Assembly (NCBI RefSeq): GCF_020042665.1
Contig: NZ_CP083376.1
Coordinates: 1,710,001-1,774,000, forward strand
Origin: Pseudoxanthomonas sp. X-1
GTDB lineage: Bacteria > Pseudomonadota > Gammaproteobacteria > Xanthomonadales > Xanthomonadaceae
Direction: 5' to 3'
Length of the DNA stretch: 64,000 nucleotides
Positions 1-64,000 of this stretch are shown in pieces (position 1 is the stretch's first letter; every line of letters begins with the position of its first letter). The notes below the pieces were generated by a model. That model searched no databases. It saw nothing but the letters and a program-made list of their open reading frames with translations, and had not been told where the DNA came from. A program made the translations under genes and the position numbers.

Positions 1-557
1 ACATAGCCAAGGCCGCCCAGCACCAGCGCGGCGCCGAGCACGCGCGGCAGCCGGCGCGAGCGGTAGACCAGGACGCCCAGGGGCAACAGCCACAGGCCCC
101 AGAACAGGGTCGTCAGGAAGATCGCGTGGCGGTAGGCCATCATCGACTGCAGCGCCATCGCCTCACGCAGATTGCTCGAGACCGCGTCGAAGCCCGGATC
201 GGTCAGGACGGCCAGCGCATCCAGCCGGTGGGCGGCGGCGACCAGTGCGATGGGGACCGCGATGACCGCCAGCACCACCATGGCGGCGGCCAGGGTGCGC
301 TGTCCTTCGCGCAGCAGGCGATGGAGCAGGAACGGCAGCGCCAGGAAGGCCAGCTGCTCCAGCACGAAGGACGCGATGCCGGCCTCGAACAGCCGCTGCC
401 GCGCCAGGATGTGGTCGAGCATGCCCGCCGGATCGCCCACCGCGCGCAGCTGGCCCGGCACGTAGGCCAGGCTGAACATGCCGGTGAGCACCATGACCAG
501 GTAGACCGCCCCGGTCCATCGCGCGATCGAGCGTTGCGTCCTCACCGGCGGTCCCAT
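1..557 (-). CDS. DUF4386-type membrane protein (3' end outside window)
   Basis: The reading frame starts with ATG at 557 and runs off the window edge, so about 185 codons of the N-terminal part are visible. The protein begins MGPPVRTQRS and has a run of hydrophobic segments: one near residues 15-35 (AVYLVMVLTGMF), then others around 60-80, 87-107 and 145-165. The RWTGAVYLVMVLTGMFSL-like opening and overall pattern fit DUF4386, a family of small multi-pass inner-membrane proteins of unknown function. The C-terminus is missing because of the window boundary, not because of a mutation. No neighbour in view suggests a pathway. Confidence 0.6.
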   Translation of the reverse strand, partial: MGPPVRTQRSIARWTGAVYLVMVLTGMFSLAYVPGQLRAVGDPAGMLDHILARQRLFEAGIASFVLEQLAFLALPFLLHRLLREGQRTLAAAMVVLAVIAVPIALVAAAHRLDALAVLTDPGFDAVSSNLREAMALQSMMAYRHAIFLTTLFWGLWLLPLGVLVYRSRRLPRVLGAALVLGGLGY

Positions 558-646
558 GCCTGCGCATTTTGAAGGTGGGCGCACCGTACAGGCCAAGCTC
601 GCGCCCGGTGACTGCCGGAAGTCATGCGTCGCGCGGCGCGGCGCCT

Positions 647-1282
647 TCAGCGGTGGGCGGACACGCGCTGGGCGAACATGCCGCTGGCGAAATAGGCCAG
701 CAGTTCCGCCTCCTGATCGCCGGACGCGGCGGTCTCGAGCATGGCGCGCGCGGCGGCGGCCAGCTGCGCGGCTTCATCGGCGCCGACCCGTTCGATCGCG
801 TCCCAGAGCAGCGCCTGTTGTTCGTCCACCGCCGCCGCGGCGGTGAGCAGCAGCGGCGAGGCGTCGTCGGCGAAGGGCTGCGAGGTCGGGTCGGGCAGCA
901 GCGCGGCCAGCTCCAGCGCGTAGCGCAGGCTGCGCAGCGCGATGGCGGCCAGCGAGGCGTCGCGCCACGGCGTCAGCCCGGCCGGCAGCGCGTGCAGCGG
1001 CGTCGGCGCGCGGCCGGACATCAGCGCCACCCGCACCGGATCGGGCGCGTCTTCCACGGTGCCGGCGACCCGCAGCGGCCAGCCGCGCCGGGCGGCGCGC
1101 GCCAGGTCCACGCGCTGGGCTTCGGGCAAGCCGGCGACCGAGTCGGCCAGGCTGGCCAGGTAGAGGCTGGCACGGGCATGCGGCGAGGCCTGCGCATCCA
1201 GTGCGTCATTCGGCGGCAGCAACTGCTGGCTCTCCCACAGGCTGCGCGCGTAGTGGAGGACGCAATGGGCGAGCTGGTTCAT
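647..1282 (-). CDS. hypothetical protein, 211 aa
   Basis: This is an uninterrupted 211-residue frame starting with MNQLAHCVLHYARSL. It is rich in Ala and Leu, probably all-helical, with no signal peptide, membrane segment or cysteine cluster. Third-position GC is high as in neighbouring genes, and the amino-acid composition (low Cys, balanced Asp/Glu/Arg) is that of a real cytoplasmic protein, unlike the Arg/Pro-rich translations of the other frames here. I do not recognise the family. It is read in the same direction as the DUF4386 gene 89 bases downstream, so the two might be cotranscribed. Confidence 0.6.
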   Translation of the reverse strand: MNQLAHCVLHYARSLWESQQLLPPNDALDAQASPHARASLYLASLADSVAGLPEAQRVDLARAARRGWPLRVAGTVEDAPDPVRVALMSGRAPTPLHALPAGLTPWRDASLAAIALRSLRYALELAALLPDPTSQPFADDASPLLLTAAAAVDEQQALLWDAIERVGADEAAQLAAAARAMLETAASGDQEAELLAYFASGMFAQRVSAHR

Positions 1283-1680
1283 CGAGGACTTCAGGCGGAC
1301 GGCGAGCGTCGAGGGAACGGCGCAGACGCCGGCGGGGCGCGCATTCTAGGCGATGGCGGCATGCTGCTGGCTGAGCGGACGAGGCTGGAGATCGGGTGAT
1401 GTCGCGGCAGTGCTGCTGATGGGCGATCGATCGCCATCGGCTGGCTGCACATGGAAGAACCCACGCAGTGCCCTGACGGGTTCTGGATGTGCGATGCGTT
1501 CGCCGGGCGCTGCTACGCGCGATACGAGCAGTCCGTCGAGTTCGCCCAGGCGGGCGCTGAAACAGGTGGGAGCCGCCACGGCGGCGATGAGGCTTCACCG
1601 GGAGCGCCCATCGCCGCCATGGCGGCTCCCACGCGGAAAGATCGGGAAAGAAGCGCTCGGGTGATGCGCGGCTTGGGTCG
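1283..1680. other. gene-free stretch with one palindromic repeat
   Basis: About 400 bases with no convincing coding frame on either strand. The open frames here are short or Arg/Pro/Ser-rich. The only recognisable structure is the palindromic repeat at 1566-1632. Confidence 0.5.
1566..1632. repeat. 67-bp palindromic intergenic repeat, copy 1
   Basis: The element begins GTGGGAGCCGCC and ends GGCGGCTCCCAC. Its arms of about 24 bases are inverted copies of each other around a loop of roughly 18 bases, and each arm holds a smaller palindrome (GCCGCC..GGCGGC). Three further copies occur in this window at 23244, 47689 and 58542, all between genes. It resembles the REP/BIME class of bacterial interspersed palindromes. 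No REP-associated transposase gene is in view. Confidence 0.85.
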
Positions 1681-1851
1681 TCAGCCGCGTTTGCGCAGCG
1701 GGGTGTTGCCGAGTTTTTCGACCCGGCCGCCGGCGCGTTCGAAGGCGTCCAGGCGGTCCTGCAATTGGCGTTGCGCGGCGCGTTTGTCCTCGCGCGGGCG
1801 GGAGAATTCGATATCCGGCGGCATGGCCTTGGAACTACGCAGTGTCGTCAT
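1681..1851 (-). CDS. small hypothetical protein, 56 aa
   Basis: A short frame of 56 codons starting ATG at 1851 and ending TGA at 1681. The product, beginning MTTLRSSKAMPPD, is basic and charged (DKRAAQRQLQDRLDAFERAGG), with a predicted helix in the middle and a basic end (PLRKRG). No membrane segment or signal is seen. The codon use is normal for this genome and the composition looks protein-like. It resembles small conserved proteins of unknown role in related bacteria, but I cannot name a family. The start is supported by a GAGA purine run a few bases upstream, which is weak. Confidence 0.55.
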   Translation of the reverse strand: MTTLRSSKAMPPDIEFSRPREDKRAAQRQLQDRLDAFERAGGRVEKLGNTPLRKRG

Positions 1852-2143
1852 AAGCATCTCGTGGAACGTGCTGCATCAATGCCAGCGTGGTTGTCAGCCG
1901 TCCGTGAAGGGCACCGCGTCGCAGGCATCGAAACCACGCCGAGCCCACCGGCCACGGCGTAAGAGGGGATCAAGTTCGGGGCGCATCCCACCCAACGGGA
2001 CAGGAACGCGCCTTGACGCAGTATCGTCCTGGGCGCTGTGGTTTGATGTCCGGGCGGCTGCAGGACTGCCTCGTGCCTGACGTTCCTGCGCCATCTTTCC
2101 TCCCCCTCTGCCGAGAAATCGTCTTCTGACGATCCCCACCGTC

Positions 2144-3853
2144 ATGAAAAAGTTCCTCAAGGTCCTTCTGGGCGCCATCCTGCTGTTGCTGGTGGTCGGC
2201 CTCGTCTTCCTGTTCTGGCCGATCAAGAACGTGGCCGGCCCCAAACCGGACAACGACCAGTCGGTCGATGTGGTCCTGGTCGGTGGCGGCATCATGAGCG
2301 TCACCCTGGCCACCTATCTGCAGGAGTTGCAGCCGGACTGGAACGTGCAGCTGTTCGAGCGCCTGGATGGCGTGGCGCTGGAGAGCTCCAACGGCTGGAA
2401 CAACGCCGGCACCGGGCACTCGGCGTTCGCCGAGCTCAACTACACGCCCGAGCTGCCCGACGGCTCGATCGAGACCAAGCGCGCGGTGGGCGTCGCCGAG
2501 CAGTTCGAGGTCTCGCGCCAGTTCTGGTCGCACCAGGTGCGCGAAGGCCGCCTGGGCACACCTTCGGACTTCATCAATCCCACGCCGCACATGAGCTTCG
2601 TCTGGGGTAATGACCGCATCGAGTACCTGCGCAAGCGCCACGACGCGCTGGTCAAGAACCCGCTGTTCTACGGCATGCAGTTCTCGACCGACCCGGCCCA
2701 GATCAAGGCCTGGGCGCCGCTGGTGATGGAAGGCCGCGACCCGGCGCAGAAGGTCGCCGCCACCTACATGCCGCTGGGCACCGACGTGAACTTCGGGGTG
2801 ATCACCAACCAGCTCACCGCCGCGCTGCAGAAGAACCCGCACTTCCACCTCAACCTCCAGCACGAGGTGCAGGGCCTGCACCAGAACCAGGACAAGACCT
2901 GGAACGTCACCGTGCGCGACCTGAAGTCCGACCAGCTGCGCACGGTGCGCTCCCGCTTCGTCTTCATCGGCGCCGGCGGCGCGGCGCTGAAGCTGCTGCA
3001 GATGTCGGGCATCCCCGAGGCGAAGAACTACGCCGGCTTCCCGGTCGGCGGCCAGTTCCTGGCGTTCCAGTCACCGGCCATCGCCGGCCGCCACGACGTC
3101 AAGGTCTACGGCATGGCCGACACCGGTTCGCCGCCGATGTCGGTGCCGCATATCGACGCGCGCAAGCTGGACGGCAAGCCGGTGGTGCTGTTCGGGCCGT
3201 TCGCGCTGTACAGCACCAAGTTCCTCAAGGCCGGTTCGCAGTGGGACCTGTACTCCTCGGTCAACCAGCACAACGTGGCGGGCATGCTCAAGGTGGGCGA
3301 GGAGAACCTGGACCTGGTCAAGTACCTGCTGCAGCAGGCCGAACTGACCGATGCCGATCGCCAGGCCGAACTGGTCAAGTACTACCCCAACGCCAAGCGC
3401 GAGGACTGGAAGCTGGTCACCGCCGGCCAGCGCGTGCAGGTGATCAAGCGCGACCCGGCCACCGGCAAGACCAGCCTGCAGTTCGGCACCGAGATCGTCA
3501 CCGACCAGGACGACACGATCGCTGCGCTGCTGGGTGCCTCGCCGGGCGCGTCGACCTCGCCGCCGATCATGCTCAAGCTGCTGGCCCAGGCCTTCCCCAG
3601 GCAGATGGAAGCCGGCTGGAAGCAGAAGCTGGAGCAGATCGTCCCCAGCTACGGCCAGGAGCTCAACAAGAGCGCGGCGCTGACCAACCGCATCCGCCGC
3701 ATGACCAGCGACACCCTGCACCTGCCCTACATCGAGGTGCCGGACACCGCCGGTCTGCAGCCGGCACCGGCCGCCGAGCCGGCGGTGCAGTCGCAGCCGG
3801 AAGTGCCGGTCAAGTCCGAGGACAAGACCAACAAGGCGATGCAGGCGCTGTAG
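2144..3853 (+). CDS. mqo: malate:quinone oxidoreductase
   Basis: This enzyme oxidises malate to oxaloacetate and passes electrons to the quinone pool; it is a membrane-associated, FAD-dependent alternative to soluble malate dehydrogenase. The 569-residue product has the FAD-binding start [19 protein letters not shown] near residue 41 and the family signatures [38 protein letters not shown] and [10 protein letters not shown], plus GASPGAST near the C-terminus. It is close to the E. coli protein over its whole length. The first 26 residues ([18 protein letters not shown]...) form a hydrophobic helix that could anchor or export the enzyme. A hairpin terminator follows the stop codon. Confidence 0.97.
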
Positions 3854-3886
3854 CGCCTCACGCTGGACGATCGCTGGATCGCACCG

Positions 3887-3917
3887 AAACGCCCGCGGCC
3901 TGGCCGCGGGCGTTTTC
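3887..3917 (+). terminator. intrinsic terminator after mqo
   Basis: A GC-rich hairpin, ACGCCCGCGGCC with its inverted copy GGCCGCGGGCGT around a very short loop, is followed by TTTTC. It lies 34 bases after the mqo stop. Confidence 0.8.
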
Positions 3918-4001
3918 GTCTGCGCGCGCCCGCGCCGATGTGCTGGCCCCCCGGTCTCGGTTAGAGTGCGGCCGTGATTGGACAAGGAAGAGGCTTGGGG
4001 A

Positions 4002-4598
4002 ATGGAGATTGCACAGAAGCGAAATTCGAACCGCATCCGCTACGTCTTCGAGGACGACAAGCTGCGCTACGCCATCGCCGACGGCTCGGGACGGCGGGAA
4101 TTCTCGGTCCGCTACGACCAGATCTCCCGCGAGATGCAGTCGCTGGAGGAGCGCAGCACCTGGTTCCGCAACGCCGGGGCGCTCTGGCTGCTGCTGGGCC
4201 TGGTGCTCACGACCCTGGATTGGTCCAAGTTCGGCAGGCTGGACATGTCCATCTGGGTGCCGATCGGCGTGATCTGCCTGTCCATTTACTGGCTGCGGGT
4301 CACGCGGTTTCTGATCTTTCCCAGCGAGCAGGGCAATCTGCTGGTGATCGATAACGCCGACGGCAAACGCATCGTGGAAGAGCTCTTCCGGCGGCGCGCC
4401 GACTACCTGCGCCGCGAGTACGGCGTCGTGCGCGCTGGCGACACCCCCGACCACCTGCGCGGAAGGCTGCGCTGGCTGCACGAGGAAGGGGCGCTGGACG
4501 AGCGGCAGCTGAGCGAGCGGCTGGAAGAGGTCGAATCGCTGGAGGCGCGCCTGCAATCGGCCACGCCGCTGCCTCCGGCCGGCGGCGTCCTGCACTGA
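4002..4598 (+). CDS. small membrane protein, hypothetical, 198 aa
   Basis: I do not recognise this family. The ATG at 4002 follows a GGGG purine tract, whereas the frame upstream would need a TTG start. The product begins MEIAQKRNSNRIRYVFEDDK and has a soluble N-terminal part of about 55 residues, two hydrophobic helices close together (ALWLLLGLVLTTLDW and VPIGVICLSIYWL), then a charged cytoplasmic part ending in a Glu/Arg-rich, probably coiled-coil tail (DERQLSERLEEVESLEARL). The C-terminal region resembles short helical domains in bacterial membrane proteins of unknown role. The gene converges with the phosphatase gene and ends one base from its stop codon. Confidence 0.75.
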   Translation: MEIAQKRNSNRIRYVFEDDKLRYAIADGSGRREFSVRYDQISREMQSLEERSTWFRNAGALWLLLGLVLTTLDWSKFGRLDMSIWVPIGVICLSIYWLRVTRFLIFPSEQGNLLVIDNADGKRIVEELFRRRADYLRREYGVVRAGDTPDHLRGRLRWLHEEGALDERQLSERLEEVESLEARLQSATPLPPAGGVLH

Positions 4599-4599
4599 C

Positions 4600-5079
4600 T
4601 CACTCGCGCGCCAGCGCCCAGCTGCGCAGCAGGCCGTCCACGCCGGCCTCGATCATGTCGAAGGCCTTCACGAAATCCTGCGGGCCGCCGTACCAGGGAT
4701 CGGGCACGTCGACCGCGTGCTGGCCTGGCGCGTACTCCATCAGCAGGCCGATCCGGGCGCGGCCATCGGCCGGCGCCACGCGCTCGATGGCGCGGACATG
4801 CTGGGCGGTCATGCCCAGGATCAGATCGAAGTGGCGGTAGTCGCGCGCCTCGATCAGGCGTGCCCGGTGCGGCGGCATGGGCACTCCCCGGCGCTGCAGC
4901 TCCTGCAGGGCGCGGCGGTCGGGCGGATTGCCGACTTCCTCGTCGGTGACCGCAGCGCTGTCCGTGTCCACCTCGATGCCCTGCGCGGCCGCCTTGCGCA
5001 GCAGCAGGGCCTGCGCGGTCGGCGAGCGGCAGATGTTGCCGGTGCAGACGAACAGCACCGAGGGGGTGGTCTGGGACAT
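4600..5079 (-). CDS. low-molecular-weight protein-tyrosine phosphatase
   Basis: A 159-residue cytoplasmic phosphatase of the arsenate-reductase-like LMW-PTP family, expected to dephosphorylate phosphotyrosine on proteins or small substrates. The P-loop C12-TGNIC-R18-S follows strand SVLFV, and the general-acid loop DPWYGG is present towards the C-terminus. The chosen ATG at 5079 puts the P-loop at its usual place near the N-terminus; a longer frame to 5184 exists but adds an Arg/Pro-rich leader. No tyrosine kinase or polysaccharide gene is adjacent, so the substrate cannot be inferred from context. Confidence 0.93.
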   Translation of the reverse strand: MSQTTPSVLFVCTGNICRSPTAQALLLRKAAAQGIEVDTDSAAVTDEEVGNPPDRRALQELQRRGVPMPPHRARLIEARDYRHFDLILGMTAQHVRAIERVAPADGRARIGLLMEYAPGQHAVDVPDPWYGGPQDFVKAFDMIEAGVDGLLRSWALARE

Positions 5080-5291
5080 GGCGATGGATCGCTGGGGAAC
5101 GGGACGCCATCCTAGAGCGTGCGATGGAGTTTGCGGTCCGGGCGTGCGCTGAACTCTGCGATGCGAGCGCGGGTCGCCGACCATGTGCGGGGTCCTGGCG
5201 CTTGGCTTACTCCCTTTGGCCGCAGGCTTAGGGGAGAGCCGGGGAGGGAGCGCTGCGCGGGGAAGCCCGGAACACCCGGCGCCCGTGCCCG

Positions 5292-8200
5292 CTACGGCGG
5301 GCGATGCAGCTGGACCTGGTCGCGGCCCTGGTCCTTGGCCTGGTACAGCGCCAGGTCGGCGTCGTTGAACAGCCGCAGCGTGTCCTCATGCGTGCGGATC
5401 GTGGCCACGGCCACGCCGGCGCTGATGGTGATGTGCCAGGGCGCGTCCTGGCCGGGCACGTGCAACTCGCAGGCGGCCACGGCCCCGCGGATGCACTCGG
5501 CCACGTCTAGCGCGTGCCGCGCGTCGGTGGTCGGCAGGACGCAGGCGAATTCCTCGCCGCCGTGCCGGGCGACGGTGGCCTGTGCACCGGCGCAGCTGCG
5601 CATCGCCGATGCGACCTGGCGCAGGGCCTCGTCGCCGGCCAGGTGGCCGAAGCGGTCGTTGAAGCGCTTGAAGTGGTCCACGTCCAGCAGGATCAGCGCG
5701 CGCGGCAGCGGCTCCTGCGCGGGCGAGACCACTTCCAGCAGCCGGCGGCGGTTGTCCAGGCCGGTGAGTTCGTCGCGATAGGACAGCGCGCGCAGGCGTT
5801 CGTTGGCCTCGTGCAGTTCCGCGGTGCGCTCGCGCACGCGCTGCTCCAGCGCGCGGCGCTGCTCACGCAGGCGACGCGTGCGCCAGGCCGCCAGTCCGTA
5901 GCCGGCCAGCAGCACCGCCATCACCGCGGCTATCCGCGCGCCGCGGGTCTGCCACCACGCCGCCTGGATGGTGATCGGCACTTCCACCGGAAGGCTCGCG
6001 TTGCCGGCGTGGTCGCGGGCCTCCACGCGCAGGCGGTAATGGCCGGGCGGCAGCGCGTTGAAGCTGCGGAAGTTCTGTTCGGTCCAGGCGCCCGGCGTGG
6101 CGTCGTAGCCCAGCAGCTGGGTGCGGAAGCGCGAATCCGACTCGCGGAACCAGGACAGCAGGGCGTAGTCGACGCGGATCTCGCGCTTGCCCGGCGGCAC
6201 CTGCAGCGAGGGGCCGGCCACGTCGTGGCCGTCGATCTTCAGGCCGGTCACGCGCAGCGGCTTGGGCTGGGTGTCGTGCAGTTCCCGCTTCGGGTCGTAG
6301 ACGGCCAGGCCGCCCAGCGTGCCGGTCCAGAAGCGGTCGTGCGGGTCCAGGTACTGCACGTAGTTGCATTCCTGGTGCAGCAGGCCGTCGTGGCGCCCGA
6401 AGATGCGGCTGTCGAAGCCGTGCGCGTTCGGCGTGAGCAACTGCACGCCGTTGTTGGTGCACAGGTAGACCCGGCCCCGACTGTCCACCTGGGCGTTGTA
6501 GACGCTGGGATCGGGGGGCGGCGGCAGCGGCTCGCCCAGCAGCCTTGGGGCGCGCGGATCGCTCACGTCCACACGCGCCGCGCCGGCGCTTGCGGTGCCC
6601 AGCCACAGGACCTGCCGGCCGCTGGCGTCGGGGATCAGGCTCAGGCCGATGATGTTGCTGTCGGCCAGGCCCAGGTCCGCGCCTAGCGTGTCCCAGCGCG
6701 TGCCGTCGAAGCGCGCCAGGCCATGGTTGGTGGCCGCCCACAGCCAGGAGCGGCCCTGGCCATCGACCACCTCCAGCACGCGCAATGCGCGCCAGGGCGC
6801 GTTGCTCACCGGCGGCGGGAAGTGGGTCCAGGCGCCGTCGCGCAGGCGGTACAGGCCGGTCTCGCGGGTGGCGAACCACTGCTCGCGCCGGCCCTCATAG
6901 GTGCGCACCAGGGTGTCGTAGAGCAGCTCGCCCTCGGTGTGCTTCCACGGCGTGGCCATCGGCGCGAACCGCGACTGTCCCGGCAGCCGCCGCAGCACCA
7001 CGCCGCCGCGCAGGCTCACCCAGTGGGTGCTGCGTCCGGCCTCGTCGCGGGTGGCGATCACCGAGCCGATGTTGGCGTCCGGCGGCACGCCTTCGTCCTG
7101 GCCGAAGTGATGCCATTGGCGCCCCTGGTAGAGCGACAGGCCTTCGCCCGAGGAGCTCACCCACAGCCGTTCGCCGCCCTGGCCATCGGGTTCGACCAGG
7201 AAGCCGAACACCCCCAGCGCATCGGAGCCCATCAGCGAGGCGATCACCCACGGGCTGGCGCCCAGCACGGTGCGGGTCACGCCCCAGTCGCTGGCCATCC
7301 ACAGCACGTCCAGCCCGTCGGGGCTGCGCCAGGCCATCACGTCGCGGATCACGTCCGAGCGCAGGCCCTGGCGGCGATTGAACACCTGCAGCGTGTCCTC
7401 GTGCAGGCGCACCAGGCCGGCGCGGGTGGCGACCCAGATCGCGCGGTTGCCGTCCGGCAGCGCGGTGTTGGCCACGTTGTAGATCACGTTGCTGGGCAGG
7501 CCGTCGCGCTCGTGGCTCCAGTGGCGCAGGCCGTCGTCGCGCAGGCGCCACAGGCCACCGGTATAGGTGGCGATCCACAGCTCCTCGCGGCCGTGCTGCA
7601 TGATCGGCATCAGGTCTTCGACCTGGGCCACGTCGAACTGATGGCCCTCCCAGCGTCGCCAGGCGACCTGGCCCGGGTCGCGATACCACAGGCCGCGCGC
7701 GTTGGTGCCCAGCCATTGCCGCCCGGGCGCGCCGAGCTGCCGGGTCTGGGCCATGGAGCGCAGTGGATCGGCCGGCAGCGAGGCGTTGCCGGGGTCCAGC
7801 TCCCAGCGTCGGTCGCGCAGGCGCATCAGGCCTCGGTCCCAGGTCAGCGCCCACAGCGTCGCCTGGCCGCTGGCGTCGGTGGTCTCGGCGAAATGCTTGA
7901 TCTGGTTCGAGGGCAGTCCGGTCTCGGTGCTGGCCGCCTGCCAGCGGGTGCCGTCATAGACCGCCAGCCCGGTGTTGCGGAACGCCGCCCAGACCCGCCC
8001 GGCATGGTCGACGAACACGTGGGTGGCCGAGTGCCGCAGCGCCGGGTCCTCCACCGCCGTCCAGCGGCGCCCGTCGTACCGGTACACGCCGGCCGGGGTG
8101 GCGCCCCAGACGAAGCCGTCGCGGTCCACGCAGGTCGAGGACACCCCGGCGTCGGGCAGTCCCTCGTCCTGGCCGAAGTTGGTGAAGGCCGGCGCTTCCA

Positions 8201-8315
8201 GGTCGGTCAGGTCGAGCGGGCGCACCGCCGCGGGGGCGGTCGCACCGGCCGACGCCTGCGCGGCCGGTACGGCACAGCACAGCAGCACCCACAGGATGGT
8301 CCCAGCCCTGGACAT
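5292..8315 (-). CDS. membrane-bound diguanylate cyclase with propeller sensor
   Basis: A 1007-residue sensor enzyme expected to make cyclic di-GMP from GTP. A signal peptide (MSRAGTILWVLLCCAVPAAQA) is followed by about 650 residues of two-component-regulator propeller repeats (recurring GLP-N, W-GT-GL and D-G-W-like motifs), then a Y_Y_Y-type beta-sandwich (DYALLSWFRESDSRFRTQLL), one membrane helix (IAAVMAVLLAGYGLAAW), a short coiled coil (RRALEQRVRERTAELHEANE) and a GGDEF domain with the active form GGEEF at residues 919-923. The RxxD inhibitory site normally nine residues before it is absent (GAQA instead). The ATG at 8315 gives the signal peptide its start and has a GGGGGAG ribosome site upstream. 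Confidence 0.93.
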   Translation of the reverse strand: MSRAGTILWVLLCCAVPAAQASAGATAPAAVRPLDLTDLEAPAFTNFGQDEGLPDAGVSSTCVDRDGFVWGATPAGVYRYDGRRWTAVEDPALRHSATHVFVDHAGRVWAAFRNTGLAVYDGTRWQAASTETGLPSNQIKHFAETTDASGQATLWALTWDRGLMRLRDRRWELDPGNASLPADPLRSMAQTRQLGAPGRQWLGTNARGLWYRDPGQVAWRRWEGHQFDVAQVEDLMPIMQHGREELWIATYTGGLWRLRDDGLRHWSHERDGLPSNVIYNVANTALPDGNRAIWVATRAGLVRLHEDTLQVFNRRQGLRSDVIRDVMAWRSPDGLDVLWMASDWGVTRTVLGASPWVIASLMGSDALGVFGFLVEPDGQGGERLWVSSSGEGLSLYQGRQWHHFGQDEGVPPDANIGSVIATRDEAGRSTHWVSLRGGVVLRRLPGQSRFAPMATPWKHTEGELLYDTLVRTYEGRREQWFATRETGLYRLRDGAWTHFPPPVSNAPWRALRVLEVVDGQGRSWLWAATNHGLARFDGTRWDTLGADLGLADSNIIGLSLIPDASGRQVLWLGTASAGAARVDVSDPRAPRLLGEPLPPPPDPSVYNAQVDSRGRVYLCTNNGVQLLTPNAHGFDSRIFGRHDGLLHQECNYVQYLDPHDRFWTGTLGGLAVYDPKRELHDTQPKPLRVTGLKIDGHDVAGPSLQVPPGKREIRVDYALLSWFRESDSRFRTQLLGYDATPGAWTEQNFRSFNALPPGHYRLRVEARDHAGNASLPVEVPITIQAAWWQTRGARIAAVMAVLLAGYGLAAWRTRRLREQRRALEQRVRERTAELHEANERLRALSYRDELTGLDNRRRLLEVVSPAQEPLPRALILLDVDHFKRFNDRFGHLAGDEALRQVASAMRSCAGAQATVARHGGEEFACVLPTTDARHALDVAECIRGAVAACELHVPGQDAPWHITISAGVAVATIRTHEDTLRLFNDADLALYQAKDQGRDQVQLHRPP

Positions 8316-8361
8316 GCGATGTTTCTCCCCCTGGCGCCGATTATGCCGACTCCCATGCAAG

Positions 8362-8388
8362 AAAAAGGCCCCGCGTGCGGGCGGGGCC
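8362..8388 (-). terminator. intrinsic terminator after the peroxiredoxin gene
   Basis: Read on the minus strand, GGCCCCGC and GCGGGGCC form an 8-bp stem with a 6-base loop, followed by TTTTTC. It lies between the stop of the peroxiredoxin gene and the diguanylate cyclase start, so the two are probably separate transcripts. Confidence 0.8.
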
Positions 8389-8415
8389 AATTCAGCTTGC
8401 GAAGGGGGGCGAAAC

Positions 8416-8964
8416 TCAGTGCCTGGTGTGTTCCAGCGCCTTCACCGCGTCCAGCGTTTCCTGCACGTGCTGCTTGGGGCTGCGGTCGGAATAGGCATGG
8501 GCCACCGTGCCCTGCGGGGTGATCACGTAGGAGGTCCGGTCGGACCAGCCGGGCTTCTCGGCCAGGGTGGCGTCGTACGTGGCGGCGATCTTCGCGCCCT
8601 CGTCGGCCGCGACCGGGAACTTGCCGCCGCAGGTCTCGGTGTTCTTGGAGAAGTCCGCCAGCTGGTCGGTATTGCCCGCGGTCACGCCGATCACCGTGGC
8701 GCCATGGGCCTTGAACTGGTCCACCGCCTCGGAGAACAGATGGGCCTCCAGGTTGCAGCCGGCGGTGTTGGCGGCCGGGAAGAAGTACACCACAACCGGG
8801 CCCTTCTTCAGCGCGTCGGCCAGGGTGAAGGTGAAGGGCTTGCCGGCCAGATAGGCCGGGGCACTGAAGGCCGGGGCGGGGGCGCCGGTCTTCAGTGCGG
8901 CCGAGGCGGTCGCGGCCAGGGTGAGCGCGACGGCCAGGCCGGCGGACTTGAGCAGGATCTTCAT
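8416..8964 (-). CDS. exported peroxiredoxin (AhpC/TSA, BCP-like)
   Basis: A 182-residue thiol peroxidase of the AhpC/TSA superfamily, expected to reduce hydrogen or organic peroxides. The first 22 residues (MKILLKSAGLAVALTLAATASA) look like a cleavable signal peptide, so the enzyme probably works in the periplasm. The core has VVVYFFPAANTAGCN, where the cysteine sits at the usual peroxidatic position, and a second cysteine in ETCGGKFPV. The active-site context is divergent from the PxxxTxxC of classical BCP (PAANTAGC). The reductant in the periplasm is unknown. The gene has its own terminator and stands alone. Confidence 0.85.
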   Translation of the reverse strand: MKILLKSAGLAVALTLAATASAALKTGAPAPAFSAPAYLAGKPFTFTLADALKKGPVVVYFFPAANTAGCNLEAHLFSEAVDQFKAHGATVIGVTAGNTDQLADFSKNTETCGGKFPVAADEGAKIAATYDATLAEKPGWSDRTSYVITPQGTVAHAYSDRSPKQHVQETLDAVKALEHTRH

Positions 8965-9037
8965 GAGCGATGGCTCCGGGAAAAGAGGCGTGGGTCGTTA
9001 TACGCCAACGCTCTGGTGGTGTGCGTGGCCGATCGCG

Positions 9038-9820
9038 TCACGGGCGGCGCTGGTCGAACAGCCAGGCCCACATCGCCGGGTCGGCATAGGTGGCATCCCA
9101 GACATTGTGGTTGCCGTGCGGATACTCGGTGTAGCGCACCGGGTGGCCGGCGGCTTCGAAGGCGGCCGCCAGCCGGCGGTCGTCGGTGGGCGCGACGACG
9201 TCGTCCTGCCCGCCATGGAACATCCAGATCGGCGTCCCGCCCAGGCGCGTGGCGATGGCGACATAGGGATCGGCCACGCCGTCGACCTGGGTCACGCGCA
9301 GGCTGGGCCGCTGCGGACGGGGCGGATGCACCGCGCCGCACACCGGCGCCAGCGCGGCGAACCGTTCCGGCGCCAGCAACGCGACGTCCCAGGTGCCGTA
9401 GCCGCCCATCGAGATGCCGGTGAGATAGACGCGCGCGGGATCGGCCTTGAACTCGGCCAGCGTCGCCGCCTGCGCGGCCAGGGCGACGCGCGCGTTGGTG
9501 TCGGTCCATTCCTCCTCGTCGGGGACCTGCGGCAGCACCACCAGCGCGGGGAAGTCGCGCCGGTGCCGCTTGAGATACGGACCGAGCCCGGCATCGAGCT
9601 GCTTGCGGTTGTCGCTCCCACGCTCGCCCGAGCCATGCAGGAACAGCACCAGCGCCGGCGCGCCGCGGTAGGCCGCCTGCGAGGGCACGAACACCTGGTA
9701 ACGATGCGTCGCCCCATCGACCTGCACGCTGCGTTCGACGAAGCGCCCGGGCATGGCTTCAGGCGAGCTGGCGCAGGCGGCCAGAATGAGACACAGGAGC
9801 AGCAGAAGAAGACGGTTCAT
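9038..9820 (-). CDS. lipoprotein alpha/beta hydrolase (esterase-like)
   Basis: A 260-residue secreted hydrolase. The N-terminus MNRLLLLLLCLILAAC is a lipoprotein signal with the lipidated cysteine at position 16. The alpha/beta-hydrolase signatures are clear: oxyanion region LVLFLHGSGERG, nucleophile elbow G135-I-S137-M-G-G, an acid in HGGQDDVV and the histidine in YPHGNHNVW. This layout is that of dienelactone-hydrolase/PHB-depolymerase-like esterases sometimes annotated as phospholipases. The substrate cannot be told from the sequence. It is followed closely by the peroxiredoxin gene on the same strand but with a 73-base gap. Confidence 0.85.
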   Translation of the reverse strand: MNRLLLLLLCLILAACASSPEAMPGRFVERSVQVDGATHRYQVFVPSQAAYRGAPALVLFLHGSGERGSDNRKQLDAGLGPYLKRHRRDFPALVVLPQVPDEEEWTDTNARVALAAQAATLAEFKADPARVYLTGISMGGYGTWDVALLAPERFAALAPVCGAVHPPRPQRPSLRVTQVDGVADPYVAIATRLGGTPIWMFHGGQDDVVAPTDDRRLAAAFEAAGHPVRYTEYPHGNHNVWDATYADPAMWAWLFDQRRP

Positions 9821-9880
9821 GGCGATGGATGGTGACAGCGCCTGCCGCAGGATGCATGGAGCTGCGCAACATGGCGTCCC

Positions 9881-11239
9881 TCAGAGCAGCACGATCGTGG
9901 CCAGGCCCAGGAAGCTCATGAAGCCCATGACGTCGGTGAGCGTGGTCAGGATCACACTGCCGGCCAGCGCCGGGTCGAAGCCCATGCGCTTGAGCGCCAG
10001 CGGCACCGCCACGCCGCCGGCCGCGGCGGTCAGCAGGTTCAGCGTCAGCGCGGTGCCGATCACCAGCGACAGGCCGGGCTGGCGGAACCACACCAGCACG
10101 ATCAGCCCCAGCATCGTGCCCAGGCCCAGCCCGTTGATCAGCGCCACGCCCAGTTCCTTGCGCAGCAGCACATAGACGTTGGAGGCGCCGATCTGTCCCA
10201 GCGCCAGGCCGCGCACCATCAGCGCCAGCACCTGGGTGCCGGCGTTGCCGCCCATGCCGGCCACGATCGGCATCAGCGCGGCCAGCGCGACGATCTTGGC
10301 GATGGTGCCCTCGAACTGGCTGACCACCGAGGAGGCGATGAAGGCGGTGCCCAGATTGATCGCCAGCCACAGCATGCGCCGGCGGAAGGCGCGCCGGATC
10401 GGCGAGAACAGGTCCTCGTCCTCGTCCAGGCCGGCCGCGCTCATGGCCTGGTGCTCGGCCTGGTCGCGGATGATGTCCACCACGTCGTCGATGGTGATGC
10501 GGCCCATCAGGATGTTGTTGTCGTCCACCACCGGCGCCGACACCCAGTCGTGGTCGGAGAACTTGCGCGCGACTTCCTCCGAGCGCTCCTCCACGTCGAT
10601 GGCCGGCTGCTCGTCGTCGATCAGGCGGTTGATCGGCGTGGACGGCTCGTGGGTGACCAGCGCGGCCAGCGGCACGCGGCCCAGGTACTGGTGCTTCTTG
10701 CTGACCACGAACAGGTAGTCGGTGTGGTCGGGCAGTTCGCCGCGCAGGCGCAGGTAGCGCAGCACCACCTCGATGTTGACGTCGGCCCGCACCGTGACCA
10801 CGTCGGGATTCATCAAGCGGCCGGCGCTGTCCTCGGGGTAGGACAGCACCTGCTCCAGGCGCTCGCGGTTCTCGCGGTCCATCGACTTGAGGACCTCGTC
10901 GATGACCGTGTCGGGCAGGTCCTCGACCAGGTCGGCCAGGTCGTCGATGTCCAGGTCCTCGACCGCCGCGACGATCTCGTCGGGGTCCATCTCGGCCAGC
11001 AGGCTTTCGCGCACCTCCTCGCCGACGTGGACCAGCACCTCGCCGTCGTCCTCCGGATCGACCAGGCCCCAGACCACCTCGCGCTTGCCCGGTGGCAGCG
11101 ACTCGAGCAGGTTGCCGATCTCGGCGGGGGAGAGCGTGTTGACCAGGCGCCGCACCGGCCCCAGGCGACCGCTGTCCAGCGCATCGGAAAGCAGGCGCAA
11201 CTGGCGTGCGGTCTTGTCGTGGCGGACGGCTTCTGCCAT
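9881..11239 (-). CDS. mgtE: magnesium transporter MgtE
   Basis: A 452-residue MgtE-type magnesium channel. The cytoplasmic N-domain (helical, with LVNTLSPAEIGNLLESLPPGK and the acidic repeats EEVRESLLAEMDPDEIVAAVEDLDIDDLADLVEDLP) is followed by two CBS domains and about five membrane helices from residue 310. The GNAGTQ motif near the pore region is present (MPIVAGMGGNAGTQVLALMVRG). Three in-frame ATGs are close together; the one at 11239 has AGGGGG at good spacing. It is the last gene of the long minus-strand cluster, 145 bases after ptsI, and could be cotranscribed or independent. Confidence 0.95.
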   Translation of the reverse strand: MAEAVRHDKTARQLRLLSDALDSGRLGPVRRLVNTLSPAEIGNLLESLPPGKREVVWGLVDPEDDGEVLVHVGEEVRESLLAEMDPDEIVAAVEDLDIDDLADLVEDLPDTVIDEVLKSMDRENRERLEQVLSYPEDSAGRLMNPDVVTVRADVNIEVVLRYLRLRGELPDHTDYLFVVSKKHQYLGRVPLAALVTHEPSTPINRLIDDEQPAIDVEERSEEVARKFSDHDWVSAPVVDDNNILMGRITIDDVVDIIRDQAEHQAMSAAGLDEDEDLFSPIRRAFRRRMLWLAINLGTAFIASSVVSQFEGTIAKIVALAALMPIVAGMGGNAGTQVLALMVRGLALGQIGASNVYVLLRKELGVALINGLGLGTMLGLIVLVWFRQPGLSLVIGTALTLNLLTAAAGGVAVPLALKRMGFDPALAGSVILTTLTDVMGFMSFLGLATIVLL

Positions 11240-11384
11240 GCGCATGGCCCCCTGTGCGGTCGGTGGAAGCACCGCCTCGCCGATGGACGATGCGCTGCAG
11301 GTCAGGTGTTCATCGGGGCATTATCGCTTTTAAGCCATGAGCGCGTGAAGAGCATGGAGGCGTGGGCGAAGCACCGGCCTGTCC

Positions 11385-13115
11385 TCATCCCTCCTTGTTC
11401 GCTCCTGCCTTGGCGAGCCAGCGCTCGATGCCGCTGCGGTCGCGCGCCTTGAGCAGGGCCGGGGCGGCCTTGAGCAGCGCGCCGCGGTCATGGGCGCGGA
11501 TGGTGCGGCGCAGTTCGAGCATGTGCGAGGGATGCAGGCTGAAATGCTCCAGCCCCAGGGCCAGCAGGATCGGGGCCATCGCCGGATCGCCGGCGACCTC
11601 GCCGCAGACCGCGACCTGCTTGCCGTGGCGGCGGCCGGCGCGCAGCACGCCGTCGAGCAGGTGCAGCAGGGCCGGGCGCAGCGGCGAGTACAGCTCGCCC
11701 AGCGCCTCGTTGTTGCGGTCGGCCGCCAGCAGGTACTGCACCAGGTCGTTGGTGCCGACGGAGAGGAAATCGACCAGGTCGATGAAGTGTTCGACGCAGA
11801 TCGCCGCCGACGGGACCTCGATCATCGCCCCGAGCTGCACCTGCGCGGCGATCTCGTGGCCCTCCTTGAGCAGCTGCGCGGCCAGACGCTTGAGGCGCTT
11901 GCGCACGTCGAGCAGCTCCTCGCGGATGGCCACCATCGGCACCAGCACCCGCACCGGTCCATAGCCGGACGCGCGCAGGATCGCGCGCAGCTGGGTGTCG
12001 AACACCTCGCCGTGCGCGCGCGAGAGGCGCACGCCGCGCAGGCCCAGCGCCGGGTTGGCTTCGCCGCGCAGGGCCAGGCCGGTGCGGTCGGCCTTGTCCG
12101 CGCCCAGGTCCAGGGTGCGGATGGTCACCGGCCGCCCGCTCATGCCCAGCACCACGTCGCGATAGGCGTGGAACTGCTCTTCCTCGCCGGGCAGCTCGGC
12201 GCGCTGCAGGAACAGGAACTCGGTGCGGTACAGCCCGATCCCGGCCGCGCCCAGCGCATGCGCCTGGGCCACGTCCTCGCGCGATTCGGCATTGGCCTGC
12301 AGGGCGATGTCCACGCCATCGCGGGTGCGCGTGGGCTTGCTGCGCAGGCGGCCGAGTTCGCGCTGCTCGCGCTTGAGGTCCTTCAGGCGCTGGCGGAACC
12401 CGCGCAGGTCCGCGGCGGAGGGTTCGACCACCACCTCGCCGGTCTCGCCATCGACGATCAGCGCATCGCCGTCGTTGATCTTGGACAGCGCCACGCTGCA
12501 GCCCACCACCAGCGGCATGTGCAGGCTGCGCGCCAGGATCGCGCTATGCGAGAGCGGGCTGCCGGTGGAGGTGACCACCGCGACCACGCCCTGGGCCTGC
12601 AGCTGCGCCAGTTCGGAGGGGGCCACCGTATCGCTGACCAGGATCTCGCCGGCCAGGCCTTCCGGATCGATGGCGCGGCTGTGCAGGTGGGCATGGATGC
12701 GGCCGATCACATGGTCCAGATCGTCCATGCGGCTCTTCAGGTAGGCATCGTCCATGTCGCGGAACACCGCCGCCAGGCGGTCGCGCTGCAGGCGCAGCGC
12801 GTAGTCGGCGCCGTAGCGGCCCTTGCGGATCAGGTCGTCCAGGCCCTGCAGCAGCTCAGGGTCGTCCAGCAGCAGGGCGTGCAGGTCCAGGAACTCGCCG
12901 ACCTCGCGCGCCAGCGCGCCGTGCAGGCGCGTGCGCAGCTCGCGCATCTCCGCCCGCGCCGCGTCGATCGCGCCGTGCAGGCGGGCCAGTTCCTCATCGA
13001 CATCGCGCGCACGGATGCGCTGTTCGGCCACGTCCAGCGCGTGCGGCAGGCGCACGCGTGCGCGACCCAGGGCACTGCCGCGCGAAGCCCCATGGCCCGG
13101 CAGCAGTTTCCTCAT
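11385..13115 (-). CDS. ptsI: phosphoenolpyruvate-protein phosphotransferase (PTS enzyme I)
   Basis: The 576-residue enzyme I takes phosphate from phosphoenolpyruvate and passes it to HPr. The phosphorylated histidine is H190 in PLSHSAILARSLHMPLVVG; the phosphoenolpyruvate-binding parts GLYRTEFLFLQR, IRTLDLGADK, SVGTNDLVQYLLAADRNN and the active-site cysteine in VCGEVAGDP are all present. Its ATG overlaps the ptsH stop codon by one base (TGATG), showing translational coupling. No sugar-specific EIIB/EIIC permease is adjacent, so the pathway here looks regulatory rather than a sugar importer. Confidence 0.96.
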   Translation of the reverse strand: MRKLLPGHGASRGSALGRARVRLPHALDVAEQRIRARDVDEELARLHGAIDAARAEMRELRTRLHGALAREVGEFLDLHALLLDDPELLQGLDDLIRKGRYGADYALRLQRDRLAAVFRDMDDAYLKSRMDDLDHVIGRIHAHLHSRAIDPEGLAGEILVSDTVAPSELAQLQAQGVVAVVTSTGSPLSHSAILARSLHMPLVVGCSVALSKINDGDALIVDGETGEVVVEPSAADLRGFRQRLKDLKREQRELGRLRSKPTRTRDGVDIALQANAESREDVAQAHALGAAGIGLYRTEFLFLQRAELPGEEEQFHAYRDVVLGMSGRPVTIRTLDLGADKADRTGLALRGEANPALGLRGVRLSRAHGEVFDTQLRAILRASGYGPVRVLVPMVAIREELLDVRKRLKRLAAQLLKEGHEIAAQVQLGAMIEVPSAAICVEHFIDLVDFLSVGTNDLVQYLLAADRNNEALGELYSPLRPALLHLLDGVLRAGRRHGKQVAVCGEVAGDPAMAPILLALGLEHFSLHPSHMLELRRTIRAHDRGALLKAAPALLKARDRSGIERWLAKAGANKEG

Positions 13116-13384
13116 CAGGTGTCCTCGTCGAAGCGCCGTTCGAACAGGTCGACGATGGCCTGCATGCACGCGGCCTCGTCCTCGCCGTCGGTGCGCACGG
13201 TGACCTGCGTGCCCTTGCCGGCGGCCAGCAGCATCACGCCCATGATGCTCTTGGCGTTGACCTGGCGGCCCTTGGCGGCCAGGGTCACGTGGCTGCGGAA
13301 GGGCGACACGGCCTGGACCAGCTTGGCGGTGGCCCGCGCATGCAGCCCCAGGGCGTTGGAGACGGTGAGTTCGCGCTCAAGCAT
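13115..13384 (-). CDS. ptsH: phosphocarrier protein HPr
   Basis: An 89-residue HPr. With the ATG at 13384 the catalytic histidine falls at position 15 (GLHARATAKL) and the regulatory serine at position 46 (AKSIMGVMLLAA), the standard numbering, which supports this start. A GGAG ribosome site is 12 bases upstream. The gene overlaps the EIIA stop by 8 bases and ptsI by one. Ser46 is the target of HPr kinase, and hprK lies three genes upstream in the same direction, so both His and Ser phosphorylation are expected. Confidence 0.96.
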   Translation of the reverse strand: MLERELTVSNALGLHARATAKLVQAVSPFRSHVTLAAKGRQVNAKSIMGVMLLAAGKGTQVTVRTDGEDEAACMQAIVDLFERRFDEDT

Positions 13385-13769
13385 CGTCGAGGATGGCTCC
13401 ATTTCGTGAGCCGGCCGCCGCGGTGGCCGGGAGTTCGTCCAGTCCCTGTTCCGGATAGTTCATCACCCGCAGCAGCATCGGCAGGCTCAGCGCGGACACG
13501 CGCCGCACCGGCGTGCCCAGGCGCGCCACGCGCGCGGCCAGGTTGCTGGGCGAGCCGCCGTAGACGTCGGTCAGCACCAGCACGCCTTCGCCGCCATCCA
13601 CCCGCCGCAGCGCGGCCGAGGCCTGCGGCAGCAGCGCGTCCAGGTCCGCGTCGAAGGGGACTTCGAACGCCTCGGCCTTCAGCGGCAGGTTGCGCAGCAT
13701 GCCGCCGGCCACCGCCAGGAGCGAGGGGCCGATGCCGGGATGGGTGATGAGCAGGACGCCACAGGTCAT
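13377..13769 (-). CDS. PTS EIIA component, mannose family
   Basis: A 130-residue protein of the EIIA-Man fold. The phosphorylated histidine is H10 in GVLLITHPGIG, followed by VLTDVYGGSPSN, the typical second motif. It lacks fused EIIB or membrane domains, and no EIIC/EIID gene is present, so it probably acts as a regulatory phosphate acceptor from HPr. In many proteobacteria the protein at this position of the rpoN cluster is EIIA-Ntr; here it is a mannose-type protein instead. Its end overlaps ptsH by 8 bases. Confidence 0.9.
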   Translation of the reverse strand: MTCGVLLITHPGIGPSLLAVAGGMLRNLPLKAEAFEVPFDADLDALLPQASAALRRVDGGEGVLVLTDVYGGSPSNLAARVARLGTPVRRVSALSLPMLLRVMNYPEQGLDELPATAAAGSRNGAILDDA

Positions 13770-13871
13770 GGTGACAACATTAACAGGCTGATGCGGCGCG
13801 CATCGACCTGCCGCGACGGTTTTCTTCGTCCCGCCACGCGCTGTCGCAGGCGCTGCCCCGCGCGCGGCGCG

Positions 13872-14783
13872 TCAGTCCAGCTCGCGATGGAAGGTGGCGA
13901 CCTGGTCCCAGCCCTGGGTGCGGGCGTGTTCGGCCAGCCGCTCGGTGAGGTAGACCGAGCGGTGCTTGCCGCCGGTGCAGCCGAAGGCCACGGTCACGTA
14001 GCTGCGGGTTTCCCCGCGCAGCCGCGGCAGCCAGGTGTCGAGGAACTCGCTGACCTGCTGGACGTAGCGCCGCACGTCGTCCTGCGCGTCCAGATACTCG
14101 CGTACCGGCCCATCGCGGCCGGTCAGCGGGCGCAGCTCGGGCTGCCAGTGCGGATTGGGCAGCACCCGCGCGTCGAACACGAAGTCCGCATCGGCCGGCA
14201 CGCCACGGCGGTAGGCGAAGGATTCGAACAGCAGCGAGGGCGCGTCGCGACTGTCGAAGGCGAACTCGCCGACCACGCGTCGGCGCAGCTGGTGCACGTT
14301 GAGCTGGCTGGTGTCGATGACCAGGTCCGCTTCCAGCCGCAGCGGCTGGGTGACCTGGCGCTCGCGCGCGATCGCCTCGGGCAGCGACAGGCCGGTATGG
14401 CTCAGCGGATGGCGCCGGCGCGTGTCCGAGTAGCGGCGCAGCAGCACCGCGTCCTCCGAATCGAAGAACACCAGCTTGGCGTCCAGCCCCAGCCGTCCCA
14501 CCGCCGCACGCCACAGCGACAGCCTGGACAGGTCGCTGTGGCGGTTGCGCACGTCGATGCCCACGGCGACCTTCTGCGGCAGCACGTCCTCGCGCATCAG
14601 GCTGCGGATGAAGTCCGGCAGCAGCTCGATGGGCAGATTGTCCACGCAGTAGTAGTCCAGGTCCTCCAGCGTCTTGAGCGCCACCGACTTGCCCGAGCCG
14701 GACAGGCCGCTGACGATCAGCACGAACGGCGCCGCGCTCGCCTCGGCGGGCTGGCCGCCCTCGTTGTTCGAGGCCTCGCTCAT
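13872..14783 (-). CDS. rapZ: RNase adapter protein RapZ
   Basis: A 303-residue RapZ-family protein (older name YvcJ/YhbJ), a nucleotide-binding adapter. In enterobacteria RapZ guides RNase E to the small RNA that controls glucosamine-6-phosphate synthase. The P-loop [16 protein letters not shown] is followed by DYYCVDNLP, and the C-terminal part has the conserved [20 protein letters not shown]. The gene starts inside the end of hprK (ATGA overlap), so they are translationally coupled. Whether the glmS control is the same in this group is not shown by the sequence. Confidence 0.95.
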
Positions 14784-15730
14784 GGCGTGCTGCGTTCCAG
14801 CAGGTTGCTGTGGCGGGCGATGAACATCGCCGCCGGGTCGATGCCCTTGGTGCGCAGGATGTGCAGGCGCGTGGCCGCCTCGGTCAGCACCGCCAGGTTG
14901 CGGCCGGGCATCACCGGCAGGGTGATCAGCGGCACATCCAGATCCAGCACGTGGCGCGTGCCCGAGTCGCCGGTCAGGCGGTCGTAGCCGTGCACGCCGG
15001 GCTCGGTCATCGGCCGGGTCAGGTGCACGATCAGGCGCAGGTACTTGTTCTTCTTCACCGAGGTGTCGCCGAACATGTCGCGCACGTTGAGCACGCCCAG
15101 CCCGCGCACCTCCAGCAGGTCCTGCAGCAGCTCCGGGCAGGTGCCGTCGAGCACGTCGGGGGCGATCTGGGTGAACTCGGGCGCATCGTCGGCCACCAGG
15201 CGGTGGCCGCGGGTGAGCAGTTCCAGCGCCAGCTCGCTCTTGCCCGAGCCGGCCTCGCCGGTGATCAGCACGCCGATGGAGTAGATCTCCATGAACACGC
15301 CGTGCAGCGTCACCCGCGGCGCCAGCGTGCGCGCCAGGTGGTAGGACAGGAAGTTGAGCAGCTCATGGCCGCGGCGCGGGGACACCCACAGCGGGGTCTC
15401 GGTTTCCTCGGCGGTGGCGCGCAGGTCCTCGGGGCAGGACTGGTTCTTGCTGATCACCAGCGCCAGGGGACGGTCGGCCATCATCTTCTCGATGGTCTCC
15501 CAGCGCCGGCGCGAATCCAGCCCGTCCAACCAGGTCAGTTCCTCGGTGCCCAGGATCTGCACCTTGTTGGGATAGATCGCATTGAGGTAGCCGGCCAGCG
15601 AGGGCCGGCGCTTGACCTTGCCGGCGGTGTCGATCTGGCGCTTGCCGCCGGCGCGCCCGGCGATCCAGCGCAGGCCCAGCTTGTCCTTCATCTGATCGAA
15701 CAGCTCGCTGGCGGTGATGCTGGAATTCAT
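14780..15730 (-). CDS. hprK: HPr kinase/phosphorylase
   Basis: A 316-residue enzyme that phosphorylates and dephosphorylates HPr on Ser46. The Walker A motif [15 protein letters not shown], the following HRLVADD, the family signature [16 protein letters not shown] and the [11 protein letters not shown] part are all present. The start at 15730 ([15 protein letters not shown]) matches the family; an open frame continues far upstream through the hpf region but is Arg/Pro-rich and not coding. HprK is best known from Firmicutes, but it also occurs in the rpoN cluster of several proteobacteria, as here, where it is likely to control a regulatory PTS. Confidence 0.95.
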
Positions 15731-15875
15731 GGCGTCGGGGAAAGCGGCATCGAAGCCCGATGATACGACGTGCCGGTGACACATCCACGCGCGCTGCCGC
15801 CCGGCGCGGCGCCATAACGCGGACGGCGGCCGAAGGGCCGCCGTCTGGTGAGGATGCATCGTGGCCGGGACAGGC

Positions 15876-16190
15876 TCAGTCGGCGTTCTCGCCGCGGCCG
15901 CGCTGGCGGTCGATCTGCTTGCGCTTGTGCTTGAGCACCAGCCGGTCCAGCTTGTCGGCCAGGATGTCGATCGCGGCGTACATGGTCTCCGCGCCGGCAT
16001 CGGCGTGCAGGGTACGGCCGGAGAAGTTGATCGTGGCCTCGGCCACGTAGTCGGGCTTGGAGAACCCCAGTTGCGTGCGGCATTCGAGCGGCTGGTCGAA
16101 ATGTCGTTCAAGGCGCTTGAGTTTCGTCTCGACGTAGTCACGCAGTGCCGGGGTGACTTCCATCGACTGGCCGTAGGTCTCGATTCGCAT
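15876..16190 (-). CDS. hpf: ribosome hibernation promoting factor (short form)
   Basis: A 104-residue short HPF/YhbH protein, which binds the 30S subunit in stationary phase and promotes 100S ribosome dimers. It starts [20 protein letters not shown] and contains the basic helix [15 protein letters not shown]. The ATG at 16190 is preceded by AGGAGA at 7 bases. The gene follows rpoN by 166 bases in the same direction, the usual arrangement. It is short: the C-terminal dimerisation domain of long HPF is absent. Confidence 0.94.
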
Positions 16191-16356
16191 CGCATTGTCT
16201 CCTGCAGTGGTTGTTGCGTCGGTTGTTGGGACAAACCGGGCGGGTGTGGGGTTCCTTGCTGCTCCTCTCGCTGGCGGGGTTGGGTTCAAGTTCGCACCGG
16301 ACGTTCCGGTGTTCAAGCTGGCAGGTGGCAGGTGAACCCGCCGCCAACCGGGTGGG

Positions 16357-17799
16357 CTATCCCATGCGCACGCGTTCGTGCGAGGACAGGATGTCCATGG
16401 CCTCACGATACTTGGCCACCGTGCGCCTGGCCACCGGCACGCCTGACGATTTCAACAGGTCGGCCAGCTTGGCGTCGGACAGCGGCTTGCGCGGGTTCTC
16501 GGTCTCGATCAGCTTGCGGATCATCGACTGGATGGCGGTGCTGGACGCCTCGCCGCCGCCCTCGGTGCTCACGCCCGAGGCGAAGAACGCGCGCAGGGGC
16601 AGGGTGCCGCGCGGGGTGCGCACGTACTTGCGGGCGATGGCGCGCGAGACGGTGGATTCGTGCAGGCCGACCTCGCTGGCGACCTCGCGCAGGGTCAGCG
16701 GACGCAGCGCGGCCTCGCCGAACTCCAGGAAGCCGGCCTGCTGGTGGATCAGGCAGCGGGTGACCTTGAGCAGGGTGTCGCCGCGCGCCTCCAGGCTCTT
16801 GAGCAGCCAGCGCGCCTCCTGCAGGTGGCCACGCAGGTAGCCGGCGTCGGATTCGCTGCACTGGCGGATCATCGATTCGTAGCCGCGGTGGATGGCCACC
16901 CGCGGCAGGTGCTGGCTGGCCAGGGCGGCGCGCCAGACGCCCTTGTGGCGCCAGACCACGCAGTCCGGCACCACATAGGTGTCCTGGCTGAGTTCGCCGA
17001 TCTGCACCCCGGGCTTGGGATCGAGCGAGCGCAGCAGCGCCACGGCGTCCTCCACCTCGGCCTGGGAGCGCTTGAGCTCGCTGGCCAGCCCGGCCACCCC
17101 GCTGCGCGGCAGCTTCTCCAGCAGGGGCCCCTGGGCGATGGTCAGCGCCAGGGCGCGGCCGGGCGTGTCGGCCGGCAGCACGTCCAGCTGCAGGCACAGG
17201 CACTCGCCCAGCGAGCGTGCGCCGACCCCGACCGGATCGAAGCGCTGCAGCTGGCACAGCACGGCCTGGATCTCGTCCTCGCCGGCCACGACCTCAGGCC
17301 GCAGGGTCTGGGCGATCTCCGACAGGGCCGTGCGCAGGTAGCCGTCGTCGTCGATGGCGTCGATCACCGCCACGCCGATACGCCGGTCGCGCAGGGACAG
17401 CTGCGAGAGGTGCAGCTGCCACAGCAGGTGGTCCTGCAGGCTGTCGGTCTTGGCCACCCGTTCGGCCGCGCTGCCGGGATTGTCGTCGTCGTCGAACGAA
17501 CCGCCCGAACCGCCGCCGCCCTCGTTGCTCCAGGGGTTCTCGTCGGCCTGCCAGTCCTCGCGCTCGGACTGGCGCTCGTCCGGCGGCTCGTCGGCCGGGG
17601 CCTGGTCGGCGTGGTCGGTGCCGGCGGCCTGCGGATCGGGGCCGTCCTCGGCCCAGTCCAGCAGGGGATTGGTCTCGACCGCCTCGGCGATCTCGGCTTC
17701 CAGTTCGGCCGCGGACATCTGCAACAGACGGATCGCCTGACGCAGCTGCGGCGTCATGACCAGTTGCTGGCCCAGCGATGTCTGGAGGCGTGGCTTCAT
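16357..17799 (-). CDS. rpoN: RNA polymerase sigma-54 factor
   Basis: Sigma-54 directs RNA polymerase to -24/-12 promoters that need an activator ATPase. The 480-residue protein has the glutamine-rich region I (MKPRLQTSLGQQLVMTPQLRQAIRLLQ), an acidic region II near residues 50-120, the core-binding region (FDPVGVGARSLGECL), the helix-turn-helix LREVASEVGLHESTVSRAI and the RpoN box ARRTVAKYRE. The start at 17799 matches the family; the longer frame adds a non-conserved leader. It sits between lptB and hpf, the usual proteobacterial order. Confidence 0.97.
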   Translation of the reverse strand: MKPRLQTSLGQQLVMTPQLRQAIRLLQMSAAELEAEIAEAVETNPLLDWAEDGPDPQAAGTDHADQAPADEPPDERQSEREDWQADENPWSNEGGGGSGGSFDDDDNPGSAAERVAKTDSLQDHLLWQLHLSQLSLRDRRIGVAVIDAIDDDGYLRTALSEIAQTLRPEVVAGEDEIQAVLCQLQRFDPVGVGARSLGECLCLQLDVLPADTPGRALALTIAQGPLLEKLPRSGVAGLASELKRSQAEVEDAVALLRSLDPKPGVQIGELSQDTYVVPDCVVWRHKGVWRAALASQHLPRVAIHRGYESMIRQCSESDAGYLRGHLQEARWLLKSLEARGDTLLKVTRCLIHQQAGFLEFGEAALRPLTLREVASEVGLHESTVSRAIARKYVRTPRGTLPLRAFFASGVSTEGGGEASSTAIQSMIRKLIETENPRKPLSDAKLADLLKSSGVPVARRTVAKYREAMDILSSHERVRMG

Positions 17800-17854
17800 T
17801 CCCGAACCGTAAGGTAGAGCGGACCGAACGCCTGTCGCGCCCGCCACGGTCGCA

Positions 17855-18574
17855 TCACAGCCGGAAGGTCTCCCCCAGGTAGACGCGACGGACGTCCGCG
17901 TTGGCCAGCAGTTCGTCCGGAGCCCCCTGCGCCAGCACGCTGCCTTCGGCGAGGATATACGCCCGGTCGCAGATTCCCAAGGTTTCGCGGACGTTGTGGT
18001 CGGTGATCAGCACGCCGATCCCGCGGTCCTTCAGATGGGTGATGATGCGCTGGATCTCGCCCACGGAAATCGGATCGACGCCGGCGAAGGGCTCGTCCAG
18101 CAGCATCAGGCGCGGCTTGGCCGCCAGGGCGCGGGCGATCTCCACGCGCCGGCGTTCGCCGCCGGACAGGCTGGCGCCGTACTGGTCGGCGACATGGCTG
18201 ACCTGCAGCTCGTCGAGCAGCGAGGCCAGTTCGCGTTCGGCGCCGTCGCCGTCCAGGTCCTCGCGCAGCTCCAGCACCAGGCGGATGTTGTCGGCCACGG
18301 TCAGCTTGCGGAACACCGAGGGTTCCTGCGGCAGGTAGCCCACGCCCAGCTTGGCGCGGCGGTACATCGGCTCGCCGGTGATGTCCTGGCCGTCCAGGAC
18401 GATGCTGCCGGCATCGGCCGAAACCAGCCCCACGATCATGTAGAAGCAGGTCGTCTTGCCGGCGCCGTTCGGGCCGAGCAGGCCGACCACCTCGCCCTGC
18501 TCGAGGGTCAGGCCGAATTCGCGCACCACCTCGCGCTGCTTGTAGCGCTTGCGCAGTCCCTGGGCCGACAGCAT
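17855..18574 (-). CDS. lptB: LPS export ABC transporter ATPase LptB
   Basis: The cytoplasmic ATPase of the LptB2FG complex that pulls lipopolysaccharide from the inner membrane to the Lpt bridge. The 239-residue protein has Walker [10 protein letters not shown], signature [15 protein letters not shown] and Walker [15 protein letters not shown]. It starts on the last base of lptA, so translation is coupled. lptF, lptG and lptD are not in this window. Confidence 0.97.
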
Positions 18575-19128
18575 TACTTGGTCCCCGGCTTGGCCGGCGC
18601 GGGCGCGGCACCGGCGGCGGGGGCCTTGTTCTTGGGCTGGATCACGGTGCGCACGCGGTTGCCGTCGCCGCCGCTCTGCATGTTGCCGGTCACCGTGTTG
18701 TAGACCATCTTCTCGCCCGCGTTGGTGCCCCGGGGCGAGGTGATCTTGTAGTTGCCGGTCAGGGTGACGGTGTTGTTGAGCACGTCGTAGTCGATGCGGT
18801 CGGCGGTGGCGTCGATCGGCGTGCCGTCGTCGTTGATCTGCTTCATGCGCGCCTGCTTGCCGGTGAAGATGCCGCGCGAGATCTCGCCGTCCTTGCGGAA
18901 GATCTGGCCGTTGTCGGCGTGCACTTCCAGCGTGCCCTGGATGATCACCACGTTGCCCGACAGATTGGTCACGCCGTCGTCGGCGAAGGTGCCGTCGCTG
19001 CTGGCCGATTCGATGCTCATCGGCTCGTTGCGGTCGGACTTCTTGGCCACGGCGCCCCCCGCCACAGCCAGCAGGCAGGCGGCCGCCAGTGCGGCCAGGC
19101 CGGTCTTATTGCGCGGATTTGGGGACAT
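18574..19128 (-). CDS. lptA: LPS transport periplasmic protein LptA
   Basis: The periplasmic bridge protein that carries lipopolysaccharide from LptC to LptD. The 184-residue product has a signal peptide ([19 protein letters not shown]), an OstA/LptA domain with the repeats [40 protein letters not shown], and a Pro/Ala-rich tail ([16 protein letters not shown]). The beginning overlaps the end of lptC by 23 bases and its end touches lptB. Confidence 0.93.
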
Positions 19129-19666
19129 AGCGGGATTTCACCTTGGACTTGAACTTGTATTGTTGGGTCTGCGTGTTGATTTCGAAACCCGTGCCCTGCA
19201 GGGTGCTTCCGGGCTGGGTCAGGGTGACCGGCTGGTCGGTGCTGGCCACGTGCTGGTCGGGGAAGACGTCCAGCCGGCTGGTGGCGAAGGTCGAGCGCGT
19301 GGCCGCCTCGGGCGGGCTGTTGCCGAGCACATCGCCGGTCAGGACGGCCTTTTCGCCCTTGGCGGCCACCCAGGCGGTCTTGCTGCGCAGCTCCCAGTGC
19401 TGCCCGTTCTTGTCGGGCATCAGGAACAGCGGGGTGGTGATGCTGAAGGTCTCATCGCTGGCGGTGCGGTGCATCTCCGGGGCGCGCAGGGTCACGCCCT
19501 CGGTGCCGTCCTTGTTGAGGGTGACCATCTCGAAGTCGTGCATGATGTAGTCCGACTGCGCGGCCGGGCCGCTGCCGTGCGGCTTCTTGCGGTTGTCCCA
19601 GGCCGACCAGCCGAACAGCAGCAGGGCGATCAGCAGCGCCAGCCCCAGCCCCGAGCGCCAGTTCAC
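19106..19666 (-). CDS. lptC: LPS export protein LptC
   Basis: The bitopic inner-membrane protein that links LptB2FG to LptA. The 186-residue product has one N-terminal membrane helix (GLGLALLIALLLFGWSAW) and a periplasmic LptC domain (DYIMHDFEMVTLNKDG, RLDVFPDQHVASTDQPVTL). Sequence conservation in LptC is low, but the fold pattern and position between kdsC and lptA leave little doubt. It overlaps kdsC by 4 bases. Confidence 0.92.
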   Translation of the reverse strand: MNWRSGLGLALLIALLLFGWSAWDNRKKPHGSGPAAQSDYIMHDFEMVTLNKDGTEGVTLRAPEMHRTASDETFSITTPLFLMPDKNGQHWELRSKTAWVAAKGEKAVLTGDVLGNSPPEAATRSTFATSRLDVFPDQHVASTDQPVTLTQPGSTLQGTGFEINTQTQQYKFKSKVKSRYVPKSAQ

Positions 19667-20214
19667 GCCGCACCTTCCTGCAGCAGGCGCTCCACGTGGC
19701 CCTGGGCGGCGAGCACCAGGTCGCAGGCCTGACGCGCGGCGCCCTGGCCGCCGCCGGCGGTGGTCCTCCAGTGGGCGAGCGGCGCCACCCAGGGGTGCGC
19801 GTTGGCCGGCGCCACCGCCAGCCCGACCTGGCGCAGCGTGGTCAGGTCGGCCAGGTCATCGCCCATGAACAGCACCTGCTCCAGCGCCAGGCCGCGTTCG
19901 ACGCACAGCCGCTCGACCAGGCCCAGCTTGTCCTTGACGCCCTGGTGGACGCCGATGCCCAGCTCGCGCGCGCGGTGCTCGACCACCTGGCCGCTGCGCG
20001 CCGTGACCAGCACCACCTCGACGCCATGGCGTCGCAGCAGCACCAGGCCCAGTCCGTCCTGCACGTTGAAGGTCTTGCCCTCACGGCCCTCGGCATCCAG
20101 GAACAGCCCGCCGTCGGTCAGCGTGCCGTCGACGTCGAAGCAGGCCAGGCGCACGCGCGCGGCGCGCTGCAGCAGGGCGTCGGTGACGGCGGGCAGGTGG
20201 GCATGGGCGGTCAA
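19663..20214 (-). CDS. kdsC: 3-deoxy-D-manno-octulosonate-8-phosphate phosphatase
   Basis: This HAD-family phosphatase removes phosphate from KDO-8-phosphate in lipopolysaccharide inner-core synthesis. The 183-residue protein has the motif FDVDGTLTDGGLFLD (HAD motif I), VTARSGQVVEHRARELG, and FMGDDLADL with AVAPANAH (motif IV). It lies 39 bases after kdsD, which makes the pathway's first intermediate, and overlaps lptC by 4 bases. Confidence 0.95.
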   Translation of the reverse strand: MTAHAHLPAVTDALLQRAARVRLACFDVDGTLTDGGLFLDAEGREGKTFNVQDGLGLVLLRRHGVEVVLVTARSGQVVEHRARELGIGVHQGVKDKLGLVERLCVERGLALEQVLFMGDDLADLTTLRQVGLAVAPANAHPWVAPLAHWRTTAGGGQGAARQACDLVLAAQGHVERLLQEGAA

Positions 20215-20253
20215 GGGGGGCGGTCCTTCATGAATAGGCGGGCGGCGTGGCTC

Positions 20254-21297
20254 TTACACCACGCGCGCGCGCAACAGGTCGTGAACATTGAGCGCGCCGA
20301 TCACGCGCTGGTCGGCGTCGACCACGATCAGGCCGCTGCCGATGTTGCGCGTTTCCAGCAGGCGGGCGGCCTCGGTCGCCAGCGCCTGCGGCCCGATGGT
20401 GACCGGATGCCGGGTCATCAGGCGGGCGATCGGGGTGGTATGGATGTCCAGCCCGGCATTGTCCAGCGCGCGGCGCAGGTCGCCGTCGGTGAAGATGCCG
20501 CGCAGTACGCCCTGCGCATCGACCACCGCGGTCATGCCCAGCCGCTTGCGGCTCATCTCCACCAGCGCCTGGGCCAGGGTGGCGTCCTGGTCCACCACCG
20601 GCACGTCATCGCCGGTGTGCATGACATCGCTGATGTGCACCAGCAGGCGCCGGCCCAGGCTGCCGGCCGGATGCGACCGGGCGAAATCCTCGGAGGTGAA
20701 GCCGCGCGCCTCCAGCAGCGCCACGGCCAGCGCGTCGCCCATGGCCAGGGTGGCGGTGGTGCTGGAGGTCGGCGCCAGGTGCAGCGGGCAGGCCTCGGCC
20801 GGGACGCTGACGTCCAGGTGCAGGTCGGCCTGGCGGGCCAGGGTCGAGGCCGGGCGTCCGGTCATGGCGATCACCAGATTGCCCTGGCGGCGCAGCACCG
20901 GCAGCAGCATCAGGATCTCGTCGGATTCGCCCGAGTAGGAGATGGCCAGGACGATGTCGGCGTCGGTGATCATGCCCAGGTCGCCGTGGCCGGCCTCGCC
21001 CGGATGGACGAAGAAGGCTGGGGTGCCGGTGGAGGCCAGGGTCGCGGCGATCTTGCGCGCGATATGCCCGGACTTGCCCATGCCCATGGCCACCACGCGC
21101 CCGGCGCCGGCCAGCACCAGCCGGCAGGCGGCCGAGAACGGGCCGTCGATGCGCTGGGCCAGGGCGGTCAGCGCGTCGGCCTCGATCTGCACCGCGCGGC
21201 GGCCACTGGCGGCCAGGGCGGCATCGTCGACGGGAACGCTGTGCTGCGCGGTGGAAGGCATCGGCGGCGATGGCCTGGGCTTAGAATGGTCGGCCAT
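20254..21297 (-). CDS. kdsD: D-arabinose-5-phosphate isomerase
   Basis: Converts ribulose-5-phosphate to arabinose-5-phosphate, the first step of KDO synthesis. The 347-residue protein has an SIS domain (GKSGHIARKIAATLASTGTPAFFVHPGEAGHGDLGM, here cited only as a region near residues 74-110), the following SYSGESDE, and two CBS domains in the C-terminal 130 residues. The N-terminal 20 residues are not conserved, and an ATG 12 codons downstream (MPSTAQHS) is a possible alternative start. It is the first gene of the minus-strand cluster and is divergent from ibaG, with 17 bases between starts. Confidence 0.95.
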   Translation of the reverse strand: MADHSKPRPSPPMPSTAQHSVPVDDAALAASGRRAVQIEADALTALAQRIDGPFSAACRLVLAGAGRVVAMGMGKSGHIARKIAATLASTGTPAFFVHPGEAGHGDLGMITDADIVLAISYSGESDEILMLLPVLRRQGNLVIAMTGRPASTLARQADLHLDVSVPAEACPLHLAPTSSTTATLAMGDALAVALLEARGFTSEDFARSHPAGSLGRRLLVHISDVMHTGDDVPVVDQDATLAQALVEMSRKRLGMTAVVDAQGVLRGIFTDGDLRRALDNAGLDIHTTPIARLMTRHPVTIGPQALATEAARLLETRNIGSGLIVVDADQRVIGALNVHDLLRARVV

Positions 21298-21300
21298 TTT

Positions 21301-21310
21301 AGGAGGAAAG
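21301..21310 (+). promoter_or_regulatory. strong ribosome binding site of ibaG (TTG start)
   Basis: AGGAGGAAAG matches the anti-Shine-Dalgarno sequence almost fully and fixes the TTG at 21315 as the start. Confidence 0.85.
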
Positions 21311-21314
21311 GCCG

Positions 21315-21545
21315 TTGGACGCCGAAACCATCCGTGAACTCATCCAGGCGGGCCTGCCCGGCGCCCAGGCGCGCGTGGAGGGCGATGACGGCGTGCATTT
21401 CGAGGCCACCGTGGTCTGCGAGGCGTTCAAGGGCAAGCTGCCGCTGGCGCGTCACCGCATGGTCTACGCCACCCTGGGCGACCTGATGGGCGGCGCGATC
21501 CACGCCCTGCAACTGAAGACCGTCACTCCCGACGAAGCCGCCTGA
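21315..21545 (+). CDS. ibaG: BolA-family protein IbaG
   Basis: A 76-residue BolA-like protein, the family that partners monothiol glutaredoxins in iron-sulfur cluster handling; in E. coli the gene (yrbA) also sits just before murA. It starts with TTG at 21315: AGGAGGAAAG at 21301-21310 is a strong ribosome site at good distance, and there is no nearby ATG. The product MDAETIRELIQAGLPGAQARV has the BolA core (HFEATVVCEAFKGKLPLARHRMVY), including the conserved histidine and the cysteine in VVCE. Confidence 0.93.
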   Translation: MDAETIRELIQAGLPGAQARVEGDDGVHFEATVVCEAFKGKLPLARHRMVYATLGDLMGGAIHALQLKTVTPDEAA

Positions 21546-23188
<1,643 letters not shown>

Positions 23189-23243
23189 GTCGCGTGCGGC
23201 GGCATCGCGCAGATGCCGCCGGCTTGATTCAGTCCAAAAAGGT

Positions 23244-23309
23244 GTGGGAGCCGCCATCGCGGCGAGGGGCTTCACTGGAAGAGCCCATCGCCGCCATGGC
23301 GGCTCCCAC
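23244..23309. repeat. 66-bp palindromic intergenic repeat, copy 2
   Basis: Same family as the copy at 1566, with GTGGGAGCCGCC and GGCGGCTCCCAC ends. Here it lies between two converging genes (the EF-hand gene and a DUF3108 gene), where a stem-loop could stop transcription from both sides. Confidence 0.85.
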
Positions 23310-23337
23310 CGGGATTCGCGAGGAACCGCGTCGCGGA

Positions 23338-24030
23338 TCAGTTGAACGAGGTCAGGGTCAGATCGTAGGAATCCTGGCCGTTCTCCCGCTGCAGCATGCG
23401 CGCCGGAACCGGCATGTCCGGCACCACCCACACGATCATCTGCTTCTTGCCCTCGGTCTGGCTGACCTTGGTCGCGGTGACCTGCTTGCCGGCGATGGTG
23501 ATGGTGTCCTTGCCGGTGACCTGATAGCTCATCGGCGTGGCCTTGCCGTTCTCCAGCATGCGGTAGTTGAGCGTCTGCTTGCCGGCATGCACGTCGCGCA
23601 CGATGGCCAGGTTCACCAGCAGCGCGTCCATGTCGCCGGCCTGCAGCGGCACCGGGCCGCGGCGGTTTTCCTTGATGTCGCCGCTCCAGGTGGCCTGTTT
23701 GCTGGACCAGTCGTAGGCGGTCTTCACCTGCTTGCTCTTGACCAGTACCAGGGAGGCGTCGCTGGAGGACAGCGGGCGGAACTGGCCATCCTTCTCCTCG
23801 AAGGTGGTGGACTGGGTCAGGTTGACCAGCTGGTTGCGCACGTTCAGGTCGTACTTCCACTTGCCGGCGCCCTGCGCGGCCAGGGTCATCTGGCCGTTGC
23901 CCTGCATGCCCATGGCGCTGGCCTGATAGGTGGCGTTGAACGGCTGCAGGGCCAGGGCGGGCGCCGCGGCCAGGGCGAGCACGGCGATGGCGGCCAGCGC
24001 CTTGAGCGGGCGGATCGGGTTGGATGTCAT
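23338..24030 (-). CDS. DUF3108 exported protein (downstream copy)
   Basis: A 230-residue protein with a signal peptide (PLKALAAIAVLALAAAPALA) and a DUF3108 domain: ATYQASAMGMQGNGQMTLA, KYDLNVRNQLVNLTQSTTF and a C-terminal region ending RMLQRENGQDSYDLTLTSF. DUF3108 proteins are periplasmic beta-rich proteins of unknown function in gammaproteobacteria. It follows its paralogue by a single base, and the two share the pattern ATY..., YDWSS/RSN, DLAI(V/M)RD and R(M/M)LQR...D. This points to a tandem duplication. Confidence 0.85.
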   Translation of the reverse strand: MTSNPIRPLKALAAIAVLALAAAPALALQPFNATYQASAMGMQGNGQMTLAAQGAGKWKYDLNVRNQLVNLTQSTTFEEKDGQFRPLSSSDASLVLVKSKQVKTAYDWSSKQATWSGDIKENRRGPVPLQAGDMDALLVNLAIVRDVHAGKQTLNYRMLENGKATPMSYQVTGKDTITIAGKQVTATKVSQTEGKKQMIVWVVPDMPVPARMLQRENGQDSYDLTLTSFN

Positions 24031-24031
24031 G

Positions 24032-24829
24032 TCATTGCACTCCCTGGTAATCGGTGAGGCGCAGGTCGATGGCGTCCTCGCCATCGTCGCGTTGCAGCAT
24101 GCGCACGGGGGTGGGCACGCCGGAGGCGACCCAGAAGATCTGCTCGCGGTCGCCGCCGTTGGTGCGGGCCACGCGCATGGCGTCGTAGCTGAGCTCGCCG
24201 ACCTGGACGATCTCGGTCTGCGCCGCGACCGCGTACTGATACTGGCGCGCGCGGCCGTTGTCGACCACGCGGTAGTCCAGCGCCGCGCCCGGCCTGGCGT
24301 CGCGCATGATCGCCAGGTCCAGCAGCAGCGAGCTCATGTCGCCCGGCTTCAGCGCCACCGGCGCGCGGCGGTCCTTGTCGACCTTGCCTTCCCACTGCGC
24401 GGTGTTGCTGCGCCAGTCGTAGCTGCCGGTCTGCTGCTTGTCGCCGAACACCGCCTTGCGCACCGTGCTCTGGCTCAGCGGCCGCAGCAGGATGCCCGAG
24501 CCGGTGTCGGTGACGTCGAACACGGTGCTCTGCTGGATGTTGAGGCGCAGCAGGCTGGCCACGCCGCGCTCGCCGCGGATCTCCAGGTCCAGCCGCCACT
24601 GGTTGCCGTCTTTGTGCACCACCTGCAGGGTGGCGTCGCCGGCGCGCTTGCCCTTGTACCAGGCTTCGTAGGTGGCGGTGAACGGCGCCAGCGTCCACGG
24701 CTGGACCGCGTCCGGCGCGGCGCTCTCGGCGGTCTGGGGCGGGGGAGGCGTGGCGGGGGCCTGCTGGGCCTGGGTTGCGGGCACGGCACAGGCGAGCAGC
24801 AGGATGCCGGTCAGCAGGATGGTCTTCAC
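24032..24829 (-). CDS. DUF3108 exported protein (upstream copy)
   Basis: A 265-residue periplasmic protein with a signal peptide (MKTILLTGILLLACAVPATQA), a Pro/Ala-rich linker and a DUF3108 domain (FTATYEAWYKGKRAGDATLQV through RMLQRDDGEDAIDLRLTDY). The C-terminal half is closely similar to the next gene. Its start overlaps the purN stop by 4 bases (ATGA), so expression is tied to purine synthesis genes, an arrangement known in related bacteria. Function is unknown; a role in envelope homeostasis is only a guess. Confidence 0.88.
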   Translation of the reverse strand: MKTILLTGILLLACAVPATQAQQAPATPPPPQTAESAAPDAVQPWTLAPFTATYEAWYKGKRAGDATLQVVHKDGNQWRLDLEIRGERGVASLLRLNIQQSTVFDVTDTGSGILLRPLSQSTVRKAVFGDKQQTGSYDWRSNTAQWEGKVDKDRRAPVALKPGDMSSLLLDLAIMRDARPGAALDYRVVDNGRARQYQYAVAAQTEIVQVGELSYDAMRVARTNGGDREQIFWVASGVPTPVRMLQRDDGEDAIDLRLTDYQGVQ

Positions 24830-25500
24830 GGGGTCGGGTCGGGGTCGGGCATGCGCCGTTTGAGGGAATCTAGTGTCAGCGGCGTAAATCGCGGCTGACC
24901 ATCGACGAAGGTCGTGCCATCACGTTCAGACAGGCGCCCGGCGACGGCGAGCCGCAGCACCGCAGGGAGGAGCCGGTGTTCGAGCGCGAGCACGCGTGCG
25001 GCCAGGGTGTCGGGCGTGTCGTCGGGTGCGACGGGCAGGGACGCCTGCGCGACCAGGCTGCCCGCGTCGAGCTCGGGGATGACGAAATGGACGCTGCAGC
25101 CATGCTCGGCATCGCCGGCGGCCAGCGCCGCGGCATGGGTGTGCAGGCCGCGGTGGCGCGGCAGCAGGGAGGGGTGGATGTTGAGCATGCGCCCGGCGAA
25201 GCGCGCGATCAGCGCCGCGCCGAGGATGCGCATGTAGCCGGCGCACACGATCCAGTCCGCGCCCGAGGCGGCCAGGGCGTCGCCCAGCGCCTGCTCATAG
25301 GCCTGGCGGCTTTCGAAGCTGGACGGCCGGGCCGACCAGCGCAGTTCCGGCGCAACGCGCGCCAGCGCGCCCGCCTGCGGGCGGTCCGAGAACACCCCGA
25401 CCAGGCGCGCGTCCAGGCGGCCGTCGGCGATCGCGTCGAGGATTGCCTGCAGGTTGCTGCCGCGCCCGGAGGCCAGCACCGCGATGCGGGGCAGGATCAT
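24826..25500 (-). CDS. purN: phosphoribosylglycinamide formyltransferase
   Basis: Transfers a formyl group from 10-formyltetrahydrofolate to GAR in purine synthesis. The 224-residue protein starts at 25500 with ILPRIAVLASGRGSNLQAILDAI, and has the folate-site motif MLNIHPSLLPRHRGLHTH with the catalytic Asn-His pair and the Asp in FVIPELDAGSL. Several residues in the loop are changed from the E. coli type (RHRG for KYPG), which is common in this group. A longer frame upstream is not needed. Confidence 0.94.
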   Translation of the reverse strand: MILPRIAVLASGRGSNLQAILDAIADGRLDARLVGVFSDRPQAGALARVAPELRWSARPSSFESRQAYEQALGDALAASGADWIVCAGYMRILGAALIARFAGRMLNIHPSLLPRHRGLHTHAAALAAGDAEHGCSVHFVIPELDAGSLVAQASLPVAPDDTPDTLAARVLALEHRLLPAVLRLAVAGRLSERDGTTFVDGQPRFTPLTLDSLKRRMPDPDPTP

Positions 25501-25543
25501 CTGGGGCACCCGAAACGGGGGCAAGGCGAGCCGTCGCAGGCCG

Positions 25544-26578
25544 TCAGCCGATGTGCACGCGCTCGCCCGCGCCGGCGGTCACCACCTGGCCGATGCGCCA
25601 GTGGCCGATGCCGGCCTGGTCCAGGCTGGCTTCCAGCGCCGCGGCACGGGAAGCCTCGGCGATCAGCACGAAGCCGATGCCGCAGTTGAAGGTGCGCCAC
25701 ATCTCCGCGTCGGCCACCGCGCCGGCCTGCTGCAGCCACTGGAACAGCGGCGGCAGCGGCCAGGCGCTCGCATCGATGTCCAGGCCCAGGCCGTCTGGCA
25801 CCACGCGGATGATGTTCTCGGTCAGGCCGCCGCCGGTGATGTGGGCCATGGCGTGGATCGGCTTGCCGGCGCCTGCGCCATGGGTGCGCAGCAGTTCGAG
25901 CACCGGCTTGACGTACAGCGTGGTCGGCGCCATCAGCGCATCGATCAGCGGCACGCCGCCGATGTCCAGCTCGGCCGGCCGGCCAGCGCGATCGTAGATG
26001 CGGCGGATCAGCGAATAGCCGTTGGAATGCGCGCCGGAGGAGGCCAGGCCGATCAGCACATCGCCTTCGCCCACCGCGCTGCCGTCGAGCATCTCGGCCT
26101 TCTCGACCGCGCCGACGGTGAAGCCGGCCAGGTCGTACTCGCCCGGGGCATACATGTCGGGCATCTCGGCGGTCTCGCCACCGATCAGCGCGCAGCCGGA
26201 CAACTCGCAGCCCTTGGCGATGCCGCCGACCACGGCCACGGTGGTGTCCACGTCCAGCTTGCCGGTGGCGAAGTAGTCCAGGAAGAACAGCGGCTCGGCG
26301 CCCTGCACCAGCACGTCGTTGACGCACATGCCGACCAGGTCGATGCCGATGGTGTCGTGGCGGCCCAGCTCCTGGGCCAGCTTGAGCTTGGTGCCGACGC
26401 CGTCGGTGCCCGAGACCAGCACCGGCTCGCGGTACTTGCCGGATAGGTCGAACAGGGCGCCGAAGCCGCCCAGGCCGCCCATCACCTCGGGCCGGAAGCT
26501 GCGCTTGACCAGCGGCTTGATCCGTTCGACCACGGCGTTGCCGGCGTCGATGTCCACCCCCGCGTCGCGGTAGGTCAT
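25544..26578 (-). CDS. purM: phosphoribosylformylglycinamidine cyclo-ligase
   Basis: Closes the imidazole ring (FGAM to AIR) in purine synthesis. The protein starts [23 protein letters not shown] and has [56 protein letters not shown] and [13 protein letters not shown]. Two starts are possible: ATG at 26578, chosen because the family usually begins at this motif, and GTG at 26608, ten codons longer; neither has a good ribosome site. purN follows after 43 bases, so the pair is an operon. Confidence 0.95.
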
Positions 26579-26753
26579 GGGCGTGGCGGGCGGGTTGGGC
26601 TGGGTCACAAGGCGGGCCGGAAGCTGAGGGAGGCGGGGCGCATTTTAAGGGAAGTGCGTCCCTCGGCGTGCGCGACGTGAACGGGGCGTGCTGGCGGTGA
26701 CGGGCGGTTCGGGCAACAATCCGCACGATTCGCCGTTGACTCTAGGACGCTCG

Positions 26754-27827
26754 ATGCGCCGTTTGCACGCCCTGGCCGCTGCCGCCGCCCTTCTCCTTTT
26801 CTGCGCGCTTCCCGCCGCCGCGCAGGACGGGCTGCGCACCGAGGGCGACGTCGCCAAGGCCCAAGGCCTGTACGAGGCCGAGGTGACGGTGCCCAGCCAG
26901 AGCGAGGGCGACCGCAACGGCGGCCTGGCGCGCGCGCTCGGGCAGGTGCTGGGCAAGGTCAGCGGCGACCGCAATGCCGCCGCCCGTCCGGGCGTGGCGG
27001 CCGAGCTGCGCAACGCCAGGAATTACCTGGACAGCTACGACTACCGCCAGGACCAGGGCACCTCGGCCACCGGCGCGCCGAGCTTCCGCACCACGCTGAT
27101 CGCCCGCTTCGACCCGCAGAAGGTCGACGTGCTGGCCAGTGTGCTGGGCCTGCCGGTCTGGCCACAGCCGCGCGCCAAGCCGGTGCTGTGGCTGGCCATC
27201 GACGACGGTTCGGGCCCGCGCCTGGTCGGCGTGCAGCAGTCCGGCGCGGCGCGCTCGGTGCTGGACCGCGCCGTGGACCGCGGCTACCGCCTGGGCCTGC
27301 CGCAGGGCACCGCGGCCGAGGCCGCGCTGGCCGCGGCGATCTGGCGCGGCGACACGGCGGCGGTGGCCAGCGCCTCGGCCCGCTACGCCCCGCCGATGCA
27401 GCTGATCGGCAAGCTCTACCGCGGCAAGTCCGGCTGGGTCGCCGAGTGGACCTTCGTGGACGGCGGCAAGGTGCTGGCGACCTCGTCCAGCGACAACGCC
27501 GACGCCCGCCAGGCCATGGCCACCGGCGCCGACGTGGCCGCCGATGCGCTGGTCAAGCGCTACGCCAAGCAGGCCGTGGGCGGCCAGCCGGGCACCTACC
27601 GGATCCTCGTCAGCGGCATCCGCAGCGCCGAGGACTACGTGCGCCTGTCGGCGGCGCTGCAGCAGACCGCCGTGGTGCGCCGGATCGCGCCGGTGCGCGC
27701 GCAGGGCGACGTGCTGGAACTGGACCTGGACCTGCTCAGCGGCGTGGACGGGCTGCAGCGCATGCTCGGCCAGGACGGGCCGCTGGTCGGTGGCGACGGC
27801 GATCCCCCGCAGTTCTACCTCAAGTGA
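26754..27827 (+). CDS. DUF2066 exported protein
   Basis: A 357-residue protein with a signal peptide (MRRLHALAAAAALLLFCALPAAA) and a DUF2066 domain covering most of the rest: LYEAEVTVPSQSEGDRNGGLARALGQVL and the later VLWLAIDDGSG, MQLIGKLYRGKSGWVAEW. The family is periplasmic, of unknown function, and often sits next to an AI-2E-type permease, hda and purM/purN in gammaproteobacteria, as it does here. It is read away from purM and is followed by the permease after 31 bases. Confidence 0.9.
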   Translation: MRRLHALAAAAALLLFCALPAAAQDGLRTEGDVAKAQGLYEAEVTVPSQSEGDRNGGLARALGQVLGKVSGDRNAAARPGVAAELRNARNYLDSYDYRQDQGTSATGAPSFRTTLIARFDPQKVDVLASVLGLPVWPQPRAKPVLWLAIDDGSGPRLVGVQQSGAARSVLDRAVDRGYRLGLPQGTAAEAALAAAIWRGDTAAVASASARYAPPMQLIGKLYRGKSGWVAEWTFVDGGKVLATSSSDNADARQAMATGADVAADALVKRYAKQAVGGQPGTYRILVSGIRSAEDYVRLSAALQQTAVVRRIAPVRAQGDVLELDLDLLSGVDGLQRMLGQDGPLVGGDGDPPQFYLK

Positions 27828-27858
27828 TGCGGATCCGGACGGCCAGGAGGGCGCGCAC

Positions 27859-29022
27859 ATGATCATCGAAGACCCGCAACAGGTCATCGCCCAGTTCCTG
27901 CGCCGGCTGCAGTGGGCCGCATTGGCCGCCGCGCTGGTGTGGCTGCTGTGGATCCTCTCGCCGGTGCTGACCCCGTTCGCCTGCGCGGCGATCCTGGGCT
28001 GGATGGGCGACCCGCTGGTGGACCGGCTGGAGGCGCGCGGCTGGTCGCGCGGGATCTCGGTCACGGTGGTGTTCTGCGTGATGCTGCTGGCCATCACCGT
28101 GGTGCTGTTGCTGCTGGTGCCGACCATCCAGGACCAGATCGCCACCCTGGTGCGATCGCTGCCGCGCTACCAGCAGTGGTTCTACCAGGTGGCGCTGCCG
28201 TGGATCGAGGGCCGCTTCAACGTGCGCGTGGCCGAGTACCTGGACTTCACCCATATCTGGGAACTGCTGCGCAGCAACTGGGAGCGGGCCGGCGGGGTGG
28301 CTTACACCCTGTGGGGTTATGTGTCGCGATCGGGCTTCGCCCTGTTCGGCTGGATGGCCAACCTGGTGCTGATCCCGGTTATCGCCTTCTTCTTCCTGCG
28401 CGACTGGGACCTGATCGTCGGCCGCGTGGCGGCGATGGTGCCGCGCAACCACATCGGCGTGGTCAGCCGACTGGCGGGCGAGTCCAGCGAGGTACTGGGC
28501 GGCTTCCTCAAGGGGCAGCTGCTGGTGATGATCATCCTGGGCGTGCTGTACGGCGCGGGGCTGTGGGCGGTGGGGCTGGACCTGGGCATCCTGATCGGCC
28601 TGATCGCCGGCCTGCTGACCTTCGTGCCCTACCTGGGGCCGACCAGCGGCGTGGCGATGGGCCTGATCGCCGCGCTGATGCAGTACGGCGACGCCAAGCA
28701 CCTGGTGCTGGTGTCGGTCGTGTTCGCGGTGGGGCAGGTGATCGAGAGCTATGTGCTGACGCCCAAGCTGGTCGGCGATCGCATCGGCCTGCATCCGGTG
28801 GCGGTGATCTTCGCCGTGCTGGCCTGCGGGCAGCTGTTCGGCTTCCTGGGCATGCTGCTGGCGCTGCCGATCGCTGCGGTGGCCAATGTGCTGCTGCGCT
28901 ATGCGCACGAGCGCTATACCCACAGCCAACTCTATGCCGGCGGGCAGCCGACCATCCTGCTCGATCCGCAGCGCACGCCGGTCGAGGGCCTGCATCCACC
29001 GCAGGATCCCCACTCGCCATGA
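27859..29022 (+). CDS. AI-2E-family (PerM-like) transporter
   Basis: A 387-residue inner-membrane protein of the AI-2E/PerM family with about eight helices. Hydrophobic segments are at residues 20-55, 70-95, 160-190 and four more in the C-terminal half, where the family motif GLIAGLLTFVPYLGPTSG is found, followed by VIESYVLTPKLVGDRIGLHP. The substrate is uncertain: the family name comes from one member, but others export different molecules or transport sodium. ATG at 27859 follows AGGAGG at 8 bases. Confidence 0.92.
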   Translation: MIIEDPQQVIAQFLRRLQWAALAAALVWLLWILSPVLTPFACAAILGWMGDPLVDRLEARGWSRGISVTVVFCVMLLAITVVLLLLVPTIQDQIATLVRSLPRYQQWFYQVALPWIEGRFNVRVAEYLDFTHIWELLRSNWERAGGVAYTLWGYVSRSGFALFGWMANLVLIPVIAFFFLRDWDLIVGRVAAMVPRNHIGVVSRLAGESSEVLGGFLKGQLLVMIILGVLYGAGLWAVGLDLGILIGLIAGLLTFVPYLGPTSGVAMGLIAALMQYGDAKHLVLVSVVFAVGQVIESYVLTPKLVGDRIGLHPVAVIFAVLACGQLFGFLGMLLALPIAAVANVLLRYAHERYTHSQLYAGGQPTILLDPQRTPVEGLHPPQDPHSP

Positions 29023-29714
29023 GCGTGCCGCAGTTGCCGCTGGCGCTGCGGACTCCGTCGGACCAGCGCTTCGAGAGCTTCATCGGGGCGCCGGCCGGCG
29101 CGTTGGCGCAGCTGCAGGCGCTGGCGCGCGCGCCGGAGGCGGACTGGCTCTACGTCGCGGCCGCCCATGGCGCCGGCAAGACCCACCTGGCCCTGGCCGC
29201 GTGCGCGGCGGCCGGCGAGAGCGGGCGCCAGGCCGCCTATCTGCCGCTGAAGGCCGCCGCGGGTCACCTGCAGCAGGCGCTCGATGGCCTGGAGCGCAAC
29301 GCCCTGGTGGCGCTCGACGGGCTGGAGGCGATCGCCGGCGATCGCGCCGACGAGATCGCGCTGTTCGACTTCCACAACCGCGCGCGCGCTGCGGGCATCG
29401 GCGTGCTCTATACCGCCGCCGACGTGCCCGATGCGCTCGGCCTGGTGCTGCCCGATCTGCGCTCGCGCCTGGGGCAATGCGCGCGCATCGTGCTGCGCGC
29501 ACTGGACGACGGCGGGCGCGCGGCGCTGCTGCGCGATCGCGCGGCCCGACGCGGACTGGTGCTGGAAGATGCGGCGGTGGACTGGATGCTCACCCGCACC
29601 GTGCGCGAACCGGCGCAGCTGGTCGATCTGATCGAACGCCTGGATCGCGCCTCGCTGGCGGCCAAGCGCCGCGTGACCGTGCCGTTCCTGCGTCAGGTGC
29701 TGGCGGACGAGTAG
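29019..29714 (+). CDS. hda: DnaA regulatory inactivator Hda
   Basis: A 231-residue AAA+ DnaA homologue that, with the beta clamp, stimulates ATP hydrolysis by DnaA to stop re-initiation. The clamp-binding motif QLPLAL is at residues 5-10, Walker A is AAHGAGKTHLALA, and the C-terminal AAA+ lid with RTVREPAQLVDLIERLDRASL is present. Walker A is GAGKT instead of the canonical GxxGxGKT, as in other Hda proteins. The ATG overlaps the permease stop by 4 bases. Confidence 0.93.
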   Translation: MSVPQLPLALRTPSDQRFESFIGAPAGALAQLQALARAPEADWLYVAAAHGAGKTHLALAACAAAGESGRQAAYLPLKAAAGHLQQALDGLERNALVALDGLEAIAGDRADEIALFDFHNRARAAGIGVLYTAADVPDALGLVLPDLRSRLGQCARIVLRALDDGGRAALLRDRAARRGLVLEDAAVDWMLTRTVREPAQLVDLIERLDRASLAAKRRVTVPFLRQVLADE

Positions 29715-29732
29715 GGTCGGGGGCCGCTTGGC

Positions 29733-30461
29733 CTAGCGCACGCCCTCGGCGCGCAGCTGTGCGTCCAGTTCGGCCAGTCGCTGTGGTGTGCCTACGTCGG
29801 TCCAGCGACCGGCGTGGTGCTGGCCGGTGACGGCGCCGCGCGTCATCGCCGCGCGCAGCAGCGGCGCCAGCGGGAAGCGGGGCGGCTGTGCGTCCAGGCC
29901 GGGGCCGCCGGCGTCCGCGTCGAAGGCCGCGCGCCAGTCGCGCAGGATCGCGGGGCGATACACGCCGATGCCCGAATAGGTGTAGTTGCGCGCGTCGTCG
30001 CGGCGCGGCTGCAGACGGTCGCCGTCGCTGAAACGGAAATCGCCGCGCGGATGGTGCGGCGGGTTGTCGATCATCACCAGGTGCGCATCGCCGGCCGGCG
30101 TGCGCGGCAGCATGGCGAAGTCGAAGTCGGTCCACACATCGCCGTTGACCGCCAGGAACGGCGCCTCGCCCAGCAGCGACAGCGCGTGCAGCATGCCGCC
30201 GCCGGTCTCCAGCGGCACCGGGCCCTCGTGCGAATAGGCGATGCGCACGCCGAACGCGCTGCCGTCGCCCAGCGCCCGCGGGAACTGGTCCGCCAGCCAG
30301 CTGAGGTTGATGACGACCTCGCCGATGCCCATCGCCGCCAGCTTGCGCAGGTGCCAGACGATCAGCGGCGTCCCGCCCACCTCCAGCAGGGGCTTGGGCG
30401 TGTGGTCGGTGAGCGGACGCATGCGTTCGCCCAGCCCGGCGCAGAAGAGCAGGGCCTTCAT
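29733..30461 (-). CDS. murU: N-acetylmuramate alpha-1-phosphate uridylyltransferase
   Basis: A 242-residue nucleotidyltransferase that turns MurNAc-1-phosphate into UDP-MurNAc in the cell-wall recycling route that bypasses de novo synthesis and so gives intrinsic fosfomycin tolerance. The start MKALLFCAGLGERMRPLTDHTPKPLLEV holds the nucleotide-binding GxGxRxRPLT...PKP motif; GDVWTDFDF holds the metal-binding aspartates. amgK is directly upstream with a 4-base overlap, so recycling of MurNAc via AmgK and MurU is well supported by context. Confidence 0.9.
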   Translation of the reverse strand: MKALLFCAGLGERMRPLTDHTPKPLLEVGGTPLIVWHLRKLAAMGIGEVVINLSWLADQFPRALGDGSAFGVRIAYSHEGPVPLETGGGMLHALSLLGEAPFLAVNGDVWTDFDFAMLPRTPAGDAHLVMIDNPPHHPRGDFRFSDGDRLQPRRDDARNYTYSGIGVYRPAILRDWRAAFDADAGGPGLDAQPPRFPLAPLLRAAMTRGAVTGQHHAGRWTDVGTPQRLAELDAQLRAEGVR

Positions 30462-31483
30462 GCGCCGTGCGCCTGCAGCGCGGGGCGGATGCGCTGGTCC
30501 AGCAGCTGCCGCAACGGCTGCAGCTGCGGATGGCGCGGCAACACTTCGTCCAGATAGACGACGAAGCGCGGCAGATCGGGCAGGTACTGCGACTTGCCGT
30601 CGCGGTAATGCAGGCGGCAGAAGATGCCCAGGATCTTCAGGTGTCGCTGGATCCCCATCCAGTCGGCGTCGCGCAGGAACGTCTGCGCCGAAGGCGGCAC
30701 CGGGATGCCCGCCTGGCGCGCCTTGGCGTGATAGCGCAGCAGCCAGTCATCCACGCGCTCCAGCGGCCAGCTCAGGAAGGCGTCCTTGAACAGGCTCACC
30801 GCGTCGTAGGCCACCGGTCCGCGCACGCAGTCCTGGAAATCCAGCACCGCCGGGCCCGGCCGCACCGGCATGAGGTTGCGCGGCATGAAGTCGCGATGGG
30901 TCAGCACCTTGTGCTGGCCCAGGGCGTTGTCCATCAGCCGGCGCTGCACCAGCTCCAACGCGTCGCTGGCATCGCAGTCCAGGTCGATGCCCAGGTGCCG
31001 GCGCAGGAACCATTCTTCGAACAGCCCCGCATCGCGCTGCAGCAGCGCCTCGCCGAACACGCCCGTGCCTTCCGGCGGTGGGATCGCCTGCAGCGTCAGC
31101 AACTGGTCCATGGCCGCGTCGAACCAGGCATCGGCCTGCGCCGGCTCGCGCGCCAGCAGCTGCGCCAGGGTCGGCTGGCCGAGGTCTTCCAGCAGCAGGA
31201 AGCCGGAATCCACGTCACGCGCCAGGATGCGCGGCACGCGCACGCCGCCAGCCTCGAGCACGGCCTGCCAGGACAGCCACGGCCGCACATCCTCCAGCCC
31301 AGGGGGGGAGTCCATCACGATCAGCGACTCGGCCGCCCCCTCGGTGCGCCAGTAGCTGCGCTGGCCGGCATCCACGCTGGCCCGCTGCAGCGACAGATCG
31401 GGCACCGCCATTGTGAAGCGCGCCCAGAAAAGTCGCTGGTCCGCGCGGGCGTGTGCGCTCGAAGGCGAGGACGCCTCGTTCAT
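30458..31483 (-). CDS. amgK: N-acetylmuramate/N-acetylglucosamine kinase AmgK
   Basis: A 341-residue aminoglycoside-phosphotransferase-fold kinase that phosphorylates MurNAc at C1. The catalytic loop THRDFMPRNLM (His-x-Asp-x4-Asn) and the metal Asp in AVLDFQDCVRGPVAYDAVSL are clear. It pairs with murU by an ATGA overlap. The N-terminus (MNEASSPSSAHARADQRLFWARFTM) is not conserved; a start at a later Met is possible but would remove part of the nucleotide-binding lobe. It is divergent from xanB, with 69 bases between starts. Confidence 0.9.
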   Translation of the reverse strand: MNEASSPSSAHARADQRLFWARFTMAVPDLSLQRASVDAGQRSYWRTEGAAESLIVMDSPPGLEDVRPWLSWQAVLEAGGVRVPRILARDVDSGFLLLEDLGQPTLAQLLAREPAQADAWFDAAMDQLLTLQAIPPPEGTGVFGEALLQRDAGLFEEWFLRRHLGIDLDCDASDALELVQRRLMDNALGQHKVLTHRDFMPRNLMPVRPGPAVLDFQDCVRGPVAYDAVSLFKDAFLSWPLERVDDWLLRYHAKARQAGIPVPPSAQTFLRDADWMGIQRHLKILGIFCRLHYRDGKSQYLPDLPRFVVYLDEVLPRHPQLQPLRQLLDQRIRPALQAHGA

Positions 31484-31552
31484 GGAACGTGCCGCATTCA
31501 GGTCGGGGTGCGCAGGGTACACTGAGTCCAATATCCCCCACGGAAGAGACCC

Positions 31553-32956
31553 ATGAGCAAACTGCAACCCGTCCTGTTGTCGGGCGGCTCCGGCACACGC
31601 CTGTGGCCCTTGTCGCGCGAAGCCTATCCCAAGCAGTTTCTGCCGCTGGGAGACGAGAAGACGATGGTGCAGGCGACCTGGCTGCGGATCGAGCCGCTGA
31701 CCTCGCTGCCGCCGCTGGTGGTGGCCAACGAAGGGCACCGGTTCCTGGTGGCCGAACAGCTGCGCGAGATCCGCGCGCCGCAGCCGCGCATCCTGCTCGA
31801 GCCGGTTGCGCGCAATACCGCGCCGGCCATCGCCGCCGCGGCGCTGTGCGCGCTGGAGGACGGGGAGGACCCGCTGCTGCTGGTGCTGCCCTCCGATCAC
31901 GTGATCACCAATCCCGAAGCCTTCCGCAACGCGGTCGAACAGGCCAGCCCGGCCGCCGAGGCTGGCGCGCTGGTGACCTTCGGCGTCGTGCCCAGCCATG
32001 CCGAGACCGGCTTCGGCTATATCCAGGCCGGCGGCGGTCAGGGCGTGCAGCCGGTGCTGCGCTTCGTCGAGAAGCCCGACGCGGACACTGCCGCCCGCTA
32101 TCTGGCCGAGGGCGGATACTACTGGAACAGCGGCATGTTCCTGTTCAAGGCCAGCCGCTACGTCGAGGAGCTGCAGAAGTTCAACCCGCAGATGGTCTCG
32201 GCCGTGCGCGAGTCGCTGGCCAAGGCCAAGCGGGACGGCGACTTCATCCGCCTGGACAAGGACGCCTTCACCGCTTCGCCGTCCGATTCGATCGACTACG
32301 CGGTGATGGAGAAGACCGCCGACGCCCAGGTGCTGCCGCTGGACGTGGGCTGGAACGATGTCGGCTCGTGGTCCGCGCTGTGGGACGTGACCGAGAAGGA
32401 CGCCAACGGCAACGCGGTCGAGGGCGACGTGATCACCGTGGACACGCGCAACAGCTACGTCTACGCCGAAAGCCTGGTCGCCTTGGTCGGCCTGGACGAT
32501 GTGGTGGTGGTGGAGACCGACGATTCGATCCTGGTGGCCAAGAAAGACCGCGTGCAGGACGTCAAGAAGGTCGTGGCCCAGCTCAAGCACGACGAGCGCA
32601 GCCAGGCGGTCCTGCATCGCAAGGTCTACCGCCCCTGGGGAGCGTACGACTCGATCGACATGGGCGCGCGCTTCCAGGTCAAGCGCATCACCGTCAACCC
32701 GGGCGCGACGCTGAGCCTGCAGATGCACCATCACCGCGCCGAGCACTGGATCGTGGTGAGCGGCACGGCCGAGGTCACGCGCGGGGACGAGGTGATCCTG
32801 CTCACCGAGAACCAGAGCACCTACATCCCGCTGGGCGTGACCCATCGCCTGAAGAATCCCGGCCGCCTGCCGCTGGAGCTGATCGAAGTCCAGTCCGGCA
32901 GCTACCTGGGCGAGGACGACATCGTCCGCTTCGAGGACCAGTACGGCCGCACCTGA
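31553..32956 (+). CDS. xanB: mannose-1-phosphate guanylyltransferase / mannose-6-phosphate isomerase
   Basis: A 467-residue bifunctional enzyme: the N-terminal two thirds is the GDP-mannose pyrophosphorylase ([37 protein letters not shown]), and the C-terminal 110 residues form a cupin mannose-6-phosphate isomerase ([41 protein letters not shown]). It supplies GDP-mannose for lipopolysaccharide or exopolysaccharide (xanthan in Xanthomonas). No xanA or gum cluster is adjacent. A strong hairpin terminator follows. Confidence 0.96.
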
Positions 32957-32983
32957 GCCGCCGCCCCGGCATAGCCAATAAGT

Positions 32984-33018
32984 CGAAGGCCCGCCCCACA
33001 GGCGGGCCTTCGGCGTTT
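32984..33018 (+). terminator. intrinsic terminator after xanB
   Basis: A 12-bp inverted repeat, CGAAGGCCCGCC and GGCGGGCCTTCG, with a 5-base loop 27 bases after the xanB stop, followed by GCGTTTAT. The U-tract is weak. Confidence 0.65.
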
Positions 33019-33133
33019 ATAACGTTCGACTGCCCTCGCGCTGCGCTCACGGCCCAGGTCGTCAGCATGGCGCAAGCCGTCCGGCGCCAAGGCGCGAAGG
33101 CCATCCACTCCCCCTCATCACAGCGAGGCCCGC

Positions 33134-34498
33134 ATGAGCGTACCGACCGCCACCCCCGCCGATCCGATGGCGCAGAGCCATCACAGCCTGAAACGCTCGA
33201 TCTCCAACACGCTCAAGGGCTCGGCCGGCAATCTCGTCGAGTGGTACGACGTCTACGTCTATTCGGTCTTCGCGACCTACTTCGAGTCCAAGTTCTTCTC
33301 CGCCGGCGACAAGAACGCCACGCTGTACGTCTGGGCGATCTTCGCGGTGACCTTCCTCATGCGCCCGATCGGCGCGTGGTTCTTCGGCCGCTTCGCCGAC
33401 CGCCACGGCCGCCGCGCCTCACTGACCCTGTCGGTGACGCTGATGGCGATCTGCTCGTTCGGCATCGCCATCGTGCCCACGGCCGCGACCATCGGCGTGT
33501 GGGCCGCGGTGTTCCTGGTGCTGGCGCGCCTGCTGCAGGGCTTCGCCACCGGCGGTGAATACGGGGCCAGCGCCACCTACATGTCCGAGGCCGCCGTGCC
33601 GGGGCATCGCGGCCTGCTGTCCTCCTTCCACTATGTCACCCTGGTGGGCGGCCATGTGCTGGCGCAGCTGACGCTGTTCCTGCTGCTGACCTTCTTCACC
33701 CGTGAGCACGTGGTGGAGTGGGGCTGGCGCGTGGGCTTCGCCATCGGCGGCGTGTCGGCGATCGTGGTGTTCTGGCTGCGCCGCACAATGGACGAATCGC
33801 TGTCCAGCGCCGCCATCGAGGACGCCAAGTCCGGCGCGGCGCGCAAGTCCGGCTCGCTGCGTGAACTGTTCGTCAACCAGTGGCGCCCGCTGCTGCTGTG
33901 CTTCCTGATCACGGCCGGCGGCACGCTGGCCTTCTACACCTATTCGGTGACCGGCCCGAAGATGATCCAGACCGCCTTCGCCGGCGACGACATCATGAAG
34001 GGCACCACGCTCAACCTGGCGGCGCTGACGGTGCTGATGCTGCTGCAGCCGCTCGGCGGCTGGCTGTCCGACCGCATCGGTCGCAAGACCCTGCTGGTGT
34101 TCTTCGGTGTGGGCAGCGTCTGCTACACCTGGTACCTGATCACCGCGCTGCCGCAGCAGACCACCTTCGGCGCGGCCTTCGCCATCCTGGTGATCGGCTT
34201 CGTGATCCTCACCGGCTACACCTCGATCAACGCGGTGGTCAAGGCCGAACTGTTCCCCACCTACATCCGCGCCCTGGGCGTGGGCCTGGGCTATGCGCTG
34301 GCCAATTCGGTCTTCGGCGGCACCGCGCCGATGCTGTATCAGTGGGCCAAGGGCGCCAAGCAGATGGATGCCTTCATCATCTACGCCACGGTGGTGATGT
34401 TCATCTCGCTGCTGGTCTACATCTTCTTCCTGAAGAACAAGGGCGAGAACTGGCTCGACCACGAGCACGTGATGCACACGCGCCACGGCAAGCGCTGA
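33134..34498 (+). CDS. MHS-family MFS transporter, KgtP-like
   Basis: A 454-residue, 12-helix major-facilitator protein of the metabolite:H+ symporter family. Family marks are GNLVEWYDVYVYSVFATYF at the first helix, FGRFADRHGRR in the 2-3 loop, and LLQGFATGGEYGASATYMSEAA. Closest in style to alpha-ketoglutarate permease KgtP, and likely to import a dicarboxylate or similar organic acid, but the substrate cannot be fixed by reading. An ATG at residue 12 (MAQSHHSL) is a possible start. It has its own terminator, so it is probably monocistronic. Confidence 0.88.
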   Translation: MSVPTATPADPMAQSHHSLKRSISNTLKGSAGNLVEWYDVYVYSVFATYFESKFFSAGDKNATLYVWAIFAVTFLMRPIGAWFFGRFADRHGRRASLTLSVTLMAICSFGIAIVPTAATIGVWAAVFLVLARLLQGFATGGEYGASATYMSEAAVPGHRGLLSSFHYVTLVGGHVLAQLTLFLLLTFFTREHVVEWGWRVGFAIGGVSAIVVFWLRRTMDESLSSAAIEDAKSGAARKSGSLRELFVNQWRPLLLCFLITAGGTLAFYTYSVTGPKMIQTAFAGDDIMKGTTLNLAALTVLMLLQPLGGWLSDRIGRKTLLVFFGVGSVCYTWYLITALPQQTTFGAAFAILVIGFVILTGYTSINAVVKAELFPTYIRALGVGLGYALANSVFGGTAPMLYQWAKGAKQMDAFIIYATVVMFISLLVYIFFLKNKGENWLDHEHVMHTRHGKR

Positions 34499-34522
34499 AC
34501 GCGTCAGGCTCAGAAGAAAGAA

Positions 34523-34556
34523 GGAAGGCCATCCGCGAGGATGGCCTTCCTGGTTT
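34523..34556 (+). terminator. intrinsic terminator after the MHS transporter
   Basis: A 12-bp stem, GGAAGGCCATCC and GGATGGCCTTCC, with a 4-base loop GCGA, followed by TGGTTTCC. It lies between the transporter and the converging glsB-like gene. Confidence 0.75.
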
Positions 34557-34579
34557 CCAGGACCTGTCGCGCCGTGGAC

Positions 34580-34846
34580 TCAGCGGCGGGAGAACAGGCT
34601 GGTCAGCCCCAGGATCACCACCGCGCCGAGCAGGGCGCCGAAGAAGCCGGCCGGCTCGCCGGCGGCATACCAGCCCATCTTCCGGCCGAACCAGCCGGCC
34701 AGCACCGCCCCGACGATGCCCAGTCCGATGGTCAGCAGGCAGCCCATGCGCGCGTTGTGCGGCGTGATCAGCCGCGCCAGCAGGCCGACCACGAAGCCGA
34801 CCAGGATGATGTAGAGCCAGCTGTCGCTTCCGAACAATCCGCTCAT
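34580..34846 (-). CDS. GlsB/YeaQ/YmgE-family membrane protein
   Basis: An 88-residue protein with three hydrophobic, glycine-rich helices (LYIILVGFVVGLLARLI, GCLLTIGLGIVGAVLAGWFG, GFFGALLGAVVILGLTSLF), the pattern of the transglycosylase-associated/YeaQ family. These small proteins are linked to stress responses, but their biochemical role is unknown. Two ATGs lie six bases apart; the one at 34846 has GAGG at 8 bases and is chosen over that at 34852. The gene is alone and converges with the transporter. Confidence 0.88.
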   Translation of the reverse strand: MSGLFGSDSWLYIILVGFVVGLLARLITPHNARMGCLLTIGLGIVGAVLAGWFGRKMGWYAAGEPAGFFGALLGAVVILGLTSLFSRR

Positions 34847-34979
34847 GCGCATGCCCTCGTGGATGATCGGCGCAGCCTAGCAGTTGCCGCTGGGAACGAG
34901 GGAGCAGCAACGAGGAACGAGAGGAAGGATGCGGAGGCGTGCCACCAAACCTCGTTGCTCATCACCCGTTCCTCGCCTC

Positions 34980-36470
<1,491 letters not shown>

Positions 36471-36698
36471 GGCGCTCCAGCTTCGAAATGAACGCACATG
36501 GTACCCCTGCCGCTACCGGCGACCGCATGACGGGGGCCTTCACGTAGGACTTTTCCTACACGGAAACGGGATGTTGCCCGGCAGCCGGCGGGGCGCTGCC
36601 CCGATATCGTGGCGGTGCGGGGAGGGAGGAGACTGGTTGCACCGGAGCAAAGGGAAACCGCCCGGCACAACCACCCTCATCGCACAAGGAGTGTCGCC

Positions 36699-37037
36699 AT
36701 GAAACCCGTTTCGATCCTGATCAAGTCGCTGATCCTGTCGCTGGCCCTGGCCGCTGGCGCGTTCGCCGCCGAGACCCGCGTCAACATCAACACCGCCGAC
36801 GCGGCCGCGCTGGACGCCGCGCTGGTGAACGTGGGCGCCAGCAAGGCCCAGGCCATCGTCGATTACCGCAAGACCAACGGCCCGTTCAAGAGCGCCGAGG
36901 AACTGGCGATGGTCAAGGGCATCGGTCTGAAGACGGTGGAGAAGAACCGCGATCGCATCGAAGTGGGCCGCTCGGCGGCCGCACCGAAGAAGCCTTCCGC
37001 CGCGGCTGCGCCGGCCAAGCCGGTCACCCGCCGCTAG
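36699..37037 (+). CDS. exported helix-hairpin-helix protein, ComEA-like
   Basis: A 112-residue protein with a signal peptide (ILIKSLILSLALAAGAFA) and one ComEA-type helix-hairpin-helix pair: VNINTADAAALDAAL and GPFKSAEELAMVKGIGLKTVEKNRDRI. ComEA-like proteins bind DNA in the periplasm during natural transformation. The Ala/Pro/Lys-rich tail (APKKPSAAAAPAKP) could help nucleic-acid binding. No other competence gene is nearby, so a competence role is likely only by family. ATG 36699 has AAGGAG about 8 bases upstream. Confidence 0.88.
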   Translation: MKPVSILIKSLILSLALAAGAFAAETRVNINTADAAALDAALVNVGASKAQAIVDYRKTNGPFKSAEELAMVKGIGLKTVEKNRDRIEVGRSAAAPKKPSAAAAPAKPVTRR

Positions 37038-37090
37038 AAGGCGCGCATGGTCACGGGGCGGGGCGGTGCCGGATGCACTGTCTCGGTCTG

Positions 37091-37198
37091 AAGGGCAGGA
37101 CGCCGCGTGACAGGCATGGATGCCGACAAGGATGTAGCCCGTTGACGAGGGCAGGGCAGGACGCCAGCAAGCTGGGCATGATGCCGACAGGGATGTAC
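37091..37198. repeat. two direct repeats of about 45 bp
   Basis: Two imperfect copies, about 37093-37136 and 37154-37198, each begin GGGCAGGACGCC and end with a GCATG(G)ATGCCGACA(A/G)GGATGTA pattern. Each contains a small palindrome (GGCATGGATGCC in the first copy). They lie between the ComEA-like gene and a terminator. Nothing else is coded in this gap. Confidence 0.75.
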
Positions 37199-37240
37199 CG
37201 CCGCCCGGGTGCGCCGCACGCATCCGGGCGGCTTCCTTTT
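37199..37240 (+). terminator. hairpin terminator before the hutD-like gene
   Basis: CCGCCCGGGTGCG and CGCATCCGGGCGG form a 13-bp stem with one mismatch around a 5-base loop, followed by CTTCCTTTTG. It could end the transcript of the ComEA-like gene, 160 bases upstream. Confidence 0.7.
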
Positions 37241-37323
37241 GCGCAGCCAAATGGCTGGCGCCTGCACTCCAAAGCGCAGCGCGCGCTCTAGACTGGCGCC
37301 CCCTGTCCACGCTCCCTGCGGCC

Positions 37324-37929
37324 ATGCCGACCAGTCGCGTCATTCCCGCCAACGAGTACCGTCGCGAACGCTGGCGCAACCAGCTCGGCTGGACCCGCCA
37401 GATCGCCAGCGGCGGACGCGACGCGCAGGACTGGGACTGGCGCCTGTCCATCGCCGAGATCGAGCGCGATGCGCCGTTCTCGCCGTTTCCCGGCATCGAG
37501 CGCGAGCTGGTACTGCTGCGCGGCCAGGGCCTGCGGCTGTGTTTCGACGATGGTGAGCAGATCGTCCTGCATCCGCCGCACGACCGGCTGCGCTTCAGCG
37601 GCGCGCGCGGGGTGCGCGGCGAACTGCTCGACGGGCCCACGCACGACTTCAACCTGATGTGGCGTCCGCAGGTGCTGGAGGCCGAGCTCCTGCTGCGCCC
37701 GCTGGTCGGGCCGATGCTGTTCTTCGCCGATGCGCGCACGCACTGGGCGATCCACCTGATCGGCGGGCAGGCGCGCTTCGACGCGGCCAGCGACCTGCCG
37801 CCGCTGTGGAGCGGCGACAGCGCGCTGCTGTATGGCGCGCCTGGCCGCACGCGCTATGCGCTGGAAGGCGGTGGTGAGCTGATCGCGGTGAAGTTCACCG
37901 CGCGCGATCCGTTCGAGCCCGGTCAGTAG
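37324..37929 (+). CDS. HutD/Ves-family protein
   Basis: A 201-residue cupin-like protein of the HutD/Ves family. The start SRVIPANEYRRERWRNQLGWTRQIA and later DWDWRLSIAEIERDAPFSPFPGIERELVLLRG are the family's core signature. HutD was first seen with histidine-use genes and Ves with cold response; the biochemical role is unknown. No hut genes are in view. The gene converges with the flavoreductase gene and overlaps it by 7 bases. Confidence 0.9.
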   Translation: MPTSRVIPANEYRRERWRNQLGWTRQIASGGRDAQDWDWRLSIAEIERDAPFSPFPGIERELVLLRGQGLRLCFDDGEQIVLHPPHDRLRFSGARGVRGELLDGPTHDFNLMWRPQVLEAELLLRPLVGPMLFFADARTHWAIHLIGGQARFDAASDLPPLWSGDSALLYGAPGRTRYALEGGGELIAVKFTARDPFEPGQ

Positions 37930-39548
37930 ACGTCGCGCCGGTAGCGGCCCTGCAGGCGCAGGCTTTCCACTGACGCATCGCCGAGCACCTCGCGCAGCAC
38001 CGCGTCCACGCCCGGGGCCATGCCCTCCAGGCTGCCGCAGACGTAGAGCGCCGCACCGTCGCGCATCCAGGCCTGCAGTGGCTCGCCCGCGGCGCGCAGC
38101 GCGTCCTGCACGTAGTGGTGTCCGCCCGGGTCGCGCGAGAACGCCAGGTCCACGCGCTCGAGCCAGCCGGCGTCCTGCCAGGCCGCCAGATCCTCGCGGT
38201 AGTGCAGGTCGTGGGCGCGCTGGCGCTCGCCGAACAGCAGCCAGTTGCGGCGCGCGCCCTGCGCGATGCGGGCCTTGAGCAGCGCACGCAGGCCGGCGAT
38301 GCCGGTGCCGTTGCCGACCAGGATCAGCGGCACGTCGGCGGCGGGCGGATGGAAGTTGGGATTGGCGCGCAGCCGCAGCGCGATCGGCGCGCCGACCGGC
38401 GCGTGTTCGCACAGCCAGCCGCTGGCCAGGCCGGGGCTGCCGTCGGGGCGGTGCATCCGGCGCAGCAGCAGATGCAGCGCGCCATCGCTCGGCAGCGAGG
38501 CGATGGAGTACTCGCGGTGCGGCAGCGGCGCCAGGGCGTCGATCAGCGCCTGCGGACCGGCCCCGGCCTCCACGCTGTCGGGAAGTTGGCGCGAGGCCAG
38601 GGCCCGGGCCAGGGAGATGTCCTGATCTTCCACACGCACCACCGCGTCTGCGTCCAGGCCGTGCGCTTGCAGCCAGGCGGCCACCGTGGCTGCTGCATGG
38701 CGCGGGCCGACCTCGACCAGGTCCCCGGCCTGCCAGTCGGGCAGCGTCTGTGGCGGCGTCAGCGCCAGGTGATAGACCGGGCCGCCGACGCTGCCGGGGT
38801 TGCGCAACGCGCGCTCGGCCAGGGTCCAGGCCTGGTAGCGCGGCACGCTCCAGTCGCCCAGGTCGGCATTGCCGGTCAGCAGCGAGAGGTGATGCTGCCA
38901 GTGGCGCAGCGCGGCCTCGTCGGCGTTGTCGACCTCGACCCGGTCGAACAGCGGCCGCGCGCCATGCGTGCGCAGCCAGGCATCCAGCTGCCGTCCGAAC
39001 GCGCAGAACCGCGCATAGGTCGCATCGCCCAGCGCCAGCACCGCGTATCGCAGATCATCCAACGCGGCCGGCCGCGCCAGCACATCGCGCACGAAGCCCA
39101 GCGCCGGCTCCGGCGGATCGCCTTCGCCCGTGGTGCTGACCACGAACAGGGCGCGCCGGTAGTGCGCCAGCCGCGCGCCATTGAGCGCGGCCAGGTCGAG
39201 CAGGTGCGCCGGCGTGCCGGCCTGTTCCAGCGACTGCGCCGTGCGCTGCGCCAGCTGCAGGGCGAAGCCGGTCTGGCTGGCATGGGCGACCAGGACGGTA
39301 TCGGCCTCGATGGCGCTTGCCGACGCGGGTGGCAAGCGGCGCGTGCGCCACAGGATCCAGCCGGTAAAGCCCACGTAGGCGACCAGCGCGGCGCCGGCCC
39401 AGATCCAGCGCGACGGGCGGGGCGGGCCCGGCCACCAGGTCCCCGGCTGCCAGACGAACAGCACCGCCGCCAGGGCCGCCAGCAGTGCCAGCGCCAGCGT
39501 GTTGCCCAGCGCCGCGCGCGGGGTCGAGAAACGCATCGACGCGCTCAT
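37923..39548 (-). CDS. membrane-anchored flavodoxin/NADPH-flavin reductase
   Basis: A 541-residue protein like the flavoprotein part of sulfite reductase or the soluble part of PiuB-like oxidoreductases. Two N-terminal membrane helices (GNTLALALLAALAAVLFVW and WIWAGAALVAYVGFTGWILW) are followed by a flavodoxin domain (TVLVAHASQTGFALQLA, VVSTTGEGDPPE, LALGDATYARFCAFGRQLD) and a C-terminal FAD/NADPH-binding reductase (REYSIAS for FAD, LILVGNGTGIAGLRAL for NADPH, LYVCGSLEGMAPGVDAVLREVL). It should pass electrons from cytoplasmic NADPH to a membrane partner, probably the PepSY protein. It is the last gene of the PepSY operon and overlaps apbE by 4 bases. Confidence 0.88.
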   Translation of the reverse strand: MSASMRFSTPRAALGNTLALALLAALAAVLFVWQPGTWWPGPPRPSRWIWAGAALVAYVGFTGWILWRTRRLPPASASAIEADTVLVAHASQTGFALQLAQRTAQSLEQAGTPAHLLDLAALNGARLAHYRRALFVVSTTGEGDPPEPALGFVRDVLARPAALDDLRYAVLALGDATYARFCAFGRQLDAWLRTHGARPLFDRVEVDNADEAALRHWQHHLSLLTGNADLGDWSVPRYQAWTLAERALRNPGSVGGPVYHLALTPPQTLPDWQAGDLVEVGPRHAAATVAAWLQAHGLDADAVVRVEDQDISLARALASRQLPDSVEAGAGPQALIDALAPLPHREYSIASLPSDGALHLLLRRMHRPDGSPGLASGWLCEHAPVGAPIALRLRANPNFHPPAADVPLILVGNGTGIAGLRALLKARIAQGARRNWLLFGERQRAHDLHYREDLAAWQDAGWLERVDLAFSRDPGGHHYVQDALRAAGEPLQAWMRDGAALYVCGSLEGMAPGVDAVLREVLGDASVESLRLQGRYRRDVY

Positions 39549-40573
39549 GCCGCCAGCGCGGCCTCGAACTGCGGCGTCATGTGCTCGCCGGCGCCCTGCG
39601 CGCCACGCACCACGAAGCGCGCCGCCAGCCCATGCGCGCGCGCGAACGCCAGTCCCGCCTCCAGTCCCATCACCGTCAGCGCGGTGGCCCAGGCGTCGGC
39701 CTCCATCGCCGTGGCGGCCAGCACGCTGACCGCGGCAGTGGTCTGTTCGACCGGGCAGCCATGGCGCGGGTCGAGGGTATGCGAATAGCGCATGCCGTCC
39801 TGTTCGAAGCGATGCCAGCGATCGCCCGAGGTCGCCACCGCGCAGGCCTTGAGCGCCAGCACGCGCGGCGGCAGGCCGCCATCCTCGTCGGCACCGGTCT
39901 CCACCAGCACGCGCCAGGGCGTGCCGTCGGGCTTGCGGCCGCGGCCGGCCAGCTCGCCGCCGACTTCCACCAGCGCGTCGTGCAGGCCATGCGCGTGCAG
40001 CGTGTCCAGCAGCAGATCGACCGCATAGCCCTTGGCGATGGCCGACAGGTCCAGCTGCGCGCCGCCGGGCTGCAGCAGCTGCGCCCCCTGCGCGCGCCAT
40101 TCCAGGTCGCGCCAGCCGGGGCGCTGGCGCACCTGCTGCAGGACATGATCGGCAGGGCGACCGCGCAGGTCCGCTCCGGCGCCGAACCCCCAGGCCTGGA
40201 CCAGCGCGCCGCAGGCCGGATCGAAGGCGCCGTCGCTGTCGCGGGCGATGCGCAGGGCGGCCTCCATCACCGTGGCGAACTCGCTCGGCAGCGTGTGCCA
40301 GGTCCCGGCCGCGGCGCGGTTGAAGCGGCTCAGGTCCGAGCCCGCTTCCCAGGTGCTCATCTGCGCGACCACGCGGTCCAGCTGCGCCTGCAGCGCATCG
40401 TGCAGGCGATGCAGGCCGGTGCCCGCCGGGACCACGACCCGCGCCGACCAGGTCGTGCCCATGGTCTGCCCGCCCAGGCGGGCCAGTTCGAGGGGGGAGG
40501 CGACGGCGGGCACCATGGGAAGGAGAGGGCTTAAGACAGCCAGGCCGCAGGCGCATCGGCGCCATGCGCCCAT
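39545..40573 (-). CDS. apbE: FAD:protein FMN transferase
   Basis: A 342-residue ApbE-family enzyme that attaches FMN from FAD to a threonine or serine of a periplasmic or membrane protein. A signal peptide (LAVLSPLLPMVPAVA) places it outside the cytoplasm. Motifs are TMGTTWSARVV, QMSTWEAGSDLSRFN, LDLSAIAKGYAVD, the metal-binding HTLDPRHGCPVEQ and TALTVMGLEAGLAFA. No lipoprotein cysteine is seen. The most likely substrate is the DUF2271 protein two genes upstream, which has a DGVTGPT motif. Neighbouring genes are read in the same direction with gaps of 13 or fewer bases. Confidence 0.94.
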   Translation of the reverse strand: MGAWRRCACGLAVLSPLLPMVPAVASPLELARLGGQTMGTTWSARVVVPAGTGLHRLHDALQAQLDRVVAQMSTWEAGSDLSRFNRAAAGTWHTLPSEFATVMEAALRIARDSDGAFDPACGALVQAWGFGAGADLRGRPADHVLQQVRQRPGWRDLEWRAQGAQLLQPGGAQLDLSAIAKGYAVDLLLDTLHAHGLHDALVEVGGELAGRGRKPDGTPWRVLVETGADEDGGLPPRVLALKACAVATSGDRWHRFEQDGMRYSHTLDPRHGCPVEQTTAAVSVLAATAMEADAWATALTVMGLEAGLAFARAHGLAARFVVRGAQGAGEHMTPQFEAALAA

Positions 40574-40586
40574 CGTGCGTCGTGGC

Positions 40587-41399
40587 TTACTGCGGCATCA
40601 CTTCCAGCGTGGCCACGTAGTTGAGGCGACGCTGCTTGGCCTGCGGCAGCGAGGTCTTGGCATCCTCGCTGCTGGCGTTGAGCCAGTACATGCCGGCGTC
40701 CGGCCAGGTCACGGAGAAGGCGCCCTGCGCATCGGTCCTGGCCTTGATCTCTTCCTGCGCGTTGCGGTAGCGGGTGCCGCCGCGAATGACGGTGACCTCC
40801 ACGTTCGGCGCCGGCTTGCCGTCCAGCACCAGCTTGAAGCTGGCCGCCTCGCCGGCGACCAGGTCGCTGGGCGCGGTCACCGGCACCAGTTCCAGGCCGA
40901 CGCCACTGGGCTTGAGCGTGGCCGCGGTAGGTGCGCCGTGGGTGACGAAGGTCTCCACGCGCGAGGCCGCCTGCGAGACCTGCAGGTTCTTGGCGTTCTT
41001 CGGCACCTCGGCGGCGAACCTGGCGGCGTCGCCGCGCCAGCGCTTGCGCTCGCCCTCGGCGGTCTCGTAGCTGGCGAACAGTCCGTTGCTGACCGAGGCG
41101 ATGCGGTAGGTCCCTTCCTGCTTGAGCTCCACGTCGAACACGCTGCGGTACTTGCCGGTGGAGGCGTTCTCCGGCTTGACCGTCGAGCCGTCCGGCGCGG
41201 TGATCACCAGATCGTCCAGGCGCATCGGCACGTGTTCGAAGTAGAACAGGTCGTTGGACACCGCCGCATCCACGCTCACCCACGGATCGTTGCCCGAGAA
41301 GGTCGTGCCCGAGGGCAGCAGCCACTGCTTGTGCGCGGCGGCGGAGAAGGAGGTGACGGCGGCGGCCAGGGCCAGCGCCAGGGTCAGGGAACGCTTCAT
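40587..41399 (-). CDS. DUF4198 periplasmic protein
   Basis: A 270-residue exported protein with a signal peptide ([22 protein letters not shown]) and a DUF4198 domain. Directly after the cleavage site is [14 protein letters not shown], with a conserved His; the later SGKY-like region [21 protein letters not shown] and C-terminal [22 protein letters not shown] strand pattern give a beta-sandwich look. DUF4198 proteins accompany metal or heme uptake genes and are thought to bind metals or act with PepSY reductases; that is family context, not proof. It lies between DUF2271 and apbE in the PepSY operon. Confidence 0.9.
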
Positions 41400-41440
41400 G
41401 CGGGATGCTCCGGTTGCGTGTGCGAAGAACGACGGCGGGA

Positions 41441-41968
41441 TCAGGGCTTGATCGTCAGCGAGACCGCGCCCAGTTCGGAGGCGCCCTGCGCCTTGCCCGA
41501 CTGCGCGGCGGTGGCCGGCCAGGTGAAGGGGACCTTGAGCAGCTCGCGGCCGCCGACCTCGCGCGCGGCCTCGACCACCAGGGTGTAGCTGCCCGGCGCG
41601 AGGCCGGACAGCTGCGGGCTGTTGCCGGCGAAGTCCAGCGTCTGCACGCCGGCCGGGCGGGTGGGGCCGGTCACGCCGTCAATCGGCAGGTCCAGGCTGC
41701 GGCCGGACTTGCGCCACCACTGGCGCAGGTCGGGCAGCCACTTGGTGCCGTGGCCCTCCTTGGTATCGGTGTTCTGGTACCAGACCGCCAGGTTGGTGGC
41801 GGCCTTGCCGTCCGGGCCTTCCACGTACACCGCCACATACGGGCGGTGGTATTCGGCGACGTTGAGCTTGGGGATCTCGACCTTGACCTGCATCGTGGCA
41901 GCGGACGCCGGCACGGTCAGCAGGCCGCTGAGCGCGAAGGTCAGGGTGATCGGGACGGTCTTGGTCAT
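41441..41968 (-). CDS. DUF2271 periplasmic protein, probable flavinylation target
   Basis: A 175-residue exported protein with a signal peptide ([17 protein letters not shown]) and a DUF2271 domain ([40 protein letters not shown]). At residues 97-104 it reads D-G-V-T-G-P-T-R, which corresponds to the D-x-x-(S/T)-G-A-(S/T) motif that ApbE flavinylates; here Pro102 replaces the usual Ala, and Thr103 would carry the FMN. The gene is 42 bases before the DUF4198 gene and 26 after the PepSY gene. I infer that it is a periplasmic FMN electron carrier. Confidence 0.88.
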
Positions 41969-41994
41969 GGCGCGCAAGTCCTGTGGTGAGCGGT

Positions 41995-42660
41995 CTAGTG
42001 GATGAAGATCAGCGCCAGCAGCAGCGGCACCAGCAGCCCTAAGCCGACCATCGGCCAGGTCATGCGGCGCTGGCCGGCATGCAGTTGCAGCAGCAGCAGG
42101 CCGGTGATGCAGAACACCAGGCAGGCCACCGCGAACAGATCCAGGAACCAGCTCCAGGCCGTGCCTGCGTTGCGGCCCTTGTGCAGGTCGTTGAACAGCG
42201 AAATCCAGCCGCGGCTGGTCGATTCGTACTCGACCGCGCCGCTGGCCCGGTCCAGGCTGAGCCAGGCGTCGCCGCCGGGGCGCGGCAGGGAGACATAGAC
42301 CTCCTCGGCCGACCACTCGCCCTCGCGGCCGGACAGGCTGATGTCCAGTTCGCCCTCGAGCCAGTCGCCCACCACCCGCGGCAGCGGCGCATCGCCGTCC
42401 TGCCGTGCGCCCAGCGCCTGGCGCAGCGCCGGCGGCAACGTGGTGGTGCGATGCACGACCTGCGGCCTGGCCTCGATGCTGGCCGCGTGGTTGAGCGTGA
42501 TGCCGGTGGCCGCGAACAGCAGCATGCCGATCAGGCAGATCGCCGAACTGATCCAGTGCCACTGGTGCAGCGTACGCAGCCAGAAGCCGCGGCGTTGCTG
42601 GGTGGAGAGCGGGTCGGCGGCCTGGGCCAAGCGGGGATTTTCCGTTGCAGCGGGAGGCAA
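41995..42660 (-). CDS. PepSY-associated membrane protein (reductase subunit)
   Basis: A 221-residue protein with the PepSY-associated transmembrane layout: helix 1 (WISSAICLIGMLLFAATGITLNHA), a periplasmic loop of about 115 residues, then two helices (FLDLFAVACLVFCITGLLLLQLHA and MVGLGLLVPLLLALIFI). Histidines at helix ends (LHQWHW, LNHA, DLHKG, LQLHAG) could bind heme or quinone, as in ferric-siderophore reductases of the FoxB/PiuB type. It is smaller than those because the flavodoxin/reductase part is encoded separately at 37923. A candidate Fur box lies 24 bases upstream of the ATG, making this the first gene of its operon. Confidence 0.88.
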   Translation of the reverse strand: MPPAATENPRLAQAADPLSTQQRRGFWLRTLHQWHWISSAICLIGMLLFAATGITLNHAASIEARPQVVHRTTTLPPALRQALGARQDGDAPLPRVVGDWLEGELDISLSGREGEWSAEEVYVSLPRPGGDAWLSLDRASGAVEYESTSRGWISLFNDLHKGRNAGTAWSWFLDLFAVACLVFCITGLLLLQLHAGQRRMTWPMVGLGLLVPLLLALIFIH

Positions 42661-42683
42661 AATGCGTGCGGCATTACACCACG

Positions 42684-42702
42684 AATGAGAATCGGTCTCA
42701 AT
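42684..42702 (-). promoter_or_regulatory. candidate Fur box upstream of the PepSY operon
   Basis: AATGAGAATCGGTCTCAAT holds the perfect inverted repeat TGAGA-N5-TCTCA and matches 14 of 19 positions of the Fur consensus AATGATAATCATTATCATT by my count. It lies between the piuC stop and the PepSY gene start, where an iron-responsive promoter would be expected. Confidence 0.6.
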
Positions 42703-42747
42703 TAAATTCCGCGTTGCCTCGATGACCTTCCGGCCAGCGTGGGCCGC

Positions 42748-43437
42748 TTAGACCTCTGCCCAGCCGCGCAGCAGATTGTGATAGACGCCGGTCAGCTGCA
42801 CGATCGCCTGCGCGTCGCCGCCGCTGGCGGTCAGCCGCTGGATGGCCGTGTCCATCTCCAGCAGCAGCCGGCGCCGGCCTTCGTCGCGCACCATGCTCTG
42901 CACCCAGAAGAACGAGGCCAGGCGCGCGCCGCGCGTGACGGGCGTGACCTTGTGCAGGCTGCTGGAGGGATACAGGATCAGGTCGCCGGCCGGCAGCTTG
43001 ACCTCGTGCTCGCCGTAGGTGTCGCTGATGACCAGTTCGCCGCCGTCGTACTCGTCCGGCTCGCACAGGAACAGCGTGCACGACAGGTCCGAGCGCACCT
43101 GCTCGCGCGCGCGCCCCGGACGGTCGACGGCCATCACCGCGCCATCGATGTGGAAGCCGTATTCCCCGCCGCCGGTGTAGCGGTTGAAGCGCGGCGGCAG
43201 CGTGCGCAGCGGCAGGGCGGCGGCGAAGTACAGCGCATTGCGTTCCAGCGCGGCCAGCACCTGCTGGCCCAGCTGTTCGCGCAGCGGCGAGGCGTCGGGC
43301 AGCTGCTGGTTGCGCTTGACCTTGGCGCCCTGCGCGCCAACGGTCTCGCGTCCGTCGGTCCACTCGGCTGTTTCCAGGGCCTGGCGCATGCGCCGGACCT
43401 GGTCGGCATCGAGGATCTGGGGAATGTGCAGCAGCAT
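42748..43437 (-). CDS. piuC: PKHD-type Fe(II)/2-oxoglutarate hydroxylase PiuC
   Basis: A 229-residue dioxygenase of the PiuC/YbiX family. The iron ligands H96-x-D98 (YGFHIDGAV) and H162 (SSSLHKV), and the 2-oxoglutarate-binding R169 (VTRG), are in place. In Pseudomonas the piuC gene neighbours the PiuA siderophore receptor; its real substrate is not known. Here it follows a TonB-dependent receptor by 108 bases. The start at 43437 has AGAGG upstream and begins [14 protein letters not shown], the family start. Confidence 0.93.
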
Positions 43438-43545
43438 GGGATGCGCCTCTACAACGACGCACGGGAAGGCGAGCCTTCCCGTGCTGGGGGTGCCGGTCGC
43501 CCGGCGGTTGGATGCCATCACGCCAACGGCATCAGACCTGGTCCG

Positions 43546-45936
43546 TCAGAAGCGGAAGTCCGCGCTGAGCAGGAAGGTGCGCGGCGTGCCCGGAGTGTAG
43601 CGGTAGCCGCTCTTGTTGATCGCCGCCACGTAGTCCTTGTCGAACAGGTTGTAGCCGTTCAGGCGCAGGCTGAAGTTGCGCGAGACGTCGTAGGACACCA
43701 CCGCGTCGTAGACCGTGTAGGACTTGGCGTACTTGGGCGTGCCCACCGCGCCATCGCTGCCGCGATGCATCCGGCCGGAGTAGCGCACGCCGCCGCCGAT
43801 GGTCAGGCCGAACGGGAAGCGGTAGCTGGTCCAGCTGGTGAAGGCGTCGTCCGGGGTATAGCTGAGGTTGGACGTGCCGTCGGCGCTGATCGACGGGCCC
43901 TCGGTGACCTTGGTCGACATGGAGGTGTAACCGGCCGAGAGGCTCCAGTTGTCGGTGATGTTGCCCACCGCCGACAGCTCCACGCCCTTGACCTTCTTCT
44001 CGCCGGTCTGGGTCGGGTTGCCGAAGTCGTCCAGCACGTTGGCGTTGATCTCGTTGGTCACGTTGGTCTGGAACAGCGCCAGGTTCAGCGCCAGGTTGTC
44101 CAGCACGGCCCACTTGGTGCCGACCTCGAAGGTCCTGGCCTTCTGCGGATCGGCGTTGATGCTGTTGGCCGCACCGTCGGCCGCGGCCAGGGCGAAGTTG
44201 GCCCCGCCCGGCGGCTGCTGCGACAGCGCCCAGTTGGCGTACAGGCTGACCGCCTCGCCGGCCTTGTAGACCGCGCCGAGCTTCCAGTTGAACAGGGTGT
44301 CGCTGGTGTCGGTGTCCACCGTGGTCACGCCGCTGCCGACCGGCGCGCCGTTGCACGGCACCGCGCCGCGGCCGGTGCCGTTGTTGCAGATCGCGCTGGC
44401 CTGGTACTCGGTCTTGTAGTGGTCCAGACGCACGCCGCCGGTCAGCAGGAAGTTCTCGCCGAACTTGAGCGTGTCGAAGGCGTACACCGAGGCGGTGTCG
44501 GTCTTGCCGTGGCTGCCGGTGCCGTTGTGGTACCAGGCCAGCGTGCCGACGGCGTTCCAGTCGGGGTTGTAGAGGTTGGCCGCCGGCAGGCTTCCGGTGG
44601 TGCCGAAGTTGCGGTTGAACTGCTCCTCGCGGGTCAGCTCCAGGCCGGTGCTCAGGGCGTGCTCGACCGCGCCGGTGGCGAAGTCCGCGCGCAGGTTGAG
44701 CTGGTCGGTGATGATCTTGTTGCGCTGGTCCTTGAAGGTCGGCAGGCTGCGCGCGACGGTGTAGGTGGACAGGTCGTTGGGATCGGTCCACTTGATGTTG
44801 CCGGCCTGGGGATTGGCCGCCGTGCCGCCGGTGGTCATGAACGCGCTGAGCAGATAATCCTGCGTCGTCTCGCCCCAGCGCGCGGTGTTGGTCAGCTTGA
44901 ACGTGTCGGAAAAGTCGTGCTCGAGGATGAAGGTCGCCTGCTTGGCTTCCACATCGTCGTGGTCCAGGCGCGTGCCGTAGAAGTTCTCCGGATCGACCGG
45001 GTGGCCGGCCAGCTGCGCCAGCCCCGGCTGCGGTGTCCAGCCCGGCAGGCCGATGGTCGGCACGAAGCCGTCGGGCACGTTCTCCTGCTTGACGTAGTAC
45101 AGGTTCAGCCAGGCGCGCGTGGCGCCGTCGAGGTTGAAGCCCAGCGAGGGCGCCAGGCCCCAGCGCTTGTTCTCCACATGGTCGCGGCCGGGCACGTCGC
45201 TGTCCTGCCACATCGCGTTCAGGCGCAGCGCCAGGCCGCCGGCCAGCGTCTGGCTCCAGTCGGCGGTGCCGCGGCGCTGGTCGTCCGTGCCGCCGGAGAG
45301 CGTGCCGGAGACGGCGTCGTGCAGGGTGGCGCGCTTGCTGACCATGTTGATCGCGCCGGTCGGCGCGCTGCGGCCGTTGTCGGTGCCCGCAGGCCCCTTC
45401 TCGACCTCGACCTGGTCGATGTTGAACAGGTCGCGCGAGATCGAACCCAGGTCGCGCACGCCGTCGACGAAGATGCTGCTGGAGCTGTCGAAGCCGCGCA
45501 TGTAGATGGCGTCGCCGGTGCTGGTGTTGCCGTTCTCGCCGGCGTAGAACGCGCCCACGCCGGGCGAGTTGCGCAGCGCCTCGGTCAGGGTCGTGGCGCC
45601 CTGCTGGTTGAACAGGTCGCTGGTGATCACCTGGATGGTCTGCGGGGTGTCCTGCAGCGGCTGGGTGAACTTGGGCGAGGCCACCGCCCTGGCCTGGATG
45701 CGCGAGCCGTGCACGTCGATCTTGTCCAGGGTGCGTGCATCGCCGCGGTGATGGCGCTGGCCGTCGTGCTCGTCCCGGTCGTGGTCGCGCTGCTGATCGG
45801 CGGACGCGCCCGGCGCATCGATTCCGTCGGTCGCCAGGGCAGTGCCCGGCAGGGCGAGCGCCAGCGAGGTGGCCAGGGCGGCGGCGGTCAGCGGGCGTGC
45901 GCCCGGAAGGTGCTTGCGGGAACGGATGTGCGACAT
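43546..45936 (-). CDS. TonB-dependent siderophore receptor (PiuA/Fiu-like)
   Basis: A 796-residue outer-membrane receptor. The signal peptide ends near residue 35 (LATSLALALPGTALA). A charged stretch rich in His and Asp follows (residues 51-63, DHDRDEHDGQRHH), then the plug domain (TLDKIDVHGSRI, PQTIQVITSDLFNQQGATTLTEALRNSPGV, IDQVEVEKGPAG) and a 22-strand barrel ending in ...RTFLLSADFRF with a terminal Phe. The MSHIRSRKH leader is typical of Fiu/PiuA-type catecholate siderophore receptors. A candidate Fur box lies 174 bases upstream. It is followed by piuC, the usual partner. Confidence 0.93.
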   Translation of the reverse strand: MSHIRSRKHLPGARPLTAAALATSLALALPGTALATDGIDAPGASADQQRDHDRDEHDGQRHHRGDARTLDKIDVHGSRIQARAVASPKFTQPLQDTPQTIQVITSDLFNQQGATTLTEALRNSPGVGAFYAGENGNTSTGDAIYMRGFDSSSSIFVDGVRDLGSISRDLFNIDQVEVEKGPAGTDNGRSAPTGAINMVSKRATLHDAVSGTLSGGTDDQRRGTADWSQTLAGGLALRLNAMWQDSDVPGRDHVENKRWGLAPSLGFNLDGATRAWLNLYYVKQENVPDGFVPTIGLPGWTPQPGLAQLAGHPVDPENFYGTRLDHDDVEAKQATFILEHDFSDTFKLTNTARWGETTQDYLLSAFMTTGGTAANPQAGNIKWTDPNDLSTYTVARSLPTFKDQRNKIITDQLNLRADFATGAVEHALSTGLELTREEQFNRNFGTTGSLPAANLYNPDWNAVGTLAWYHNGTGSHGKTDTASVYAFDTLKFGENFLLTGGVRLDHYKTEYQASAICNNGTGRGAVPCNGAPVGSGVTTVDTDTSDTLFNWKLGAVYKAGEAVSLYANWALSQQPPGGANFALAAADGAANSINADPQKARTFEVGTKWAVLDNLALNLALFQTNVTNEINANVLDDFGNPTQTGEKKVKGVELSAVGNITDNWSLSAGYTSMSTKVTEGPSISADGTSNLSYTPDDAFTSWTSYRFPFGLTIGGGVRYSGRMHRGSDGAVGTPKYAKSYTVYDAVVSYDVSRNFSLRLNGYNLFDKDYVAAINKSGYRYTPGTPRTFLLSADFRF

Positions 45937-46288
45937 GTCGGCAGTGCTTCCAATGAAGTGAAGATTGGTTCCCCCATTGGCGACGGCTGACGGGAGTGCG
46001 GAGCCGCACGCGACCGGGCATCCCAGACCACTGGGGCGCGACGGCATCGCGTGGAGCGGAAGGCGGTCCGGACCAAGCCGGGCGCGCATTCCTTAACGGG
46101 TCGTGATTGTAATGAGAACGATTTGTATTCACAACCGTTCAGCTCGGCTTGTCGCGCGGTCGCTGCATCGCGCGCGCCGGACGGGCCATCGAAGTCGGAC
46201 GGCAGCGCGGTTGCTCCGCCGCCTGGGCGATCCGCAGTTCCGAGGCGAGCAGTTCCAGCAGTTCCAGGATCGCGTGTGCCGTTGGCTG
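45937..46288. other. leader and promoter region of the siderophore receptor
   Basis: No coding frame is convincing here. On the minus strand the candidate Fur box (46111-46129) is followed by about 170 bases before the receptor ATG, containing a CCAAT/ATTGG inverted pair at 45951-45980. I see no riboswitch. Confidence 0.4.
46111..46129 (-). promoter_or_regulatory. candidate Fur box upstream of the siderophore receptor
   Basis: AATGAGAACGATTTGTATT matches 13 of 19 positions of the Fur consensus AATGATAATCATTATCATT by my count and lies in an AT-rich stretch unlike the surrounding GC-rich DNA. It is on the upstream side of the receptor gene. Confidence 0.55.
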
Positions 46289-46703
46289 ATGGGCTCTCGC
46301 GCGATCGGTCTGCTCGGCCACTGGCTGAGCGGGCGTCCGGTCGATCGCGGTCCGCTGGGCGCGACCGCGGCCTTCGCGCTGCTGCTCGGGCGTGGGCAGT
46401 GGCGGCCAGCGTGCCGGTGGCGGGCTCCCCGGGCTGCTGGCGGACGCGCTCGCGCTGTGGGGCATCGCCTACACCGCGCTGTTCCCGTCTGCCAGACGCG
46501 GGTGATGCAGTCCGCGTGGCATGCACAGGGCCGGCCGATACCCTGGACGTCTCGGCCGCCAACGGCGGGACCGGGCTGGGCGCGGTCATCGACGGCCTGG
46601 TGATCCCGCAATGGGGACCGGGCAGCACCGGCTAAGTCGCCACGGCATCGCCGTCGTGGCAATTCTGATGGTGGCGGTGGCCCCGCGTTTGCGGGCGCGG
46701 TGA
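46289..46703 (+). pseudogene. decayed MFS transporter fragment (C-terminal part)
   Basis: Pieces of an AraJ-like major-facilitator protein can be read in order, but in changing frames: GLLGHWLSGRPVDRGPL..AAFALLLG (frame 2), GLLADALALWGIAYTALFP (frame 3), VCQTRVMQSAWHAQG (frame 2), ADTLDVSAANGGTGLGAVIDGLV (frame 1) and IAVVAILMVAVAPRLRAR (frame 3) ending at TGA 46703. These match the order of helices 8-12 in such permeases. No complete frame exists and the N-terminal half is missing, so it is a remnant. Four frame changes in 400 bases make a sequencing error an unlikely full explanation. Confidence 0.6.
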
Positions 46704-46803
46704 TCGGCTTCGGTGCAGGCCGGCGAAACGCGGAGCCAGCATCACGGTGGAATGAAAAAGCCGGCGCGTGGCCGGCCAGGTGCGGTGCGGAACCCTGGAG
46801 CGG

Positions 46804-47139
46804 TCAGTCGCGGTCGTCGCGTGACCACACGCCGCCGTGTTCGACCTTGACCGGGAACTTGGGCACCGGCGCATAGGCCGGCCCGCACAGCGGCACGCCT
46901 TCGCGGATATCGAAGCGCGCGCCGTGCAGCACGCACTCGATGCTGCCGGTCTCGGCGTCGAAGGTGCCCGCCGCCGACAGCTCGAATTCGGCATGGCTGC
47001 AGCGGTCCTCGAGCGCGTAGAGATCGCCGTCCAGGTTGAACACCACGATCGGCGTGCCGGTGACCTCGTCGAAGCCGCTGCGCATCTCGCCCGGCAGCAG
47101 CTCCTCGGTGGCGCAGATGAAGGTCCAGGTCTCGCTCAC
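46804..47139 (-). CDS. Rieske [2Fe-2S] ferredoxin-like protein
   Basis: A 111-residue soluble Rieske protein like the ferredoxin subunits of non-heme-iron dioxygenases. The cluster ligands are C47-x-H49 (RCSHAEF) and C69-x2-H72 (CVLHGARF). No oxygenase component is encoded here. It is the last gene after the suf operon, overlapping the acetyltransferase by 4 bases, an arrangement I recall from related bacteria, which suggests a link to iron-sulfur metabolism. Function is unknown. Confidence 0.9.
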   Translation of the reverse strand: MSETWTFICATEELLPGEMRSGFDEVTGTPIVVFNLDGDLYALEDRCSHAEFELSAAGTFDAETGSIECVLHGARFDIREGVPLCGPAYAPVPKFPVKVEHGGVWSRDDRD

Positions 47140-47660
47140 AACGCCTTCTCCAGCACCTCGAAGCGCAGGTCGTCGCGCAGCGGAGTGCCGAAGCGCGCAT
47201 CGCCGTAGGGGAAGGGCTTGAAGGTGCCGGTACGCACGTAGCCGCGGCGTTCGTAGAAGGCGATCAGGCTTTCGCGCACATCGATCACCGTCATGCGCAT
47301 CACCTCCACGCCCAGCTCTTCGCGGGCGATGCGCTCGGCCTCGACCATCACATCCTTGCCGATGCCGGCGCCCTGCAGGGTGGGGCGCACCGAGAACATG
47401 CCGAAGTAGCCGGCATCGCCCTCGCGCGCCACGTGCGCGCAGGCCACCAGCGTGTCGTCGCGATAGGCCAGCAGTACGCGGCTGTCGGCGCGGCTGAGGT
47501 CGTGGGCCAGCACGTCCCGGTCGATGCGCTGGCCGTCCAGCAGGTCGGCCTCGGTGGTCCAGCCGGCGCGGCTGGCCTGCCCGCGATAGGCCGAGGTCAC
47601 CAGTGCGGTGATCGCCTCGATGTCGTCCAGGGTGGCGTTACGGAAGGTCAGCGTGGTCAT
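47136..47660 (-). CDS. GNAT-family N-acetyltransferase
   Basis: A 174-residue acetyl-CoA-dependent acyltransferase. The acetyl-CoA motif FSVRPTLQGAGIGKDVMVEAERIA and the C-terminal LIAFYERRGYVRTG are typical. The substrate is not identifiable. The start at 47660 (MTTLTFRNATLDDIEAI) gives the normal N-terminus; an upstream frame extends into the palindromic repeat. It is downstream of sufS with that repeat between them and is translationally coupled to the Rieske gene. Confidence 0.9.
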   Translation of the reverse strand: MTTLTFRNATLDDIEAITALVTSAYRGQASRAGWTTEADLLDGQRIDRDVLAHDLSRADSRVLLAYRDDTLVACAHVAREGDAGYFGMFSVRPTLQGAGIGKDVMVEAERIAREELGVEVMRMTVIDVRESLIAFYERRGYVRTGTFKPFPYGDARFGTPLRDDLRFEVLEKAL

Positions 47661-47688
47661 CGGCCCATTGTAAAAGGCCGGCGGCTTC

Positions 47689-47755
47689 GTGGGAGCCGCC
47701 ATGGCGGCGATGGGGCTCTACCGGTGAAGCCCCTCGCCGCCCTGGCGGCTCCCAC
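47689..47755. repeat. 67-bp palindromic intergenic repeat, copy 3
   Basis: Same family as the copies at 1566, 23244 and 58542. It ends two bases from the sufS stop codon at 47758 and may form a hairpin that limits read-through from suf into the acetyltransferase-Rieske pair. Confidence 0.85.
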
Positions 47756-47757
47756 CG

Positions 47758-49035
47758 TCAGCCCAGCAGCGTGCGGGCCTTCTTCAGCGCGGCCACGAAG
47801 GCTTCGATCTCTTCGTGGGTGTTGTAGAAGGCCAGCGAGGCGCGCAGCGTGGCCGCCACGCCGAAGTACTGCAGCAGCGGGTGGGCGCAGTGCTGGCCCG
47901 AGCGCACGGCGACGCCTTCCAGGTCCAGCAGCGTGGCCAGGTCGTGCGCGTGGGCGCCGTCGATCAGGAACGACACCACCGCGGCCTTGTCCGGCGCGGT
48001 GCCGAAGATGCGCAGGCCGTCGATGCGCTGCAGTTCCTCGGTCAGATGCGCCAGCAGCTGCGCCTCGCGCGCGCGGATCGCGGCCATGCCGACGCCGTCC
48101 AGGTAATCCAGCGCCGCGCCCAGGCCGACGAAGCCGGCGATGTTGGGCGTGCCGGCCTCGAACTTGTGCGGCACGTCGTTGAAGGTGGTCTTCTCGAAGC
48201 TGACCTCCTTGATCATTTCGCCGCCGCCGATGAAGGGCGGCATGGCTTCCAGCAGCTCCCGGCGCGCCCACAGCGCGCCGGTGCCGGTGGGACCGCAGAT
48301 CTTGTGGCCGGTGACCGCATAGAAGTCGCAGCCGATCGAGGCCACGTCCAGCGGCATGTGCGGCGCGGCCTGCGAGCCATCCACCACCGTGACGATGCCG
48401 GCCTTGCGCGCGGCCCTGCAGATCTCGCGCACCGGGTTGACCGTGCCAAGCACGTTGGACACGTGGGCCACCGCCAGCAGCTTCACCTGCGGGGTCATGG
48501 CCTTGTAGAGCGCGTCCAGGTCCAGCTGTCCATCGGGCAGGATCTCGGCCACCTGGATCGTCGCGCCGGTGCGCTGGGCGATCAGCTGCCACGGCACGAT
48601 GTTGGCGTGGTGCTCCATGCGCGAGACCAGGATCACATCGCCGGCCCTGAGCGTGGGCAGCGCCCAGGAGTACGCCACCAGGTTGAGGGCGAAGGTGGTG
48701 CCGCTGCACAGGATCAGCTCGTCGCCACGCACGCCCAGGAAGCGCGCCAGCGTCCTGCGTGCGCCCTCGTAGGCGTCGGTCGCCTCGGTGCCCAGCGCGT
48801 GCACCGCGCGGCTGACGTTGGCGTTCTGCCGGCGGTAGAAGCCGTCCACCGCGGCGATCACTTCCACCGGCTTCTGCGCGGTGTTGGCGTTGTCGAAATA
48901 GATCAGCGGCTTGTCGTTGACCGCTCGCGTCAGCAGCGGGAAGTCCATGCGGACGCGGTCCCAGTCCACGCCCTGAGCCTGGCCGGACTCTTCCGGACGC
49001 ACGCCGGCGCTGCCGCTGTTCTCGTGCATGCTCAT
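47758..49035 (-). CDS. sufS: cysteine desulfurase SufS
   Basis: A 425-residue PLP enzyme that takes sulfur from cysteine for Fe-S cluster assembly. The PLP lysine is in VTGHKICGPTG and the active-site cysteine in VRSGQHCAHPLL, in the short-loop group II form; EHHANIVPWQ and the following EILPDGQLDLD are family signatures. The first 25 residues are not conserved. It overlaps sufD by 4 bases. No sufE or sufU gene is adjacent, so the sulfur-acceptor protein is elsewhere or replaced. Confidence 0.96.
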   Translation of the reverse strand: MSMHENSGSAGVRPEESGQAQGVDWDRVRMDFPLLTRAVNDKPLIYFDNANTAQKPVEVIAAVDGFYRRQNANVSRAVHALGTEATDAYEGARRTLARFLGVRGDELILCSGTTFALNLVAYSWALPTLRAGDVILVSRMEHHANIVPWQLIAQRTGATIQVAEILPDGQLDLDALYKAMTPQVKLLAVAHVSNVLGTVNPVREICRAARKAGIVTVVDGSQAAPHMPLDVASIGCDFYAVTGHKICGPTGTGALWARRELLEAMPPFIGGGEMIKEVSFEKTTFNDVPHKFEAGTPNIAGFVGLGAALDYLDGVGMAAIRAREAQLLAHLTEELQRIDGLRIFGTAPDKAAVVSFLIDGAHAHDLATLLDLEGVAVRSGQHCAHPLLQYFGVAATLRASLAFYNTHEEIEAFVAALKKARTLLG

Positions 49036-50339
49036 GCCGCGCCCGCCTGGCGCAGCGCCAGATCGAGGAGGCCGGTCAGCTGGCCGATCAGGGCATCGTC
49101 CTCGAGCACGGCCAGCGGCTCGCGGCAGAACGCGGCGGTCAGCAGGCGTTGCGCGTCGGCCTGCGGCAGGCCGCGCGAGCGCAGGTAGAACAGCGCATTG
49201 GCGTCGAGCCGGCCCACGGTGGCGCCATGCGCGGCCTGCACTTCGTCGGCATGGATCTCCAGCACCGGCTGGGTGTCGATCTCGGCGGTGTCGGACAGCA
49301 GCAGGTTCTTGTTGGACAGGCGTGCGTCAGTGCCGTCGGCGCCTTCGCGGATCAGGATGCCGCCATGGAAAACGGCCCGGCCGCGGCCGGCGCCCAGCCC
49401 GCGCCAGGTCAGGCCGCAGCTGGTATCGCGCGCGATGTGGTCGATGCCCAGCCGCGTATCGACGTGGCGGCGTCCGCCGGCGAGCAGCACGCCGTTGGCG
49501 TCCAGGCGCGCGTTGTCGCCTTCCAGGCGCACGTTGAGCTCGTGCCGCGACAGCGCGGCGCCCAGCTCCAGGTCCACGCGCGTGTAGCGCGCATCGCGCG
49601 CCAGGACCGCGTCGGTGCGCAGCAGGCTGGTGGCCTTGTCCGCTTCGTGCTGGGCACGGGCATGGACCAGCTGTGCGCCCTGCGCCAGATGGACATGGGT
49701 CAGCGCATTGGCCAGGTGCGCGTGTTCGCCGGCGGCCAGGTGGTGTTCGACCACGCGCAGGCGCGCGCCGGCGCGCAGTTCGATCAGGTTGCGCAGGTGC
49801 CAGGCGCGGTCGGCGTGCGCGTGACCCGCAGGCGCCCGCCCATCCGCGTGCGGACTGTCTGCGTCCGCCGCGCCGATGAAGACCAGCTGCAGCGCGGTGT
49901 CCGCCTGCACGCCGGCCTCGACGCGCAGCAGCACGCCTTCGCTGGCCAGCGCGGCGTTGAGCCGGGCGAAGACCTCGTCGTTGCGCTCGAAGCGGCGCGC
50001 CAGGAAGCGCGCGGCATCGCTGCCCTCGGCCAGCGCTTCGGACAGGCGCTGCGCGCTGACGCCTTCGTCCAGACCCGACAGATCGGACAGCGCCTGGGCA
50101 TGGCGGCCGTTGACGAACACCAGGCGCGGGGCGGGAATGTGCGCCAGCAGCGCGGCATCGACCCGCGGCGCGGCGTCCACAGGCGCGAAGCTGCGGCGCT
50201 CCAGCGCCCGCAGCGAGGTGTACTTCCAGGCCTCGTCGCGCTGGCTCGGCAGGCCGGCGGCCAGGGCGTCGTCCAGCACCGCGCGGCGCGTGGCATCGCC
50301 CTCGAAGGCGGACGCCAGGGAGTCCAGCAGCGTGCTCAT
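49032..50339 (-). CDS. sufD: Fe-S cluster assembly protein SufD
   Basis: A 435-residue SufD, which with SufB and SufC forms the scaffold complex. The C-terminal SufBD domain is recognisable (HGATVGRLDANALFYLRSRGLPQADAQRLLTAAF), including the conserved His of the cluster-assembly site. The N-terminal half is variable. It is flanked by 4-base overlaps with sufC (upstream) and sufS (downstream), so expression is tightly coupled. Confidence 0.93.
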   Translation of the reverse strand: MSTLLDSLASAFEGDATRRAVLDDALAAGLPSQRDEAWKYTSLRALERRSFAPVDAAPRVDAALLAHIPAPRLVFVNGRHAQALSDLSGLDEGVSAQRLSEALAEGSDAARFLARRFERNDEVFARLNAALASEGVLLRVEAGVQADTALQLVFIGAADADSPHADGRAPAGHAHADRAWHLRNLIELRAGARLRVVEHHLAAGEHAHLANALTHVHLAQGAQLVHARAQHEADKATSLLRTDAVLARDARYTRVDLELGAALSRHELNVRLEGDNARLDANGVLLAGGRRHVDTRLGIDHIARDTSCGLTWRGLGAGRGRAVFHGGILIREGADGTDARLSNKNLLLSDTAEIDTQPVLEIHADEVQAAHGATVGRLDANALFYLRSRGLPQADAQRLLTAAFCREPLAVLEDDALIGQLTGLLDLALRQAGAA

Positions 50340-51100
50340 GCCGCCGCTTCCGGCGCCACGCGGTCCTTCAGCCAGGCGTAGCCGTGGGCTTCCAGCTCCA
50401 GCGCCAGCTCCGGCCCGCCGGTCTGCACGATCCTGCCGTCGGCCAGCACATGCACCACGTCGGGCTTGATGTAGTCCAGCAGGCGCTGGTAGTGGGTGAT
50501 GACCAGGAACGAGCGCCCGGCGCTGCGCAGCGCGTTGACGCCCTCGGCCACGGCCTTGAGCGCGTCGATGTCCAGGCCCGAGTCGGTCTCGTCCAGGATC
50601 GCCAGCTTCGGCTCGAGCACTGCCAGCTGGAAGATCTCGTTGCGCTTCTTCTCACCGCCGGAGAAGCCCTCGTTGACGCCACGATGCAGCAGCTCGTCCT
50701 TCAGGTGCAGCACCGCCAGCTTCTCGCGCACCAGCTTGAGGAACTGCATGGAATCCAGCTCGGATTCGCCGCGCGCCTTGCGCTGGGCATTGAGCGCGGC
50801 GCGCAGGAAGTAGGTGTTGTTCACGCCCGGGATCTCGACCGGGTATTGGAAGGCCAGGAACACGCCGGCCGCGGCACGCTCCTCCGGTTCCAGCGCCAGC
50901 AGGTCGGCGCCCTCGAACTGCACGCTGCCTTCGGTGACCTCGTAGCCCTCGCGGCCGGCCAGGATGTTGCCCAGCGTGGACTTGCCCGCGCCGTTGGGGC
51001 CCATGATGGCGTGCACCTGGCCCGGCTTCACCTCCAGCGAGAGGCCTTTGAGGATGTCCTTGCCGGCGACGGCGGCGTGGAGGTTGTCGATCTTGAGCAT
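50336..51100 (-). CDS. sufC: Fe-S cluster assembly ATPase SufC
   Basis: A 254-residue ABC-type ATPase that drives SufBCD. Motifs: Walker A GPNGAGKST, Q-loop FLAFQYPVEIPGV, signature GFSGGEKKRNEI and Walker B LAILDETDSGLDIDAL. The start at 51100 is MLKIDNLHAAV; a longer frame upstream reads through the repeat region into sufB and is not coding. The gap to sufB (116 bases) is unusually large for this operon and holds repeat arms. Confidence 0.96.
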   Translation of the reverse strand: MLKIDNLHAAVAGKDILKGLSLEVKPGQVHAIMGPNGAGKSTLGNILAGREGYEVTEGSVQFEGADLLALEPEERAAAGVFLAFQYPVEIPGVNNTYFLRAALNAQRKARGESELDSMQFLKLVREKLAVLHLKDELLHRGVNEGFSGGEKKRNEIFQLAVLEPKLAILDETDSGLDIDALKAVAEGVNALRSAGRSFLVITHYQRLLDYIKPDVVHVLADGRIVQTGGPELALELEAHGYAWLKDRVAPEAAA

Positions 51101-51206
51101 GGGATTGGGGATTCGGGATTGGGGATTCGTAAATGCGGAAGGCAGGCGGAATGCGGGGGAGCGGGAGGCGATCGCCGATCCCGAATCTCCAATCCCGAAT
51201 CCCGGC
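51101..51206. repeat. facing GGGATT-rich repeat arms inside the suf operon
   Basis: Left arm (51101-51130) is built of GGGATTC/GGGATTG units; right arm (51178-51205) is the inverted type (CCCGAATC/CCAATCCC). They could fold into a long hairpin in the sufB-sufC intergenic RNA. This kind of repeat is familiar between genes in xanthomonads. Confidence 0.8.
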
Positions 51207-51216
51207 CCGACGAGCG

Positions 51217-52686
<1,470 letters not shown>

Positions 52687-52702
52687 GGGGGCTGCCTACA
52701 GT

Positions 52703-53164
52703 TCAGTTGTCCACGCGCACGGCGATGGGGCGGCGGCGCGTATCGGGAGCGGGGGAGGGGGCGGCCGGCTGCAGCATCTGCGCCAGCGTCATGCCGCGCA
52801 GCGCGTCGGCCACCACGTCGTTGATCAGCCGCCAGTTGGCGCGCACGCCGCAACGCTGGGCGATGCCGCACTGGCTGTCGTGCTGGCTGCACTCGGTGAT
52901 CGCCAGCGGCCCTTCCATGGCCTCGATGATCTGCACCAGGCTGATCTCGCTGGCCGCATGCGCCAGCCGGTAGCCGCCGTGCACCCCGCGCAGGCCTTCG
53001 ACCAGCCCGGCCTGGGCCAGCGGCTTGAGCACCTTGCTGACGGTGGTGGCTTCCAGGCCCGAGGCCTCGGCCAGTTCTGTGGCGCTGAGCACTTCGCCGC
53101 TGCGGTTGGCCAGGACGGTCAACAGGACGGTGGCGTAATCGGTGAGCTTTGTGACGCGCAGCAT
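52703..53164 (-). CDS. Rrf2-family SUF operon regulator
   Basis: A 153-residue Rrf2 transcription factor (IscR-like, the SUF-associated type). The winged helix-turn-helix is in TKLTDYATVLLTVLANRSGEVLSATELAEASGLEATTVSKVL. Three cysteines C92, C99 and C105 (spaced CSQHDSQCGIAQRC) are at the [2Fe-2S] ligand positions. Expected to repress or activate the suf genes according to cluster status. The C-terminal tail is Pro/Arg-rich. As first gene of the operon it probably controls itself. Confidence 0.94.
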   Translation of the reverse strand: MLRVTKLTDYATVLLTVLANRSGEVLSATELAEASGLEATTVSKVLKPLAQAGLVEGLRGVHGGYRLAHAASEISLVQIIEAMEGPLAITECSQHDSQCGIAQRCGVRANWRLINDVVADALRGMTLAQMLQPAAPSPAPDTRRRPIAVRVDN

Positions 53165-54084
53165 GGTGGCGGGGCGCCCACGGAGGGGCGGCGGCTGAAA
53201 TTGGACCGAAATTGTACGCTTTCCCGCCGTGCGACTCAAACCCCTTGAACGCGCGAGCCAATGGGCGCGTACAGCTAGGCTGCACCATGGCAACCGGGCG
53301 GTCCGGGGCCGCCGCCCCGTCAATGCCGGAGCCTCAGCGCCTGGCGGCGCTCCGCCCGCCCGCCCAGAGCGAGGCCTTGCGGCAGATGGATCAGGACGTG
53401 TTCCGACTCGAAGGCAGCGCGCCGCGCCTTGCCCTCTTCCTTTCGCCGCAGGGGGAAGGGGAGGGCCGGGGCGGGGTGCCCTTGTTCCTGCTTTGCTGGC
53501 TTGACCGGTAGAGCACCGACTCCTCTCCCGATCGCTCGCCGCGATTTCGAGCTCCCTGCGCTGCGCGCAGAGGGGTCTCAAGTCGATGACCTCCCGTCAC
53601 AAATCGCTTTGTGCATAAGAGAAGGATTGGCACGACCCCGTAAACCGAAGTCCTGAGACCTGACGCGTGAGGCAGCGGGTCGGCGGGCAGTGGCCGCGCC
53701 AAGCGAGGCAGGAAGCCGAGCGCCCGACTCAGGGCAGGATGCCCTAATGGAGGGAAAAGCGGCCAGTGCCCGCCGGCCCGCTGCCTTCCCGAAGGAGCGC
53801 GCGCACTCACGCACCGTCTTGATCAGAAGAAGAACCAGTGCAACACCTTCGCCGTCTTGGCAAAGGGAGACACCTTCGTGTCCCGGGACGTCCGCACGAA
53901 AGTCGCTGGGTTCCGGCGGTCGCGGGAACGACGAGCGTGGGCTCGGCGGCGATGCTTGCAAGGGCGTCGTACTGGCGGGTGGAGGCCATCCCGATCAGCG
54001 CCGCTGTGCAGGCGCTCAACATGCAGTGGCACGAAGCGCGGCGCGAGGCCACAATGCGGGACGACCTTCTTCATGGATGCCTCG
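53165..54084. other. 920-base gene-free region with repeats
   Basis: Between the SUF regulator and the SET gene no frame looks coding: translations are Arg/Pro/Ser-rich and short. It holds the long dispersed repeat (53485-53795), a GC-rich stretch before it, and near 53910-53935 a small inverted repeat GTTCCGG..GGGAAC. The divergent promoters of suf and the SET gene must lie here, but I cannot place them with confidence. Confidence 0.5.
53485..53795. repeat. long dispersed intergenic element, copy A
   Basis: About 310 bp that is clearly similar, in opposite orientation, to 63690-63990. Shared blocks in order: GCTGGCTTGACCGG, CCTGCGCTGCGCGCA, AAGTCGAT, CCCGTCAC, AAACCGAAG, GAGGCAGCGG, AGCGAGGCAGGA, GCCGAGCGCCC, GGATGCCCT and ATGGAGGGAAAAGCGG. 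No reading frame is conserved between the copies and no transposase is present. Confidence 0.8.
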
Positions 54085-54552
54085 ATGCCGCGCAAGATCG
54101 CCACCCGCAAGTCCGCCATCCATGGCAACGGCATGTTCGCCGTGGCCCCGATCAAGAAGGGAGAGCGGCTGATCGAGTACCGCGGCGAACTGCGCACGCA
54201 CGCCCAGGTGGATGCCGACGAAGGCGGCGATGTCGAGAGCGGCCATACCTTCCTGTTCACGCTCAACGATGAATACGTCATCGACGGCGCCCGCCACGGC
54301 AACAGCGCCCGCTGGATCAACCACAGCTGCAATCCCAACTGCGAAGCCCTGATCGAAGAGGCCGAGGGCGATGACCGCACCAAGGACAAGGTGTTCATCG
54401 AGGCCATCCGCGCCATCAAGCCCGGCGAAGAGCTGACCTACAACTACGGCATCACCCTGGCCGAGCGGCACACGCCGCGGCTGAAGAAGATCTGGGCCTG
54501 CCGCTGCGGCTCGAAGAACTGCACCGGGACCATGCTCCAGCCCAAGCGCTGA
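54085..54552 (+). CDS. SET-domain protein lysine methyltransferase
   Basis: A 155-residue SET protein, a fold common in eukaryotes and scattered in bacteria. Signatures: SAIHGNGMFAV (residues 10-20), the S-adenosylmethionine and substrate-binding NHSCNPNC (79-86), and ELTYNYG (116-122) with the catalytic tyrosine. A post-SET motif C139-x-C141-x4-C146 follows and could bind zinc. Its protein target is unknown. The ATG at 54085 puts the conserved PRKIATRKSAIHGNG at the N-terminus; another ATG at 54073 adds four residues. No ribosome site is strong. It is preceded by the long repeat region and stands alone. Confidence 0.88.
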   Translation: MPRKIATRKSAIHGNGMFAVAPIKKGERLIEYRGELRTHAQVDADEGGDVESGHTFLFTLNDEYVIDGARHGNSARWINHSCNPNCEALIEEAEGDDRTKDKVFIEAIRAIKPGEELTYNYGITLAERHTPRLKKIWACRCGSKNCTGTMLQPKR

Positions 54553-54735
54553 GGCAATCCGCGCGGTCGCGAACGGCCGCGCGAGGCGGCGCCCGCGACG
54601 CGCCATGGCCGTGGATGCGCGCGGCGGACAAAAGGTTGCAATGACCAATGCCAGTCGGCACGCGCCGACAAGCTTCCCAACATACGCACCCGAAGGCGGC
54701 CATCGGCCCCCTCAGGCTCAGAAGGAAGCAGGACC

Positions 54736-56964
54736 ATGCGTGGCTCGGTATTGGCGACAAGCGTGTCGATGGCGTTGGCGGTGCCCGCCGGCGCGGTGGA
54801 AGTTGACGGCCGGATCGATCCGGCCGAATGGGCCGGCGCCCAGCACATCACCGACTTCCGCCAGGTGCAGCCCCTGACCGGGGCACCGGGCAGCCAGCCC
54901 ACCGAGGCCTGGATCCTGGCCACCCCCGAAGGCCTGGCGGTGGCGGTGCGCGCGGTGCAGCCGCCCGGCGTGCCGCGCACCCTGCAGAAGGTGCGGCGCG
55001 ACTTCAAGGACCAGGTCGACCGGGTCAACCTGATGGTGGACTTCGACGGCGACGGGCGCACCGGCTACAACTTCGTTGTCTCCTCCACCGACGGCATCAA
55101 CGACGCCGTGGTCACCAACGAGAACCACTTCAACACCGACTGGGACGGGCACTGGCAGCATGCGGTCAGCGCGGACGAGCAGGGCTGGTCGGTGGAGATG
55201 CTGATCCCCTGGTACATCGCGCCGATGCACAAGGCCAGCGGCGGCACCCGGCGCATGAAGCTGTACCTGGACCGCGTGATCGGCGCCACCGGCGAACGCG
55301 CCGCCTGGCCGGTGGCCAGCTTCGAGCGACCGCGCTTCCTGTCCGATTTCGCGGTGGTGGACGTCACCGACTACCAGCAGTCGCTGCTGGCCGTGACCCC
55401 ATACGTCTCCGGCCTGTACGACAACGTGCACGGCGGCACCGAGGTGCAGGGCGGAGTGGACGTGTTCTGGAAGCCCAGCGGCCAGTTCCAGCTGACCGCC
55501 ACCGTCAACCCGGACTTCGGCCAGGTCGAAAGCGACGACCTGGTGGTCAACTTCGACGCCACCGAGACCTACGTCAGCGACAAGCGCCCGTTCTTCACCG
55601 AGAACCAGGGGCTGTTCGAGTTCACCACGCCGTCCGATTTCAGCCAGCTGCTGTACACCCGGCGTATCGGCGGGCCTTCCGACGACGGGCGCGGCGCGGC
55701 CGACATCAACGCCGCGGTCAAGGTCAACGGCAGCCTGGGCGCGACCAAGTACGGCGTGTTCGTGGCCGAGGAGGACGGCGAGGCCGGGCGCAGCTTCCGC
55801 GCCTTGCGGCTGGTGCGCGACTTCAGCACGCAGAATCTGGGCCTGATGCTGACCCAGGTCGAGCGCCCGTGGCTGGACCGCGAAGCGACCGTGCTGGGCG
55901 TGGACCACAACTGGCGGCCCAACGAGCGCTGGAACGTGCGCACGCGCCTGCTCGGCAGCCAGATCCGGCAGGCCGGGCAGACCACGCGCGACAGCGGCGG
56001 CACGCTCTGGGCGGATTACGAGATGGACCATGGCTGGCGCCAGCAGTGGATCGCCATGCACTTCGGCAGCGAGCTGCAGCTCAACGACGCCGGCTACCTG
56101 TCGCAGAACAGCCTCAACTACGGTCACTGGGAGGTGCGCAAGCGCTTCCCCGAGCAGCCGGCGCAGTCGCGCTATGCCTCCAAGGACTGGCGCTGGCGCA
56201 TCAGCCAGGTCAACAATGACCACGGCGAGATGCTCGACCGGCAGCTGCGCATCAGCCGTCAGGGCGAACTGCGCGACGGCAGCGAGGAGTTCATGCAGGT
56301 CAACTTCAACGATGCCGGCGTGGACGATCTGCTTACCCGCGGCCATGGCTCGGTGCGGCAACCGTTCAATACCCAGCTGGTCTACGAGTACAGCCGTCCG
56401 CGCAAGGGGCGCTGGGCGCACGAGGTGGAGCTGTGGGCGCGGCGAGGCAGCATCGGCGATGCCGGCGCGGTCAGCTACAGCGCGGAGTACACGGCGACCT
56501 ATTTCGTCAACGATGATTTCAGCGTCTACCTGGGCGGCTATGCGGACCATTCGCCGGCATGGTCGATCTGGCAGCGCGACAACCTGGTCGGCCTGTACGA
56601 CGGCCGCGAATGGCACCTCAACGCCGGCCTGACCTGGAACCTGGCCAACCGCCAGGAGCTGCGCGTGAAGCTGCAGGCGCTGGCCATCCAGGCCGACGCC
56701 GAGAGCGCCTACCGCGTGCTGGCCAGTACGCGGCCGCTGCGCACCGGCGAGGCGGTGCCGGACTTCAGCGTGCGCAACCTGGGCTTCCAGGTGCGCTACC
56801 GCTACGAGGTCGCGCCGATGTCGGACCTGTACGTGGTCTACGCGCGCGGCGGCTATCAGGAAACCGACCGCAGCGATCCGGTCGGCCGCCTGCTGGGCGA
56901 TGCCCTGCGCCTGCGCGAGGACGAGCAGCTGCTAGTGAAGTTCAGCTACCGCTTCACCCTCTAG
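54736..56964 (+). CDS. DUF5916 outer-membrane protein with CBM9-like domain
   Basis: A 742-residue exported protein. After a signal peptide ([12 protein letters not shown]) comes a family-9 carbohydrate-binding-like domain ([44 protein letters not shown]), then a long beta-rich part of the DUF5916 type with the shared motif [39 protein letters not shown] and a C-terminal beta-barrel ending FSYRFTL. The last residues give a typical outer-membrane barrel end. Role unknown; it may be a polymer or oligosaccharide-linked surface protein. It stands alone with 183 bases after the SET gene. Confidence 0.86.
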
Positions 56965-57061
56965 CCGCAAAGCGGGCCCGGACACATCGCCCTTTTCGAC
57001 CCACGCTGAAGGCCCGCGCCTGCGGCACACTGGCGCCCCCCTTTCGCTGCGAGGATGCCCC

Positions 57062-57847
57062 GTGACCCAGTCCCTCCAAGGCCAGGTGGCCGTCATCACC
57101 GGCGCGGCCAGCGGCATCGGCAAGGCCCTAGCGCAGACTCTGGCCCAGGCCGGGGCCAGCGTCGCCATTGCCGATCTCGACCAGGCCGGCGCCGAGGCGA
57201 CTGCCGCGCGGATCCAGGCCGATGGCGGTCGTGCGCTCGGGGTGGCGATGGATGTCACCGACGAGGCGGCGGTCAACGCCGGCATCGCCCACGTCGCGCA
57301 GGCCCTGGGACCGGTGGACATCCTGGTCGCCAACGCCGGCGTGCAGATCGTGCATCCGATCCAGGACTTCCCCTTCGCCGACTGGAAGAAGCTGCTGGCC
57401 ATCCATCTGGACGGCGCCTTCCTGACCACCAAGGCGGTGCTGCCGGGCATGTATGCGCGCAAACGCGGCACGGTGATCTACATGGGCTCGGCCCACTCGC
57501 ACGAGGCCTCGCCGCTGAAGTCGGCCTACGTCACCGCCAAGCATGGCCTGCTGGGCCTGTCGCGCACGCTGGCCAAGGAGGGCGGGCCGCACGGCGTGCG
57601 CAGCCATGTGATCTGCCCGGGCTTCGTGCGCACGCCGCTGGTCGAGAAGCAGATTCCGGAACAGGCCGCCAGCCTGGGCATCAGTGAGGAGGAAGTGATC
57701 AAGCGCGTGATGCTGGGCAATACCGTCGATGCCACCTTCACCACGGTCGAGGACGTGGCGGCGATGGTGAAGTTCCTGTGCGAGTATCCGAGCAATGCGC
57801 TGACCGGACAAAGCTTCCTGGTCAGTCATGGCTGGCACATGAGCTGA
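57062..57847 (+). CDS. 3-hydroxybutyrate dehydrogenase
   Basis: A 261-residue short-chain dehydrogenase with the features of D-3-hydroxybutyrate dehydrogenase. The NAD-binding TGAASGIG motif, the NAG sequence ([12 protein letters not shown]), catalytic Ser in [22 protein letters not shown] with YxxxK, and the terminal [17 protein letters not shown] end are present. It would link polyhydroxybutyrate or ketone use to acetoacetate. The start is GTG at 57062, with GAGG at 7 bases upstream; an ATG shortly before it is in another frame. The following gene is not obviously related. Confidence 0.9.
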
Positions 57848-57954
57848 ATGCGGCGCGTGTTCGCGTCGCGTCGAGACATCGCGACCGGGAGACGACGGGC
57901 CTCGAATGGCGCCGCGCAGAAGATGGGGCTTCTTTCTTCAACGGAGCCCCGCTC

Positions 57955-58494
57955 ATGACCACGCTCACTGGCAAGACCATCGCCGTGCTGGCGACCGATG
58001 GATTCGAACAGTCCGAACTCACCGAGCCCAAGCGCCGCCTGGAGGAAATGGGCGCCAAGGTCGAGGTGATCTCGCTCAAGGGCAAGGACAGCATCCGCGG
58101 CTGGGACCAGAAGGACTGGGGGGATTCGGTCAAGGTCGACAAGCAGCTCGACCAGGCCAAGCCGGCCGACTACGACGCGCTGGTGCTGCCCGGTGGCGTG
58201 ATCAATCCCGACACGCTGCGCCGCGAGTCGTCCGCGCTGGACTTCATCAAGGCCGTGGCCGCCGACGACAAGCCGGTGGCGGCGATCTGCCATGGCCCCT
58301 GGCTGCTGGCGGAGACCGGGCTTGCCAAGGGCCGCACGCTGACTTCGTGGAGTTCGCTCAAGACCGACCTGTCCAATGCCGGCGGCACCTGGGAAGACCG
58401 CGAGGTGGTGGTCGACGGCAACATCATCACCAGCCGCAATCCCGACGATATCCCCGCTTTCAGCAAGGCGATTGCGGAAGCGCTGGCAAGTTGA
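57955..58494 (+). CDS. DJ-1/PfpI-family protein (type 1 glutamine amidotransferase-like)
   Basis: A 179-residue protein of the DJ-1/PfpI/YhbO family, members of which act as proteases, chaperones, deglycases or hydratases. The family core VAAICHGPWLLAETGL holds the nucleophilic cysteine, and LVLPGGVINPDTLR and IAVLATDGFEQSEL hold the supporting Glu and oxyanion parts. Its exact reaction is not determined by the sequence. The ATG at 57955 has GGAG about 10 bases upstream. A palindromic repeat follows the stop codon and may end transcription. Confidence 0.9.
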   Translation: MTTLTGKTIAVLATDGFEQSELTEPKRRLEEMGAKVEVISLKGKDSIRGWDQKDWGDSVKVDKQLDQAKPADYDALVLPGGVINPDTLRRESSALDFIKAVAADDKPVAAICHGPWLLAETGLAKGRTLTSWSSLKTDLSNAGGTWEDREVVVDGNIITSRNPDDIPAFSKAIAEALAS

Positions 58495-58541
58495 CTTCGT
58501 TCGGCGTCAAGAGACATGGTGCGGCCTGCGAGCCGCATCCT

Positions 58542-58608
58542 GTGGGAGCCGTCATGGCGGCGATGAGGCTTTCCCGATAAAGCCCATCGCCGCCCTGGCG
58601 GCTCCCAC
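58542..58608. repeat. 67-bp palindromic intergenic repeat, copy 4
   Basis: Fourth copy of the family. It lies between the converging PfpI-family gene and the lipoprotein gene at 58630, a position like copy 2. Confidence 0.85.
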
Positions 58609-58629
58609 GATTCACTTCGGTGCAGCCGA

Positions 58630-59265
58630 TCAGCGCGTGGCCTCGGTGGCAGACGGCTCGTAGCCTTCCAGATCGGCCGAATCCAGGTGCCAGGCCCGAT
58701 CCTTCGCTGGTGCACCATCCGCCATCACCGCACGCAAGGTGAAGCTGCCTTTGTAATGACGCGTACTGCCGTCGGCCTGCAATGCGGACAGGTCGACCGG
58801 CACCTGGATGTAGCGCGAGCCGGCCGCCCCTTCGGCATCGAAGGCCTGGCCGACACGCGCTTCGACATGGCGCGTCTTTGCATAGCCCTTGGCAAAGACG
58901 TCGAAGGGCTGCCGGCTGGCCGCACCGTCCCGGCCCCAGAGCGCGTAGGCTGCGGCGTAGTCGCCTGCGTTGATGGCCGCGTAATAGCGGCGCACCGTGT
59001 CCTGTGCACTTTCGGCCGTCGGCTCGGCGGGGATGGCGGCTTCCGCTGCCTGCATCGGTGGCGGTTCCGCCAGCGCGTCTTCGGTCTGCGAGTCGGCCGG
59101 CGCCAATGCCGGCGGCGTGGCGGGCGTCGGTGCGCTTGTCGCGGGAGACGCGTCGCCAGCGTGGGTCTGCTGATCTTGGCCTTGGCCGCAGGCCGCGAGC
59201 GTCGCCGCTCCCGCCGCGACCAGGCCGAACATCAGGATGCGGACACGTGTCGGGTCAGGGCGCAT
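58630..59265 (-). CDS. lipoprotein of unknown function with NTF2-like tail
   Basis: A 211-residue protein with a lipoprotein signal ending LVAAGAATLAAC (lipobox LAAC), then a Pro/Ala/Thr-rich linker of about 60 residues and a compact C-terminal domain starting DTVRRYYAAINAGDYAAAYALWG, which looks like an NTF2/SnoaL-like fold. The function is unknown. Its start overlaps the end of the DUF1439 gene by 11 bases, so the two are probably coexpressed. Confidence 0.8.
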   Translation of the reverse strand: MRPDPTRVRILMFGLVAAGAATLAACGQGQDQQTHAGDASPATSAPTPATPPALAPADSQTEDALAEPPPMQAAEAAIPAEPTAESAQDTVRRYYAAINAGDYAAAYALWGRDGAASRQPFDVFAKGYAKTRHVEARVGQAFDAEGAAGSRYIQVPVDLSALQADGSTRHYKGSFTLRAVMADGAPAKDRAWHLDSADLEGYEPSATEATR

Positions 59266-59854
59266 CGCTCAGGTCCGGCATGCCCACGGGCTGGTCGAAC
59301 TGCACCACGATGCGGCCGTCGCGCACGCGAGCGGACTGCACGCGCACGTCGCCGAAGCTGGCCAGCAACTTGGGATCCAGCCGGTAAAGCGGCTCGCTGC
59401 GCGCATAGTCCTGCAGGAACAGGCTGACCAGCTGGCGATCGCGCTCGTGCAGTTCGCCGCCGTCGGTGGCGGCCACGCGATCCACGGTGGGCGCGTCCAG
59501 ATACAGCGTCATCGCCTGCGGGTCATAGCGCAGGCCGCTGCTCAGCCACACCCGGCCCAGCGGATTGCCGCTGGCGCTGGCGTCGAACTGCATCTGGACC
59601 CGGTCGCTGCCCGGCGGGATGCGCAGCTGCGGATTGCTGGCGGTCATCGAGACCAGCCCGCCCAGCGCCTGGAAATCGCGCGGAAACTCGTGCGCAAGAT
59701 AACCCTGCACCTGGTCGGCGCTGACCGACAGTTCGTTGGAGGGCGCCTGACTCGAGGACTGCGCCTGCGCCCAGGCCGCGGCGGTGACCGGTGCGATCAC
59801 CAAGGCCGTGGCGACGAGGGCGGCGCGCATGCGGTGGGCGAGGAAAGCCTGCAT
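59255..59854 (-). CDS. DUF1439-like exported protein
   Basis: A 199-residue protein with a signal peptide (AALVATALVIAPVTAAAWA) and a beta-rich domain like DUF1439: the ELSVSADQVQGYLAHEFP start, then RLDPKLLASFGDVRVQSARVRDGRIVVQFD near the end. This lipid-binding-like family (in E. coli YceB) is periplasmic or lipidated; here there is no lipobox. The start at 59854 is the first ATG giving the signal peptide; an internal ATG at 59830 is possible. Function unknown. Confidence 0.7.
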   Translation of the reverse strand: MQAFLAHRMRAALVATALVIAPVTAAAWAQAQSSSQAPSNELSVSADQVQGYLAHEFPRDFQALGGLVSMTASNPQLRIPPGSDRVQMQFDASASGNPLGRVWLSSGLRYDPQAMTLYLDAPTVDRVAATDGGELHERDRQLVSLFLQDYARSEPLYRLDPKLLASFGDVRVQSARVRDGRIVVQFDQPVGMPDLSDAP

Positions 59855-59918
59855 GGAAACGTCCGTGAAGGAGGGCTGGACTGCAGCCACACCTTAAGCA
59901 CGACGGGTGAACCTGGCC

Positions 59919-60452
59919 TCAATCGAGCTGGGGCCGCACCGAGGCGCTGGACAGCTCCCAGCCATCGTTGCCGACCTTGCGCCGCAGGCGATACCAGCCG
60001 CTCCAGGCCTGCACGTGGCCCTGTGCGTCGCTGGCCTGCAGGCGCACCGGGATCTCCAGGCTGCGCCAGGGATACTCGTTCGGGTCCAGCGGCTCGGGCG
60101 CCTCGGTGTTGATGCGCATGCTGTGCGGGCCGAGCGCGCGCAGCGCGGCATCGTCGGGTACCGGGGCGGGCCTGCCGCCCACCCACCGCGCGTTGGCCTG
60201 GTCCAGCCGGCCCGAGGCGAGATCGCCCAGGTAGGCGTGGAGCGCGCCGGCCGCTTCGAGCAGGCTGGCCTGTTGCTGCGCATCAAGCGCCTGGCGCCTG
60301 GCCAGCGCGGCCCGATCCTCCGTCTGTGCGCCACGCTCGCTGGCCGCGGGCAACGTCGCGGTTGCGCTTACATCGGCCTGCGGCTCGGGTTTGCGGCTGC
60401 ACGAGCAGTTGCCCAGCAGCAGACACAGCAGCAGGAGCAGCGGCAGGCGCAT
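59919..60452 (-). CDS. lipoprotein, hypothetical, 177 aa
   Basis: A protein with a hydrophobic start (MRLPLLLLLCLLLGNCSCSRK) in which a cysteine follows the Leu-rich core, as in lipoproteins (LLGNC). The rest is a hydrophilic domain, Ala- and Arg-rich at first and with a WSGWYRLRRKVGNDGWELSSASVRPQ end that suggests a beta structure. I do not recognise the family. It is 64 bases before the DUF1439 gene on the same strand. Confidence 0.7.
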   Translation of the reverse strand: MRLPLLLLLCLLLGNCSCSRKPEPQADVSATATLPAASERGAQTEDRAALARRQALDAQQQASLLEAAGALHAYLGDLASGRLDQANARWVGGRPAPVPDDAALRALGPHSMRINTEAPEPLDPNEYPWRSLEIPVRLQASDAQGHVQAWSGWYRLRRKVGNDGWELSSASVRPQLD

Positions 60453-60572
60453 GGCGGGTCGGCGTGTGGCGTTGGCGCGCAGTGTACGCGCGGACCCGGT
60501 GCGCTCGGGGCGGAGGATCGCGCCGGGAGGCGTGCGATGCCCCTGGCGCGCATCATCCCGTGGTGCGCCGCA

Positions 60573-60875
60573 CTAGCGGTTGGGGTCGATCCCGGCGATG
60601 AAGCGGTCCAGCGCCGGCTCCAGCGGCGCGAAGGGATCCTCCTGTGCATCGCGGTGGCGATGGGCCAGGTCGCGCAGCACGCGGCTGGCCACCAGCGTGG
60701 CGGCGCGTTCGTCCGCACTGAGCTGGCGATGCCGCTGCGACTGGTGCATCAGTCGCAGCCAGTCCTGGCTGGCGCGGTGCTCGAACTCGATGCTGCAGCG
60801 GTCGCGACACGGATAGCCGTCGTCCTCGACAGGCGTGATGGTGATGCGATAGCGGTGCGGGCGGACGTCCTGCAT
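60573..60875 (-). CDS. hypothetical protein, 100 aa
   Basis: A 100-residue soluble protein beginning MQDVRPHRYRITITPVEDDG. The pattern YRITITPVEDDGYPCRDRCSIEFEHR is compatible with the small DUF3861-type family, but I am not certain. Two cysteines (CRDRC) are close together. A helical tail follows (RVLRDLAHRHRDAQEDPFAPL). The ATG at 60875 is the first suitable start. Function unknown. Confidence 0.6.
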   Translation of the reverse strand: MQDVRPHRYRITITPVEDDGYPCRDRCSIEFEHRASQDWLRLMHQSQRHRQLSADERAATLVASRVLRDLAHRHRDAQEDPFAPLEPALDRFIAGIDPNR

Positions 60876-60949
60876 GGCGGTCACGAGGCGAAGTACGAGC
60901 GTCCAAGGTAGGTATCCGTGCGCCCTCGCACGAGCCGGTGGGGCGCGAC

Positions 60950-61528
60950 TCAGTGTTCCGGCGGGCGCCAGGCGCGCAACGCGGGCAGCGGATCGCGCGC
61001 GCCGTCGGCACCGTAGATGCCGTAGTGCAGGTGCGGCGGCGTGCCGCGCGCATTGCCGGTGGTGCCGACGAAACCGAGCAGGTCGCCGGGCAGGACGCTG
61101 CGTCCTTCGCGCAGTCCGGGGGCCCAGTCGTCCAGGTGGGCGTAGTAATAGCGCTCGCGCCCCGGCCCGAGCACCCACACCTGGCGTCCGCCCAGGCCGC
61201 CCTCGCGTACGGACACCACCACGCCCGGCGTGGCGCTGACCACCGGCGTGCCGCGCGCGGCGAAGATGTCCACGCCGGCATGGGTGCGGTCGCGGCCGCG
61301 CGGCGCGCCGACGGTGGCGGCGATGCGGCTGGCGCGCACGCCTTCGACCGGAACCGGCAGCGCCTGCGCCGGCGGCATGCGCGCGATGCGCCAGAGCATG
61401 CGCGGGGTCCGCATGAAAGGCTGGTTCCAGGCCCAGCCCGCGGTCCAGGCCAGCAGCGCCAGCGCGCCCAGCCAGAGCAGGGCACGGCGCAGGCGGCGGG
61501 CGGGCGTGGTGGAGGACGATGCGTGCAT
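60950..61528 (-). CDS. M23-family metallopeptidase
   Basis: A 192-residue envelope peptidase or peptidase-like protein. One N-terminal membrane helix (LLWLGALALLAWTAGWAW) anchors it. The M23 domain has the zinc ligands H and D in RTHAGVDIFAARGTPV and the HxH motif in PHLHYGIYGADG. All three ligand positions appear kept, so activity on cell-wall peptides is plausible; its target is not known. The gene lies 74 bases before the 100-residue gene. Confidence 0.88.
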   Translation of the reverse strand: MHASSSTTPARRLRRALLWLGALALLAWTAGWAWNQPFMRTPRMLWRIARMPPAQALPVPVEGVRASRIAATVGAPRGRDRTHAGVDIFAARGTPVVSATPGVVVSVREGGLGGRQVWVLGPGRERYYYAHLDDWAPGLREGRSVLPGDLLGFVGTTGNARGTPPHLHYGIYGADGARDPLPALRAWRPPEH

Positions 61529-61633
61529 GCCGGTCAGCCTGGCGCGCCGTCGATGAGCCTGCGGTCAAGGCGTCTGCGATGCCGCGGCGCGTGGCGTCGG
61601 ACGGTACGCCCGCGGAACCGCCGGGCCCGGAAA

Positions 61634-61662
61634 CGACTCGGGACGGCCAAGGCCGTCCCGAG
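61634..61662 (-). terminator. hairpin terminator after the HU gene
   Basis: CTCGGGACGGCC and GGCCGTCCCGAG make a 12-bp stem with a 2-base loop, followed on the minus strand by TCGTTTCC. It lies 25 bases after the HU stop codon. Confidence 0.7.
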
Positions 61663-61686
61663 CGGTGCAACCGGTGGCGCGAAGAA

Positions 61687-62073
61687 TCAGGCGGCCGCCG
61701 AATCCTTCAGCGTCTTCATGAAGGTGGCCTTGAGCTTGGTCGAAGCCGGCTTGGCGGCGAACCACTGCTCTTCCTTGGTGAAGGGGTTGATGCCCTTGCG
61801 CTTCGGCTTGGCCGGCACGCTGACGGTCTTGATCTTCAGCAGGCCCGGCAGGGTGAAGGTGCCTGCGCCCTTCTTGCTCACCGAGCCCTGGATGGCCGAC
61901 TGCAGCGCAGCCATCACCGCGCGCACGTCCTTCGGGGCCACGCCACTGGATTCGGCGATGTGGGCGACCAGACCGGACTTGGTCAGGGCTTCCTTGATCG
62001 GCTTGGGAGCGGCCGGCTTGGCGGCGGTCTTGGCGGCCTTCTTCGGCGCTACCTTCTTGGTGGTCTTTGCCAT
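61687..62073 (-). CDS. HU-family DNA-binding protein with Lys/Ala-rich tail
   Basis: A 128-residue nucleoid protein. The first 27 residues are a Lys/Ala/Pro-rich extension (KTTKKVAPKKAAKTAAKPAA), unlike normal HU. The HU core follows: KEALTKSGLVAHIAESSGV, GSVSKKGAGTFTLPGLLKI and an arm region KGINPFTKEEQWFAAKPASTKLK. The arm differs from E. coli HU but keeps the RNP-like proline (INP). A promoter-like sequence and a terminator suggest a single-gene transcript. It probably compacts DNA, as HU and histone H1-like proteins do. Confidence 0.93.
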   Translation of the reverse strand: MAKTTKKVAPKKAAKTAAKPAAPKPIKEALTKSGLVAHIAESSGVAPKDVRAVMAALQSAIQGSVSKKGAGTFTLPGLLKIKTVSVPAKPKRKGINPFTKEEQWFAAKPASTKLKATFMKTLKDSAAA

Positions 62074-62393
62074 TATGTGTCCTGTGTACCGTGTAGGTGG
62101 ATGTACTGGCCGAACGGTCGGCCTGCGGAATGTAGGGCAAGGCGCGGGCGCAGCCAAGTGGAATCGGGGCTTTTTTCGCTGCTTTCCGCCGTTTTTTCGA
62201 CCAAAGGTGCGTGCGCGACCGCTCGGCGAGGCATTTCGCGTTATCGGCTTCCACGATCGGGCAAAGCGGCCAGGAGCAGGGCCACCGCGTTTTGCCGCGT
62301 TGCGCGATGGCCGGTGCGCGGCGGCCGGCACGGTCCGCTTACATCGCAGGGCCTAGGCTGCCGGTTCCTTTCGACCACACAGGAGCACGCCTC
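62074..62393. other. divergent promoter region of the HU and OsmC genes
   Basis: About 320 bases without a coding frame. It has T-rich stretches (TTTTTT at about 62171 and 62192) unusual for this GC-rich DNA, and the candidate HU promoter. I cannot place the OsmC promoter. Confidence 0.4.
62129..62157 (-). promoter_or_regulatory. candidate sigma-70 promoter of the HU gene
   Basis: On the minus strand TTGGCT and TACATT are 17 bases apart, each matching 4 of 6 consensus positions. The start point would be about 50 bases before the HU ATG. A modest but well-placed match. Confidence 0.35.
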
Positions 62394-62828
62394 ATGGGTA
62401 TCTCGCGTCCGGCCACCGCACACTGGGAAGGCGATCTGAAGTCCGGCAAGGGCAAGCTGTCCACGCCGCAGAGCGGACTGCTGTCCGACACGCCTTACGG
62501 TTTCAACAGTCGCTTCGGTGCCGAGAAGGGCACCAACCCCGAGGAACTGATCGCCGCCGCGCACGCCGGCTGTTTCACCATGGCCCTGTCCAATCTGCTG
62601 ACCGAGGCCGGCTCGCCGCCGACGTCGCTGGACACGCGCGCCGAAGTGGACCTGTCCATGGAGGGCGGTCCGGCGCTCTCGCATATCCGCCTGAAGGTCA
62701 AGGGCGTGGTGCCGGGCATCGACGCGGCCAGGTTCAAGGAGATCGCCGAGACGGCCAAGGAGAACTGTCCGGTGTCCAAGGCGCTCAAGGCGGTGCCGAT
62801 GAGCCTGGAAACCGAGTTCGCCGGCTGA
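62394..62828 (+). CDS. OsmC-family peroxiredoxin
   Basis: A 144-residue peroxide reductase of the OsmC/Ohr superfamily. The two catalytic cysteines are C60 (AAHAGCFTMALS) and C125 (KENCPVSKAL), and the supporting Glu is in NPEELIAAA. The sequence is closer to OsmC than to Ohr. It protects against organic hydroperoxides; regulation may be through stress sigma factors. It is a single gene, divergent from the HU gene. Confidence 0.93.
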   Translation: MGISRPATAHWEGDLKSGKGKLSTPQSGLLSDTPYGFNSRFGAEKGTNPEELIAAAHAGCFTMALSNLLTEAGSPPTSLDTRAEVDLSMEGGPALSHIRLKVKGVVPGIDAARFKEIAETAKENCPVSKALKAVPMSLETEFAG

Positions 62829-62962
62829 GCGGGACGATCCATCGGCCCGCGGGCCTGTCGCGCGGTTGAACGTGCGCGGGCCCGCGGGCCGAGTTCAGGA
62901 AGGGCTCACCGCGACGGCCCAAGGATGCGCGCATGCGCCGATCCGGCGCCGGAGATCCTGCC

Positions 62963-63592
62963 ATGATCCGCTCCACGCTCGGCCTGCTGTTGATCGGTGC
63001 AACCTGCATCGCCCCGGTGTCCGCCCAATCGCGCTACGCGGACTATTACGCGCAGCGCTATGGCGATGGCGACGCGTCCAACAGCCGCGATTACTACGAT
63101 GGGCGCGACGGCGGCAACTACGACTATGCGCGGGTAGTGCGGGTCGACCCGATCATCGCCGCACCGCCGCCCCCGCGGCAGCAGTGCTATTACCGCGATG
63201 CCGACGACGCCTATGCGCGCGACGGCGATTACTACGACGGCAACGGCCAGCGCCAGGCCACCCCGGGCGGGCGCGTCGCGGCGACCATCGCCGGCGGTGT
63301 GCTCGGTGCGGTGGTGGGCAGCCGCTTCGGCGGCGGCACGGGCCGGGTGATCGGCACCGCCGTGGGCACCGCCGCCGGCACGGCGGCCGGCCAGTCGATC
63401 TACGACAACTCGCACACCGAGCGCGGCACGGTCCGCGTCTGCGAGCCGGTGTCCGACCAGCGTTACGAAGGCGACGTGGAGGGCTACAACGTCACCTACG
63501 AATACGCCGGCCGGACCTATCAGACCCGCACCGCGTACAACCCGGGCGATCGCATCCGCGTGCGGGTGGATGTGGTGGCTGCGCAGAACTGA
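62963..63592 (+). CDS. exported glycine-zipper protein
   Basis: A 209-residue protein with a signal peptide (TLGLLLIGATCIAPVSA), a Tyr/Asp-rich segment (RYADYYAQRYGDGDASNSRDYYDGRDGG) and a glycine-zipper 2TM-like region (VAATIAGGVLGAVVGSRFGGGTGRVIGTAVGTAAGTAAG). The C-terminal 60 residues are beta-rich. Similar to outer-membrane SlyB/PcP-type or surface glycine-zipper proteins, of unknown role. ATG 62963 has GGAG at 8 bases. A terminator follows. Confidence 0.85.
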   Translation: MIRSTLGLLLIGATCIAPVSAQSRYADYYAQRYGDGDASNSRDYYDGRDGGNYDYARVVRVDPIIAAPPPPRQQCYYRDADDAYARDGDYYDGNGQRQATPGGRVAATIAGGVLGAVVGSRFGGGTGRVIGTAVGTAAGTAAGQSIYDNSHTERGTVRVCEPVSDQRYEGDVEGYNVTYEYAGRTYQTRTAYNPGDRIRVRVDVVAAQN

Positions 63593-63613
63593 AAGCCTGC
63601 CGGCGGTGGCAAG

Positions 63614-63641
63614 CCAAAGGGGCCGTGAGGCCCCTTTTTAT
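63614..63641 (+). terminator. intrinsic terminator after the glycine-zipper gene
   Basis: AAAGGGGCC and GGCCCCTTT form a stem with loop GTGA, followed by TTTATTGG, 24 bases after the stop codon. Confidence 0.85.
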
Positions 63642-63689
63642 TGGTTTGTTTCCCGATCGGGGAATGGGAATAGCGGCGCGTGGCGTTCT

Positions 63690-64000
63690 TTGGCTTCGGA
63701 GGGGCAGCGGTCCGGCGGGCGGTGTCCGCTTTTCCCTCCATCAGGGCATCCTCCCCTGAGTGGGGCGCTCGGCGTCCTGCCTCGCTGGTCGCCGCCACCG
63801 CCCGCCGGACCGCTGCCTCGCGCTTCATGTCACAGGGCTTCGGTTTGGGGGTGGGGTTCGAACCCCCTTCCTCGCGCACAACGCGATCAGTGACGGGAAA
63901 TTATCGACTTCAGGCCCCTCCCTTGCGCGCAGCGCAGGGGAGGGATGGGGAGGGGGCGGGGCTTTCCCGGTCAAGCCAGCGAAGCAAGCGCAACAGCGCC
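63690..64000. repeat. long dispersed intergenic element, copy B (runs to the window end)
   Basis: The inverted counterpart of 53485-53795. It has the same ordered blocks read on the minus strand, plus a stretch not in copy A (around 63850-63870, GGGGGTTCGAACCCC). No gene is visible from 63593 to 64000. Confidence 0.8.

Follow-up and report, generated by a model that had tools for sequence, protein, structure and literature searches.

PiuA/Fiu receptors and PiuC are important for siderophore uptake in many Gram-negative bacteria; to our knowledge, how iron is removed from the siderophore in this pathway is an open question. The 64-kb window of Pseudoxanthomonas sp. X-1 analyzed here (the whole stretch of 64,000 nucleotides) raises the question of whether a split, flavinylation-based reductase stands beside such a pair in place of PiuB, a name that we take to denote the fused PepSY_TM, flavodoxin, and reductase type. 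The first-pass annotation had described seven genes in order on one strand, and Pfam and NCBIfam searches recovered all of them in that order on the minus strand, at 37923-45936. The locus comprises the following features.

46111-46129, minus strand: Fur-box-like palindrome before the receptor gene (15/19)
43546-45936, minus strand: receptor, TonB-dependent, Fiu/PiuA type, 796 aa (NF007349, 6bpm)
42748-43437, minus strand: PiuC, PKHD-type Fe(II)/2OG dioxygenase, 229 aa (NF003975, 9qn1)
42684-42702, minus strand: Fur-box-like palindrome between PiuC and PepSY (16/19 on the plus strand, 15/19 on the minus strand)
41995-42660, minus strand: PepSY_TM_like_2 membrane protein (PF16357)
41441-41968, minus strand: DUF2271 periplasmic protein (PF10029)
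40587-41399, minus strand: DUF4198 periplasmic protein (PF10670)
39545-40573, minus strand: ApbE, FAD:protein FMN transferase (PF02424)
37923-39548, minus strand: FldR, flavodoxin-reductase with an N-terminal membrane anchor, 541 aa (PF00258 and PF00175)

From PepSY onward the coordinates give intergenic distances of 26, 41, and 13 bases and then a 4-base overlap, matching the short gaps and overlaps described earlier. PiuC and PepSY are separated by 87 or 117 bases, depending on which PepSY start codon we chose (TTG at 42660 or at 42630), and the second palindrome lies inside this spacer. The receptor start, ATG at 45936, was likewise our choice, picked for its GGAAG; the annotated right edge of the locus, 46129, coincides with the end of the upstream palindrome. 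The closest named genome is that of Pseudoxanthomonas winnipegensis (DUF2271 98% identical, locus L008). Gene order was compared by tblastn over 80 loci, the best matches in named genomes, and the order of the five-gene core was kept wherever the contig reached: PepSY and DUF2271 were present in 80/80, DUF4198 in 79/80, and ApbE and FldR in 78/80 each, with the missing genes tracing to two contigs that end inside the locus (L056 and L071). A start-codon routine gave 55/80, an undercount in which PepSY or ApbE was dropped in many loci. Since the core order is kept across these 80 loci, it is not a product of chance. Homologues of DUF2271 on plasmids were few (18 of 72,556 records, all below 60% identity). 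The alignments used below hold the sequences callable by the start-codon routine, window included: 71 for PepSY, 94 for DUF2271, and 89 for DUF4198.

Scored against a Fur-box consensus, only two palindromes of at least 14/19 occur in the 64-kb window, one before the receptor and one before PepSY. Among relatives, a palindrome of at least 13/19 was found from −400 to +60 of PepSY in 59/79, versus 1/79 shuffled sequences; the same threshold was reached in 0 or 1 of 71 to 80 loci for PiuC and for each of the four core genes after PepSY, and at receptor starts in only 27/68. A promoter scan of 37300-46700 returned a single sigma-70-like match, TTGTGA-17-TACAAT at 46134-46106 (mean of 0.4 in shuffles); it lies at the receptor and overlaps the receptor palindrome. 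A terminator scan gave two terminator-like sites, versus 3.0 expected, and none after FldR on the FldR strand. Because the palindromes stand only before the receptor and before PepSY, the locus probably forms two iron-repressed units; the iron regulation claimed for it is backed by these Fur-like boxes.

The receptor scored 1009.2 bits against NF007349, "catecholate siderophore receptor Fiu" (cut-off, 686), and matched the Fiu structure 6bpm with an E value of 2.5e-212. The receptor is a variable partner: among 72 loci that bear PiuC, only 22 have a best receptor match that reaches 55% to the Fiu type. PiuC exceeded the cut-offs of two PKHD-type hydroxylase models, NF003975 (350.8; cut-off, 180) and NF003974 (263; cut-off, 143), and fell below those of NF003973 (325 versus 336) and NF003972/YbiX (290 versus 399). 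It matched the solved chain 9qn1, named PKHD-type hydroxylase PiuC (E 5e-85), shows HxD within FHIDG and, further on, LHKVTP, and is the sole PF18331 match in the genome.

The PepSY protein (PF16357, 286.7 bits; PF03929, 48 bits) has three predicted helices and candidate heme histidines at H32/H35, H58, H160, H194, and H221; these six histidines are kept in 67 to 71 of the 71 sequences, from which locus L092 was omitted since the coordinates used held a stop. FoxB, a reductase in which paired histidines hold two hemes within a PepSY_TM bundle, was not among the fold matches listed for the PepSY model; FoxB and HiuB are longer than the window's PepSY protein. The genome also encodes other PepSY_TM proteins (L002-L005). 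At the locus itself, PepSY and flavodoxin-reductase are two genes, and a fused PepSY_TM-flavodoxin-reductase frame lies elsewhere in the same genome (L004). Residues 45-541 of FldR align at 50% to residues 342-847 of this frame, an alignment that covers the last predicted PepSY helix of the fused protein. Hydropathy gives FldR one helix, at 14-32, and the alignment to L004 suggests a second at about 48-67. The earlier proposal that the PiuB job is divided among separate proteins gains support from this homology between FldR and the C-terminal region of a PiuB-type protein.

ApbE (PF02424, 272.6 bits) bears a hydrophobic N-terminal stretch at 7-25, and the DUF2271 protein scored 170.4 bits against PF10029. 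Since each has one match in the genome and FMN_bind has none there, the families searched offer no predicted ApbE substrate other than DUF2271. Its predicted FMN acceptor is T103, in D97-GVTGP-T103. Both D97 and T103 occur in 94/94 sequences (the window and 93 loci) and in 120/120 of the homologues listed, out of 7055. The motif TGPT fits the published [S/T]GA[S/T] at three of four positions, with alanine replaced by a proline that is found in 88/94 sequences and again in 120/120 of the homologues listed of 7055. A C-terminal QGAS (approximately residues 160-163 of DUF2271) was also considered as the flavin acceptor and was dropped, as the alignment is invariant at D97..T103 instead.

DUF2271 and PiuC co-occur in 43 of 398 genomes (with a P value that ignores phylogeny); in 32 of the 43 they share a contig, and in 22 they lie within 12 kb. 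These 22 close pairs span seven families and several arrangements. DUF2271 without PiuC was seen in 22/65 genomes. As a control, FeoB was close to DUF2271 in 0/34 genomes, on the same contig in 12, and nearest at 17.8 kb; these 34 of the 65 DUF2271 genomes are those among the matches listed, to which the window's own FeoB place does not belong. We then classified 88 of 103 PiuC places (E <= 1e-14; 15 weaker ones excluded) by the reductase genes within 9.8 kb, with gene labels resting on score limits that we set. The split operon adjoins 22, the fused PiuB type 7, a long PepSY_TM 6, and none of these 53, one genome (G225), with two PiuC genes in overlapping stretches, being counted twice. No place adjoins two reductase kinds: where a reductase adjoins it, PiuC has the split operon or one of the 13 fused or long PepSY_TM proteins, never both. 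All seven fused cases come from one family (f6). Both kinds occur in genus g15, where the neighbor of PiuC is the split operon in G261 and the fused protein in G310, G344, and G387. Within the fetched stretches, 3/22 split loci are without ApbE and 7/22 without FldR; two f6 loci (L107 and L188) show FldR and no ApbE. Taken together, the FldR homology, the DUF2271-PiuC linkage, and the exclusive PiuC partners support a split PiuB.

Comparable systems have been published, and the view that the chain had yet to be assembled has to be given up: the five genes, their order, Fur control, chelation fitness, and a flavinylated DUF2271 are all on record for other bacteria in the available portions of PMC3751524, PMC12004947, and PMC8238504. 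In those of the first two, Caulobacter crescentus CC_3059-3063 (CCNA_03155-03159) is Fur repressed, has a fitness effect under EDTA chelation, and matches the five-gene core of the window in gene kinds and in their order: a membrane "transporter" (PepSY family, COG3295), DUF2271, DUF4198, ApbE, and a sulfite-reductase-like flavoprotein. CciT/CciO, likened there to PiuA/PiuC (PMC12004947), carry far-off locus tags, whereas the window pair directly neighbors the five genes and shares their strand. Meheust et al. (2021) proposed iron reduction for PepSY-like flavinylation clusters, 231 of which have a TonB receptor, and one DUF2271 was shown to be flavinylated (PMC8238504, in the part available). 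Those clusters combine PepSY-like, ApbE, DUF2271, and DUF4198 proteins, all present in the window, which differs by PiuC in the neighborhood and by TGPT in place of [S/T]GA[S/T]. In Stenotrophomonas maltophilia K279a, SMLT_RS05535-05570 belongs to a predicted Fur regulon and includes, under neighboring tags, PepSY with the gene that follows it, two TonB receptors, piuC, and sel1, which its tag places between receptor and piuC; judging from names and tags, it appears to be the Stenotrophomonas counterpart, with the order of kinds that we found in Stenotrophomonas loci. Its receptors are different, and of the five-gene core the available text gives only PepSY and one further gene (PMC6240677). 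The fused PiuB type, whose C-terminal part is 50% identical to FldR, also occurs beside PiuC but is one chain, as opposed to several proteins and a predicted covalent flavin. FoxB/HiuB is a PepSY membrane protein with histidine-held hemes beside a siderophore receptor, and the available portion of PMC13001220 reports no reductase domain, ApbE, or DUF2271 alongside it.

We consider it likely that the locus consists of two Fur-repressed units, a siderophore receptor with PiuC and a flavinylation-based transmembrane ferric reductase replacing PiuB. A possible, though less convincing, reading is that the five genes encode a periplasmic ferric reductase of general use, which would act on Fe(III) from any source (citrate, chelates, or released iron), feed Fe(II) import, and lie near PiuA/PiuC only through shared Fur repression. 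Caulobacter has its two units at separate loci, each of them important under EDTA (PMC12004947), the core is constant as the upstream receptor varies, and the window's genome has a FeoB match, all of which this reading accommodates; however, co-regulation alone leaves FeoB distant (0/34 genomes listed) and PiuC close in 22/43, in several arrangements.

DUF4198 brings in a second alternative. The protein (PF10670, 203.4 bits) has AH after a signal-like stretch in 89/89 sequences, which suggests signal cleavage and a predicted mature N-terminal histidine, H23. An N-terminal histidine is also found in IsDUF4198, which binds nickel with a Kd of 18 nM (PMC12537917). By fold, the window protein matched Ni-bound IsDUF4198 (9gcb; E 1.8e-9) and Zcp with copper, zinc, and cobalt (9mhi-9mhn; E 3e-14), at only 16 to 17% identity; 9gcb was found by fold only and was not among the sequence matches listed. 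The second ligand of IsDUF4198 is His18; in the window protein, counting puts W40 at mature position 18. Relatives conserve two histidines, H57 and H176, the latter of which is alanine in the window protein. The suggestion that DUF4198 holds metal fits these solved structures (PMC12537917). The same matches could mean that the unit handles nickel, copper, or zinc, with DUF4198 binding the metal and PepSY aiding its reduction, similar to the copper-linked PepSY_TM operons found in Bordetella, where a PepSY_TM gene adjoins a copper TBDT (PMC12914433), but this is improbable in view of the Fiu/PiuA-type receptor, the Fur-like sites, and the response to iron reported for the Caulobacter orthologues (PMC3751524). 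Still less probable is that the unit serves, like MsrPQ, a periplasmic side path for redox repair or respiration and is iron regulated only incidentally: flavinylation and MsrQ-like systems do serve other periplasmic reductions (PMC8238504, available part), yet the unit is without a reductase for another substrate, and it is linked to PiuC in 22/43 genomes.

Under the two-unit reading, the Fiu/PiuA receptor would carry a ferric catecholate-type siderophore across the outer membrane, and PiuC would modify something in the cytoplasm. The second unit would act as the flavinylation-based transmembrane ferric reductase standing in for PiuB. Electrons would pass from NADPH to FldR (FAD and FMN) at the inner face of the inner membrane, to two bis-histidine hemes in the PepSY helices, to the covalent FMN attached by ApbE to periplasmic DUF2271, and finally to Fe(III) of the siderophore; the resulting Fe(II) may enter via FeoB or similar, and DUF4198 may bind a metal by way of the histidine at its N terminus. 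We infer that the electrons run in this direction without interruption, that the siderophore accepts them, and that DUF4198 has this role.

The five-gene set is already known; the new clue is its repeated pairing with the PiuA/PiuC system, where others use a one-piece reductase, and our additions are the homology of FldR to the fused PiuB type, the DUF2271-PiuC linkage counts, and the exclusive PiuC partners. A broader proposition, for which we see an even chance, is that PiuA-PiuC needs a periplasmic ferric reductase supplied by interchangeable modules: fused PiuB, plain PepSY_TM, or a five-gene flavinylation unit that arose when a PiuB-type protein was split ahead of its final membrane helix and gained a covalent-flavin relay, the window having the flavinylation form. 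If true, this would explain why PiuC, receptor, and ApbE repeatedly meet in genomes. The repeated linkage of PiuC with one or another reductase module predicts that a strain without the module should behave like a receptor mutant toward the same ferric siderophore, and it supplies a likely substrate path for the flavinylation-based reductase that Meheust et al. proposed.

The interval 37923 to 46129 carries seven complete genes on the minus strand, encoding, in order, a TonB-dependent receptor, PiuC, a PepSY_TM_like_2 membrane protein (PepSY), a DUF2271 protein, a DUF4198 protein, ApbE, and a membrane-anchored flavodoxin-reductase (FldR), as the first-pass annotation had read them. The receptor exceeds the NCBIfam equivalog cutoff for the catecholate receptor Fiu (1009 versus 686 bits), and PiuC matches solved chains of that name (E = 5e-85). 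From pepSY onward, the five core genes are separated by gaps of 26, 41, and 13 bases and then a 4-base overlap. The nearest named genome is that of Pseudoxanthomonas winnipegensis (DUF2271, 98%). The locus and its surroundings are as follows:

36699-37037, plus strand, small helix-hairpin-helix protein
37324-37929, plus strand, HutD-family protein, convergent with fldR and overlapping its end by 7 bases; kept in 72 of 80 relatives
37923-46129, minus strand, the seven genes, receptor to FldR
42739-45990, plus strand, 1,083-amino-acid antisense open frame spanning piuC and the receptor gene, in all likelihood an artifact of high GC content
46804-53164, minus strand, upstream of the receptor, an apparent suf operon for iron-sulfur assembly, comprising an Rrf2 regulator, an ABC ATPase flanked by two SufBD proteins, a class-V aminotransferase (SufS-like in our reading), a GNAT protein, and a Rieske protein

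Gene order was compared, as the first-pass annotation had proposed, over the 80 best DUF2271 loci in named genomes (from Pseudoxanthomonas, Xanthomonas, Stenotrophomonas, and Luteimonas, with a few under other titles). Core members were present in 78 to 80 loci (PepSY, 80; DUF2271, 80; DUF4198, 79; ApbE, 78; FldR, 78), and the absences were confined to two contigs ending within the unit (L056 and L071). PiuC preceded the core in the same orientation in 72 of 80 loci; two of the eight misses are contigs (L025 and L063) that stop too early for judgement. The best receptor match was a close Fiu-type receptor (≥55%) in 22 of the 72 PiuC-bearing loci, and the remainder had other receptors. A second receptor-like match fell between PiuC and PepSY in 24/80 loci. 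When this interval was inspected in three loci, two held a receptor-like frame and one, from Xanthomonas (L032, 7562-8320), held a frame that we take to be Sel1 repeats. A Stenotrophomonas table places a sel1 gene between the receptor and piuC (PMC6240677).

Across 398 genomes sampled from the phylum, DUF2271 exceeded the cutoff in 65 and PiuC matched in 94, with both in 43 versus about 15 expected; PiuC occurred in 43/65 genomes with DUF2271 versus 51/333 others (odds ratio, 10.8; P = 5e-16 with no correction for phylogeny). The two lay within 12 kb of each other in 22 of the 43 genomes (7 from the window's family, including the window, and 15 from six other families), on the same strand (upstream or downstream), divergent, or convergent; by our estimate, random placement would give fewer than one such pair. 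They were farther apart on one contig in 10 genomes and on different contigs, which are hard to judge, in 11. As a control, FeoB lay within 12 kb of DUF2271 in none of the 34 DUF2271 genomes with a listed FeoB place; in 12 of these the two shared a contig, with a minimum separation of 17.8 kb. We further took 88 of 103 PiuC places (E ≤ 1e-14) with up to 9.8 kb on each side. A receptor was nearby in 84, and the reductase kinds were the split DUF2271 unit (22 places), a fused PepSY_TM-reductase (7), a long PepSY_TM protein lacking the reductase domain (6), or none (53). No place had two kinds; this zero overlap of 22 split with 13 fused or long forms gives P = 0.017 under independence, although all seven fused cases come from one family (f6). 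Countering this caveat, a single genus (g15) includes both forms by PiuC: the split unit in G261, with ApbE not found in the stretch, and the fused protein in G310, G344, and G387. The 22 split stretches, some ending early, contain PepSY (22), DUF4198 (22), ApbE (at least 19), and FldR (at least 15). Two of the 53 places (L184 and L196) show a lone PepSY_TM_like_2-like frame by PiuC with DUF2271 absent, perhaps a further reductase form.

The window's genome also encodes four long PepSY_TM proteins elsewhere. One of them, the 847-codon open frame L004, has the fused PepSY_TM-flavodoxin-reductase (PiuB-type) architecture and adjoins a receptor-like match. FldR residues 45 to 541 align with L004 residues 342 to 847 (50% identity; E = 3e-132), and the alignment takes in the fourth predicted membrane helix of L004. 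FldR thus resembles the C-terminal portion of a PiuB-type protein that has been divided within the PepSY_TM region. For PepSY, three helices are predicted, and the protein aligns to the C-terminal end of the PepSY_TM model (profile positions 171-291 of 295). Among 71 sequences, its histidines are kept at H32 (67), H35 (70), H58 (70), H160 (71), H194 (68), and H221 (70). Predicted helix positions would place H32/H35 and H194 near one membrane face and the remaining three (H58, H160, and H221) near the opposite one, H160 lying some residues ahead of its helix. This layout would suit one haem per face, as in FoxB, which has one haem at each face; FoxB was not among the listed matches of the PepSY fold searches. 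The first-pass proposal that the PiuB job is divided among separate proteins fits the linkage and the FldR-L004 homology and, given the comparative evidence added here, is probably right, on grounds of linkage and homology rather than activity. As fused and split forms coexist in this genome, the effect of a single deletion may be masked.

Because ApbE and DUF2271 each occur once in the genome and FMN_bind gave no match, DUF2271 is the sole predicted ApbE substrate among the families searched. The predicted flavin acceptor is T103 of D97-GVTGP-T103; D97 and T103 are invariant across 94 sequences (93 loci plus the window) and across the 120 homologues listed out of 7,055. Compared with the published acceptor motif [S/T]GA[S/T] (PMC8238504), Pro replaces Ala in 88/94 sequences and in 120/120 listed homologues. 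Two family f6 loci (L107 and L188) have PepSY, DUF2271, DUF4198, and FldR, and ApbE was not found within the fetched stretch. In DUF4198, "AH" stands at the expected signal-peptide cut in 89/89 sequences, so the mature protein would begin with histidine. Its model (pLDDT 89) matches Zcp (Cu, Zn, or Co) and Ni-bound IsDUF4198 (9gcb), which binds Ni with a Kd of 18 nM via its N-terminal His and His18 (PMC12537917), whereas mature position 18 here is, by count, Trp. H176 (HPND) is His in 87/89 sequences and Ala (APSD) in the window and P. winnipegensis. The fold matches and N-terminal histidine make DUF4198 a plausible candidate metal protein, as had been suggested, with iron as a hypothetical ligand.

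A scan of both strands of all 64 kb for a 19-base Fur palindrome returned ≥14/19 matches in two places only, 42684-42702 in the piuC-pepSY gap and 46111-46129 before the receptor gene; the latter overlaps the sole sigma-70-like match in 37300-46700. From −400 to +60 of the PepSY match, ≥13/19 palindromes occurred in 59/79 relatives' loci versus 1/79 shuffled; the same stretch had them in 0 or 1 of 71 to 80 loci at piuC and the four remaining core genes and, at receptors of varied kinds, in 27/68. From these positions and counts, we read two predicted Fur units, receptor-piuC and pepSY-to-fldR.

Related systems have been published. Caulobacter has the same five genes, identically ordered; they are upregulated 12- to 51-fold under iron limitation and in a fur mutant, and Fur sites lie across the first gene's promoter (PMC3751524). 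Insertions in them affect fitness with EDTA, and the same source likens a co-conserved pair, CciT/CciO, to PiuA/PiuC; its available part was not found to join that pair with the five-gene unit (PMC12004947). PepSY-like clusters with ApbE, DUF2271, and DUF4198, 231 of them with a TonB receptor, were suggested to extract siderophore iron (PMC8238504). In Alteromonas, DUF4198/DUF2271 adjoin iron-regulated receptors (PMC7190382), and Stenotrophomonas genes of these kinds belong to a predicted Fur regulon (PMC6240677). In the full-text literature searched, with few subscription journals covered and sources available in part, no link of PiuC to the flavinylation unit as a PiuB replacement was found. 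Altogether, the finding is real and was well read at first pass; the system belongs to an already known kind, to which comparative evidence is added here.
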